This document shows positions 1-64,000 of a stretch of 64,000 nt of DNA, piece after piece. The notes under the pieces are model-generated. The model saw only the letters and a list, made by a program, of their open reading frames with translations. It was not told the origin of the DNA and did not search any database. Source of the DNA: Thysanoteuthis rhombus (taxonomy: Eukaryota > Mollusca > Cephalopoda > Oegopsida > Thysanoteuthidae). Every line of letters starts with the position of its first letter. The stretch's first letter is position 1. The position numbers and the translations under genes were made by a program. The DNA lies in NCBI GenBank assembly GCA_963457665.1, contig OY735224.1, positions 50,313,311 through 50,377,310 on the forward strand, written 5' to 3'.

Positions 1-34
1 ATAGAGATCAGACATTAGATCAGTGTTTTGGAAC
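1..34 (-). pseudogene. Edge fragment of exon-like ORF X1
   Basis: Reverse complement of the start of the X1 exon seen complete at 24632 and 11866. The acceptor AG reads as CT at 35-36, preceded on the minus strand by a T-rich tract. The window edge cuts it off, so nothing can be said about its integrity. Confidence 0.4.
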
Positions 35-527
35 CTGTTGAAAAATCGGAAAATATATCAATATAATACTAATGTTCACTAAGCTTATCTTAGTGGGGCG
101 CAAGCTCACAAGTGAGGGGGAACCAAGTTTGGATCGAATACACTAGAGTTGTAAATTGAAAGTCTCATGTAATACAGGTTCTCCCCGACTTTCTCACTGG
201 CACCGTCCTAAGTCGGACAATTTTTTTTCCTGAAGTGTTTATTCCTTAAAAAAAGACAAAAACAAACAAACAAAAAAACAACATTGGCACAGCCCGTACG
301 TGTGATTGAAAACTGAACAAAACTCTGACTATATTTCGATTGATGGTTATCACAATTAAGGACACTGTTTCTGTTTTGATTGTTGCTATCAACAACATCA
401 CAAATAAATAAAGAACAGTGTCTCATCATCTCAAGTTTAAACCTCCTGAAGATTTTCATGAAACCAGGTACAGCATTAGAATGGGCATGCCCTAGTGTCT
501 ACGGAACAAGATTTAATTATAATATAT

Positions 528-528
<1 letters not shown>

Positions 529-569
<41 letters not shown>
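529..569. repeat. (CA)n/(TA)n microsatellite
   Basis: Short CA run followed by about 28 bases of TA. The paralogous positions at 24018-24105 and 11304-11332 carry TA tracts of different length, so the tract has changed size since duplication. Confidence 0.95.
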
Positions 570-573
<4 letters not shown>

Positions 574-612
574 AGGATTGGTGATAAGGAGCCCCCTATT
601 GGAAATTGATAA

Positions 613-804
613 AACCTTTATTATCTATGGGTTGACAGTAGTCAAACTAGCTTTACTGATAGAATTTGCCTTCAGTGTTGCATCTACTTACTCGTTGTCC
701 CACTCTCAAAGGAAGAAGTTAGAGAAATAAAGGAATGTTTACCAAAGGAACATAATATTTCTGATAGGGAATTCATTCTCAGCCATCGTTTACAGGTGGA
801 CTAG
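613..804 (+). pseudogene. Exon-like ORF remnant X3, possibly transposase-derived
   Basis: Sixty-three codons are open here, ending in TAG. The same frame is open in the copy at 23976-23773 (minus) but carries stops in the copy at 11262-11072 (minus). A well-kept block reads KECLPKEHNISDREFILSHR. The end loosely recalls the sequence before the last catalytic block of PIF/Harbinger transposases, but no catalytic residues are visible, so this is a weak suggestion. No good start codon or family assignment. Confidence 0.3.
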
Positions 805-1054
805 AGAAATATTGAGTATTACCAAGGATAATTCATCTGTCTATGGGTGGACATGTATACAGGGAGATAGCTCGACAACTTTGCATCATACAGAGTTGAT
901 ATTTGCCACATGTTTCATTGACAACTTCTTTTATTATCATAACTTCACAAAAAATTGTTAAAAATATTAAAAACATTAGTCATAGGAGCTAAAAAAGCTC
1001 TGTTTATAGCTTTTTAGGTTTATAGCTTTTTAGGCTCATTCGTTTATTATTAGT

Positions 1055-4000
1055 ACATACAAGAAAGTTGTTAAAAACCTTTGAAACATTGCTTCTGTGG
1101 CTACCCTTTAAGGCTTGGTTATGAACACTTTGAAAAATCAGTACTTGTTTTTTTACTACATTCAGTAAAATTGTTGGAAAACCTCTAAAACTTTTGTTTC
1201 AAAACTAAAAAGGCTCTGATTATAGCTTTTCAGGTTGGTTTTATGTCTGACTCGTATATTGTTACTACATTCAAGAAAGTTGTTAAAAACCTTTGAAACA
1301 TTGCTTCTGTGGCTACCCTTTAAGGCTTAGTTAATAACACTGTGAAAAATCAGTACTATTTTCCACTACATTAAGGAAAATTGTTGGAAAACCTCTAAAT
1401 ATTTACTTTCAAATATAGAAAATCTCTGATTATAGTTTTTTAGGTTGGTTTTATCACTGACTCATATATTGTTACTATATTCAAAAAAGTTGTTAGAAAA
1501 CTTTGAAATAATGCTTCTCTGGCTACCCTTTAAGGCTTGGTTATTAACACTGTGAAAAATCAGTACTATCTTTCTCTACTACATTCAGGAAAATTGTTGG
1601 AAAACCTCTAAAACTTTAGTTTCAAATATATAAAGGCTATGTTTATAGCTATTGAGGTTGGTTTTATCACTGACTCGTTTATTGTTACTACATTCAAGAA
1701 AGTTGTTAAGAACCTATGAAACATTGCTTCTCTGGCTACCCTTCAAGGCTTAGTTATTAACACTTTGAAAAATCAGTACTATTTTTCACTACATTCAGGA
1801 AAATTGTTGGAAAACCTCTGAAACTTTAGTTCAAGACCTAAAGAGGGTCTGATTATATCTTTTTTGGAAAATCAGTACTTTTTTATTTACTTCATTCAGG
1901 AGCATTGTTGGAAAACCACTAAAACTTTAGTTTCAAACCTAAAAAAAATCTCATTATAGCTTTTCTGGTCGGTTTTATCACTGACACGTATATTGTTACT
2001 AGATTCAAGAAAGTTGTTAAAAACCTTCGAAACATTGCTTCTGTGGATATCCTTTAAGGGTTGGTTATTAACACTATGAAAAATCTATACTTTCTTCTCA
2101 CTACATCCTGGAAGATTGTTGGAAAACCTCTAAAAAGTGGTTTTGAACCTAAAAAGGCTATGTTTATGGCTTTTTAGGTTAGTTATATCACTAACTTATA
2201 CAATGTTACCACATTCAAGAAAGTTGTTACAAATCTTTGAAATATTGCTTCTGTGGTTAACCTTTAAAACTTGGTTATGAACACTTCAAAAAATGAGAAC
2301 TATTTTATACAAATTTCAGGAAAATGTTTGGAAAACCTATGAAAATTTAGTTCTGAATATACAAAGGCTATGTTTACAGCTTGTAAAGTTGGTTTTATCA
2401 CTGACTCATATATTGTTACAACATCCAAAAAGTTGTTAAAAACCTTTGATACATACTCCTGTGGCTACCCTTTAAGGCTTGGTTGTGAACACTTTGAAAA
2501 ATCAGTATTATTTTTTTACTACATTCAGGCAAATTGCTGGAAAACCTCTAAAACTTCAGTTTCAAACCTAAAAAGGCTCTGATTAGAGCTTTTTAGGTTT
2601 GTTTTATCAATGACTCGTATATTGTTACTATATTAAAAAAAGTTGTTAAAAACCTATGAAACAATGCTTCTCTGGCTACCCTTTAAGGCTTGGTTATGAA
2701 GACTCTGAAGATTCAGTACTTTTTTTTTTACTACATTCAGGAAAATTGTGGGAAAACCTATAAAACTTTAGTTTAAGACCTAAAGAGGGTCTGATTATAT
2801 CTTTTTAGGTTGGTTTTATCTCTGACTCGGAAATTGTAACTACATTCAAGAAAGTTGTTACAAACCTTTGAAACATTGCTTCTCTGGCTACCCTTTAAGG
2901 CTTAGTTATTAACACTGTGAAAAATCAGTACTATTTTTCACTACATTAAGGAAAATTGTTGGAAAACCTCTAAATATTTACTTTCAAATATAGAAAATCT
3001 CTGATTATAGTTTTTTAGGTTGGTTTTATCTCTGACTTGTACATTGTTACTACATTCAAGAAAGTTGTTAAAAATCTTTGAAACATTGCACCTCTGGCTA
3101 CCCTTCAAGGCTTGGTTATGAAGACTCTGAAAAATCAGTACTATTTTTCTCTACTACATTCAGGAAAATTGTTGGAAAACCTCTAAAATTTTAGTTTCAA
3201 ATATATAAAGGCTATGTTTATAGCTATTGAGGTTGGTTTTATCACTGACTCGTATATTGTTACTACATTCAAGAAAGTTGTTAAGAACCTTTGAAACATT
3301 GCTTCTCTGGCTACCCTTCAAGGCTTAGTTATTAACACTGTGGAAAATCAGTACTATTTTTCACTTCATTTAGGAAAATTGTTGGAAAACCTCTAAAACT
3401 TTAGTTCAAGACCTAAAGAGGGTCTGATTATATCTTTTTTGGAAAATCAGTACCTTTTTATTTACTTCATTCAGGAGCATTGTTGGAAAACCACTAAAAC
3501 TTTAGTTTCAAACCTAAAAAAAATCTCATTATAGCTTTTCTGGTCGGTTTTATCACTGACACGTATATTGTTACTAGATTCAAGAAAGTTGTTAAAAACC
3601 TTCGAAACATTGCTTCCGTGGCTATTCTTTAAGGTTTGGTTATTAACACTATGAAAAATCTATACTTTTTTCTCACTACATCCTAGAAAATTGTTGGAAA
3701 ACCTCTAGTTCCAAATATATAAAGGCTATGTTTATAGCTATTGAGGTTGGATTTATCACTGACTCGTATATTGTTACTACATTCAAGAAAGTTGTTAAAA
3801 ACCTTTGAAACATTGCTTCTGTGGCTACTTTCTAAGGCTCGGTTATGAACACTTTGAAAAACCAGTACTATTTTTTTTGCTACTTTCAGGAAAATTGTTG
3901 GAAAACCTATAAAACTTTAGTTTCAAATATAGAAAGGCTCTGATTATAGCTTTTCAGGTTAGTTTTATCACTGACTCGTATATTGTTACTACATTTGAGA

Positions 4001-5420
4001 AAGTTGTTAAAAACCTTTGAAACAATGCTTCTCTGGCTACCTTTTGAGGCTTGGTTATGAACACTCTGAAAAATCTGTGCTTTTTTCCTTGCTACATTCA
4101 GGAAAAAGGTTGGAAAACTTCAAAACTTTAGTTTCAAATATAGAAAGGCTATGTTTATAGCTTTTTAGGTTGGTTTTATCACTGACTCTTATATTGTTAC
4201 TAGATTCAACAAAGTTGTTAAATCCCCTTAAACATTGTTTCTGTTGTTACCTTTCAAGGCTTGGATATGAACACTTTGAAAAATCAATACTATTTTACTT
4301 CACTACGTTCAGGAAAATATTTGGAAAACCTTTAAATCTTTAGTTCCAAATATATAAAGGCTATGTTTATAGCTATTGAGGTTGGATTTATCACTGACTC
4401 GTATATTGTTACCAGATTCAAGAAGGTTGTTAAAAACCCTTGGAACATTGCTTCTCTGGCTACCCTCTAAGGCTCGGTTATGAACACTTTGGAAAATCAG
4501 TATTTTTTTTTTACTACATTCAGGAAAATTGTCGGAAAACCTATAAAACTTTAGTTTCAAATATAGAAAGGCTATGTTTATAGCTATTGAGGTTGGTTTT
4601 ATCACTGACTTGTATATTGTTACTACATTCAAGAAAGTTGTTAAAAACCTTTGAAACATTGCTTCTCTGGCTACCCTCTAAGGCTTGGTTATTAACACAG
4701 TGAAAAATCAGTACTATTTTTTTTTATTAATTTCTGCAAAATTGTTAGTAAACCTCTAGAATTTCAAATATAAAAGAGCTATGTTCATAGCTTTTTAGGT
4801 TGGTTTTATCACTGACTCGTATTTTGTTACTACATTCGAGAAAGTTGTTAAAAACCTTTGAAACATTGCTTCTCTGGCTACTCTTTAAGGATTGGTTATG
4901 AACACTCTGAAAAATCAGTACCATTTTTTTTTTATTACGTCCAGGAAAATATATGGAAAACCTCTAAAACTTCAGTTTCAAATATAGGAAGGCTATGTTT
5001 ATAGCTTTTTAGGAGGGTTCTATCACTGACTTGTATATTGTTACTACATTCAAGAAAGTTGTTAAAAACCTTTGAAACATTGCTTCTCTGGCTACCCTTT
5101 TAGGCTTGGTTATGAACACTTTGAAAACCAATATTATTTTTCTTTACTCAAATCAGGAAAATTGTTGGAAAACCTCTAAAACTTTAGTTTCAAATATAGA
5201 AAGGCTATGTTTATAGCTATTGAGGTTGGTTTTATCACTGACTCGTATATTGTTACTACATTCAAGAAAGTTGTTAAAAACCTTTGAAACATTGCTTCTC
5301 AGGCTTGGTTATGAACACTTTGTAAAATCAGTACTTCATTCAGGAAAATGTGGGAAAACCTCTAAAACTTTAGTTCAGTTTAGTTTCAGACTTAAAAAGG
5401 GTCTGATTATAGCTTTTCGT
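1055..5420 (+). repeat. 212-bp dimeric satellite array (left arm)
   Basis: About twenty units of 210-212 bp; the anchor AAGAAAGTTGTTAAAAACCT recurs for example at 1061, 1273 and 1695. Each unit is two related ~105-bp halves: half A contains GCTTCTGTGGCTACCC, half B contains a copy of GGCTCTGATTATAGC. Both halves open with TACTACATTCA. Some units are rearranged or duplicated as blocks (1830-2100 resembles 3395-3670). Short ORFs crossing it are by-products of the repeat. Confidence 0.95.
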
Positions 5421-5537
5421 GATTGAAAAATAAATTATTTCAGCTGGTATTTAAAAAAAATGTTTAGTTGATTTGGTCATTTCCAGTGTCTTCTCAACAA
5501 TCTATAGAGGAAATAAAAGAATCATGTGATAATAATA

Positions 5538-5577
<40 letters not shown>

Positions 5578-6340
5578 TGGGGTTCGGGGCTCATCATTGT
5601 CCGATGAAACGCCCACGTACCTCTGATCTCTTGTATGGAAGGGGTCGGGGACGAAAGGACAAGACAACTTTGAATCAGGGTCGAATCTCAGGGGAGAAGG
5701 CTAAAAGTGCCTCTCATCTATTCCCTCTTATTATTACAATTGGAGGTGGGAACATTCAAAGTTGGAATTTGTTGAAATATTCGCTACTAAATCATTTTAC
5801 AATGATTATAAAGGATTGTAAAAAAATAATACTAAAAATTGCTTATGAATTTCACTCGAGCATAGTAGGATAGTTTTGTAATTTAATGTCTAATAAGATA
5901 ACAAGCAGTCATTGGGAAGTGGTTTTTGATGAATTAATACTTTCATTTGTCCAAATCAGATTTTGCAACAACACCTCTCTATCGTTGGTGTCACGGAGCC
6001 AGTACTTTCCGAATATGTCTGCTTCGTCTCTCCATCTTGTATTCTGCCGGACTACCTCGGTAGCACATGTTTTCTCTGCTGATGCCTGTTGTGAATCATA
6101 ATGTATGTTTGGTGTGTGCCATTCCTGCAATATATCCAGCCCATTGCTATTTTACAGTGCATTAGAATATTAATAGTTGATAACATTCGCTCTGAAGCTA
6201 AGAAGGCTCCGTCTATACCTTTCCAGGCTTGCTATTTTTACACCTGCAAAATTCAATTATATATGATTACTACTTTCGAGACAATTGTTAAAAACCTTGT
6301 AAACATACATTGTCAAAGCTAAAAAGGCTCCATGTATAAT
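5421..6340. repeat. Interspersed module with (TG)n tract and RTE-type tail, left arm
   Basis: Almost identical in reverse at about 21390-20490. In order it has a unique leader, a (TG)n tract at 5538-5577, a block around 5580-5880 that also recurs near 14290-14600, 42590-42870 and 62680-62990, and the minus-strand RTE-like tail. Open frames beginning in the TG tract are low-complexity artefacts. Confidence 0.75.
5895..6180 (-). pseudogene. RTE-like LINE 3' end remnant
   Basis: On the minus strand the translation contains NTRWRDEADIFGKYWLRDTN, preceded by a degenerate QWAG block. That order (KWxWAGHxAR, then a xTRWRDE block) is typical of the C-terminal end of RTE-type retrotransposon polyproteins. 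No reverse transcriptase catalytic motif is present. Other copies are at 13185, 20690, 42930, 48305, 51880 and 62350. Confidence 0.6.
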
Positions 6341-7030
6341 TTCTTTTTACTCATATATTATTAAAGAATGCAAGAAAACTTATTGAAATATTCGATTCAA
6401 AGCTGAAAAGGCTCTGTTTATATCTTTTTAGCTTTGCTCTTCATACACATCTATATATTATTTTGAAGAAAACCTTTCAAACATTAGTTTCAAGGCTAAA
6501 AAGGCTCTGTTTATACCCTTCCAGACTTGGTTTTGACACTTTGAAAATTCCATCATATATTATTACTACATTGAAGTAAATTGTTAAAAACCTTCAAAAC
6601 ATTGCTATCAAAGCTAAAAAGACTCTGTTTACAGCATTTTAGGCTCAGTTTTGACACTTTGATTATATGTTATTACTACTTCCTTGGAAAGTGTTGAAAA
6701 TATTGAAACCATTCGTTTTTAATACTCACTCATATACTATCACTACATGCAAGAAAAGTATTAAAGACCTTTGAAACATTGGTTCTTAATCTAAAAAGGC
6801 TCTGTTTATACCTTGTTAGGCTTGGATTGGATATTTTGAAAATTCAAGTATGTGTTATAACAGCATCGTAAAAATTTCATGAAAAACATTGGAAACATTG
6901 GTTTCAAAGCTGAAAATGCTTTATTCATACCCTTTTAGGCTTTGTTTATGGTCACTTTGATATTTCAATAATATATTTTGACTACATTCAGACAAATTGA
7001 TGAGAAACCTCTAAAACATTGTTTTCAAAC
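6341..7030 (+). repeat. Diverged ~110-bp satellite monomers (half-B type)
   Basis: Degenerate monomers sharing the sequence order TTGTTAAAAACC, AAGCTAAAAAGGCTC, AGGCTTGG. They resemble half B of the 212-bp dimer. The counterpart in the opposite arm is about 20490-19775. Confidence 0.8.
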
Positions 7031-8395
7031 CTTAAAAGGCTTGGCTTGGTTTTGACACATATTCATTTATTATTACTTCATTGAAGTAAATTGTTTGAAA
7101 CTTCAAAAATATGGGTTTCAAAGCTAGAAAGGCTCTTTTTAATACCCTTTCAGTTATGGTTTTGACACATATTCATTTATTATTACTTCACTCAAGTAAA
7201 TTGTTTGAAACTTCAAAAATATGGGTTTCAAAGCTAGAAAGGCTCTTTTTATACCCTTTCAGTTATGGTATTGACACATATTCATCTATTATAACTTCAT
7301 TGAAGTAAATTGTTTGAAAGTTCAAAAATATGGGTTTCAAAGCTAGAAAGGCTCTTTTTAATACCCTTTCAGTTATGGTTTTGACACATATTCATCTATT
7401 ATTACTTCATTGAAGTAAATTGTTTGAAACTTCAAAAATACTGGTTTCAATGCTAGAAAGACTCTTTTTATACCCTTTCAGTTATGGTATTGACACATAT
7501 TCATCTATTATAACTTCATTGAAGTAAATTGTTTGAAAGTTCAAAAATATGGGTTTCAAAGCTAGAAAGGCTCTTTTTAATACCCTTTCAGTTATGGTTT
7601 TGACACATATTCATCTATTATTACTTCATTGAAGTAAATTCTTTGAAACTTCAAAAATACTGGTTTCAATGCTAGAAAGACTCTTTTTATACCCTTTCAG
7701 TTATGGTATTGACACATATTCATCTATTATAACTTCATTGAAGTAAATTGTTTGAAAGTTCAAAAATATGGGTTTCAAAGCTAGAAAGGCTCTTTTTAAT
7801 ACCCTTTCAGTTATGGTTTTGACACATATTCATCTATTATTACTTCATTGAAGTAAATTCTTTGAAACTTCAAAAATATGGGTTTCAAAGCAAGAAAGAC
7901 TCTTTTTATACCCTTTCAGTTATGGTATTGACACATATTCATGTATTATTACTTCATTGAAGTAAATTGTTTGAAACTTCAAAAATACTGGTTTCAAAGC
8001 AAGAAAGACTCTTTTTATACCCTTTCAGTTATGGTATTGACACATATTCATTTATTATCACTTCATTGAAGTAAATTCTTTGAAACTTCAAAAATATGGG
8101 TTTCAAAGCTAGGAAGGCTCTTTTTATACCCTTTCAGTTATGGTATTGACACATATTCATCTATTATTACTTCATTGAAGTAAATTGTTTGAAACTTCAA
8201 AAATATGGGTTTCAAAGCTAGAAAGGCTCTTTTTATACCCTATCAGTTATGGTTTTGACACATATTCATCTATTATTACTTCATTGAAGTAAATTGGTTG
8301 AAAGTTCAAAAATATGGGTTTCAAAGCTAGAAAGGCTCTTTTTAATACCCTTTCAGTAATGGTTTTGACACATATTCATCTATTATTACTACATT
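7031..8395 (+). repeat. Homogeneous ~110-bp satellite array, left arm
   Basis: About twelve near-identical units of 109-111 bp; ATGGGTTTCAAAGCTAGAAA recurs at 7111, 7221 and 7330 and onward. Matching arrays are at 18870-19775 in reverse. Some neighbouring pairs alternate between two subtypes (ATGGG and CTGG variants), giving a ~220-bp higher-order period between 7330 and 7990. Confidence 0.95.
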
Positions 8396-8803
8396 CAATA
8401 GAATTTGTCAAAATACCTTTAGACCATTGCTTGAAATGTCTCTTGTTTTCCGTGTTTTTGAATTACCAAATATCCAAACAGCCCAACAAATATCGAGACG
8501 TGGATGAAAGATAGTGAAAGTGAAAAGAAAAAGTTGTTGTCAAGAACGATAACTCTGAAATACTCTTGATCACTTATCTCCCTTACAAGCTATTTGACCC
8601 TTTCAAATCCTAAGCGTTTAACATAACGAGAAAAACAAGAGATTCTCTTGAAAAGCAGCCACGTTATAGAGACGAGTTTGGTGTGGAATGAGATTATTGA
8701 TAATAGAAAAAAACAAGTTGTTTCCAATTGATTTCCCAGTTCATTCCCGTTAGAACGTCCGAAAGAGGAACGAATAATGAGTGAAATGAAAAATCAAAAA
8801 AAA
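8396..8803 (+). repeat. Duplicated unique flank
   Basis: About 8460-8795 matches 41765-41430 in reverse and 63765-64000 directly. No gene is seen. It ends abruptly in an A-rich run fused to the middle of the membrane-protein ORF. Confidence 0.7.
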
Positions 8804-9189
8804 CGTTGCCAGGCGTAGAGGGAGCCTCAACATCCGTTGCTACTGTCCTACCGATGGTAGAGGCTCCGTCTCACCGGGTGCACTTCGCTCAACTACCACC
8901 CAGGATTGAGGATGCCTCAACACCAACCATAGAGGCAGCTAATCGGGTTCATCTTCCTCGAACAAGATTGCCTGGCAATGCTTCTGCAGTGAACCAGAGG
9001 ATGAAGCAGAAGCATCGCCTTCTACTCATTGCCTTGGCATTTTTAGTTGTGATTGCATTGATATTAAGTGTAGTATTGGCCGTTGCCGCTAATATATATG
9101 TGGTGATTTCAGAGATTATATGTATGCTGGCTGTTAATACTATCATTGTTTATCTTTGCCACCAGGATTTAGGCATTGAGTTGCTTTAA
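8804..9189 (+). pseudogene. Two-TM small ORF, copy 1, 5'-truncated
   Basis: Starts in mid-frame at the LPGVEG block, losing about the first 50 residues found in the intact copies, because the upstream sequence jumps to an unrelated flank at about 8800. The remaining 127 codons are open to the same LGIELL end as the copy at 38780-39310, to which it is nearly identical. It has no upstream ATG; the first internal ATG falls about 15 codons in. The basic hinge and two hydrophobic segments are retained. Probably a dead fragment unless an upstream exon supplies a start. Confidence 0.7.
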
Positions 9190-9364
9190 ATTTTTTCTCA
9201 AAATTATGAATGTTGACTTTTTTTGGAAATTCGGATGTTTGTTCTTTTGAGCGTGTCGATGTTGTGATGAAAATGGAATCGTCAATCAGATACATCTCGT
9301 TTTTTTGTCTTTGAATGTGGATAATGTTTTTGTGAAGCCAGTCAGATGGGACCTGAAAATTTCA
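9190..9364 (+). other. 3' flank of two-TM ORF copy 1
   Basis: Collinear with the reverse of 38779-38625. The motif GAGCGTGTCGATGTTGTGAT is shared by the 3' flanks of all copies. At about 9360 it breaks directly into the 9.4-kb satellite array rather than into 114-bp repeats. Confidence 0.7.
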
Positions 9365-10850
9365 GGTTTTTAACAACGTATTTGGATTTAGTAAAAAAAA
9401 AAAAGGATTGATTTTACACAGTGTTCATAACAAAACCTAAAAAGGGTAGCCTCGGAAGCAATGTTTTCAAGGTTTTTAACAACTTTCTTGGATTTAGTGA
9501 AAAAAAATAGGATTGATTTTTCACAGTGATCATAACTAAACCTAAAAAGGGTAGCCTCGTAAGCAATGTTTTAAAGGTTTTTAACAACTTTCTTGGATTT
9601 AGTGAAAAAAATAGGATTGATTTTTGAAGGTGTTAATAACCAATCATTATAAGGTAGTTAAAGAAGCAATGATTCAATGGTTTTTAACAACTTTTATGAA
9701 TCTAGTAAAGAAATTGGATTGATTTTTCAAAGTGTTCATAACTAAGCCTTAAAGGGTAGCCTCGGAAGCAATGTTTTTAAAGGTTTTTAACAACTTTCTT
9801 GAATTTAGTAAAAAAAATAGGATTGATTTTACACAGTGTTTATAGCCAAACCTAAAAAGGGTAGCCACAGAAGCAATGTTTCAAAGATTTTTAACAACTT
9901 TCTTGGATGTAGTAAGAAAAAGGATTGATTTTTAAAAGTGTTCATAGCCAAGCCTCAAATGGTAGCCACAGAAGCAATGTTTCAATGGTTTTTGACAACT
10001 TCCTTGAAACTAGTTAAAAGATAGGATTGATTTCTCACAGTGTTCATAACCAAGCCTTGAAAGGTAGCCACAGAAGCAATGTTTCAATGGTTTTTAAGAA
10101 TTTTTTTTGAATGTAGTAAAAAAATATGATTGATTTTCCAAAGTATTCATAACCAAACCTTTATGGGTAGCCACAGAAGCAATGTTTCAATGGTTCTTAA
10201 CAACTTTCTTGAATGAAGTTAAAAAATAGAATTGATTTTTCAAAGTGTTCATAACCAAACCTCAATGGGTAGCCACAAAAGCAATGTTGCAATGTTTTTT
10301 AACAACTTTCTTCAATGTAGTAAAAAAATAGTATTGATTTTCAATGTGTTCATAACTAAGTTTTAAAGGGGAGCAACTGAAGAAATGTTTCAATGGTTTT
10401 TAACAACCTTCTTGAATTTAGTAAAAAAATAGGATTGATTTCTTTGGGTGTTCATAACCAAGCCTTAAAGGGTAGCGATAGAAGAAATGTTTCAATGGTT
10501 TTTAACAACTTTCTTGAATCTAGTAAAAAAATAGGATTGATTTTAAAAAGTGTTCATAACGAAACATTAAAGGGTAGCCACAGAACTAATTTTTCAATGG
10601 TTTTTAACAACTTTCTTGAATGTAGTAAAAAAGAGGATTGATTTTTGAAAGTTTCCATAACCAAGCCTTAAAGGGTACCCATAGAAGCAATGTTTTAGTG
10701 GTTTCTGACGAGTTTTCGAATGTAGTAAAAAAATAGGATTGATTTTTCAAAGTGTGCATAAACAACCTTTGAAGGGTAGCCACAGAAGCAATGTTTAAAT
10801 GGTTTTTAACAACTCTTATGAATGTATTAACTATATACGAGCCAGTGATA
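9365..10850 (-). repeat. Half-A-only satellite array
   Basis: About thirteen units of roughly 107-112 bp, each the reverse of half A of the 212-bp dimer (GGGTAGCCACAGAAGCAATG repeated). Half B is absent until the last ~60 bases before 10900, where one half-B end appears. It shows that half A can amplify alone. Confidence 0.9.
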
Positions 10851-11301
10851 AAACCAACCTAAAAAGCTATAAACAGAGCTTTTTTAGCTTTTAAAACCAA
10901 TGGTTCCAATGTTTTTAACAATTTTCTGGGAAGTAGTGATCGTAAAAGAAGTTGTCAAAAAAACAAGTGGCAAATATCAATTCCATATGATGTCAAGTTG
11001 TCGAGCTATCTCTCTGCATACATGTCCACCCATGGACAGATAGATTATCCTTGGTAATACTCAATATTTCTCTAGTCTGCTCGTATACGGTGGCTGCAAA
11101 TGAATTCCCTATCAGAAATATTATGTTTCTTTGGTAAACATTCCTTCATTTTTTTGACTTCTTCCTGTGAGTGTTGGTCAAGAAGTAAGTAGATATAATA
11201 TGGAAGGCAAATTCAATCAGTAAAGGTAGTTTAACTACAGTCAACCCATAGATAATAAAGTTATTATCAATTTCCTATTGGGGGCTCTTAGTCACCAATC
11301 C

Positions 11302-11337
<36 letters not shown>

Positions 11338-11865
11338 TTAAATCTTGTTCCGTAGACACTATGGCATGCCCGTTCTAAAGCTGTACCTGGTTTCATGAAA
11401 ATCTTCGAGAAGTTTAAACTTTAGATGATGAGATACTGTTCTTTATTTCTTTGTGATGTTGTTGATAGCAACAATCAAAACAGAAACAGTGTTCTTAATT
11501 GTGATAACCATCAATAGAAATATAGTCAGAGTTTTCTTCAGTTTTCAAGTTAGGCTGGCTATTTATGTATGTATCACACGCACAGGCTGTGCCAATGTTG
11601 TTGTTTTTTTGCTTGTTTGTTTTTTTGTCTGTTTTTATGATAGAAACACTCCAGGATAAAAAAAATGCCCGACTTAGGACCGTGCCAGTGAGAAAGGGAG
11701 CCAGCCGTAAAGTCGGGGAGAACCTTTATTACATGAGACTTTCAATTTACAACTCTAGTGTATTCGATCCAAACTGGGTTCCCCTCACTTGTGACCTTGC
11801 GCCTCGCTAAGATAAGCTTAGTGAACATTAGTATTATATTGATATATTTTCCGATTTTTCAACAG
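10851..11865 (-). repeat. Boundary module, copy 2
   Basis: Diverged copy of 1-960 in reverse and of 23620-24631 in direct orientation. Holds a TA tract at 11304-11332 and the X3 remnant at 11262-11072 on the minus strand, with stop codons in its frame. No intact gene. Confidence 0.75.
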
Positions 11866-12070
11866 GCTCCAAAACACTGATCCAATGTCTGATCTCTATA
11901 TGTTTTACGGAATCCCAGATGACGATTAGGATTCTCACGATCCAGTTGTCCGTGGCCGAGACCCTCAGGATTCAACATTGAACACAATTATGCCGGAAGA
12001 TTCCAAACTCCCTGACAAGCAGGGCTACGCAAAACTGATTGAACCGTTTCACCTAAAGAAAAAAAAGTAT
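11866..12070 (+). pseudogene. Exon-like ORF X1, copy A
   Basis: A T-rich tract ends in AG at 11864-11865. The following frame runs through an ATG at 11885 and reads MSDLYMFYGIPDDD, then has TAG at codon 15, and continues in frame as DSHDPVVRGRDPQDS and on to AKLIEPFHLKKKK. The paralogue at 24632 keeps the first stop position open but has a stop elsewhere, so both look like independently decayed copies of one ancestral terminal exon. Protein not recognised. Confidence 0.45.
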
Positions 12071-12214
12071 GAAACAACACAAAACAGAATTATTGGTTAT
12101 GAAATTATTTTTTTGATAATAACATGAAGGACTGTGTAAATTAAAAAATATATTTATTTAACCAAAATGTGACATATTTGAAGCAATAACATGTTTCCAA
12201 CAACCGTCACATGA

Positions 12215-12322
12215 TTACCACTGTTGGACTCCCCACCGAAATTCTCTGAGCCTCAGAATGTGCTCGAAGCCGTTCCTCGTGGGTCGTTGGCCACTGAATT
12301 CTTGACCATTTACAACCAGTTT
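12215..12322 (-). pseudogene. Exon-like ORF X2, copy A
   Basis: On the minus strand the frame reads KLVVNGQEFSGQRPT, then FEHILRLREFRWGVQQW and a TAA at 12217-12215. Four copies in the window end at the same QQW-stop. It converges on X1 with about 150 bp between. AATAAA-like signals occur in the intervening AT-rich sequence. Function unknown. Confidence 0.45.
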
Positions 12323-12399
12323 CAAAAATGTTTCAAGTTTGGAGTCGACTTTGTTAACAACAACAACCACAACAATTTTATAATTTAATCTTTAGACTT

Positions 12400-13160
12400 A
12401 GTTTTGACACTTTGATTATAATATAATCACTACTTCCAAGAAAAGTGTTGAAAATCTTTAATATATTAAAATACTACCATGGTTTTTGAAACTAAAATTA
12501 GGCTTGCTTTTAATACTCACTCATATACTATCACTACATGCAAGAAAATTATTAAAGACCTTTGAAACATTGGTTTCTAATCTGAGAAGGCTCTCTCAAT
12601 ACCTTTTTGGCTTAGTTTGGACACTTTGAGAATTTACTATGATGTGAAAATTTAAGTATATGTTATAACAGCATCCCCAAAATTTTGGACTTTGATACCA
12701 ATGTTTTGAAGGTTTTTTTAACAATTTACTTCACTGTAATGATAATATGTGATTGAATTTTCAAAGTATCCAAACCAAGCCTGGAAGAGTATAAACAGGG
12801 CCTTTTTGGCCTTGAAACTAGTGTCTCAAAGGGTTTTTTACACAATTTGCTTGAATGTAGATATAATATATAGATATATGTCAAAAGCAAACCTAAAAAG
12901 TTATGAACAGAGCCTTTTCAGCTTTGAATCCAATGTTTCAATACGTTTTCATGCATTTTTTTAATAATATATAAGTAAGAGTCAAAACCAAGCCCAAGAA
13001 ATTATGCACGGTGCCTTTTTAGCTTTGACAATGAATGTTTACAAGGTTTATAACAATTGTCTTGAACGTAGAAATCATATATAATTGAATTTTCCAGGTG
13101 TTAAAAAAACCAAGCCTGGAAAGGTATAAACGGAGCCTTCTTAGCTCCAAAGCGAATATT
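12400..13160 (-). repeat. Diverged ~110-bp satellite monomers
   Basis: Mixed-orientation half-B-type monomers: about 12400-12680 forward, then 12690-13160 in reverse with the AGCCTTTTTAGCTTTGA block. The change of orientation near 12690 marks a rearrangement. Confidence 0.75.
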
Positions 13161-13184
13161 ATCAACTATCAATATACTAATGCA

Positions 13185-13335
13185 AACTAAAATAGCAATG
13201 GGCAGGATATGTTGCAGCAATGGTACACATCAAACACACATTATGATTCACAACAGGCATCAGCAGAGAAAACATGTGCTACCGAGGGAGTTCGGGAGAA
13301 TACAAGATGGAGAGACGAACCAGACATATTCAGAA
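13185..13335 (+). pseudogene. RTE-like LINE tail remnant
   Basis: Matches 20690-20840: the QWAG-like block and the AGATGGAGAGACGAA (RWRDE) block are present. It stops at about 13330 where unrelated sequence begins. Confidence 0.55.
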
Positions 13336-14275
13336 AGATAATGATGATACCATAATCGATTCTTTTCTTTTTTTAATCATTGTGGGTATTCCTGTGGGTG
13401 CTGTTCCCACAAAATATACTAAACCAGCCGTGGTTCTGGGTTAGTAAAAGAAGGCAACAAGACGGAATTTCGTTTTTATGTTTTATATAGAATATTGATT
13501 ATCAATATCTCTGGAGACGGGAAATGCCTATTCGCAGTTGAAATAAGAGGAAGCTGATTATCATCTATGTCAAAATGACGACTGGTCTCTCATGTCACGA
13601 ACGGTAGTCTACTGAATGGTAGCAGCGGTTGACGGTTACTAAGGGCGGCATCTAACACGAGAAAGAGCTGGCAACGAGTCTCTTCTCCAGACCCAAATTT
13701 TACTCTGCTTGCTTGTTACAAAAATTCTTTCTATTTAAGCCCTCGGTATCGACACTGTATCTCTTGTAATTGACTTCCCTTTCTCTCCCTCTCCTGCCAT
13801 CCCGACCTTTCCAGAAAAACCCCAAACCTTGACCCTCATTCATCAGGTCTGTTCAATATCATAAATTAGTCTCCCCCTCTCTCAAGGGCTCCGCAACAAC
13901 CTTTCTTTCATAAGCTTTACTCTCTCTCTCTAGACCCCAGACACTGACCCTTATATCTGGCTTTGTTTTTTAAACTCAGGATTTGACAGATGACACTAGA
14001 TTGAGAAATTGCAGATGCCCGCACCCGGAAACATGTAATTCTCAACTTGCTACAGTATCCTCAAAAAACACATTATCTCTTTTAACACAGATAACTCCTT
14101 TTGTAATAACAATAGTAATTACTGGTAATAACCATAATAATTTTTAGTAACAGCCATAGTAATTTTCAGGACACTGGGGACTCCTGGCCCCCTAGTCTCA
14201 CATCATTACTTTAATGGGACTTTTAAAAGAGAACTATCTTCAATATTTACTTTATCACAATGATATTTCAATAGT
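13336..14275. other. Unassigned ~0.94-kb insertion
   Basis: Interrupts the module that is continuous at 20830-20890 and replaces about 50 bases of it. Contains a CT-rich stretch near 13780-13935 and TAATAACxATA-type short repeats near 14100-14165. I see no ORF, terminal repeats or recognisable element. Confidence 0.5.
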
Positions 14276-14830
14276 AGGATTTGGATAAATGAAACTATTA
14301 TTTTATTGAAGAACCACTTCCCAATGACTGTTCATTATCTTATTGGATATTGAATTACTAAACAAACCTACAATACTCAATGCTTAATAAACATCGTACA
14401 ATGATTTAGAAGTGAATATTTCGACAAATTTCAACTATGAATCTCCCCCTCCACATTTTTATAATAATAAAGAATAGATGAGATGCACTTTTAGGCTTTT
14501 TCCCTGGAGTTCGACCCCGATCCAAAGTTATCTTGTCCTTTCACCCCCAACCCCTTCCGTACAAGAGTTGAAAGGTAAGTCGGTGTTTCATCAGTTAATG
14601 ATGAGTCCCGACCCCCAACCGACACACAGACACACCATCCGTCCGAACGTGCGCTTCTATGACAGGGAATCCAATTTCAGGCCTTCAGTCACCAGTTAGG
14701 CCTCATTGATCTTCATCAGAATGAATAGAAAAAAAAATGCATTGTTGTGAAAGAATTTGTGAAAAATATTGGAAAGTTCAGAAAGAATAAAGATGCGTTT
14801 TTTTTTCTTTCAAAATATATTTATTTATGA
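14276..14830 (-). repeat. Interspersed module, second copy
   Basis: 14276-14600 corresponds to 20885-21235. 14640-14720 contains a block, TCTATGACAGGGAATCCAAT, also found in reverse at 41040-40980 and, in a variant, at 42535 and 62985. No gene. Confidence 0.65.
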
Positions 14831-14985
14831 TATATATATATATGTATATATCTATTTTTTTAATTGTTTATGAAATTATTTCTTTGATAATAACATGAAG
14901 GACTGTGTAAAATAAAAAACATATTTATTCAACGAAAATGCGACATATTTGAAGCCATAACATATTTCCAGCGACCCTCTCATGA

Positions 14986-15103
14986 TTACCACTGTTGGAC
15001 TTCCCAGCCGAATTCTCTGAGTCTCAGAATGTGCTCGAAATCCTTACTCATGGGTCGTCGGCCACTGAATTCTTTACCTTTTACAACTGGTTATAGCCTC
15101 CCT
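14986..15103 (-). pseudogene. Exon-like ORF X2, copy C
   Basis: Minus-strand frame ending at TAA 14988-14986 after the conserved QQW. An in-frame TAA lies just inside the putative acceptor, which reads TTTCTAG followed by GGAGG, as in the copy at 40544. AT-rich 3' sequence with AATAAA follows on the minus strand. Confidence 0.4.
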
Positions 15104-15612
15104 AGAAATATTGTTTATTATCAATATCCATATTTCCAAACATAAACATATTGAATCAACACTGAACAGTTCGCATTGTAGTAGTGCAATTTCTAAGTCA
15201 ACGCAGATTAAACAATAAAAATATTTTCTGTCAAATGATAAACGAATGAATAAAATAAATTGATGTTGTATTTGTTTTTGTGAGTTTTATCAATCTAGCC
15301 GAACTCCCGTCCAAGTTTGGGGTTGACTTTGTTTTTGTACCACAACAACCACAACAACAATCCTCAGGAATTTGGGATAGTAAAATCTCCACTGTTAGTC
15401 TGCGCTGTCAGTAGAGTACAGTACGCTTTAGGTATTCATATTTGAAGTTTTTCACTTCAATGAATCAGATCTCTTGAATGTTGGGTCTTGTTTTTTTAGA
15501 GTCAGATGAAACTAGTCGTTGTTTGAGTTTTCACTTAGCCTGCTTGATTATAATATCATCCAATGGCTTTGTGATGTTAATCCGTGGGTCTTGGTAATTA
15601 CTAATGTATATA

Positions 15613-15645
<33 letters not shown>

Positions 15646-15853
15646 TATCACCATGACAACCAAACATCATCTTAATATTATGCTCTATCGGAAGAAAACT
15701 GTGCAAAATTCTTGTTTTATCAACAATACTATAAAGATGGCTTTTATTTACTGTTAAAATTGCATTGAACCCAGTTTTTGTCTTTTCAAAACAAATTCAA
15801 TAGCAGTTAACAAAAATCAACTGAATATATCATATCAAGAAAAACGGTCCAAC
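15104..15853 (+). other. Upstream region of two-TM ORF copy 2
   Basis: 15104-15605 is the reverse of about 40540-40045. A TA tract lies at 15607-15648. 15650-15853 is shared with the upstream regions at 60835-61036 and 39520-39311 (reverse), so it may hold the promoter and 5' UTR. ATCATATCAAGAAAAACGGT lies just before the start codon. I cannot identify a TATA box with confidence in this AT-rich sequence. Confidence 0.55.
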
Positions 15854-16366
15854 ATGGGCAACAAAAGAAGCCAGCCAACCAAACCATCTGCAGCATCAGA
15901 GACCGTTGAAGTGGCCATTACCCCCTTTATCATAGAGGTGGGTGAGGACCCACCCATCGCTATGAGTCCTCCAATGTGCACGCTGGATATTGAGAGACCG
16001 TTGCCAGGCGTAGAGGGAGCCTCAACATTCGTTGGTACTGTCCTATCGATGGTAGAGGCTCCTATTCACCGGGTGAACTTCGGTCAATTATCACCCAGGA
16101 TTGAGGAAGCTTCAACACCTACCATAGCTGCAGCTAATCGGGTTCATCTTCCTCGACCAAGATTGCCTGGCAATGCTTCTGCAGTGAACCAGAGGATAAA
16201 GCTAAAGATGCGCCTTTTTCTTATTGTCTTGGCATTGTTGATTGTCATTACATTGACATTAACAATATATTTGGCCATTGTAGTTACTCCATATGCCCTG
16301 ATTTTTGATATTATAAGTATGATGGCATTGTATGGTGTATTTGCATGTCTTTTACACCAATATTGA
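15854..16366 (+). CDS. Small two-TM protein, copy 2 (intact)
   Basis: 170 codons with ATG in good context (A at -3, G at +4). Residues 1-8 read MGNKRSQP, an N-myristoylation-like start (Gly2, Ser6). Residues about 9-110 are rich in Pro, Ser, Thr and acidic residues, with conserved blocks VEVAITPFIIEVGEDPP and RPLPGVEGAST. A basic hinge (NQRIKLKMR, about 113-121) precedes two hydrophobic segments (about 122-145 and 149-168), suggesting a C-terminal hairpin with a cytoplasmic N-terminus. Against the copy at 44333-44857, the first 54 codons show 7 replacement and 6 silent codon changes, weak evidence of constraint. The 3' flank grades into 114-bp repeats. Family not recognised; could be a single-exon gene or an ORF of an undescribed mobile unit. 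Confidence 0.6.
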   Translation: MGNKRSQPTKPSAASETVEVAITPFIIEVGEDPPIAMSPPMCTLDIERPLPGVEGASTFVGTVLSMVEAPIHRVNFGQLSPRIEEASTPTIAAANRVHLPRPRLPGNASAVNQRIKLKMRLFLIVLALLIVITLTLTIYLAIVVTPYALIFDIISMMALYGVFACLLHQY

Positions 16367-16530
16367 ACCATGGGCGTGCTTGAGTTTTTTTCTGAAAATT
16401 GTGAATCTTAATACGGATGTTTGGTTCTTTGAGCGTGTCGATGTTATGATCAAAATGGAATTGTTAATGATGTCTATTATGAACGTCTCGTTCTTTTACC
16501 TTTGAAATTTGGATAATGCTTTCAAGAAGC
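16367..16530 (+). other. 3' flank of two-TM ORF copy 2
   Basis: Shared with the 3' flanks at 44332-44190 (reverse) and 61536-61700. It contains the GAGCGTGTCGATGTTATGAT block. It then becomes a diverged first 114-bp unit without a sharp join. Confidence 0.65.
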
Positions 16531-17080
16531 CTGCCGTATTGAACCTGGCAATATTCTGTTGGAGTTTATTTCGTTTTCAGGAAGCCTCTCTCATTTAAAC
16601 TGACAATGGTCTCCTCGGTAACTTTTTCATCTTTGGGGGGAAGCCAATGAAATTGAACAAATAGTCCGTGAGACTTTATTTCGTTTCCGGGAACCTGTGA
16701 CACTGATATTCACGATGGTCTCTTCAAGACTCTTTTCATTTCTGGGAGGTAGCAAGAGAAATTGAATCTGAAAATAGTTTGTGAGACTTTATTTTGTTTC
16801 CAGGGAGCCTTTAAGACTGATATTCACAATGGTCTCTTCAAGACTCTTTTTGTTTTCGGGAGGAAGCCAGTGAAATTGAACCTGAAAATAGTCTCTGAGA
16901 CTTTATTTTGTTTCCAGGGAGCCTTTAAGACTGATATTCACAATGGTGTCTTCAAGACTCATTTTGTTTCCGGGAGGAAGCCAGTGAAATTGGTAACTTA
17001 AAATAGTCTGCGAGACTTTATTTTGTTTCCAGGAAGCCTTTAAAACTGATATACACAATGTTCTCTTCGAGACTTTATTT
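16531..17080 (+). repeat. Short 114-bp repeat array after ORF copy 2
   Basis: About five units, progressively more regular with distance from the ORF. The last ones (16762-17000) read through as a 38-residue repeat. Same orientation relative to the ORF as in copies 4 and 5. Confidence 0.9.
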
Positions 17081-17209
17081 TTGTGATGTTAATCCATGGC
17101 TCTTGGTGATTTTCATTTTATTAAGAATTATTACTATGATTGTTTAATAATCATAATTATTATTTTTCATTAAAAACCACTTCCCATTCATTGTTTGTTA
17201 TCTTATTCG
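17081..17209. other. Junction segment
   Basis: TTGTGATGTTAATCCATGG resembles 15571-15590, then AT-rich filler, then a short match to the end of the interspersed module. No gene; a recombination scar between modules. Confidence 0.4.
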
Positions 17210-18869
17210 AGATCAAAGTAATGATTGTATTTCCGAATATCAAAACCATGCCTAGAGAGATATGAACAGAGAATTTTTAGCTTTGAAACAAATGTTTTCA
17301 AGGTTTCCAACTATTTTCTTTAATGTAGTTATGATACATAATCAAATTTTCGTAGTGTCAAAGACATGTCTAAAAGGGTATAAACAAAGCCTTTTTAGCT
17401 TTGGAACCAATGTTTGAGAGATTTTTAACATTTTTCTTGAAAGCATTGATATTAACTGAGTGAGTGTCAAATTCAATCCTCAAAAGGTATAAACACAGCT
17501 ATTTTTAGCTTTGAAAACCTCTGTTTTTGAGCTTTTTCAGCCATATTCTTTCAGGTAGTAATAAAAAACGATTGTATCTTGGAAATGTCAAAACCAAGAC
17601 TGAAAAGGTATGAGCAGAGACTTTTCAGCTTCAAAACCAATGTTCCAGAGGTTTTAAACACTTTCATTGAATGTATTATAAATAATTGAATGACAATCCA
17701 AACCAAGCCTAAAAAGGTATAAACAGAGCCTTTTTAGCCCTGAAACCAATGTTCCAAGAATTTTATCAATTTTCTCAAATGCAGTAATAATGTAGAATTA
17801 AAAGTATCAAAAGTGAGCCCGAGATCCTTTTCAGCTTTAAAAAGCAATGTTCTCAATGTTTTTCATCAATTTCTTTGAATTCAAAAACCCTTTATGATTG
17901 TGCAAAAACCTTGCCTGAAGTGCTATAAACATGGCATTTTTTGCTTTGAAATCAATGTTCTCCAATGTTTTTCATTAATTTTCTCGAATGCAGTTATAGT
18001 ATATGATTGAATTTTCAGATTGTCATACAAAGCCTAAAAAGTTGTTAATAGAGCTCTTTTAGCTTTGAAATCAATGTCGTAAGGGTTTTTTAATAATTTT
18101 CATGGATGTTTAAGTGATATATGTTTAAAAGGTGTAAACAGGGAATCTTAACTTTAGAAACCAATTTCTCGGAAGCAATGATAATACATGAGTAAGAGTT
18201 GAGACCAAAGCTGAAAGGGCACGAACATAGCTTTTTTTACCTTCATAACCAATGTTTCTAAGGTTATGACGATTTTCTTGAACAAAATAATAATATAAGA
18301 GTAAGTGTCAAAACCAAGCCTAAAAAGGTATTAGCAGAGCCTTTTTGGCATTGAAACCAGTGTTTCCAAGGTTTTGCAACAGTTTTCTTGAATGTAATCC
18401 TGATATATGATTGAAGATTCAAAGTGTTAAAACTGAGCCTTGAAAGATATGGAATGTGCCTTTTTAACTTTTCAAGCAATGGTCTAAAGATATTTTGACA
18501 ATTTCCTTTTAATGTTGTAATATCGTATGACTGAATCTTGAAAGTGTCAAAAGCAAATCCATAGGGTATAAATATAGCCTTTTTAGCTTCCAAAACCAAT
18601 GTTTTCAAGTTTTTTTCAAAATTTTCTCTGATGTAATAATAATATATGATTGAACTCCGTCAAGAGCAAGCCAAAAAAAGCTATATACAGAGTCTTTTCA
18701 GCTCTGAAATCCATGTCTTCATTGTTCCTCAATAATTTTAATGAATATATCAATGAGATATGATTGAACATTGGAAGTGTGAAAACCAAACCGAAAAGGG
18801 TATAAACAGGGACTTTCCAGCTTTGAAACCACTATTTCAAGGTTTTATAACAATTCTATTGAATGTAGT
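17210..18869 (-). repeat. Diverged ~110-bp satellite monomers, right arm side
   Basis: About fifteen degenerate minus-strand monomers with AGCCTTTTTAGCTTTGAAAC and a poly-T/TAACAA block. More diverged than the adjoining homogeneous array, as expected of older array edges. Confidence 0.85.
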
Positions 18870-19775
18870 AATAATAGATGAATATGTGTCAAAACCATAA
18901 CTGAAAGGGTATTAAAAAGAGCCTTTCTAGCTTTGAAACCCATATTTTTGAACTTTCAAACAATTTACTTGAATGAAGTAATAATAAATGAATATTTGTC
19001 AAAACCATAACAGAAAGGTATTAAAAAGAGCCTTTCTAGCTTTGAAACCCATATTTTTGAACTTTCAAACAATTTACTTGAATGAAGTAATAATAGATGA
19101 ATATGTGTCAAAACCATAACTGAAAGGGTATTAAAAAGAGCCTTTCTAGCTTTGAAACCCATATTTTTGAAGTTTCAAACAATTTACTTGAATGAAGTAA
19201 TAATAGATGAATATGTGTCAAAACCATAACTGAAAGGGTATTAAAAAGAGCCTTTCTAGCTTTGAAACCCATATTTTTGAACTTTCAAACAATTTACTTG
19301 AATGAAGTAATAATAGATGAATATGTGTCAAAACCATAACTGAAAGGGTATAAAAAGAGTCTTTCTAGCTTTGAAACCCATATTTTTGAACTTTCAAACA
19401 ATTTACTTGAATGAAGTAATAATAAATGAATATGTGTCAAAACCATAACTGAAAGGGTATAAAAAGAGCCTTTCTAGCTTTGAAACCCATATTTTTGAAC
19501 TTTCAAACAATTTACTTGAATGAAGTAATAAGAAATGAATATGTGTCAAAGCCATTACTGAAAGGGTATTAAAAAGAGCCTTTCTAGCTTTGAAACCCAT
19601 ATTTTTGAACTTTCAAACAATTTACTTCAATGAAGTAAAAATAGATGAATATGTGTCAAAACCATTACTGAAAGGGTATAAAAAGAGCCTTTCTAGCTTT
19701 GAAACCCATATTTTTGAAGTTTCAAACAATTTACTTGAATGAAGTAATAAATGAATATGTGTCAAAACCAAGCCA
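18870..19775 (-). repeat. Homogeneous ~110-bp satellite array, right arm
   Basis: About eight near-identical units, the reverse of the array at 7031-8395. CTTTCTAGCTTTGAAACCCA recurs every ~110 bp. Confidence 0.95.
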
Positions 19776-20530
19776 AGACTTTTAAGGTTTGAAAACTATG
19801 TTTTAGAGGTTTCTCATCAATTTGTCTGAATGTAGTCAAAATATATTATTGAAATATCAAAGTGACCATAAACAAAGCCTAAAAGGGTATGAATAAAGCA
19901 TTTTCAGCTTTGAAACTAATGTTTCCAATGTTTTTCATGAAATTTTTACGATGCTGTTATAACACATACTTGATTTTTCAAAATGTCCAAACCAAGCCTA
20001 ACAAGGTATAAAGAGAGCCTTTTTAGATTAGGAACCAATGTTTCAAAAGTCTTTAATACTTTTCTTGCATGTAGTGATAGTATATGAGTGAGCATTAAAA
20101 GCTAGCCTAATTTCAATTTTGAAAACGAATGTTTTCAATATTTTCAACACTTTCCAAGGAAGTAGTAATAATATATAATCAAAATGTCAAAACTGAGCCT
20201 AAAATGCTGTAAACAGAGTCTTTTTAGCTTTGATAGCAATGTTTTGAAGGTTTTTAACAATTTACTTCAATGTAGTAATAATATATGATGGAATTTTCAA
20301 AGTGTCAAAACCAAGTCTGGAAGGGTATAAACAGAGCCTTTTTAGCCTTGAAACTAATGTTTGAAAGGTTTTCTTCAAAATAGTATATAGATGTGTATGA
20401 AGAGCAAAGCTAAAGAGATATAAACAGAGCCTTTTTAGCTTTGAATCGAATATTTCAATAAGTTTTCTTGCATTCTTTAATAATATATGAGTAAAAAGAA
20501 ATTATACATTGAGCCTTTTTAGCTTTGACA
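19776..20530 (-). repeat. Diverged ~110-bp monomers, right arm
   Basis: Reverse counterpart of 7030-6320, unit by unit. Confidence 0.85.
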
Positions 20531-21263
20531 ATGTATGTTCACAAGGTTTTTAACAATTGTCTCAAAAGTAGTAATCATATACAATTGAATTTTGCAGGTG
20601 TAAAAAAAGCAAGCCTGAAAAGGTATAGACGGAGCCTTCTTAGATTCAGAGCGAATGTTATCAACTATTAATATTCTAATGCACTGTAAAATAGCAATGG
20701 GCTGGATATATTGCAGGAATGGCACACACCAAACATACATTATGATTGACAACAGGCATCAGCAGAGAAAACATGTGCTACCGAGGTAGTCCGGCAGAAT
20801 ACAAGATGGAGAGACGAAGCAGACATATTCGGAAAGTACTGGCTCCGTGACACCAACGATAGAGAGGTGTTGTTGCAAAATCTGATTTGGACAAATGAAA
20901 GTATTAATTCATCAAAAACCACTTCCCAATGACTGCTTGTTATCTTATTAGACATTAAATTACAAAACTATTCTACTATGCTCGAGTGAAATTCATAAGC
21001 AATTTTTAGTATTATTTTTTTACAATCCTTTATAATCATTGTAAAATGATTTAGTAGCGAATATTTCGACAAATTCCAACTTTGAATTTTCCCCCCTCCA
21101 ATTGTAATAATAAGAGGGAATAGATGAGAGGCACTTTTAGCCTTCTCCCTTGGAGTTTGACCCTGATTCAAAGTTGTCTTGTCCTTTCGTCCCCGACCCC
21201 TTTCATACAAGAGATCAGACGTAAGTGGGCGTTTCATCGGACAATGATGTGCCCCAAACCCCA

Positions 21264-21327
<64 letters not shown>

Positions 21328-21430
21328 TATTATCATCACATGATTCTTTTATTTCCTCTATAAATTGTTCAGAAGACACTGGAAATGACCAAATGAACTA
21401 AACATTTTTTTTAAATACCAGCTGAAATAA
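20531..21430. repeat. Interspersed module with (CA)n tract and RTE-type tail, right arm
   Basis: Reverse counterpart of 6320-5425. The CA tract at 21264-21326 is about 63 bases against about 40 in the left arm. Elsewhere differences are few, so the arms are young or have been homogenised. The RTE tail is at 20690-20950, forward. Confidence 0.85.
20690..20950 (+). pseudogene. RTE-like LINE tail remnant
   Basis: Forward copy of the element at 6180-5895. It carries the degenerate QWAG block and the CAAGATGGAGAGACGAAG (RWRDE) block followed by FGKYWLRDTN. No catalytic domain. Confidence 0.6.
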
Positions 21431-21439
21431 TTCATTTTT

Positions 21440-23560
21440 CGATCACGAAAAGCTATAATCAAACCCTTTTTAAGTCTGAAACTAAACTGAAACTAAAGTT
21501 TTAGAGGTTTTCCCAATATTTTCCTGAATGTAGTAAAAAAAAAAGTACTGATTTTACAAAGTGTTCATAACCAAGCCTGAGAAGCAATGTTTCAAAGGTT
21601 TTTAACAACTTTCTTAAATGTAGTAACAATATACGAGTCAGTGATAAAACCAACCTGAAAAGCTATAATCAGAGCCTTTCTATATTTGGAACTAAAGTTT
21701 TAGAGGTTTTCCAACAATTTTCCTGAATGTAGAAAAAAAATAGTACTAACTTTTCATAGTCTTCATAACCAAGTCTTAAAAGGTGGCCGCAGAAGCAATG
21801 CATGAGGGTTTTTTTATCAACTTTCTTGAATGTAGTAACAATATACGAGTCAGTGATAAAACCAACCTAGAAAGCTATAATCAGAGCGTTTCTATATTTG
21901 AAAGTGAAGATTTAGAGGTTTTCCAACAATTTTCAAGAATATAGTAAAAAAAATCGTACCGATTTTTCAAAGTGTTCATAACCAAACCTTAAAAGGTAGC
22001 CACAGAAACAATGTTCCAAAGGTTTTTAACAACTTTCTTGAATGTAGTAACAATATACAAGTCGGAGATAAAAACAACCTAAAAAGATATAATCAGACCC
22101 TCTTTAGGTCTTTAAGTAAAGTTTTAGAGGTTTTCCAACAATTTTCCTGAATGTAGCAGAGAAAAATAGTCCTGATTATTCAAAGTGTTAATAACCAAGC
22201 CTTAAAGGGTAGCCAGAGAAGCAATGTTTTAAAGGTTTTTAACAACTTTCTTGAATATAGTTACAATATACGAGTCAGTCATAAAACCAACCTCAATAGC
22301 TATAAACATAGCCTTTATATATATTCGAAACTAAAGTTTTAGCGGTTTTCCAAATATTTCCCTGAACGTAGTGAAGAAAAATAGTATTGATTTTTTGAAG
22401 TGTTTATAACCAAGCCTTGAAGGGTAGCAACAGAAACAATGTTTAGGGGGTTTTAACAACTTTCTTGAATGTAGTAACAATATACGAGTCAGTGATAAAA
22501 CCAACCTAAAAAGCTATAAACATAGCCTTTGTATATTTGAAACTAAAGATTTAGAGGTTTTCCAACAAATTTCCTGAACGTGGTAAAAAAGAAATAGTAC
22601 TGATTTTTGAAAGTGTTCATAACTAAGCTTCAGAGGGTAGCCAGGGAAGCGATGTTTCAAAGGTTTTTAACAACTTTCTTAAATGTAGTAACAATATACA
22701 AGTCAGAGATAAAACCAACCTAAAAAGATATAATCAGACCCTCTTTAGGTCTTCAATTAAAGTTTCAGAGGTTTTCCAACAATTTTCGTGAATGTAGTGA
22801 AAAATAGTACTGATTTTTCACAGTGTTCATAACCAAACCTTAGAAGGTAGCCGGAGAAGCAATGTTTCAAAGGTTTTTAACAACTTTCTTGATTGTAGTA
22901 ACAATATACAAGTCAGACATAAAACCAACCTGAAAAGCAATAATCAGAGCGTTTCTATATTTGAAAGTGAAGATTTAGAGGTTTTCCAACAATTTTCCTG
23001 AATGTAGTAAAAAAAATAGTACTGATTTTTCAGAGTGTTCATAACCAAGCCTTAAAGGGTAGCCACAGAAGCAATGTTTCATAGTTTTTTAACAACTTTT
23101 TTGAATATAGTAACAATATATGAGTCAGTGATAAAACCAACCTAAAAAACTATAATCAGAGATTTTCTATATTTGAAAGTAAATATTTAGAGGTTTTCCA
23201 ACAATTTTACTGAATGTAGTAAAAAAATAAGTACTGATTTTTCAAAGTGTTAATAACCAAGCTTTAAAGGGTAGCCACAGAAACAATGTTCCAAAGGTTT
23301 TTAACAACTTTCTTGAATGTAGTAACAATATACAAGTCAGACATATAAACAACCTAAAAAGATATAATCAGACCCTCTTTAGGTCTTCAAGTAAAGTTTC
23401 AGAGGTTTTCCAACAATTTTCCTGAATGTAGCAGAGAAAAATAGTCCTGATTTTTCAAAGTGTTAATAACCAAGCCTTAAAGGGTAGCCACAGAAGCAAT
23501 GTTCTAAAGGTTTTTAACAACTTTCTTGTATGTACTAATTATAAACGAATGAGCCTAAAA
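21440..23560 (-). repeat. 212-bp dimeric satellite array (right arm)
   Basis: About ten A-B dimers in reverse, with ATACGAGTCAGTGATAAAAC and GGTAGCCACAGAAGCAATG alternating. Half the length of the array in the left arm, so it has expanded or contracted since the arms formed. Confidence 0.95.
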
Positions 23561-23772
23561 AGCTATAAACCTAAAAAGCTATAAACAGAGCCTTTTTAGC
23601 TCCTATAACTAATGTTTTTAATATTTTCAAAAAATTTTTGTGAAGTTATGATAATAAAAGAAGTTGTCAATAAAACATGTCGCAAATATCAACTCCGTAT
23701 GATGCAAAGTTGTCGAGCTATCTCCCTGCATACATGTCCACCCATAGACAGATGAATTGTCCTTGGTAATAC

Positions 23773-23976
23773 TCAATATTTCTCTAGTCTAGCTTGTAAA
23801 CGATGGCTGAGAATGAATTCCCTATCAGAAATATTATGTTCCTTTGGTAAACATTCCTTTATTTCTAAAACTTCTTCCTTTGAGAGTGGGACAATAAGTA
23901 AGTAGATACAACACTGAAGGCAAATTCTATCAGTAAAGCTAGTTTGACTACTGTCAACCCATAGATAATAAAGGTT
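23773..23976 (-). pseudogene. Exon-like ORF remnant X3, second open copy
   Basis: Open minus-strand frame matching 613-804 but extended past the point where copy 1 has TAG, ending RLQARLEKY then TGA. No initiator. The same weak transposase-like resemblance applies. Confidence 0.3.
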
Positions 23977-24015
23977 TTATCAATTTCCAATAGGGGGCTA
24001 CTTATCACCAATCCT

Positions 24016-24017
<2 letters not shown>

Positions 24018-24113
<96 letters not shown>

Positions 24114-24116
24114 ATA
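24018..24116. repeat. (TA)n microsatellite
   Basis: About 90 bases of TA followed by a short TG run. Far longer than at the two paralogous sites. Confidence 0.95.
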
Positions 24117-24631
24117 TATTAAAATTAAATCTTGTTCCGTAGACACTAGGGCATGCCCATTCTAATGCTGTACCTGGTTTCATGAAAATCTTCAGGAGGT
24201 TTAAACTTGAGATGATGAGACACTGTTGTTTATTTATTTCTGATGTTGTTGATAGCAACAATCAAAACAGAAACAGTGTCCTTAATTGTGATAACCATCA
24301 ATCGAAATATAGTCAGAGTTTTGTTCAGTTTTCGAGTTAGGCTGGCTATGTATGTATGTATCACACGTACGGGCTGTGCCAATGTTGTTTTTTTGTTTGT
24401 TTGTTTTTGTCTTTTTTTAAGGAATAAACACTTCAGGAAAAAAAATTGTCCGACTTAGGACGGTGCCAGTGAGAAAGTCGGGGAGAACCTGTATTACATG
24501 AGACTTTCAATTTACAACTCTAGTGTATTCGATCCAAACTGGGTTCCCCCTCACTTGTGAACTTGCGCCCCACCAAGATAAGCTTAGTGAACATTAGTAT
24601 TATATTGATATATTTTCCGATTTTTCAACAG

Positions 24632-24833
24632 GTTCCAAAACACTGATCTAATGTCTGATCTCTATATGTTTTACGAAATCCCAGACAACGATTACGATTC
24701 TCACGATCCAGTTGTCTATGGGTGAGATGCTCAGGATTCCAAATTGAAGACAATTAAGCCGGAAAATTCAAAACTCCCTGACAAGGAGTGCTACGCAAAA
24801 CTGATTGAACCGTTCCACCTAAAGAAAAAATAA
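24632..24833 (+). pseudogene. Exon-like ORF X1, copy B
   Basis: The acceptor AG is at 24630-24631 behind TTTTCCGATTTTTCAAC. The frame stays open back to the acceptor (FQNTDL before MSDLYMFYEIPDNDYDS), has one in-frame TGA at 24723-24725 (codon 25 from the ATG), then runs to LIEPFHLKKK and TAA at 24831-24833. An AT-rich AATAAA-bearing segment follows near 24930. Shape and signals fit a decayed 3'-terminal exon. Protein not recognised. Confidence 0.45.
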
Positions 24834-25003
24834 GTATTGAATAACACAAAACAGAATTATTCGCATCAATAGATGTTTTCATTGTTTATGAAATTATTTT
24901 TTTGATAATAACATGAACGACATGGTAAAATAAAAAATATATTTATTTAACTAAAATGCGACATATTTGAAGCAATAACATGTTTCCAGCAACGTTCTCA
25001 TGA

Positions 25004-25119
25004 TTACCACTGTTGGACTTCCCACCAAAATTCTCTGAGCCTCAGAATGTGCTCGAAACCCTCTTTGTGGGTTGTCGGTCACTGAATTCTTTACTATTTA
25101 CAACCAGTTTTAGCCTCCC
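25004..25119 (-). pseudogene. Exon-like ORF X2, copy B
   Basis: Minus-strand reading RLKLVVNSKEFSD, then a 1-nt deletion relative to other copies in the PTSK region, then EHILRLREFWWEVQQW and TAA at 25006-25004. It converges on X1, stop to stop, with about 170 bp between. Confidence 0.45.
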
Positions 25120-25139
25120 TTGAATTATTTTTTGAATCA

Positions 25140-28100
25140 AGTTTTGAGTTGAAAATAATCTGTCAGACTTTATTTTGTTCCCACAAAGCCATTAACGCTG
25201 ATATTCACAATGGTCTCTTCAAGACTCTTTTCCTTTCCAGGAGGAAGCCAGTGAAATTGAACCTGAAAATAGTCTGTGACACATTATTTGGTATCCAGGA
25301 AGCCTTATAGACTGAAATCCAAAATAGTCTATTCGAGACTCTTTCTGTTTCCGGGAGAAAGCAAATGAAATTAAACCTGAAAATAGTCTGTTAGACTCCA
25401 TTTTGTATCCCGTAAGCCTTTTAGATTGAAATTCACAATTATCTCTTCGAGATGCTTTTCATTTCTGGGAGGAAACTAGTGAAATTGAACCTGAAAATAG
25501 TCTGTGAGACTTTAATTTGTTTCCAGGGGGCTTTTGAGACTGAAATTCACAATGGTCTCTTCAGCACTCTTTTTGTTTTCAGGAGGAAGCCAGTGAAAAT
25601 AGTCTATGACACTTTATTTCATTTTTAGGAAGTCTATGAGACAGAAATTCACAATTGTCCTTTAGAGTCTCTTTTTCTTTTCGGGAGGAAAACAGTGAAA
25701 TTGAACCTGAAAATAGTCTGTGAGACTCTATTTTGTTTTTGGGAAGTCTATGAGACTGAAAATTCACTAAGGTTTTGTCAATACTCTTTTTGTTTTGGAG
25801 AGGAAGCCAGTGAAATTGAACCTTGAAATAGTCTGCTGGACTTTATTTTGTTCCAAGGAATCCTTTTAGACTGAAATTCACAATTGTCTACTCAAGACAT
25901 TTTTTGTTTTTGGGAGGAAGCAAGTGAAATTGAACCTGAAAATAGTCTTTAAGACTTTATTTTGTTCCCAGGAAGCCTTTAAGACTAAAATTCACAATTG
26001 TCTCTTCAAAACACTTTTTGTTCCTGGGAGGAAAACAGTGAAACTGAACCTGAAAATAGTCTGTGAGACTTTATTTAGTTTCCAGGGAGCCTTTTAGACT
26101 AAAATTCACAATTGTCCATTAGGGACTCTTTTTGTTTTCGGGAGGAAAACAATGAAATTGAATCTGAAAATAGTCTGTGAGAATTAATTTAGTTTCCAGG
26201 AAACCTTTTCGACTAAAATGCACAATTGTCCATTAGGGACTCTTTTTGTTTTCGGGAGGAAAACAGTGAAATTGAACCAGAAAATAGTCTGCGAGACTTT
26301 ATTTATTTTCCAAGAAGCCTTCTGGACTAAAATTCACAACTGTCCTTCAGGGACTCTTTTTGTTTTCGGGAGGAAAACAGTGAAATTGAACCTGAAAATA
26401 GTCTGCGAGACTTTATTTATTTTCCAGGAAGCCTTCTAGACTAAAATTCACAACTGTCCTTTAGGGACTGTTTTTGTTTTCGGGAGGAAAACAGTGAAAT
26501 TGAACATGAAAATAGTCTATGAGACTACATTTAGTTTCCAGGAAGCCTTTTAGTCTAAAATTCACAATCGTCCTTTAGAGTCTTTTTTTGTTTTCTGGAG
26601 GAAAACAGTGAAATTGAACCTGAAAATAGTCCGTGAGACTTTATTTAGTTTCCAGGAAGCCTTCTGGACTAAAATTCACAATTGTCCATTAGGAACACTT
26701 TTTGTTTTCTGGAGGAAAACAGTGAAATTGAACCTGAAAATAGTCCGTTAGACTTTATTTAGTTTCCAGGAAGCCTTTTAGTCTAAAATTCACAATCGTC
26801 CTTTAGGGACTCTAATTGTCTTCGCGGGGAAAACAGTGAAATTGAACCTGAAAATAGTCTGTTAGACTTTATTTAGTTTCCACGAAGCCATTTTAACTAA
26901 AATTCACGATTGTCCTTTAGGGACACTTTTTGTTTTTAGGAGGAAAACAGTAAAATACAACCTGAAAATAGTTGTGAAACTTTATATTGTCTCCAAGAAG
27001 CCATTTAGATTAAAATTCACGATTGTCCATTAAGGATTCTTTTCTATTTCGGGAGGAAAACAGTGAAATTGAACCTGAAAATAGTCTGTGAGACTTTATT
27101 TAGTTTCCAGGAAGCCTTTCAGGCTCAAATTCACAATTGTCCATTAGGGACACTTTTCGTTTTCGGGAGGAAAACAGTAAAACACAACCTGAAAATAGTC
27201 TGTTAGACTTTATTTAGATTCCAGGAAGCCTTTCAGACTCAAATGCACAATCGTCCTTCAGTGACCCTTTTTGTTTTCGGGGGGAAAACAGTGAAATTGA
27301 ACCCGAAAATAGTCTATGAGACTTTATTCAGTTTCTAGGAAGTCTTTCCGACTAAAATTCACAATTGTCCTTTAGGGACTCTTTTTGTTTTCGGGAGGAA
27401 AACAGTGAAATTGAACCTGAAAATAGTCTATGAGACTTTATTTATTTTCCAGGAAGCCTTCTGGACTAAAATTCACAACTGTCCATTAGGGACTCTTTCG
27501 TTTTTGGGAGGAAAACAGTGAAATTGAACCTGAAAATAGTCTGTGATACTTTATTTAGTTTCCAGGAAACCTTTTAGACTAAAATGCACGATTGTCCATT
27601 AGAGACTCTTTTTGTTTTCGGGAGGAAAACAGTGAAATTGAACCTGAAAATAGTCTGTTTGACTTTATTTAGTTTCCAAGAAGCCTTCTGGACTAAAATT
27701 CACAACTGTCCTTTAGGGACTCTTTTTGTTTTCGGGAGGAAAACAGTGAAATGGAACGTGAAAATAGTCTATGAGACTACATTTAGTTTCCAGGAAGCCT
27801 TTCAGACTGAAATTCACAACTGTCCTTTAGGGACTCTTTTTGTTTTCGGGAGGAAAACAGTGAAATTGAACCTGAAAATAGTCTGCGAGACTTTATTTAT
27901 TTTCCAAGAAGACTTCTGGACTAAAATTCACAACTGTCCTTTAGGGACTCTTTTTGTTTTCGGGAGGAAAACAGTGAAATGGAACGTGAAAATAGTCTAT
28001 GAGACTACATTTAGTTTCCAGGAAGCCTTTCAGACTGAAATTCACAACTGTCCTTTAGGGACTCTTTTTGTTTTCGGGAGGAAAACAGTGAAATTGAACC

Positions 28101-31100
28101 TGAAAATAGTCTGTGAGACTACATTTAGTTTCCAGGAAGCCTTTCAGACTCTAATTCACAATTGTCCACTAGGGACTCTTTTTGTTTTCGGGAGGAAAAC
28201 ACCGAAATTGAACCTGAAAATAGTCTGTGAGACTTTATTTAGTTTCCAGGAAGCCTTTTAGACTAAAATTCACGATTGTCCTTCAGGGACTCTTTCTGTT
28301 TTCGGGAGGAAAACAGTGAAATTGAACCTGAAAATAGTCTGTTAGACTTTATTTAGTTTCCAGGAAGCGTTTCAGACTCAAATTCACAATTGTCCATTAG
28401 GGACACTTTTTGTTTCGGGAGGAAAACAGTGAAATTGAACCTGAAAATAGTCTGTTAGACTTTATTTAGTTTCCAGGAAGCCTTTCAGACTCAAATGCAC
28501 AATCGTCCTTCAGTGACTCTTTTTGTTTTCGGGAGGAAAACAGTGAAATTGAACCCGAAAATAGTCCATGAGACTTTATTCAGTTTCTAGGAAGTCTTTC
28601 CGACTAAAATTCACAATTGTCCTTTAGGGACTCTTTTTGTTTTCGGGAGGAAAACAGTGAAATTGAACCTGAAAATAGTCTGCGAGACTTTATTTATTTT
28701 CCAAGAAGACTTCTGGACTAAAATTCACAACTGTCCTTTAGGGACTCTTTTTGTTTTCGGGAGGAAAACAGTGAAATGGAACGTGAAAATAGTCTATGAG
28801 ACTACATTTAGTTTCCAGGAAGCCTTTCAGACTGAAATTCACAACTGTCCTTTAGGGACTCTTTTTGTTTTCGGGAGGAAAACAGTGAAATTGAACCTGA
28901 AAATAGTCTGTGAGACTACATTTAGTTTCCAAGAAGCCTTCTGGACTAAAATTCACAACTGTCCTTTAGGGACTCTTTTTGTTTTCGGGAGGAAAACAGT
29001 GAAATGGAACCTGAAAATAGTCTATGAGACTACATTTAGTTTCCAGGAAGCCTTTCAGACTGAAATTTACAACTGTCCTTTAGGGACTCTTTTTGTTTTC
29101 GGGAGGAAAACAGTGAAATTGAACCTGAAAATAGTCTGTGAGACTACATTTAGTTTTCAGGAAGCCTTTCAGACTCTAATTCACAATTGTCCACTAGGGA
29201 CTCTTTTTGTTTTCGGGAGGAAAACAGTAAAACACAACCTGAAAATAGTCTGTTAGACTTTATTTAGATTCCAGGAAGCCTTTCAGACTCTAATTCACAA
29301 TTGTCCACTAGGGACTCTTTTTGTTTTCGGGAGGAAAACAGTGAAATTGAACCTGAAAATAGTCTGTGAGACTTTATTTAGTTTCCAGGAAGCCTTTTAG
29401 ACTAAAATTCACGATTGTCCTTCGGGGACTCTTTTTGTTTTCGGGAGGAAAACTGTGAAATTGAACCTGAAAATAGTCTGTTAGACTTTATTTAGTTTTC
29501 AGGAAGCCTTTCAGACTCAAATGCACAATCGTCCTTCAGTGACTCTTTTTGTTTTCGGGAGGAAAACAGTGAAATTGAACCTGAAAATAGTCTGTGAGAC
29601 TTTATTTAGTTTCCATGAAGCCTTTTAGACTGAAATTCACAATTGTCCTTCAGGGACACTTTTCGTTTTCGGGAGGAAAACAGTAAAACACAACCTGAAA
29701 ATAGTCTGTTAGACTTTATTTAGATTCCAGGAAGCCTTTCAGACTCAAATGCACAATCGTCCTTCAGTGACCCTTTTTGTTTTCGGGGGGAAAACAGTGA
29801 AATTGAACCCGAAAATAGTCTATGAGACTTTATTCAGTTTCTAGGAAGTCTTTCCGACTAAAATTCACAATTGTCCTTTAGGGACTCTTTTTGTTTTCGG
29901 GAGGAAAACAGTGAAATTGAACCTGAAAATAGTCTATGAGACTTTATTTATTTTCCAGGAAGCCTTCTGGACTAAAATTCACAACTGTCCTTTAGGGACT
30001 CTTTCGTTTTTGGGAGGAAAACAGTGAAATTGAACCTGAAAATAGTCTGTGATACTTTATTTAGTTTCCAGGAAGCCTTTTAGACTAAAATGCACAATTG
30101 TCCATTAGGGACTCTTTTTGTTTTCGGGAGGAAAACAGTGAAATTGAACCTGAAAATAGTCTGCGAGACTTTATTTATTTTCCAAGAAGCCTTCTGGACT
30201 AAAATTCACAACTGTCCTTTAGGGACTCTTTTTGTTTTCGGGAGGAAAACAGTGAAATGGAACCTGAAAATAGTCTATGAGACTACATTTAGTTTCCAGG
30301 GAGCCTTTCAGACTGAAATTCACAACTGTCCTTCAGGGACTCTTTTTGTTTTCGGGAGGAAAACAGTGAAATTTAACCTGAAAATAGTCTGTGAGACTAC
30401 ATTTAGTTTCCAGGAAGCCTTTCAGACTCTAATTCACAATTGTCCTTTAGGGACTCTTTTCGTTTTCGGGAGGAAAACAGTGAAATTGAACCTAAAAATA
30501 GTCCATTAGACTTTATTCAGTTCCCAGGAAGCCATTTATATTAAAATTCACTATTGTCCATTAGGGACTCTTTTTGTTTTCGGGAGGAAAACAGTGAAAT
30601 TGAACCTGAAAATAGTCTGTGAGACTTTATTTAGTTTCCAGGAAGCCTTTTAGACTAAAATTCACAATTGTCCTTTAGGGACTCTTTTTGTTTTCGGGAG
30701 GAAAACTGTGAAATTGAACCTGAAAATAGTCTGTGAGACTTTATTTAGTTTCCATGAAGCCTTTTAGACTGAAATTCACAATTGTCCTTTAGGGACTCTT
30801 TTTGTTTTCGGGAGGAAGACAGTCAAATACAACCTGAAAATAGTCTGTGAGACTACATTTAGTTTCCAGGAAGCCTTTCAGACTGAAATTCATAATTGTC
30901 CTTTAGGGACTTTTTTTGTTTTCGGGAGGAAAACAGTGAAATTGAACCTGAAAATAGTCTGTGAGACTTTATTTTGTTTTCAGGAAGCCTTTGAAAATGA
31001 TATTCACGATGGTTTTTCTCAAGACTCTTTCTGTTTTCGGGAGGAAAACAGTGAAATTGAACCTCAAAATCGTCTGTGACTTTTTATTTTTTGTCTAAGA

Positions 31101-34100
31101 AGCCTTGAAGACTTAAATTCACAATGGTGTCTTCAAGCCTCTTTTGTTTTCAAGAAGAAGCCAGTGAAATCGAACGTGAAAATCGTCTGTGAGACTTTAT
31201 TTTGTTTATGGTAAGTATATGAGACTAAAATTTACAATGGTGTCTTCAAGACTCTTTCTGATACCGGGAGGAAGCCCGTAAAATTGTACCTGAAAATATT
31301 TAGTTAGATTTTAATTTTTTCCCAGGAAGCTTTCAAGACTGATATTCACATAGGTCACTTCAAGACTGTTTCTGTTTTTCGGGAGGAAGCCAGTGAAATT
31401 GAAACTGAAAATAGTCTGGGAGACTTTTTATCGTTTTTGGGTAGTCTTTGAGACTGAAATTCACAATGGTTTTTTCAAGACTCTTTTCGTTTCTGGGATG
31501 AAGCCAGTGATAAAAATCTGGAGATAGTCGGTGAGATCTTATTTTGATTCCCGGAAGCCTTTACCACCGATATTCACGATGTTCTCTTCAAGACTCTTTT
31601 TGTTTTCGGAAAGGAGCCTGTGAAATTGAACGTTGAAATAAATTATGAAAATTTATTTTGTTTTCAAAAAGCCTATAAATTGAAATTCACAATTGTCCCT
31701 TCAAGACTCTTTTTGTTTTGGGAGGAAGCCAGTGAAATTGGAACTGAAAATAGAGTCTGAGAATTTATTTTGTATCCAGGAAGCCTTTAAGAATGATATT
31801 CTCAATGGTCTTTTCAAAACACTTTTTAGTTTCGGGAACGAAGCTTGTGAAATCAAACCTGAAAATAGTTTGTGAGACTACATTGTTCACTGAGAGCCTT
31901 TAGGACTGAGGTTCACAATGATCTCTTCGAAACTTTTTTCGTTCCCAGGAGGGAACCCAAGAAATTGAACCAGAAAATAGTCTGTGAGACTTTATTCCGT
32001 TTATGGGAAGTGTATGAGACTTAAATTCACAAAAGTCTCTTCAAGATTCTTTCTGTTACCGGGAGGAAGCCCGTAAAATTGTACCTAAAAATATTCAGTT
32101 AGATTTTTTTTTTTTCCCAGGAAGCTTTCAAGACTGATATTCACATAGGTCACCTCAACACTCTTTTTGTTTTCGGGAGGAAGCCAATTAAGTTGAAACT
32201 AAAAATAGTCTGTGAGACTTTATCTCGTTTTTGTGTAGTTTGAGAGACTGAAATTCACAATCGTGTCTTCAAAACTCTTTTCGTTTCCAGGGGGATGCCC
32301 ATGAAATTGTACCTGAAAATATTCTGTGGGACTTTATTTCGTTTTTGGGAAGTTTATGAGATTGATATCCACAATGGTCTCTCCAAGACTCTTTTCGTTT
32401 CTGGGAGGAAACCAGTGAAATTGAACCTGAAAATAGTCTGTGAGACTTTATTTTGTTCCCAGGAAGCCTTTAAGACTAATTCTTTCAATGGTTTATTCAA
32501 GACTCTTTTCGTTTCCGGGATGAAACCAGTGAAATTGAACCAGGATATAGTCCGTGAGACTTTAATTTGTTTCCATGTAGCTTTTAGAGATGAAATTCTG
32601 TATGGTCTCTCCGAAACACTATTCGTTTTGGGGAGGAAGCCAGTAAAATCGAATTCAAAAATAGTCTGTGATACTTTATCTTGTTTCCAGGAAGCCTTTG
32701 AAATCGATATTCACGATAGTGTTCTCAAGACTCTTTCTGTTTCCAGGAGGAAACCAGTGAAATTGAGCCTGAAAAAAGTCTTTGAGACTTTATTTTGTTT
32801 CCGGGAAGCCTTTAAGCCTGAAATTCACTATGATCTCTTCGAGACTCTATTTGTTTTCGGGAGGAAAACAGTGAAATTGAACCTGAAAATAGTCTGTGAG
32901 ACTTTATTTTGTTTCAAGGAAGCCTTGGAGACTGAAATTCACAATTGTTCCTTCGAAACTCTTTTTGTTTTTTTGAGGAAGCCAGTGAAATTAAACCTGG
33001 AAAAAGTCTGTGAGACTTTATTTTGTTTCCAGGAAGCCTTGGAGACTGAAATTGACAATTGTTCCTTTGTAACACTTTTTGTTTTTTTGAAGAAACCAGT
33101 GAAATTGAACCTGGAAAAAGTCTGTGAGACTTTATTTTCTATCCAGGAAGCCTTTAGGAATGATATTCACAATGGTTTCTTCAAGTCTTTAAGAATGATA
33201 TTCACAATAGTGTCTTCCAGACTCTTTTTGTTTCCAGGAGGAAACCAGTGAAATTGAGTCTGAAAATAGTCTTTGAGACTTTATTTTGTTTCCACGAAGC
33301 CTTTAAGACCGAAATTCACTATGGTCTCTTCGAGACTCTCTTTGTTTTCGGGAGGTAGCCAGTGGAATTTAACCTGAAATTAGTCTGTGAGTCACTATTT
33401 TGTTTCCAGAGAGCTTTTATGACTGATATTCACAATAGTCTCTTTAAGACTCTTTTTCGTTTTCGGGAGGAAGCCAGTGAAATTGAACCAGGATATAGTC
33501 TGTGAGACTTTATTTTGTTTCCATGTAGCTTTTAAGACTGAAATTCACTATGGTCTCTTCGAGACTCTTTTCGTTTTGGGTAGAAAGCCAGTGAAATAGT
33601 ACTTGAAAATAGTCTTTGAGACTTTATTTTGTTTCCACGAAGCCTTTAAGACTGAAATTCACAATTGTTCCTTCAAAACTCTATTTGTTTTTTTGAGGAA
33701 GCCAGTGAAATTGAACCTGGAAATAGTCTGTGAGACTTTATTTTCTTTCCAGGAAGCCTTTAGGAATGATATTCACAATGGTCTCTTCAATACTGTTTTT
33801 TGTTTCCGGGAGGAAGCCAGTGGAATTTAACCTGAAATTAGTCTTTGAGACATTATTTTGTTTCCAGAGAGCTTTTATGACTGATATTCACAATAGTCTC
33901 TTCAAGAATCTTTTCATTTTCGGGAGGAAAACAGTGAAATTGAACCAGGAAATAATCTGTGAGACTTTATTTTGTTTCCATGTAGCTTTTAAGACTGAAA
34001 TTCACTATGGTCTCTGCGAGACTCTTTTCGTTTTGGGGAGGAAGCCAGTGAAATTGTACTTGAAAATAGTCTTTGAGACTTTATCTTGTTTCCGGGAAGC

Positions 34101-37100
34101 CTTTAAGAATGATATTCACAATAGTGTCTTCAAGACTCTTTTTGTTTCCGGGAGGAAACCAGTGAAATTGAGTCTGAAAATAGTCTTTGAGACTTTATTT
34201 TGTTTCCACAAAGCCTTTAAGACCGAAATTCACTATGGTCTTTTCGAGACTCTCTTTGTTTTCGGGAGGTAGCCAGTGGAATTTAACCTGAAATTAGTCT
34301 GTGAGTCACTATTTTGTTTCCAGAGAGCTTTTATGACTGACATTCACAATAGTCTCTTTAAGACTCTTTTTCGTTTTCGGGAGGAAGCCAGTGAAATTGA
34401 ACCAGGATATAGTCTGTGAGACTTTATTTTGTTTCCATGTAGCTTTTAAGACTGAAATTCACTATGGTCTCTTCGAGACTTTTTTCGTTTTGGGGAGGAA
34501 GCCAGTGAAATAGTACTTGAAAATAGTCTTTGAGACTTTATTTTGTTTCCAGGAAGCCTTTAAGAATGATATTCACAATAGTGTCTTCAAGACTCTTTTT
34601 GTTTCCGGGAGGAAACCAGTGAAATTGAGCCTGAAAATAGTCTTTGATATTTTTTTCGTTTCCACGAAGCCTTTAAGACTGAAATTCACAATTGTTCCTT
34701 CAAAACTCTATTTGTTTTTTTGAGGAAGCCAGTGAAGTTGAACCTGGAAATAGTCTGTGAGACTTTATTTTCTTTCCAGGAAGCCTTTAGGAATGATATT
34801 CACAATGGTCTCTTCAATACTGTCTTTTGTTTCCGGGAGGAAGCCAGTGGAATTTAACCTGAAATTAGTCTTTGAGACATTATTTTGTTTCCAGAGAGCT
34901 TTTATGACTGATATTCACAATAGTCTCTTCAAGAATCTTTTCATTTTCGGGAGGAAAACAGTGAAATTGAACCAGGAAATAATCTGTGAGACTTCATTTT
35001 GTTTCCATGTAGCTTTTAAGACTGAAATTCACTATGGTCTCTGCGAGACTCTTTTCGTTTTGGGGAGGAAGCCAGAGAAATTGTACTTGAAAATAGTCTT
35101 TGAGACTTTATCTTGTTTCCGGGAAGCCTTTAAGAATGATATTCACAATAGTGTCTTCAAGACTCTTTTTGTTTCCGGGAGGAAACCAGTGAAATTGAGC
35201 CTGAAAATAGTCTTTGATATTTTTTTCGTTTCCAGGAAGCCTTTGAGACTGAAATTCACAATTGTCCCTTCGAAACTCTTCCTGTTTTTTTTTGAGGAAG
35301 CCAGTGAAATTGAACCTGGAAATAGTCTGTGAGACTTTATTTCCTTTCAAGGAAGCCTTTAGAAATGATATTCACAATAGTCTCTTCAATAATATCTTCG
35401 TTTCCGGGAGGAAGCCAGTGGAATTTAACCCGAAATTAGTCTGTGAGACATTATCTTGTTTCCAGGAAGCCTTTAAGAATGATATTCATAATAGTGTCTT
35501 CAAGACTTTTTTTGTTTCCGGGAGGAAACCAGTGAAATTGAGTCTGAAAATAGTCTTTGAGACTTCATTTTGTTTCCACAAATCCTTTAAGACTGAAATT
35601 CACTATGGTCTCTTCGAGACTCTCTTTGTTTTCGGGAGGTAGCCAGTGGAATTTAACCTGAAATTAGTCTGTGAGTCACTATTTTGTTTCCAGAGAGCTT
35701 TTATGACTGATATTCACAATAGTCTCTTTAAGACTCTTTTTCGTTTTCGGGAGGAAGCCAGTGAAATTGAACCAGGATATAGTCTGTGAGACTTTATTTT
35801 GTTTCCATGTAGCTTTTAAGACTGAAATTCACTATGGTCTCTTCGAGACTCTTTTCGTTTTGGGGAGGAAGCCAGTGAAATAGTACTTGAAAATAGTCTT
35901 TGAGACTTTATTTTGTTTCCAGGAAGCCTTTAAGAATGATATTCACAATAGTGTCTTCAAGACTCTTTTTGTTTCCGGGAGGAAACCAGTGAAATTGAGC
36001 CTGAAAATAGTCTTTGAGACTTTATTTCGTTTCCACGAAGCCTTTAAGACTGAAATTCACAATTGTTCCTTCAAAACTCTATTTGTTTTTTTGAGGAAGC
36101 CAGTGAAATTGAACCTGGAAATAGTCTGTGAGACTTTATTTTCTTTCCAGGAAGCCTTTAGGAATGATATTCACAATGGTCTCTTCAATACTGTCTTTTG
36201 TTTCCGGGAGGAAGCCAGTGGAATTTAACCTGAAATTAGTCTTTGAGACATTATTTTGTTTCCAGAGAGCTTTCATGACTGATATTCACAATAGTCTCTT
36301 CAAGAATCTTTTCATTTTCGGGAGGAAAACAGTGAAATTGAACCAGGAAATAATCTGTGAGACTTTATTTTGTTTCCATGTAGCTTTTAAGACTGAAATT
36401 CACTATGGTCTCTGCGAGACTCTTTTCGTTTTGGGGAGGAAGCCAGTGAAATTGTACTTGAAAATAGTCTTCGAGACTTTATCTTGTTTCCGGGAAGCCT
36501 TTAAGAATGATATTCACAATAGTGTCTTCAAGACTCTTTTTGTTTCCGGGAGGAAACCAGTGAAATTGAGTCTGAAAATAGTCTTTGAGACTTTATTTTG
36601 TTTCCACAAAGCCTTTAAGACCGAAATTCACTATGGTCTTTTCGAGACTCTCTTTGTTTTCGGGAGGTAGCCAGTGGAATTTAACCTGAAATTAGTCTGT
36701 GAGTCACTATTTTGTTTCCAGAGAGCTTTTATGACTGACATTCACAATAGTCTCTTTAAGACTCTTTTTCGTTTTCGGGAGGAAGCCAGTGAAATTGAAC
36801 CAGGATATAGTCTGTGAGACTTTATTTTGTTTCCATGTAGCTTTTAAGACTGAAATTCACTATGGTCTCTTCGAGACTTTTTTCGTTTTGGGGAGGAAGC
36901 CAGTGAAATAGTACTTGAAAATAGTCTTTGAGACTTTATTTTGTTTCCAGGAAGCCTTTAAGAATGATATTCACAATAGTGTCTTCAAGACTCTTTTTGT
37001 TTCCGGGAGGAAACCAGTGAAATTGAGCCTGAAAATAGTCTTTGATATTTTTTTCGTTTCCACGAAGCCTTTAAGACTGAAATTCACAATTGTTCCTTCA

Positions 37101-38622
37101 AAACTCTATTTGTTTTTTTGAGGAAGCCAGTGAAGTTGAACCTGGAAATAGTCTGTGAGACTTTATTTTCTTTCCAGGAAGCCTTTAGGAATGATATTCA
37201 CAATGGTCTCTTCAATACTGTTTTTTGTTTCCGGGAGGAAGCCAGTGGAATTTAACCTGAAATTAATCTTTGAGACATTATTTTGTTTCCAGAGAGCTTT
37301 TATGACTGATATTCACAATAGTCTCTTCAAGAATCTTTTCATTTTCGGGAGGAAAACAGTGAAATTGAACCAGGAAATAATCTGTGAGACTTCATTTTGT
37401 TTCCATGTAGCTTTTAAGACTGAAATTCACTATGGTCTCTGCGAGACTCTTTTCGTTTTGGGGAGGAAGCCAGAGAAATTGTACTTGAAAATAGTCTTTG
37501 AGACTTTATCTTGTTTCCGGGAAGCCTTTAAGAATGATATTCACAATAGTGTCTTCAAGACTCTTTTTGTTTCCGGGAGGAAACCAGTGAAATTGAGCCT
37601 GAAAATAGTCTTTGATATTTTTTTCGTTTCCAGGAAGCCTTTGAGACTGAAATTCACAATTGTCCCTTCGAAACTCTTCCTGTTTTTTTTTGAGGAAGCC
37701 AGTGAAATTGAACCTGGAAATAGTCTGTGAGACTTTATTTCCTTTCAAGGAAGCCTTTAGAAATGATATTTACAATGGTCTCTTCAATAATATCTTCGTT
37801 TCCGGGAGGAAGCCAGTGGAATTTAACCCGAAATTAGTCTGTGAGACATTATCTTGTTTCCAGGAAGCCTTTAAGAATGATATTCATAATAGTGTCTTCA
37901 AGACTTTTTTTGTTTCCAGGACGAAACCAGTGAAATTGAGACTGAAAATAGTCTTTGAGACTTCATTTTGTTTCCACAAATCCTTTAAGACTGAAATTCA
38001 CTATGGTCTCTTCGAGACTCTCTTTGTTTTCGGGAGGTAGCCAGTGGAATTTAACCTGAAATTAGTCTGTGAGTCACTATTTTGTTTCCAGAGAGCTTTT
38101 ATGACTGATACTCACAATAGTCTGTTTAAGACTCTTTTTCGTTTCCGGGAGGAAGCCAGTGAAATTGAACCAGGATATCGTCTGTGAGACTTCATTTTGT
38201 TTCCATGTAGCTTTTAAGACTGAAATTCACTATGGTCTCTTCGAGACCCTTTTCGTTTTGGGGAGGGAGCCAGTAAAATCGAAATTAAAAATAGTCTTTG
38301 ATACTTTATCTTGTTTCCAGGAAGCCTTCAACATTGATATTCACAAAAGTGTTTTCAAGACTCTTTTTTTTCCCGGGAGGAAACCAGTGAAATTGAGCCT
38401 GAAAATCGTCTTTGAGACTTTATTTTGTTTCCACGAAGCCTTTAAGACTGAAATTCACTATGATCTCTTTGAGACTCTTTTTGTTTTCGGGAGGAAAACA
38501 GTGAAATTGAACCTGAAAATAGTCCATGAGACTTTTTTTTGTTTCCAGGAATCATTTAAGAATGATATTCACATTAGTCCGGGAGGATACCAGTGGAATT
38601 GAACCTGAAATCGTCAGGTCCA
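25140..38622 (+). repeat. 114-bp tandem repeat array (13.5 kb)
   Basis: Roughly 118 units of 114 bp, in two zones: 25.1-31.0 kb has the GGGAGGAAAACAGTGAAATT / CACAATTGTCCTTTAGGGAC type; 31.0-38.6 kb has the GGAAGCCAGTGAAATTGAAC / CACAATGGTCTCTTCAAGAC type. Because 114 is 38 codons and the consensus has no stop in one forward frame, long open stretches occur (27584-28261, 28657-29256, 32295-33251), but many units are frameshifted and starts are fortuitous. Each unit holds a short inverted repeat AGTCTGTGAGACT and an acceptor-like TTTTGTTTCCAGG. Higher-order periods are described in the findings. Confidence 0.97.
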
Positions 38623-38779
38623 ATCTGACAGGCTTCACAAATCATTATCCACATTCAAAGACATAAAAACGAGATGTATCTGATTGACGATTCCATTTTC
38701 ATCACAACATCGACACGCTCAAAAGAACAAACATCCGAATTTCCAAAAAATGTCAACATTCATAATTTTGAGAAAAAAT
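38623..38779 (-). other. 3' flank of two-TM ORF copy 3
   Basis: Minus-strand counterpart of 9190-9350. The 114-bp array beyond it runs in the opposite orientation relative to the ORF compared with copies 2, 4 and 5, so an inversion or separate fusion happened at about 38,620. Confidence 0.65.
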
Positions 38780-39310
38780 TTAAAGCAACTCAATGCCTAA
38801 ATCCTGGTGGCAAAGATAAACAATGATAGTATTAACAGCCAGCATACATATAATCTCTGAAATCACCACATATATATTAGCGGCAACGGCCAATACTACA
38901 CTTAATATCAATGCAATCACAACTAAAAATGCCAAGGCAATGAGTAGAAGGCGATGCTTCTGCTTCATCCTCTGGTTCACTGCAGAAGCATTGCCAGGCA
39001 ATCTTGATCGAGGAAGATGACCCCTATTAGCTGCCCCTATGGTTGGTGTTGACGCATCCTCAATCCTGGGTGGTAGTTGAGCGAAGTGCACCCGGTGAGA
39101 CGGAGCCTCTACCATCGGTAGGACAGTAGCAACGGATGTTGAGGCTCCCTCTACGCCTGGCAACGGTCTCTCCATATCCAGCGTGCACATTGGAGGACTC
39201 ATAGCGATCGGTGGGTCCTCACCCACCTCTATGATAAAGGGGGTAATTGCCACTTCGACGCTTTCTGATGGTGCAGATGGTTCAGTTGGCTGGCTTGTTT
39301 TGTTGCTCAT
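38780..39310 (-). CDS. Small two-TM protein, copy 3 (intact)
   Basis: 176 codons, ATG in context AAAATGA. It begins MSNKTSQPTEPS: Gly2 is replaced by Ser, which would abolish N-myristoylation. The Pro/Ser-rich half matches copy 2 closely. The hinge reads NQRMKQKHR, followed by hydrophobic segments LLLIALAFLVVIALIL and VVISEIICMLAVNTIIVYLC, then a short polar tail ending LGIELL, six residues longer than copy 2. The membrane part differs widely from copy 4 in residues but not in character. Upstream sequence is shared with copies 2 and 5 to about 39,520. No family recognised; the pattern fits a cytoplasm-facing, hairpin-anchored membrane protein. Confidence 0.6.
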   Translation of the reverse strand: MSNKTSQPTEPSAPSESVEVAITPFIIEVGEDPPIAMSPPMCTLDMERPLPGVEGASTSVATVLPMVEAPSHRVHFAQLPPRIEDASTPTIGAANRGHLPRSRLPGNASAVNQRMKQKHRLLLIALAFLVVIALILSVVLAVAANIYVVISEIICMLAVNTIIVYLCHQDLGIELL

Positions 39311-39660
39311 TTTGGGCCGTTCTTCTTGTTACGAAATATACAATTAATTTTGGTCAAGCTATTTAATTGTTTTTAAGTGAAAAAAACTTGGATCAATGAA
39401 ATTTTAACAGTAAATTAAAGAAATGTTTGTAGTTTTGTTGATAAAACAAGACTTGCGTAAAGTTTTCTTCCGATACGGCAGAATATTAAGATGGCGTTCG
39501 GTTGTCATGGTGATAACGTTCACTGATCGTATGGAAATAAGCTTGACCATATTTGGAAACGTTTTCATGGATTATATTTCATAGCTACGTATATATTCAT
39601 TATTTTTTATTAAATAAAATGTCTGTAAGTGCTTATCAATATCTGAAATACATTATATAA
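39311..39660 (-). other. Upstream region of ORF copy 3 with Penelope stub
   Basis: 39311-39590 matches 61036-60770 in reverse. 39619-39655 matches the very beginning of the Penelope-like remnant at 60735-60700 (ATGTCTGTAAGTGCTTATCA), after which a TA tract takes over. It shows this copy once carried the same insertion. Confidence 0.6.
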
Positions 39661-40543
<883 letters not shown>

Positions 40544-40659
40544 GGAGGCTATAACCAGTTGTAAAAGGTAAAGAATTCAGTGGTCGACCACCCATGAGTA
40601 AGGATTTCGAGCACATTCTGAGACTCAGAGAATTCGACTGGGAAGTCCAACAGTGGTAA
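40544..40659 (+). pseudogene. Exon-like ORF X2, copy D (best preserved)
   Basis: AG at 40542-40543 (ACAATATTTCTAG), then GGAGGCTATAA with one in-frame TAA close to the acceptor, then 34 open codons: PVVKGKEFSGRPPMSKDFEH continuing to the QQW-TAA end at 40657-40659. AATAAA follows near 40717. Four copies share the stop and the HILRLREF block. Unknown family. Confidence 0.45.
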
Positions 40660-41070
40660 TCATGAGAGGGTCGCTGGAAATATGTTATGGCTTCAAATAT
40701 GTCGCATTTTCGTTGAATAAATATGTTTTTTATTTCACACAGTCCTTCATGTTATTATCAAAAAAATAATTTCATAAAGAATTAAAAAATCAGTTGATGC
40801 AAATAAATCTGTTTTTTGTTGTTAAATGTGTCGGATTTTGGTTAAATAGATATATACATATATATATATATCATAAATGAATATATTTTGAAAGAAAAAA
40901 AAACACATTTTTATTCATTCTGAACTTTCCAATATTTTTCACAAATTTCTTACACAACGATGCATTTTTTTTCTATTCATTCTGATGAAGATCAATGAGG
41001 CCTAACTGGTGACTGAAGGCCTGAAATTGGATTCCCTGTCATAGAAGCGTACGTTCGGCCGTATGGTGTG
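40660..41070. other. Duplicated segment with short TA tract
   Basis: Reverse of about 14985-14635, including the TA run at 40857-40870 and the block around 40980-41060. Nothing coding. Confidence 0.6.
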
Positions 41071-41330
41071 TCTGGTGTGTACCATTGCTGCAACATATCC
41101 TGCCCATTGCTATTTTTGTTTGTATTAGAATATCAATAGTTGATAATATTCGCTCTGGAGCTAACAAGGCTCCGTTTATACCTTTTCAGGCTTGCTTTTT
41201 TACACATGGAAAATTCAATTATATATCATTTTTACGTTCGGAACAATTGTTAAAAACCTTGTAAATATTCATCTTCAAAGTTAAATAGGCTCCGTGTATA
41301 ATTTCCATCGAACCTCTTAGCAACAAATGG
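41071..41330 (-). repeat. RTE tail edge and satellite monomers
   Basis: Reverse of about 13225-12990; the module-to-satellite transition is the same as at 6120-6340. Confidence 0.6.
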
Positions 41331-41425
41331 CTTCTTCTACGTAGCCACACACTTACCATTAGGCTAAACAGCCCGCTGGTTAGGCAAAGGCTAAATAACT
41401 GCTTTCAAACCGAATTCTTATCTGG
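41331..41425 (-). mobile_element. tRNA-derived SINE fragment
   Basis: CACTTACCATTAGGCTAAAC followed by AGCCCGCTGGTTAGGCAAAGG matches the body and A-box side of the SINE at 47370-47465. The B-box end is missing, so it is truncated. Confidence 0.5.
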
Positions 41426-41765
41426 TTTCTATTTTTGATTTTTCATTTCACTCATTATTCGTTCCTCTTTCGGACGTTCTAACGGGAATGAACTGGGAAA
41501 TCAATTGGAAACAACTTGTTTTTTCCCTTATTAATAATCTCATTCCACACCAAACTCGTCTCTATAACGTGGCTGCTTTTCAAAAGAATCTCTTGTTTTT
41601 CTCGTTATGTTAAACGCTTAGGATTTGAAAGGTTCAAATAGCTTGTAAGGGAGATAAGTGATCAAGAGTATTTCCGAGTTACCCTTGTTGACGACAACTT
41701 TTTCTCTTCACTTTCACTATCTTTCATCCACGTCTCGATATTTGTTGGGCTGTTTGGATATTTTG
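41426..41765 (-). repeat. Duplicated unique flank
   Basis: Reverse of 8795-8460 and of 64000-63765. No gene visible. Confidence 0.7.
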
Positions 41766-42330
41766 ATAATTCAAAAACCTTTCTAGCTATTATCAATATG
41801 TCAGTGAATATTTAGATATTCATCTAAAGATATCTTTGCTGTTGAGTTTTTTTTTTAAATTTTATATTATTACTGCATTCAAGAAAGTTGTTAAAGACCT
41901 TTAAAAGAGTGGGTCTGAAGTGAAAAAGCTCTATTCATACCCTTTTAGGCTTGCTTAGGGACAATAAAATCGGCTGAGTTTAATGAAAGAAATTCTTCTC
42001 TTTTCTAAGATAATTTCTATTGCAGTCTTAGCATGGAGTTACTTTATTTGATAAATGGGCGTTAAAATAGTATATACCTGAAAAGCTATGAAATACCCAG
42101 ATAAAATTTTCAGCTATAGATAAGGAATTAGAGTTAGCAACACCGGTCACTGAATTCTGTCTGCACGGCCAGTTTGTGTGCAAATTTTAGTGTCAACTCC
42201 CCCACCCCCAGAGCGCATAAGGGCAACGGCTGCTCGCTGGGACTGCGAATGGGGACACATTTGGCCATTTCCAGTGTCATTTTAACAATTTAACGTGGAT
42301 GATTTAACAAATGATGATGATGATGATGAT
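41766..42330. repeat. Left part of 3.3-kb inverted repeat
   Basis: Reverse counterpart of 63760-63230. It contains one half-B satellite monomer at about 41862-41965. Otherwise no feature recognised. Confidence 0.7.
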
Positions 42331-42420
42331 GGTGGTGAAGAAGAAGAAAGAAAAGAAGAAGAAGGAAAAGAAGAAGAAGAAGGAGAGGAAGAAAAAAATG
42401 GAGAAGAAGAAGAAGGAAAC
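42305..42420. repeat. GAT/GAA-rich purine tract
   Basis: GATGATGATG followed by about 80 bases of nearly pure purine on the plus strand. An 88-codon acidic ORF crosses it, but that is expected of such a repeat. Repeated in reverse at 63120-63240. Confidence 0.9.
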
Positions 42421-42519
42421 AATTTTACTAATTTGGTAATTTACAATATTTTTGCACCATATCTTTCAGAACTTAGATTTTTCATTCATTTTTATTATTT
42501 TTTTAAGGTCACCACGGCC

Positions 42520-42960
42520 TTGAGAAAGCCCGAAATGGGATTCCCTGTCGTAGAAGCGTAAACTCAGCCTGACGGTGTATGTTGGGTGGGGTCGTGGTTC
42601 ATCATTGACTGATGAAACACTGACTTATCTTTGAACTCTTGTAGGAAACAAAACAATTTTGAATCGGGGTCAAACTCCAGGGAAAACGCTAAACGCAGAT
42701 CTCATCCATTATTCCCTCTTATTCTTACATTTGGAGGTAGGGGGGAAGATTCCAAGTTGAATTTTGTTTTCGAAGTATACGCTTCTAAATCATTGTACAA
42801 TGATTATAAAGGATTGTTAAAAAAAAAAAGAAAGAAAATTGCTTGTGAATTTTATTTGAGTATTGTAAGATAGTTTAGTAATTCAATATCTAATAAATAC
42901 CAAAGAGTCATTGGGAAGTGATTTTTGATGAAATGATTTTTTCATTTCTCTTATTGTCCG
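42520..42960 (+). repeat. Interspersed module, third copy
   Basis: Related to 5580-5900 (forward), with the block GGGATTCCCTGTCGTAGAAG preceding it. Reverse copy at 62630-63020. Confidence 0.65.
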
Positions 42961-43170
42961 TGGTTGGATGAAAACATTACTCCCAGGATTCGCTACTCCT
43001 GTCTATCATTGGTGTGGCGAAGTCAATAGTTTCTGAATTTCTCTAGTTCGTCACTTCATCTTCTATTCTGCCAGCCTCCTTCGGTTGTGTATGTGATCTC
43101 TGGAGATCCATGGGGCAAATCGTGATGTCCATCGGGAGTGTGCCATTCTTGCAACATGACAAGCCCATTG
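42930..43170 (-). pseudogene. RTE-like LINE tail remnant
   Basis: Minus-strand counterpart of 62350-62610, where the plus-strand reading has a WQWACHVARMAHSRW block. Frames are broken. Confidence 0.5.
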
Positions 43171-43194
43171 CCATTTAGATTTCCACTGAAAATT

Positions 43195-43272
43195 ACTGAA
43201 GAAACTTTAAAAACATTGGTTTCCAAGCTGAAGAGCTCTGTTTAGACCATTTTAGGCCTGGCTCAATTCTGC
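43195..43272 (+). repeat. Truncated half-B satellite monomer
   Basis: AAACATTGGTTTCCAAGCTG through TTTTAGGCCTGGCTC, cut at the join with the 28S fragment. Confidence 0.65.
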
Positions 43273-43478
43273 CAAGAGGTGTCAGAAAAGTTACAACGGG
43301 GATAATTAGCTTGTGGCGGCCAAGTGTTCGTAACAACGTCGATTTTTGATCCTTCGATGTCGGCTCCTCTTATCATTGCAAAGCAGAATTCACCAAGCGT
43401 TGGATTGTTCACCCACTGACAGGAACATGAGTTAGCTTTACGCTTTTGTGAGACAGGTTAGTTTTATCCCTGTGATCA
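43273..43478 (+). rRNA. 28S rRNA-derived fragment (not a functional gene)
   Basis: Starts CAAGAGGTGTCAGAAAAGTT and continues through TTGTGGCGGCCAAG, TTTTTGATCCTTCGATGTCG, GCAGAATTCACCAAGCGTTG, GATTGTTCACCCACTGACAG and GAGACAGGTTAGTTTTA: the late part of the nuclear large-subunit rRNA (peptidyl-transferase region, domain V). The normally invariant CAGGGATAACTGGC is altered to CGGGGATAATTAGC, and bases are missing after the GAACATGAG block, so it is not part of a working rDNA unit. It is flanked by a satellite monomer on the left and 114-bp repeats on the right, and is duplicated at 62061-62266. Confidence 0.9.
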
Positions 43479-43485
43479 ACACTAG

Positions 43486-44190
43486 CTTTAATTTCCCTGG
43501 CTTTCAATTTCACTCCGAGAAACCATTGTGAATATCAGTCTTAAAGGCTTCCTGGAAACAGAATAAAGTCTCACAGATGTTTTTTAGGCTCAATTTCACT
43601 GGCTTCCTCCCGAAAACAAAAAGAATATCGGAGAGACCATTGTGAATATCAGTCTTACAGGCTTCCTGGAAACGAAATAAAGTCTCACAGACTATTTTCA
43701 GGTTCAATTTCACTGGATTCTTCCCGAAAACGAAAAGAGTCTCGAAGAGACCATTATGAATATCAGTCTTGAAGGCTTCCTGGAAACGAAATAATGTCTC
43801 ATAGACTATTTACAGGTTCAATTTCACTTGCTTCCTCCCGGAAATGAAAAGAGTCTTGAAGAGACCATTGTGAATATCAGTCTTAAAGACTTCCTGGAAA
43901 CAAAATAAAGTCTCACAGACTATTTTCAGGTTCAATTTCACTGGCTTCCTTCCGAAAACGAAAAGAGTCTTGAAGAGACCATCGTGAATATCAGTGTCAC
44001 AGGTTCCCCAAAACGAAATAAAGTCTCACGGACTATTCGTTCAATTCCATTGGCTTCCCCCCAAAGACGAAAAAGTTAATGACGAGACCATTGTCATTTT
44101 TAATCTGACAGGCTTCCTGTAAACGCAATAAACTCCCACGGAATATTGCCAGGTTCAATACGGCAGGCTTCTCGAAAACATGATCCTAAT
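43486..44190 (-). repeat. Short 114-bp repeat array before ORF copy 4
   Basis: About six units in minus orientation, same polarity as the ORF at 44857-44333; the unit next to the ORF is the most diverged. Open frame 43713-43510 is a product of the 38-codon unit. Confidence 0.9.
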
Positions 44191-44332
44191 TTCAAAGGCA
44201 AAAAAAGAGACATATATAATAGACATCATTGACAATTCCATTTTTATCACAACATTGACACGCTCAGAAAAACAAACATCCGTATTTTCAAGTCAAGATT
44301 CACAATTTTCAGAAAAAAACTCAAGCACTCCC

Positions 44333-44857
44333 TTAGTTCAATGATGGAGTGAAAGATAAGCCAACACACCAATACATAGCTATCATACTTATAATGCCAC
44401 TAATCAGGGCATATGGAGTAGCTGCAATGGCCAAAATTATAGTGAATGCAAATGTAATGGCAAACACCAACGCCAAGAAAAGTTGAAGATTGAACACCTT
44501 TCGTTTCATCCTACAATTTTTGTCCACGGCTGAAACGTTGCCAGGAAATATTGGTCCAGGAAGATGAACCTGATTAGCTTCCGCTATGGTAGGTGTTGAG
44601 GCTTCCTCAATCCTGGGTGATAGTTGACTGATGTTCACCAGATGAGACAGAGCCTCTACCATCGGTACGACAGTACCAACGGATGTTGAGGCTCCCTCTA
44701 CGCCTGGCAACGGTCTCTCAATATCTAGCGTGCACGTTAGAGGATTCATAGCGATCGGTGGGTCCTTACCCACCTCTATGATGAAGGGGGTAATGGCCAC
44801 TTCGACTGTTTTTGATGCTGCAGATGGTTCAGTTGGCTGGCTTGTTTTGTTGCCCAT
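44333..44857 (-). CDS. Small two-TM protein, copy 4 (intact)
   Basis: 174 codons, ATG with A at -3 and G at +4. It starts MGNKTSQPTEPSAASKTVEV, keeping Gly2 and Ser6 of the myristoylation-like motif. The blocks VEVAITPFIIEVGKDPP, RPLPGVEGASTSVGTV and SPRIEEASTPTI are shared with copies 2 and 3. The hinge differs (DKNCRMKRK) but stays basic. Hydrophobic segments (about FLALVFAITFAFTIIL and ALISGIISMIAMYW) differ in residues but keep length and spacing. The 5' flank is cut short by a (TG)n tract about 10 bases upstream, so this copy lacks the shared upstream region and may be silent. Its 3' flank and 114-bp array are intact. Confidence 0.6.
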   Translation of the reverse strand: MGNKTSQPTEPSAASKTVEVAITPFIIEVGKDPPIAMNPLTCTLDIERPLPGVEGASTSVGTVVPMVEALSHLVNISQLSPRIEEASTPTIAEANQVHLPGPIFPGNVSAVDKNCRMKRKVFNLQLFLALVFAITFAFTIILAIAATPYALISGIISMIAMYWCVGLSFTPSLN

Positions 44858-44872
44858 GTTGGACTGTTTTTC

Positions 44873-44875
44873 TTG

Positions 44876-44925
<50 letters not shown>

Positions 44926-44945
44926 AATATGTGTGTGCGTGTGTG
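44873..44945. repeat. (TG)n microsatellite at the end of the inverted-repeat arm
   Basis: Imperfect TG tract immediately upstream of ORF copy 4. It replaces the upstream region found at the other copies and marks the inner end of the left arm of the 41.5-44.9 / 60.75-64.0 inverted repeat. Confidence 0.9.
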
Positions 44946-45894
44946 CTTTAGAAACAGTCAACGAAAACTGTCAACAGTTGTAGTGAGCCAAATCCAGACG
45001 ATTGGTTGAGAGAGTGCCCGACATGGCTTGTTCAATGTTCTGCCAAAGACCCCTCTCAAAAGACGCGAAGAATGGACAGGGTTGGCAGTTGTGAATGTGA
45101 CTCTCAAACAATAGAGAAGCTCACTTCATGGTGTCACACTGCCGACCAGGGCAACCCAGCGGGGAGGGTCTGTTCATGCTCGCAAAGTTAGGTCCGCACT
45201 CTTCAGGAATATTCGAATACACCAAAAAAAAAAAAAAAGAAAAAACAGAAAAACAGGTCTGCTTTTGCTGTCCCATTCTGTATTTGAAACTGTGATATCT
45301 ATAATCTCATGTTCGGCAAAGATTCCACTGCAAAGGAAGGAAAGGGTTAACGCTGTGGAGAACAACTTCAACTTGGCCAATGGTTTGCAGTTTCAAATTC
45401 GACGGTAGCGTTTTAAAGATGTTTAATAGTTCTAAAAGCTTCTTACGAACTCAACCGACCTGTGAAGAGAGATACTCTCCTCTTCCCAGCATTACTCCAG
45501 CTATTTACACTCAACTTATGGGAGTGTTCATTACACAACTATGCACCAGTATTCTTTAAAATCGTATATTCATACAAGGCTTACTTCTTTCTTTCACACT
45601 AAGCCCCGCCTCCTTTTTTTTACACCCGAGGGAAAATCCAGAATTCGGGTAAACTGAAAATTTGCTTTCAAAGAATTTTTCTTACAATATTACTTCTTTC
45701 AAAATGAACTAAAAAGTAATTCAAATTACAGAATAAAATCTTGAGTAAATATGTTACTCCGTTCAAAGCAATCCTACTTTCATCAAATAAAATCTTGCCG
45801 AAAGAGTTTTATTATCAAAGAGAGATAAGTGTACCAAAATTATTTAAAAAACATTTCAAGTTTTGCTTTGCACAATCATTCAGTGTGCATATAC
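44946..45894. other. No recognisable feature
   Basis: Low-copy sequence within this window. Short open frames only (61-68 codons), no similarity I recognise. An A-rich run lies at 45222-45245. Confidence 0.4.
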
Positions 45895-46040
45895 TTCACA
45901 AATTGCACAAATCTGCACACATTTCGTAAATTTTCACAGATTGCACAAATTTTCACAAATTGCAGAAATTGGCACGAATTGCAGGATATGAGGTTTTAGC
46001 TCAAATTTGCACAAATAGCACGAATTTGCACAAATTTCAT
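45895..46040. repeat. ~10-bp minisatellite (TTGCACAAAT type)
   Basis: Degenerate repetition of GCACAAAT / TTCACAAATT over about 145 bases. Confidence 0.8.
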
Positions 46041-46786
46041 AACGCAGGTTTGTCTGACTAATGAATATTTGAAGAAACCTAAATTTCACTCCTCTCTTCT
46101 AATCATTGCCTTCTTATCAGAAACTGTAAACGAAAACTGTCACCAAAACTATCAGCATAAGTTTCTTCAGTTTTTAATCCGGTCTGGCTGACTAGTTGGC
46201 TTTCCATGTAAGAATCATCCGTCTAGGCTCCGACGCTGGAACTAGAGGGCTGAAAATTAAACCATAACTTTTTAGTATGTCTACAAAAAAAGATTTTTCT
46301 CATTTTGGAAAGTTACCCCTCAAAATAGGTTTCAGTGAGGATGGGTCTCAATTTATTATGTAAGTTTATGCTAAATTGTTGCCTTAGATTGTGCCCGGTT
46401 GTGTCCATCCTTGTTTTTAGAAAATCTAGACTTTTACTGATCCAGCAAAATGTGATAGAATTATCTTGTTTATCTACGTTTTTTCCAAATTTCAATTGAT
46501 CATCCCCAAACACTGCATGCTGACAAAAGCAGTAGTTGGGTGACAGTTTCTATTGAGAGACTAACCAGTTCTGTCTTTCATTATTTTTTATATATCTATG
46601 AGATAAAGTATTGTAAACGATAATTGACAATTTTGACACAATTTTTTTTTATCCCAGAATATCTCTTATGTGAAGGTGTTTGTAAGATTTATAGTACAAC
46701 AAGCGTGGGTATATGTAATAATGCATTTAGTAGATTGTCATTCTTAGAAAGTGCTCAATACCATCAGCAGAGCGGTTATAAAATAA
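46041..46786. other. No recognisable feature
   Basis: AT-rich, with only short open frames. I see no gene or element. Confidence 0.4.
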
Positions 46787-46898
46787 GTAAAGATTTTCCA
46801 ATGGTTCATTACTGATTGTACATACTGTTCTACCTGAAAGTCTTTGTCAAGCAAAACAGAATGTACAATCTGTAATAAACTATCGAAAAAATCTTTAC
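46787..46898. repeat. Imperfect inverted repeat (hairpin)
   Basis: Arms 46787-46830 and 46855-46898, about 44 bases each with a few mismatches (GTAAAGATTTT at the outer end, GATTGTACAT inside), around a 24-base loop. Size and form recall a palindromic MITE or foldback remnant next to a TA tract. Confidence 0.75.
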
Positions 46899-46902
46899 TC
46901 AT

Positions 46903-46946
<44 letters not shown>

Positions 46947-46948
46947 TG
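46899..46948. repeat. (TA)n microsatellite
   Basis: TA tract with one TGTA interruption, adjoining the hairpin. Confidence 0.9.
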
Positions 46949-47150
46949 AAATATATATTTATTTATTCTATTTATTTTGTTTACATACTAATATCGTAAA
47001 ATGTTACGGTTGTGAAGCTTTATATTGAGATATTCAGATATGATTGAAGCATCCTTCCCTTTATTTGGGTACCTTCCGGGTAAACAAAGGTATTGATTCT
47101 TGTGAAATTATTTTAAGCAAACAACAGGATTAAATGAACATCATTTTTTC

Positions 47151-47153
<3 letters not shown>

Positions 47154-47209
<56 letters not shown>
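47154..47209. repeat. (TA)n microsatellite
   Basis: Uninterrupted TA tract just left of the SINE pair. Confidence 0.95.
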
Positions 47210-47212
<3 letters not shown>

Positions 47213-47224
47213 TTGAATTATAAA

Positions 47225-47465
47225 TTGCTTTATATTATATAGAAACTTATTAAAGATGATATCCCGTCGTTACACGGTTAATGTATCATTCAATTTAGAC
47301 AAAGTAAATAGAATGAACTATTAATGAAAATGGGAAATCGAACCTGTGACCGATAAGTCAGCCGTTTCAATACAGCAATGCACTTACCATTGTGCTAAAC
47401 AGCCCACCGGTAATGCAAAGGTCAAATAACTGCTTTCAACTCAAATTCTCATCTCGTTTATTCTC
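47225..47465 (-). mobile_element. tRNA-derived SINE, minus copy of an inverted pair
   Basis: On the minus strand: an A-box-like TAGCACAATGGTAAGTGCA and a B-box-like GGTTCGATTTC about 45 bases downstream, the spacing of a tRNA-type RNA polymerase III promoter, then a tail containing CACGGTTAA. About 90 bases lie upstream of the tRNA-like head. Confidence 0.7.
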
Positions 47466-47680
47466 TTCTTAGTTATTTGGCCTTGCAATCCCAATGGCTG
47501 TTTAGCACGATGTGAAGTGCATCAGTATGCTGAAAAAGCCACCATATCGGTCGCAGGTTCGATTCTTGTAGCAGCACCATTCTCTTCAATTGTTTATTCT
47601 ATTTACCTTGTTTAAATTGAGACTTATATTAACCGTGTAAGAAGTTTCTATATAATATAACGCGATTTATGACTCCCTCT
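47466..47680 (+). mobile_element. tRNA-derived SINE, plus copy of an inverted pair
   Basis: TAGCACGATGTGAAGTGCATC (A box region) and GGTTCGATTCTTGTAGCAGC (B box), followed by the same tail (AACCGTGTAAGAAG). Head-to-head with the preceding copy, so transcripts across both could fold. Confidence 0.7.
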
Positions 47681-48304
47681 GTCGGACCAAGTATGTCCGT
47701 TTCTAGAATACATATATGTATACATATGTCCCCTTCCTTGAACGTAGTTATCTGCTGAATTTTAATCTGAAATGTATTATTATATAAGATATTTTGTTTG
47801 TTTGTTGCTTTCCTGTCACGCTCAAACAGATGCAAAAAAGGACTGGAATACTGCGAATACACCGATACAAAATGGCTGCTGCTCTTTCCCAGCAGCAACC
47901 TATTTTGTGTCTGTATGTGCACCTTCGCCGGTATTAAGTGGGTGACTGCTATTGGAATCAATTTACTACCATTGCTGTAGAATCAATTCAGCTATTTTCT
48001 TGGTTTGCAACCCCCCCCAAAAAAACAGAAATATTAATCGTGTAATAAAACAAATTATATGTTCATGATTTATCCACGCGTAACAATATCGTCGTTTTTG
48101 ATGGGTATTATACTTGTTCACCATGTGATGTTCGATCTATGTGATTAGTATTCACCACTGAATCAAGAGCATTAACAAAGAAGGAGATCATGTTTAAAAA
48201 TATACATGGTGAATATATATATATCATGATCTCTGTGGTCCCCAGAGACAAAATCCGACTTTTCTACCCATCTGGAGATTAATGTTAAGGTATCGTAGAA
48301 ACAG
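47681..48304. other. No recognisable feature
   Basis: Low-copy sequence; a 9-base C run at 48011 and a short TA run at 48215. No gene identified. Confidence 0.4.
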
Positions 48305-48420
48305 TTAGAAAACTAAAATGGCAATGGGCTGGATATGTTGCAAAAGCAACATAATGATCTTTACGGAGACGTGACTTGAAACCACACAACGGCACATGTC
48401 AGTCTGATCGAACGTCACTT
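48305..48420 (+). pseudogene. RTE-like LINE tail scrap
   Basis: CTAAAATGGCAATGGGCTGG gives the KWQWAG block typical of RTE-type C-termini; the rest is too decayed to follow. Confidence 0.4.
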
Positions 48421-50829
48421 TATACATAAAAGCATTAAAAAAAAAAGAAGAAAAAAAATCTCTCACTAAGAAAAATCCATATCAAAATTCATTCCCTGCT
48501 AAAGCAAACCAAAAAACAAATAAAAAGCGATTGTCTGTCACGGAAATTCAAAATAAGTAAATAATGTGAGATAGAATATTTTTGAGACGATAAAAAATGT
48601 AGAATGGCGAAAATGGTATGAACGTGGTAAACTGTAAAGGATTACAAAAACGGAATGGCAGAACAAGAAAACCTAACAATACGATGAGTGTAGAGATCTC
48701 TTTTTATGAACGTCAGAGATTTAAGTGATTGAATTGAAGAAAACACGTACATATCTTTACATACAAAGATATTCTTTGAACAATTATTTATTTTTCTGAA
48801 CCCGGATTTGACCCCCAAGATGATTTCAACGGGATGAATGAATGAGTTCTATGTTTGATCTTTGTATTAAGCATGTCACCGATTTTTTTCCCGATTTCGT
48901 TCCGTCCCATTATGCAAAACATAGAATTGCGTTCATGTTTTTTAAAACACTTTCTTTGTTCACCTCTAACTATAAAGTTGAGAGAGCTATATGTATTCAA
49001 CTTTGTTTGTTTTCCCATAGAGGGCCGGATCGAGGCATTCAGGGGCCCTGGACATTGATAAGATCAGGGTCTCATTAATGTTCTGAAATGTATATTGAAT
49101 CACCGTAGCCCCACGAACTACCTACCCAACTACCCAGCCATGTGTGGGCTACAGATTCTTCTGTGTATGTGTGTGTGTGTGTGTGTGTATGTGTGTATGT
49201 GTGTTTAAGTGTGTATCTGGGCGCCCTTGGTCACATTTCCAGGGCGACAACCTTGGACACTTGTATGAGGGCACCGCTAGACACCATCTAAAAATTCCTA
49301 TTTTTGTTTTTTCAAAAAAAGCTTCTTTTGAGAGATTTTGGGACGAATAGGGAATGTATATTATCTCGTTCATATATCTTGGATTTTTCTTTTGTACAGG
49401 GGGTGCCGAAGCAACACTCTGGTGGGCTCTAGTAGCTACTGCACCCATAGTGCCAGGGGAAAATCTCTAAAAATTTGAGGACGGACCCAGGGAGTCATTT
49501 TCGACTGGAATATATGTTCTTCATTTTGCAGGGGAAAAGCTGAAAAAGAAGCTAATCAAGGTGATAGATTCAGATTTTAAGGGAAGTAAGTTAAGATTTG
49601 CACATTTCAAACTGTTTCCCTTATTTTTCATTTTTGAACATTTTCATTGGGTTTTAAGTTAGTTTACAGCTTTGGCAGAAGTAAGCGCTCTCTGAGTGCT
49701 CTCTAGTTTTTTTTCTCTCATTCAAATTATTGTTTTTTTTTCCATTCACTATTTTCTTCTTCATAACGATCTTGCTTCTTTTTCCTTTCTTCACCCCTTT
49801 TTTTTACCAACTCATTTTCTTTTTCCTCTCTTTCTTCCTATTTGGAACTGAATTGTGAGTTCTCTCTCTCCTTCATTTTCTTCATGCCTAAGTGATGATC
49901 TGTGTTTTTTCTTTCTTTCCTTCATTTCTCTTGTTTTTCGTCTCTTATATTTGTACAGGAATGTTCTTTCAAAATCCCCGATATTCAATAAATATCCTTT
50001 CGGCACCCCCAACCCCACAATATACACGACTGCAACCGATTTTTTTCCTTTAATCTTCAAAACTTTTTCTTTTCTTATTTTCTTTCTTTTGTCATTTGAA
50101 TTTTCTTCATTCAGAAATCCCTTTGACATGTTTCCCCTCCATTACTCGTTCAATACTGTCACGTTTTCTTTCGTTTTGTATTTTTTAATTCATCCATTGA
50201 ATGACCGTAGCCTTCAAATATGGCAAAAGTTCTCCCCTTTTCATTTATATATGCTTCTTTTTGTTTGTTTGTGTTTTTTGTATAACTTTCCTGGTCATAC
50301 CGGTTGTCTACTGAGCACTCTACTATACTCTAAAAATGTTTTATTTTCATTTTTGGAAAAAGATATTATTTTCTACCTTTGGAGAGGAGGTCACTTAAGT
50401 GGGTTTATAAACACCATCTCGATTGTCCAGAATAATTGAAAACGGTCATGGAGGCTAATCCAGACACGGACGTCTGGAACAAAACCAAGGAGTCACCCTC
50501 ACAACAGTAAAAAGACATCTGACAAAGTGAAAACGCATATGCCATGATTTGACAGATTTCACAGAATGATACTTGCTGCATTTTCCTCGTTCGTTTCGAA
50601 GAAAAGACCTCCGTCTGTATTATTTCTTTACTGTTGATAAAAAGTGTTTTCTGTATGAGATTCGTGAATCTGGTTTTCTTTTGGATCAATAAACTTTCCC
50701 CCTTCTCCCTCAATTTTCCTGAACCCCGCCCGAAAAGTCTTCTCCTTTAGTTTATGCTGCAACAGAGTGAATTAAAGTGTGAATTTCACTCTATTTATTT
50801 AAGCTGACCTTTTTCCTGTTCACTATCTT
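48421..50829. other. Low-copy sequence without a supported gene
   Basis: Holds a (TG)n tract at 49163-49205 and a pyrimidine-rich stretch at 49700-50130. The 194-codon frame at 49855-50439 is T-rich low complexity and I do not call it a gene. No promoter, splice chain or known domain is visible. Confidence 0.4.
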
Positions 50830-51480
50830 TATGGTTTATTCGAGTGATGTCAAATCAAAGATCGAATAATGCAAATTCGAACAATTTTGTTGTGTGAGTT
50901 CGAATTTGACGTAAAGCGGTGGTGACTGCTCACAATATCAACCAAGTACGTAGCCAGAGAACTGTCAACGAAAGAATACCTTAACCTTGGTTCCCAAAAT
51001 TTCGAAATGGATACGAGAGACTTTAAGATGGGTGGGTCGTGGATGTACTTCTATCGTTAAAGACATTCAATTTAGGGTCATTACCCAGATGGACCCGTGC
51101 CATACATCTCGTGGGGTTGCAGAGGAACTAAACGTTGACCATTCAACAGTTGTTAGACATTTGCACCAAATTGGAAAAGCAAAAAAAGATCGATAAATGA
51201 GTCCTGAGCTGAACAAATTGAAAAAAATGCCATGTCGTGCGACTGTTCCTTGCAGAAATTGAACGAACTTGGTTTCAAAACTCAATCTTACCCAGCCTAA
51301 TAACCAGACCTCTCTCTGACCGACTACCACTTTTCCAAACATTTTGATCACTTCCCTCAAAGTAAAGTTTTCCAACAACCAAGAAGAAGTTTAAAAGCTT
51401 TCGAAGAATCTGTTGCTTCTGGAACTCTTGAATCCTATGCATCTAAAACAAAAGCCCCTAAACAGGGTCGTCCAATAAAC
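50830..51480 (+). pseudogene. Mariner-like transposase, internally deleted
   Basis: Frame-broken pieces of a mariner (DD34D) transposase in order: a first helix-turn-helix stretch with TAHNINQVRSQRTVNER, the second helix-turn-helix region in an open frame at 50987-51196 (VAEELNVDHSTVVRHLHQIG), then directly the C-terminal block (LNELGF, then TDYHF and F..QP..SLKAFEES). The whole central catalytic part between the linker and LNELGF, with the first two aspartates, is missing. Non-functional. I found no clear terminal inverted repeats. Confidence 0.8.
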
Positions 51481-51859
51481 GAGATACAAAACCAGTCACC
51501 TTGAAATTCTACTTAAAATACTGCTTGATCGATTCCATAACCTGCAGAGTCCTTACCTTATAAAAAGATATTCAAGGTATCGGTATTTTAAACATCAGAC
51601 AATCAGATATACAGACACAGCAATTTTATTATCGAAGATTGTGGCTGAACGCCGAAGGAGAGAAAATTCATCAGTGTCGGCTAAGTTAAATACCACTTTT
51701 CCTTCGGTGGTTGTTGGTCTTTAAAGCCTTCTACAAATAACTACCGTGTTTATTCTCAGGATATTTACTACTAGACTGCAAATACAAATAAACTATAATC
51801 TCCAAATCCATTAGAGTCTTTCGTAATGGTGACTGAGAGAGGGTTACATAAGTCTCGAA
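51481..51859. other. No recognisable feature
   Basis: Between the mariner and RTE remnants; no ORF of interest. Confidence 0.4.
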
Positions 51860-52325
51860 AATAAGCCGCTTTAGTGTATATAAAATGCAATTCATGATAG
51901 TCACCTATGGAGCTGAAACATGGAAACTGACACAAAAATTGACCCTCAAACTGAGAACCATGCAACGTTCACGGGACAGAACCACGCTCTACGCTACATG
52001 AAGTGCATTAGTATATAGATGTATTTAGTAAATTAGTGGATTAGAGGGGAAAGTGGGAGTCACAGATATTATAGAATCGATTAGAAAATTCAAATGGAAG
52101 TGGGCTGGCAATGTAACAAGAATGTCGGGCAACTGGTAGACATTGAGGTTCACAATGTTGATCCCAAGAAATCATATGCAGAAGTGTAGCTCCCCCCCCA
52201 AAAAAAACACAATTGCATGACAAACTAGACAAGTTTGGAAAATATTGGCTCCGTGACGTCCACGATAGAAGGTCTACCGAAAGTTGGGAAAGCTGTTTGT
52301 CCAACAAAGGACGACTTAAGAGCGT
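51860..52325 (+). pseudogene. RTE-like LINE C-terminal remnant (longest)
   Basis: Contains VTYGAETWKLTQKLTLKLRT, then MQRSRDR, a gap, KFKWKWAGNVTRMSGNW, and DKLDKFGKYWLRDVHDR, the normal order of the RTE-type polyprotein C-terminus after the reverse transcriptase. Stops and frame shifts separate the blocks. This copy supports the identity of the shorter tails elsewhere. Confidence 0.75.
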
Positions 52326-52328
52326 AGC

Positions 52329-52371
52329 TGCTGCTGCTGTTGCTGCTGCTGCTGATGATGTTGATGGTACA
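52329..52371. repeat. CTG-type trinucleotide repeat
   Basis: GCTGCTGCTGTTGCTGCTGC followed by TGATGATG, at the end of the RTE remnant. Confidence 0.85.
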
Positions 52372-52874
52372 AACGTTTTTGTTTTACACAAACAATCTTT
52401 GTCTGCTCACCCACAAAGACTTTGTAAATCTCTTTCAAAACGTATTGAAACGTTGATTTTAGTTGTGCCAAACTGGGCCAAGTTTAATAAATTGGGAGAG
52501 GTTAATGATTTAGCCTGGTAGAAATTCATTATATATCTTCATCATAACATTTCATTTCATTTAATACGGGTAAGTTTAGTTTTTACACAAATCAAAGGCT
52601 CGAATTTTTCAATAACCTTTGTATAACTCAACCAATTCTAATAGAATCCATGCTTTCTTGTCGAGACTTTTATTGTGACAAACCTTTTCCAATTATAATG
52701 GAAATTTCCCTGAAACACACTAGATATAAATTTGTAGGGATTTTTTTCCTTCAAATTTGATATTATGCATTGTACACCTAAAGTGTAGGCAAGAATTTCT
52801 CCAATTTTGAACGCATAACAAGTGTTGGAAATAAAAAAGATTTCGAAAGTAAGACACAATGATTTTTCTTCCAA
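52372..52874. other. No recognisable feature
   Basis: AT-rich sequence with no convincing gene. Confidence 0.4.
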
Positions 52875-52970
52875 AATGAATCATGTCTCTGTTATGCTGT
52901 TGATTAGTGTGTTCACTTGGTGGTAAAGAGATTGGTGGTTCGAATCCATCCGGGATTTGCTTCATTTCTT
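52875..52970 (+). mobile_element. tRNA-like SINE head, second family
   Basis: GGTGGTTCGAATCCATCC holds an exact B-box core (GGTTCGAATCC), with a plausible but weak A-box about 50 bases upstream. Sequence around it differs from the SINE at 47.3 kb. Confidence 0.5.
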
Positions 52971-53429
52971 TTCAAACAAAAGTACTTATGTTCGAGGACA
53001 TCAAATGTATACATTAATATTAAAGAAAACAGGACCGGTAAAAAAAAATGGCATTCATGCGCAATGTGTTGATGCAATTTTAAAATCTCAGAAATTCCGA
53101 ACAAGGATATTATAACATAGAATAGCAAAAAAATATTAATGAAGCGGCAAAATTGAACAATCTTTATTCAAGAAAGTTTAGTTAGATGTGGGTAACATGC
53201 TACTACCATATATAGCTATATTGTACCACTGCATTAATACTTTTTTGTCAATTTCATATAAAAATATTTGATATGTTTCAAGTTTCTAAAAACGACGCTG
53301 ATACATTGGGCCGGCACGAATTCTTTCTTAATTTATAACATTACACATAAGAAAATACTGTTACACGTTCTTAGCTGTTAATTCATACACACACACATAT
53401 ATGTACATATATATATTAGAAAGTGGACA

Positions 53430-53690
53430 TTTTGGTTTGATAGAATGAAATACAAATTGCGTTTTATTGTATAGAAACTGATCCGAAATGATCTTCTGTT
53501 ATTACACGGTTAATACATCATTCAATTTAGACGATGTAAATTTAATAAACAATTAAAGCAAATGGGGTTGCTGCAGGAATCGAACCTGTTACCGTTATCT
53601 AGCAGCTTCAACGTACCAATGCACTTACCATTGTGTTATGCAGCTTTTGCCTTATCAGCGGGCTGTTTAGCTACCACTACCGTGGCTTTA
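53430..53690 (-). mobile_element. tRNA-derived SINE, third copy
   Basis: Minus strand: AACACAATGGTAAGTGCATT (A box) and GGTTCGATTCCTGCAGCAAC (B box), then the ATTAACCGTGTAATAACAG tail shared with the pair at 47.2-47.7 kb. Confidence 0.7.
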
Positions 53691-53806
53691 TGTCAAACTC
53701 AGCTAAACTTTGTAAATATCAAGAATATTCTGCTTCATTTTTAAAATGTATCTACACCTTAGTTAAGTTAGCTTAATGTTTCGTGTTTAAAGCTGCAAAG
53801 CTTCCT

Positions 53807-53945
<139 letters not shown>

Positions 53946-54164
53946 ACCTAGTTTGAAAAAGAATTTCCGTCTGAGACGTTGATATTCGAGATTCTTCTTT
54001 GTTCAAGCGAACTATGCACACGTTCACCCTGGTAAATATACCTCAAAAAGTAACCAACACAGCTTGATGCATTTTTTATGCAAATGGTCAAGTTCAGTCA
54101 TTCATAACATCGTGAACAAACATTGTGTATAGATATATTCTAAAAAGCTTTACAGCTTTAAACT

Positions 54165-54259
54165 TCAGTTACCCATTTCCCAATATCTGTCAATGCTATT
54201 TACGTGATTTTCAAAAGTGATTTTTTTCTTTGTTTCCCTCCTACCTTGTTATTATTGTA

Positions 54260-54320
<61 letters not shown>

Positions 54321-54345
54321 ATAATTGTGTCATCCAGAGACAGCT
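54165..54345 (+). repeat. Interspersed repeat carrying a TA tract, copy 1
   Basis: ACCCATTTCCCAATATCTGT, then TTCTTTGTTTCCCTCC, a TA tract at 54262-54317 and ATTGTGTCATCCA. The same order occurs at 57650-57885. Confidence 0.75.
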
Positions 54346-55014
54346 GTTTTGATGTATTACATCTCTTCAGCGTGGCTATAGACTTTCCATTAACCCATCC
54401 AGAACCGCAAAGCAAGACTGAAACCCTCACTTCAGATCTGGAGACCGATATCCTACCCCTGAGATTTTTACGACGGAGATTGGAATAGGTCCGCCAATTC
54501 CATTTTCCGAGGATCTAAATGCTCGGCTATTGCACGGCCAAGACTTAGGCACTAAGAATTGCTGCCAAAAAAGTTTTCTTAATGCATTGAACCCTCTCTT
54601 ACGTGTGAGTAGGTTCAAATACAGGATGAAAAAACTGTTCCTCATATGACGCTGATTCAAAACATACACATAGTTTTATTTTATAAATCTAACTCTTATA
54701 GTTTTTGAGAAAGTTTTTTTTTAGATAAAGAAAGAACAAGAAAAAGGATTCTTTAGCAGACTTGTTTTCATATATTTAAATGATTCTACATGTTTAAATA
54801 TTATGGTTTGGGTGGAATCCCAGATAAAAGAAAAGAAAAAAAATACAGATAGACTTGTTTAGTTGAGGGCAAATGCAGACTCCGAAGAAAATGACGATTT
54901 TAATTTTGCAAAGACTTAAAATGTATTCTGTAGAGAGATTGGGACCTGTTTGTTTATCTCCTGTGATGTTTTTTTTATAAAAGTATCAACATTATCACAC
55001 TTTAGTTGAGCGTG
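54346..55014. other. No recognisable feature
   Basis: Low-copy sequence; open frames are short and overlap on opposite strands. Nothing identified. Confidence 0.4.
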
Positions 55015-55445
55015 AATGCTACTGGGCACAGAATGGGCCCCCCAACCTTATTTGAAAGGGGGGGGGTCTTCAATATCTAACTTGATAAAATCTTACCCTG
55101 GAGTCCGATCAGTAACCACGGATAATTTGGTGGCCATACATATAGCTGTTCATCTATTTTGCAGAAAAAAAAACATTAGATCAATAAAAACGAATAGATA
55201 AAAACTTAAGAAAAGCGAAAAATAAAAAAAAACTTTCAATGATCTTAAAGAATCAGATTTATCAAACGTTCAATAATTGATCGTAAATTCTACTTGTACA
55301 ACGGCTGAAATGTGACTTTTTCATTTGAAAGGGAAATGTTCAATATTTGATTTGATAAAATCTTACACTGGAATCTGATCAAAAACCACAGATTATTTGG
55401 TGGCCATAGATCTAGCCGTTCATCTGTTTTTCAACTTTCTTGACC
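55015..55445. repeat. Degenerate direct repeat (~300 bp apart)
   Basis: The GATAAAATCTTACCCTGGAG to TTTGGTGGCCATA block at 55080-55160 recurs at 55355-55440 with about a fifth of bases changed. No coding capacity. Confidence 0.7.
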
Positions 55446-55529
55446 TTTTTTTTTTGCTGAAATTTGGTTATAAAGTAGACCTGGCTCTTTGTTTATATTT
55501 TATGTGCAATTAAAATTGAATAAGTTCTT

Positions 55530-56050
55530 TATTTTGAATACATATTCCAATGAAATTTTGCATGAAGTTTGGGGATGTATGAAAACTTTGGTAAGGTGAA
55601 TTATAGGCGATCCTATTTTCTGTTTACGTTTTATAAACAAAATATGCTTGGGGTTAAATGAAATAGGACTTTGGTTCTAAGTAGGAAACATTTTCAAACC
55701 TTGGTCGATTTTGCTGAAGTCAGGCTAGAATCTTGGAGAAAATTCCGGAATCATAAAATGGTTTGTTATGGCCAGTCCGATTGTTTTTTTATGTTTTTAT
55801 TTGATTTAGCATACTTTAATAAAACTTCGTATGAATGTGGGGACATATTGACTCTTAGGTATAGTGAGTTACGTATGATCTGATTGTTTGTTTACGTTTC
55901 ATGATGAAAAAACCCAAACATGTTTTTGGTTCAAAATGGGTAAAATTTCCAATTCCTGATTGATTTGGCTAAAATTAGGCTGGAATGTTGAGTAAACCCA
56001 CGGAAATGATTTTAAAAAATGGTTAGGCATGGCTTGAAATTAACAAATCA
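55530..56050. repeat. Degenerate tandem repeat, ~270-bp period
   Basis: Two diverged copies aligned from about 55550 and 55820, with GTTTACGTTT and GGTT...AA..GG(A/T)AA blocks at matching offsets. No gene. Confidence 0.6.
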
Positions 56051-56143
56051 ACAACAAGACCGATATCGATATAGATTATAGTCAATCGGAATCAATTGAT
56101 ATCAATTTCGTGCCAGTAAGTCCTGAAAAGAAAGTAATGATCT

Positions 56144-56147
<4 letters not shown>

Positions 56148-56236
<89 letters not shown>
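56148..56236. repeat. (TA)n microsatellite, left of Tc1-like element
   Basis: About 80 bases of TA ending in TGTATATATACATATA, directly abutting the element's left terminal repeat. Confidence 0.95.
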
Positions 56237-56238
<2 letters not shown>

Positions 56239-56239
56239 C

Positions 56240-57539
56240 ACTCCTGATCAAAAATTCAAGACCACTGGAAAATTTTTTAAAAGAAACTTTTTTTAATGAT
56301 AGATTTTAAACTTTTCCCAATTAGGGTTATCAATCCAACAATCTAAAAGGTTATGGAAATAAAAAGCTACATTCCAAACATTTTATTCAGAAATTGACAT
56401 TTTTATAAAATAAGATGTTTTACACTTGATCAAAATTATAAGACCAGAGACAAAAATTCTACGAAATTGTACGAAGAATGTACGAAAACATTCAACAATC
56501 AAATTAAAAATGAGTTCTACCTCCACTGGTTTTAATGACTTCAAAAATTCTTTTGGGCATGCTAGGAATTAGTGTTTCCTTTAAGATGCGGAGGATGTTG
56601 CTCCAGCTTCCGAAGATGGCTTCACGAATTTCATTTTTTGTTAAATATTGTTTTCCATTTCAATAAACATCTCTTGTCATCCATCGCCAAACATTTTCAA
56701 TTGGGCTCATGTCCGGTGAGTATGCATGATGTCTCAAGAGATGGACCCAATTTTCTTGTAGAAAGGTCAAGGTCCGTTGTGAAGCGTTGATTGCAGCATA
56801 ACCCAGTTGAAATAACCATTCATCCCCACACAAAAGATGACCCTCCGATATTTTTTGTAACATGCTAACATAACCAACCACTGTCTGACGACCTTGCACC
56901 TCCTGGAGCTCCATCGTCCCTCTGTAAGTAAAGGCATCCTATACCATTAGGGACCCTCCACCACTACGATGTGTAGAGAAACTTTAAGGAGGCATGTTTT
57001 TGTGATGCCAATATCGTTGGAAGCCATCAGGACCATCTAGATTGAATTTTTTCTCATCAGAAAACAGGACTTTCTTCCACTTCTCAACGTGCCATGTTTG
57101 GTATTCACGACCAAATCTTATTCTCTTACTCGATGCAAGAGAGGTTTTGGGGTAGGGCCTACCAGTGGATTTTGATTTCCCATAATTCTCACTGTCCTTT
57201 AGAAAATTGCAAATCACAGTTTTACTGCGATTTACTTTAGCTGCGATCGCTCGTTGCGACAAACTTTGCTTCTGGAAATCCAGAGTTCGAGTACGCTGAA
57301 CTCCAGTAAGTTTGGTTGCTTCAGGCTGAGTGACACCTTTAGGCAGTGATTGCAAATCTCTAACTGGACTCAAAACATTAGAATTATCCTAGATCTAACA
57401 ATTTATGACCCTGGTCTTTTAATTTTGATCAAGTGTAAAACACCCTATTTTATAAAAATGTCTGTTTCTGAATGAAATGTTTGGAATGTAGCTTTTTGTT
57501 TCTATAACCTTTTAGATTGTAGGACTGATAACCTTAAGT

Positions 57540-57541
<2 letters not shown>
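56240..57541 (-). mobile_element. Tc1-like DNA transposon (defective)
   Basis: The left end begins CACTCCTGATCAAAAATTC and has a long inverted repeat to about 56455. The right end carries the inverse from about 57405 to 57538 but lacks the outer ~75 bases, ending where the second TA tract starts. Both sides are TA microsatellites, in keeping with TA target choice. It contains one transposase pseudogene. Long-TIR Tc1 architecture. Confidence 0.85.
56504..57373 (-). pseudogene. Tc1-like transposase pseudogene
   Basis: A 290-codon single frame from [10 protein letters not shown] to TAA at 56506-56504, interrupted by three stops (near 56984, 56939 and 56660). N-terminal helix-turn-helix ([20 protein letters not shown]) is followed after GRPYPKTSL almost at once by [12 protein letters not shown], so most of the second DNA-binding region is deleted. 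The first catalytic Asp is present in VLFSDEKKF. In the second motif, where relatives have a D before NA, this copy has FQLGYAAINAS, so the Asp is lost. The third motif SPDMSPIENVW keeps the Glu. Inactive. Confidence 0.9.

Positions 57542-57610
<69 letters not shown>
57541..57610. repeat. (TA)n microsatellite, right of Tc1-like element
   Basis: About 68 bases of TA replacing the outer end of the right inverted repeat. Confidence 0.95.
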
Positions 57611-57614
<4 letters not shown>

Positions 57615-57639
57615 AAAACTTTTACAATACATTTTTGTA

Positions 57640-57756
57640 TCACTTCAGTCACCCATTTCCCAATATCTTTCAATGCAATTTATGTAATCATCAAGAGATT
57701 TTTTCTTTGTTTCCCTTAAACTTTGTTATCAGTGTACGATATATATATATATATAT

Positions 57757-57833
<77 letters not shown>

Positions 57834-57915
57834 TATATACATATATATATATATATATGTACATATAATTATTGTGTCATCCACAATGATATATATATAT
57901 ATATATATATATATG
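57640..57915 (+). repeat. Interspersed repeat carrying a TA tract, copy 2
   Basis: CACCCATTTCCCAATATC to TTTGTTTCCC, a TA/CATA tract at 57740-57860, then ATTGTGTCATCCACA. Paralogue of 54165-54345. Confidence 0.75.
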
Positions 57916-58199
57916 TATTTAGACAGCAATTCTTCTTTTATACAGGGTTCAGTAAACAGTTTTAATATTTTTGTCGGTAAGACCTTGTAAGCTCCTCAAA
58001 TTTTTGGATGTTTTCCCTAATAGCCAATTCGAAGGAATTTGTAAATATTCAGAAATTCATGTCGTATTTATCGTTTTTTAATCTTTCGACCATCGTCAAT
58101 ATCCTTCAAGTCTGGATCTTAAGTTTGACGGCTTTGTTGGCCCCAGTTTTTGAATTTTTACAGTTTTTTTGATCATCAATTTACATCTGCTTCATTTCA
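57916..58199. other. No recognisable feature
   Basis: Short low-copy stretch leading into the AT-rich minisatellite. Confidence 0.4.
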
Positions 58200-58833
58200 A
58201 GTTAAAGTGAATTGTGGATCTGTTTAATTTATCATTTGAAGTAATATTTTGTAATATCTGTAAAAAAATATATGAATTATTTCATAATATCTATAATTGT
58301 TATAATTATTATTCAGTAATAACTGTAATTGATATATGTATTATTTTGCAATATATATAATTGATATATGTATTGTTTTTTAACATCTTTAATTGATGTA
58401 TGTATTATTTTATTATATCTGTTGTTGATATCTGTATTATTTTGTTATAACTCTAATTCATACATATATTTTTGTAACATCTATAATTGATAAAAATATT
58501 TTTTGTAAAACCTGTAATTAATATGTGTGTTTTTGTCATATCTGTTATTGATATTTGTATTATTTTGTAAAATCTGTACTTAATATATGTATTTTTTTCA
58601 ATACTCATAAATGATATATATATATATATCATTTTGTAATACGTAAAGTTAATATATGTATTTTATGTAATATCTGTAATTTATATATATCATTTTTGAT
58701 ACTTGTAATTGATATTTGTATCATTTTAAAATATCTATGATTGATATAAGTTTTATATAGTAATATCTGCAATTAATGTATTATTTTGTAATATCAATAT
58801 TTGACGTATGGATTATTTTGTAATATACATAAT

Positions 58834-58881
<48 letters not shown>

Positions 58882-59297
58882 TAATTGTAATCTAATTGAT
58901 ATATGTATTTTTTGAAACATCTGTATTCGATATATATGTAATTTTGTAATACTTGTAAAAGATATATGTATTATTTGGTAATATCTGTAAATAATATGCG
59001 ATTTTTTTGTGATATCAGAAAGTGATATATGTATTATTTTCTAATATCTGTGATTGGTATCTGCATTTTCTTGTAATAACGGCGGTTGATATATATATAT
59101 ATTTTTTTGTCATACCTGTGATTAATATGTTGATTATTTTGTAAAATCTGTAATTAATATAAGTATTATTTTGTAATACCTATAATTGATATGTTTATTA
59201 ATTTACGATATCTACCATAGATATTTGTATAATATAGTAATATCTGCGATTGATGTATGTATTTTTTATATCAATAATTGATATCTATTCTCTGTAA

Positions 59298-59298
<1 letters not shown>
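58200..59298 (+). repeat. ~32-bp AT-rich minisatellite
   Basis: About 34 decayed units; a regular stretch at 58325-58455 has period 32 with AATTGATATATGTATTATTT followed by TGTAATATCTGT. A TA tract at 58835-58876 has grown inside it. Confidence 0.85.

Positions 59299-59363
<65 letters not shown>
59299..59363. repeat. (TA)n microsatellite
   Basis: Separates the minisatellite from the Penelope-like remnant. Confidence 0.95.
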
Positions 59364-59366
<3 letters not shown>

Positions 59367-60735
59367 GTGTACTTTAGAGAGTGAGACGGACTCGGAAGTG
59401 AAGTTTCTGGTGGTAAGGTTTATTAATCCTTATAAGTCAATAGTCCATACATGTTTCGGGATTCTTTCCATCAGCAGTGGTGTGTGCTGTGTGAGTGTGT
59501 ATTAAAATGTACCATGTGGAACCAGAGTCCACTGCCAGGGGCTATACATTGTGGGTAAGTTTTGTTGTCAGGGCTACTAGAAGCCTCCTGCTGAATGGAA
59601 GAATGACCAGCAGGTATCAGGACTTTGGTAAAGTAGCAGCAGTTGGTCTTGGGGAGGGCAGAGTGTGTCAAGGTAGGGGGTAGTGATGTGGAGTTAGATT
59701 TTTTGATATGTTTGGGGTAGTGTAGAAGGAGGGGTGGTTAGGTCAAGGAGGTACATAGGTATCAACCTTAAAAGTTCCTGAAAATGTTTTGGCTATGATT
59801 TGGACGGGGGTTATAACAGGCTAAGGTAAAGTTTTTCCTATGGGTCTAGGTGACTTTGAAGCTTCCATTATTGAATGTGTCTTAGATGTGGGTGTGAGGA
59901 TATTAATGATAGGAGTTGTGTATATTAGGGTTCTATGTGGTGAGGGTTGTTCAGTTTAGTGTTTAATCCATTAGGATATAGGGTTTTAAGTTTGTTGATC
60001 CACATGTCTTCGTGTTTTTCTAGAACTTTAGTTATATCAATTGGAGTAGTTTTTTCTATTTTTTCTATGATGGTGAAGCTAGCGTCAGTGGCAAAATTGT
60101 GGTCAGGTGTGCAAAAGTGTAGTTCTACGGGAAGTGGGCTACGATTATTTTTTGACTCTATCCTATGTCTATAATTGTTGAGTCTAATATTAAATTGCCA
60201 CTCGGACTTGCCTATGTACTGTAACTTACATCTATTGCACTCTAGAAGGTATATAATGTTCTTACTGCAGCAGTTGCTATTGTGATATATGTGGTAACTC
60301 TCTTTTGTGGTGGTGCTTGTGAATGTGTTGGTGTACTTGAGGTGGTTGCAACATAGACTGTTTTTTATGTTGCAGGGTGTGCAAAATTTAATTTTTCTAG
60401 GTGTATTTTTGTGTACGACTTTATTGTTAACGATATTATTGCTACTGATCATGTCTCTGATGTTTTGGGGTCTGCGGTAGGAGATATCACATGGGTCTGT
60501 GAATGTTTTTTTTTATCTATTTTGATCGTGAGAATGTTCCATCTATTATTGATGATGTGTGCTAAGGGTGGGAGTGTGTTGTTGAAGGTTGTTATAAGGG
60601 GTATGCGGTTAGGTTTGTTATTGTGGGACAGTATAAGGGTTTCATCTCTGGGTATTCCAGTTGCTTTTTTTATTTGTTTTTTTGTGTCGTATTTCAGATA
60701 TTGATAAGCACTTACAGACATTTTATTCAATAAAA
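59364..60735 (-). mobile_element. Penelope-like retroelement, 3' portion
   Basis: Minus-strand element keeping the end of the ORF (linker plus GIY-YIG endonuclease) and a 3' region down to the TA tract. The reverse transcriptase is absent, so this is a 5'-truncated copy or a recombination remnant. A CTGATGG...CCCGAAAC segment lies on the minus strand near 59480-59453. Confidence 0.75.
59925..60730 (-). pseudogene. Penelope-like GIY-YIG endonuclease, frameshifted
   Basis: Two overlapping minus frames. 60730-60449 holds the linker (RIPLITTFNNTLPPLAHIIN, then NRW), 60452-59925 the endonuclease. A shift of one base in the A run complementary to 60507-60516 separates them; after it the frame reads SYRRPQNIRD into the second part. 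The second part has a cysteine cluster (FCTPCNIKNSLCCNHL), the signature IIYLLECNRCKLQYIGKS, an Arg-bearing RLNNYRHRI and the C-terminal EDMWINKLKTLYPNGLN. Order and spacing fit the endonuclease of Penelope-like elements. Defective. Confidence 0.85.
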
Positions 60736-60739
60736 AAAT

Positions 60740-61039
60740 GATGAATATATACTTAGCTATGAAATATAGATATAATCCATGAAAACGTTTCCAAATATGG
60801 TCAAGCTTATTTCCATACGATCAGTGAACGTTATCACCATGACAACCGAACGTCATCTTAATATTCTACCGTATCGGAAGAAAACTGTGCAAAATTCTTG
60901 TTTTATCAACAATACTATAAAGATTTCTTTCGTTTACTGTTAAGATTTCATTGAACCCAGTTTTTGTCTTTTCAAAACAAATTCAATAGCAGTTAACAAA
61001 AATCAATTGAAAATATCATATCAAGAAAAACGGTCCAAC
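60740..61039 (+). other. Upstream region of two-TM ORF copy 5
   Basis: Shared with 15650-15853 and the reverse of 39590-39311. The Penelope remnant abuts it at about 60735. Confidence 0.6.
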
Positions 61040-61535
61040 GTGGGCAACAAAACAAGCCAGCCAACTGAACCATCTGCAGCATCAAAAACAGTCGAAGTGG
61101 CCATTACCCTCTTCATCATAGAGGTGGGTAAGGACCCACCGATCGTTATGAATCCTCTAACGTGTACGCTGGATATTGAGAGACCGTTCCCAGGCGTAGA
61201 GGGAGCCTCAACATCCGTTGGTACTGTCTCATCTGGTGAACATCGGTCAACAATCACCCAGGATTGAGGAAGCCTCAACACCTACCATAGCGGAAGCTGA
61301 TCAGGTTCATCTTCCTGGACCAATATTACCTGGCAATGTTTCAGCAGTGGACAAAAATTGTAGGATGAAACGAAAGGTGTTCAATCTTCAACTTTCTTGG
61401 CGTTGGTGTTTGCCATTACATTTGCATTCACTATAATTTTGGCCATTGCAGCTACTCCATATGCCCTGATTAGTGGCATTATAAGTATGATAGCTATGTA
61501 TTGGTGTGTTGGCTTATCTTTCACTCCAATATTGA
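61040..61535 (+). pseudogene. Two-TM small ORF, copy 5 (broken)
   Basis: Closest to copy 4. The start codon is GTG instead of ATG at 61040. Relative to copy 4, 23 bases are missing after GGTACTGTC (about 61229), with the repeat CTGTC at both ends of the lost segment, shifting the frame. A further T is missing in the run at about 61400. The conserved blocks and hydrophobic segments are recognisable across three frames up to the TGA at 61533. Not expected to make protein. Confidence 0.75.
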
Positions 61536-61700
61536 ACCATGGGAGTGCTTGAGTTTTTTTCCTGAAAATTGTGAATCTTGACTTGAAAATACGGATGTTT
61601 GTTTTTTTGAGCGTGTCGATGTAGTGATAAAAATGGAATTGTCAATGATGTCTATTATATACGTCTCGTTTTTTTGCTTTTGAAATTAGGATCATGTTTT
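61536..61700 (+). other. 3' flank of two-TM ORF copy 5
   Basis: Collinear with 44332-44165 in reverse and 16367-16530 direct. Confidence 0.65.
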
Positions 61701-62056
61701 CGAGAAGCCTGCCGTATTGAACCTGGCAATATTCAGTGGGAGTTTATTGCGTTATCAGGAAGCCTGTCAGATTAAAACTGACAATGGTCTCCTCATTAAC
61801 TTTTCTGTCTTGGGGGGGAAGCCAATGGAATTGAACGAATTATTTCGTTTTGGGGAACCTGTGACACTGATATTCACGATGGTCTCTTCAAGACTCTTTT
61901 CATTTCCGGGAGGAAGCAAGTGAAATAGAACCTGAAAATAGTCTGTGAGACTTTATTTCGTTTCCAGGAAGCCTTTAAGACTGATATTCACAATGGTTTC
62001 TCGGAGACTTCTTTCGTTTCTGGGAGTGAAATTGAAAGCCAGGGAAATTAAACCTA
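61701..62056 (+). repeat. Short 114-bp repeat array after ORF copy 5
   Basis: About three units, then a truncated one joined to the 28S fragment. It is shorter than its counterpart at 43486-44190. Confidence 0.9.
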
Positions 62057-62060
62057 GTGT

Positions 62061-62266
62061 TGATCACAGGGATAAAACTAACCTGTCTCACAAAAGCGTA
62101 AAGCTAACTCATGTTCCTGTCAGTGGGTGAACAATCCAACGCTTGGTGAATTCTGCTTTGCAATGATTAGAGGAGCCGACATCGAAGGATCAAAAATCAA
62201 CGTCGTTACGAACACTTGGCCGCCACAAGCTAATTATCCCCGCTGTAACTTTTCTGACACCTCTTG
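62061..62266 (-). rRNA. 28S rRNA-derived fragment, inverted copy
   Basis: Reverse counterpart of 43273-43478 with the same ends and nearly all of the same changes from functional 28S, so it was copied as part of the larger duplication rather than inserted separately. Confidence 0.9.
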
Positions 62267-64000
62267 GCAGAATTGAGCCAGGCCTAAAGTGGTCTAAACA
62301 GAGCTCTTCAGCTTGGAAACCAATGTTTTTAAAGTTTCTTCAGAAATTTTCAGTGGAAATCTAAATGGCAATGGGCTTGTCATGTTGCAAGAATGGCACA
62401 CTCCCGATGGATATCACGATTTGCCCCATGGATCTCCAGAGATCACATACACAACCGAAGGAGGCTGGCAGAATAGAAGATGAAGTGACGAACTAGAGAA
62501 ATTCAGAAACTATTGACTTCGCCACACCAATGATAGACAGGAGTAGCGAATCCTGGGAGTAATGTTTTCATCCAACCACGGACAATAAGAGAAATGAATA
62601 TATCATTTCATCAAAAATCACTTCCCAATGACTCTTTGGTATTTATTAGATATTGAATTACTAAACTATCTTACAATACTCAAATAAAATTCACAAGCAA
62701 TTTTCTTTCTTTTTTTTTTAACAATCCTTTATAATCATTGTACAATGATTTAGAAGCGTATACTTCGAAAACAAAATTCAACTTTGAATCTTCCCCCCTA
62801 CCTCCAAATGTAAGAATAAAAGGGAATAATGGATGAGATCTGCGTTTAGCCTTTTCCCTGGAGTTTGACCCCGATTCAAAATTGTTTTGTTTCCTACAAG
62901 AGTTCAAAGATAAGTCAGTGTTTCATCAGTCAATGATGAAACACGACCCCACCCAACATACACCGTCAGGCTGAGTTTACGCTTCTACGACAGGGAATCC
63001 CATTTCGGGCTTTCTCAAGGCCGTGGTGACCTTAAAACAATAATAAAAATGAATGAAAAATCTAAGTTCTGAAAGATATGGTGCAAAAATATTGGAAATT
63101 ACCAAATTAGTAAAATTGTTTCCTTCTTCTTCTTCTCCATTTTTTTCTTCCTCTCCTTCTTCTTCTTCTTTTCCTTCTTCTTCTTTTCTTTCTTCTTCTT
63201 CACCACCACCATCATCATCATCATCATTTGTTAAATCATCCACGTTAAATTGTTAAAATGACACTGGAAATGGCCAAATGTGTCCCCATTCGCAGTCCCA
63301 GCGAGCAGCCGTTGCCCTTATGCGCTCTGGGGGTGGGGGAGTTGACACTAGAATTTGCACACAAACTGGCCGTGCAGACAGAATTCAGTGACCGGTGTTG
63401 CTAACTCTAATTCCTTATCTATAGCTGAAAATTTTATCTGGGTATTTCATAGCTTTTCAGGTATATACTATTTTAACGCCCATTTATCAAATAAAGTAAC
63501 TCTATGCTAAGACTGCAAGAGAAATTATCTTAGAGAAGAGAAGAATTTCTTTCATTAAACTTAGCCGATTTTATTGTCCCTAAGCAAGCCTAAAAGGGTA
63601 TGAATAGAGCTTTTTCACTTCAGACCCACTCTTTTAAAGGTCTTTAACAACTTTCTTGAATGCAGTAATAATATAAAAGTTTTTTAAAAAACCCAACAGC
63701 AAAGATATCTTTAGATGAATATCTAAATATTCACTGACATATTGATAATAGCTAGAAAGGTTTTTGAATTATCAAAATATCCAAACAGCCCAACAAATAT
63801 CGAGACGTGGATGAAAGATAGTGAAAGTGAAGAGAAAAAGTTGTCGTCAACAAGGGTACCTCGGAAATACTCTTGATCACTTATCTCCCTTACAAGCTAT
63901 TTGAACCTTTCAAATCCTAAGCGTTTAACATAACGAGAAAAACAAGAGATTCTTTTGAAAAGCAGCCACGTTATAGAGACGAGTTTGGTGTGGAATGAGA
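62267..64000 (-). repeat. Right arm of 3.3-kb inverted repeat
   Basis: Reverse of about 43272-41530, continuing past the window edge. In order: satellite monomer, RTE tail (62350-62610), interspersed module (62630-63020), GAA/GAT purine tract in reverse (63120-63240), satellite monomer (about 63575-63675) and the unique flank (63765-64000). No intact gene. Confidence 0.9.
62350..62610 (+). pseudogene. RTE-like LINE tail remnant
   Basis: WQWACHVARMAHSRW is readable near 62366, followed in other frames by DELEKFRNYxLRHTNDRQE. Several frame breaks. Confidence 0.6.

Follow-up and report, generated by a model that had tools for sequence, protein, structure and literature searches.

A multicopy reading-frame family beside 114-bp satellite repeats in Thysanoteuthis rhombus, one form of which looks like a selected gene

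The window, meaning the whole 64,000-nucleotide stretch of DNA analysed here, corresponds to C29:50,313,311-50,377,310 within a 2.73-Gb assembly of 514 contigs. A first-pass annotation had placed five copies of a small open reading frame (ORF) in it, at 8804, 15854, 39310 (reverse strand), 44857 (reverse strand) and 61040, and had described three of them as full-length and open. Both statements hold. The open copies are copy 2 (15854-16366, forward strand, 170 aa, group C2), copy 3 (39310-38780, reverse strand, 176 aa, group C3) and copy 4 (44857-44333, reverse strand, 174 aa, group C4). Copy 3 is intact and belongs to the group that shows selection; some members of the group of copy 4 are broken.

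The two remaining copies are damaged. Copy 1 (8804-9189, forward strand) is a C3-type copy truncated at the 5' end, where about the first 48 codons are missing. Over 565 bp its identity with copy 3 is 97.7%; it differs from that copy by 2 silent and 3 replacement changes and matches the C3 membrane-segment pattern exactly. Copy 5 (61040-61537, forward strand) is C4-like and has lost both its start codon, where ATG is replaced by GTG, and its frame, which is interrupted by gaps of 23 bp and 1 bp. Its N-terminal lesions are common to the copies at L045, L047 and L051.

The copies share their surroundings as well. The 5' flank block of copy 5 (60690-61039, forward strand) recurs upstream of copy 3, where alignments and genome matches place it at 39311-39660 (reverse strand), and upstream of copy 2 from position 15645. 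On the other side, 114-bp repeats adjoin copies 2 to 5, a linkage already reported in the first-pass annotation. They follow copy 2 (16635-17074, forward strand), copy 4 (43518-44159, reverse strand) and copy 5 (61716-62055, forward strand) in the orientation of the ORF. Downstream of copy 3 lies a 13.4-kb array of the repeat (25150-38580, forward strand), oriented opposite to the ORF. This array contains long open frames of repeated peptide, up to 318 aa, which result from the 114-bp unit being 38 codons long and are probably incidental.

Several other elements occupy the window. The 114-bp repeats of copies 4 and 5 are directly succeeded by large-subunit rRNA fragments (43301-43459, forward strand, and 62057-62324, reverse strand), antisense to the ORF. 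They match the eukaryotic model, are followed by sequence resembling the end of a LINE, and are part of a longer duplicated segment. A 175-aa ORF at 59925-60452 (reverse strand) has a weak GIY-YIG match below Pfam's cut-off (E 0.00038), and resembles part of a Penelope-like element. At 56984-57373 (reverse strand) there is a fragment like a Tc1/Tc3-type transposase, also below Pfam's cut-off (E 0.0011). Finally, positions 1-8261 and 18544-24665 form a large inverted duplication, 88-91% identical over long stretches, that consists mostly of 109-bp and 210-bp tandem repeats. SINE motifs occur in the window no more often than expected by chance, and one such motif is missing from 40 loci.

Genome-wide pattern and protein searches show that the five window copies are a small sample of the ORF family. 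A 29-bp pattern from the ORF has 293 matches in the genome and none in a reversed control, so the family is not a product of chance. Protein searches were run with copies 2, 4 and 3, scoring the best 150 of 555, 412 and 1016 candidates, respectively. Among the matches listed, the family is confined to one block of about 3.7 Mb on a single contig: the listed matches of the 29-bp pattern all lie on C29, and those of the protein searches all lie on C29 at about 47.2-50.9 Mb. Because the genome searches score only the best candidates, confinement to C29 holds for the matches listed. For the 5' flank block the best 40 of 278 candidates were scored, and all 40 are on C29. Likewise, the 114-bp array has 465 genome matches, and those listed are all on C29. 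The C3 membrane-segment pattern, for which the listing is complete, has 51 matches, every one on C29. Among the matches listed there is no second co-amplified chromosome.

Many family copies form arrays in which a unit of about 1,235 bp repeats head to tail. This unit contains a 176-aa ORF, a 34-bp duplicate of part of that ORF, a LINE-end stretch and the 5' flank. The LINE-end stretch we take, by resemblance, to be the C-terminal end of a LINE reverse transcriptase, with a GAT-rich tail. The 34-bp duplicate (unit positions 544-577) copies ORF codons 19-30 and shares the reading frame of the LINE end, so that the two make up a short fused frame. In 195 kb from seven arrays, 140 units were found, of which 122 were full units, with a neighbour required at normal spacing, and were aligned. 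The ORF is intact in 80 of these 122. At the 3' end of all seven fetched arrays stands one kind of copy, which carries TAG; in the array-end copies that were read the start codon is gone too. A common type of end copy suggests that whole arrays were duplicated. One stretch, L021-L024 (C29 48,036,207-48,053,458), is organised on a larger scale: three 1,235-bp units, together about 3.7 kb, form a higher-order repeat that recurs several times almost unchanged.

The tandem copies evolve neutrally. Across the 122 units, diversity at codon positions 1, 2 and 3 is 0.056, 0.044 and 0.052, compared with 0.054 in the spacer, so that conservation in the ORF does not exceed that of the spacer. The ORF variants comprise 104 silent, 265 replacement and 12 stop changes, against 105.3, 287.8 and 13.6 expected from the spectrum of the spacer, and omega is 0.88 in a codon model that used 39 of the 115 gap-free units. 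The tandem ORF does have a low count of insertions and deletions (8 distinct in 531 bp, versus 32 in 704 bp of spacer). This deficit was not counted as selection, because the spacer holds simple repeats and stops are undepleted.

Neutrality of this kind raises the question of whether the family as a whole is a neutral macrosatellite. In this model, the copies are satellite-like DNA, the ORF is open only through youth, and any pattern in C3 is due to chance or homogenisation. The tandem units fit such a model, since their stops occur at the expected rate and no segment within the arrays stands out against the spacer. The smaller groups fit it too. The C2 group (7 copies: 7 silent, 23 replacement), the C4 group (12 copies: 9 silent, 31 replacement, 1 stop) and the array-end group (8 copies: 7 silent, 11 replacement, 1 stop) show no departure from neutrality, and all seven C2 copies read are open although their variants are neutral.

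The same test gives a different answer for C3, and the neutrality of the tandem, C2, C4 and array-end groups under it serves as an internal control. Seven C3 copies carry 10 silent and 6 replacement variants (p=0.003). Twenty copies carry 24 silent and 13 replacement variants and no stop, against a neutral expectation of 27:73 (p=1.4e-6). The variants fall on the three codon positions as 8:5:24, and the codon-model omega is 0.19. The C3 copies differ from the tandem units in a Fisher test (p=2e-5), and when 20 tandem units were drawn at random 1000 times, their silent fraction never rose above 0.373, versus 0.649 in C3. In the seven copies, variant density is 0.030 in the ORF, compared with 0.084 in the 5' flank and 0.055 in the 3' flank. 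L062 and six copies that stand first in an array belong to the tandem-start type and are not part of these counts. The twenty copies read come from the 45 listed, and 19 of them lie at 47.2-49.04 Mb.

The silent excess is stable under all controls run. When the stretch used as search pattern is removed, the silent to replacement ratio is 22:13 (p=8e-6). Sixteen copies give 19:11 (p=3e-5) once the copy from the window and three others that protein similarity had brought in are set aside. Variants that C3 does not share with other groups give 17:10 (p=8e-5), and since these unshared variants keep the excess, homogenisation from other groups does not account for it. A neutral macrosatellite is thus an unlikely explanation for the family.

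Two statements of the first-pass annotation can be read in this light. It had counted 7 replacement and 6 silent codon differences in the first 54 codons between copies 2 and 4, and had taken the ratio as a sign of constraint. The count is exact. It is, however, no proof of present constraint, because recent variants in the groups of copies 2 and 4 look neutral. The same annotation had held that a dN/dS near 1 over many copies, together with a lack of transcripts, would speak against its reading; neutral values are found for the tandem copies and for the groups of copies 2 and 4, but not for C3.

The intactness of the C3 copies points in the same direction as their variants. Among the matches listed there are 45 full-length C3 copies with 97-100% identity (one of them with a match 9 bp shorter), and none has a stop. 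Of the 51 genome matches to the C3 membrane-segment pattern, 48 are exact, and the control has none. The exact matches include all 45 copies; the rest are the truncated copy 1 and the places 48,794,774 and 49,227,222. No C3 copy with a broken frame was seen except the truncated copy 1; two exact and three near membrane-segment matches lie outside the copies read. The C3 copies are young, with an average of 3.75 differences from the majority sequence, and only about 1 stop would be expected among 37 variants. The lack of stops is for this reason weak evidence by itself, and the silent excess is stronger. Together with omega 0.19, these two observations make C3 look like a real, selected multicopy gene.

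The deeper history of the family is less uniform. When the majority sequences of the four kinds of copy (C2, C3, C4, tandem) are compared, the best tree gives the ORF an omega of 0.71 (2dlnL 3.4, not significant at 5%), a value compatible with the neutral model. Over three trees, the four-majority omega is 0.58-0.70 for the N-terminal part and 0.84-0.96 for the hydrophobic part. The comparison of C3 with the tandem majority gives omega 0.45 (2dlnL 8.4), and that of the C3 and C4 majorities gives 1.07. Simulated neutral change from the tandem majority leaves the frame without a stop with a probability of 0.26, 0.17 and 0.07 for C2, C3 and C4, respectively. The first-pass annotation had also proposed that the membrane segments vary in residues and not in hydrophobicity. 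The same three groups bear this out weakly: under the simulated neutral change, a hydropathy equal to or above the observed one has P = 0.12, 0.013 and 0.25.

Evidence for exchange between the groups can be found by comparing the two parts of the ORF. Each favours a tree of its own, with a margin of at least 4.7 log-likelihood units in one and of 11 in the other, which indicates that copies exchanged pieces. Among the C2, C3 and C4 majorities, divergence in the hydrophobic part exceeds that of the flanks by a factor of 1.6 to 3.9. Diversifying selection on this part was considered and rejected, as silent sites are raised too in the comparisons with C3; for C2 against the tandem majority the hydrophobic part has omega 2.6, which is not significant (2dlnL 3.1). 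Exchange between lineages explains the divergence of the hydrophobic part better than diversifying selection does, because silent sites are raised there and the two parts favour different trees.

The manner in which the family spread can be approached through the 114-bp array. Twenty-seven clusters of the repeat were read from the array matches listed; 21 of them have a listed C3 gene 3.2-16.2 kb away, with the cluster on its downstream side and in the opposite orientation. Random placement of 45 genes (2000 draws) couples a mean of 3.1 clusters, with a maximum of 8. In addition, the arrangement seen in the window, a C4- or copy-5-type ORF followed 5.5-6.1 kb on by a C3 gene, occurs at 13 other places. 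The coupling and the recurrent spacing imply that gene and array seem to travel as one segment, in agreement with the earlier remark that ORF, flanks and array start move together. The family appears to have spread by duplication of segments carrying the 114-bp array, and not as a transposon.

The first-pass annotation had left two possibilities, an amplified host gene family or the coding part of an undescribed mobile unit. The second is a very improbable reading. The joint recurrence of ORF, flanks and array start would suit a mobile element, as would the LINE 3' end in the tandem unit. Against this, the ORF contains no transposase or reverse-transcriptase domain, with no Pfam match above chance. 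Whereas a transposable element would be dispersed over the genome, no listed copy lies off C29. The LINE end, moreover, is found in the tandem unit but not directly 3' of the ORF in copies 2 to 5. The idea of an amplified host gene family is the one that gains support: a single block of about 3.7 Mb among the matches listed, omega 0.19 in C3, and 45 of 45 listed copies free of stops.

The protein itself has no relatives that the searches could detect. One, three and ten copies were compared with 5.8 billion proteins and gave no sequence relatives at the thresholds used, and the same is true of Pfam, the PDB, phage records, viral contigs and prokaryotic genomes. A match to methylenetetrahydrofolate reductase (PDB, E 0.036) covers residues 22-64 only; it was dropped because it is weak and these residues are disordered in the structure model.

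That model has low overall confidence (pLDDT 58, pTM 0.27). In it the first 100 or so residues are disordered, and residues 108-175 form one continuous helix, largely confident, with no hairpin. The 40-residue hydrophobic stretch has a mean hydropathy of 1.9-2.6. The 176-aa C3 protein is accordingly predicted to consist of about 100 Pro/Ser-rich disordered residues, a basic hinge and a helical hydrophobic part of about 45 residues, and this last part probably anchors the protein in a membrane, which it may cross once or twice. By the positive-inside rule, basic residues beside a membrane segment mark its cytosolic side. The basic residues just before the hydrophobic part therefore suggest that the N-terminal part is cytosolic, and the best guess for the C3 protein is a membrane anchor with a disordered cytosolic head. 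N-myristoylation, for which the MGNK start of copies 2 and 4 made a candidate, was discarded, as C3 and the tandem majority begin with MS.

A possible promoter element differs among the groups. The motif TATAAAG is present at -122 to -124 in the C2, copy-5-type and tandem majorities. C3 has no TATA-like element at that place, which counts against simple expression from that start site. Upstream of copy 3 there is a TATA-like stretch at about -349.

Among known kinds of sequence, the nearest are macrosatellites that code for protein, for example PRR20, and ampliconic families, for example Stellate/Su(Ste). Human coding macrosatellites, as described in PMC3018141, include PRR20, RS447, D4Z4 (DUX4) and TAF11-Like, with units of several kilobases. 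The present family likewise has a large tandem unit with an ORF, found head to tail in 122 units of about 1,235 bp, and where that account gives one or two chromosomal places, the matches listed here are all on C29. PRR20 encodes a proline-rich protein of 221 aa, and its unit holds LINE sequence (PMC3018141). Both traits recall the tandem unit described here, a likeness by description; Pfam and protein searches gave no match. Two differences from the macrosatellites as described there should be mentioned. The unit here is 1.2 kb long instead of several kilobases (PMC3018141), and selection is seen not in its tandem copies, which are neutral, but in dispersed ones, of which many adjoin a second satellite. 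A narrow literature query found no published case of neutral tandem copies with selected dispersed ones, which does not prove that there is none.

Stellate of Drosophila is a CK2-beta-like protein. The C3-family protein is unrelated to it, as far as the searches show. The resemblance lies in the genomic arrangement: Stellate and Suppressor of Stellate, by the account in PMC9031259, form a small-ORF multicopy system with many broken relatives and a mobile-element insert in the repeated unit, and the present family too has many small-ORF copies, a large broken set and such an insert. A further parallel exists with the ampliconic families of sex chromosomes, which, as PMC10618873 describes them, are lineage-specific and multicopy, with segmentally duplicated DNA and inverted copies. 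In the present case no co-amplified partner chromosome is found among the matches listed.

These parallels lead to another possible explanation, that of a germline conflict gene. C3 would be a dosage-sensitive factor in a conflict over transmission and would be silenced, as in Stellate/Su(Ste), by RNAs from the tandem arrays or from copies that are broken or inverted. One block does hold selected copies beside many neutral or broken relatives, the window contains inverted copies, and there are convergent arrays. An array of broken copies with a mobile-element insert also recalls Su(Ste) as described in PMC9031259. The tandem unit, however, is only about 88% identical to copy 3, and among the matches listed no second chromosome is co-amplified. 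A conflict of this kind is quite unlikely.

It is quite probable that these sequences represent a gene family that was amplified and has no detected relatives, and that purifying selection acts on its C3 form, next to a far larger set of neutral-looking copies. Under this explanation, copies would have multiplied by duplication of long segments that carried gene and array together, and pieces of the ORF would have been swapped between groups. One branch would have acquired a LINE 3' end and then expanded as 1,235-bp tandem arrays free of selection. C3 would be expressed, its many copies being kept because the amount of protein matters, and its disordered head would face the cytosol.

A more speculative version, quite unlikely, is that an intragenomic arms race maintains the roughly 45 selected copies of C3, which would be a lineage-specific membrane protein gene. 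C3 would then encode a germline factor sensitive to dosage, opposed by the inverted copies and the neutral 1,235-bp arrays, which would serve only as sources of RNA against it. If this were true, a gene and its suppressor satellite, derived from one ancestor, would be evolving side by side in one chromosome block.

Repeat-rich blocks are usually masked before gene prediction, and a gene like C3 could therefore easily go unnoticed. Here, a single block contains a selected multicopy gene together with hundreds of relatives, and those tested outside C3 look neutral. Such a built-in neutral control allows a direct look at why selection maintains dozens of copies that are nearly identical.
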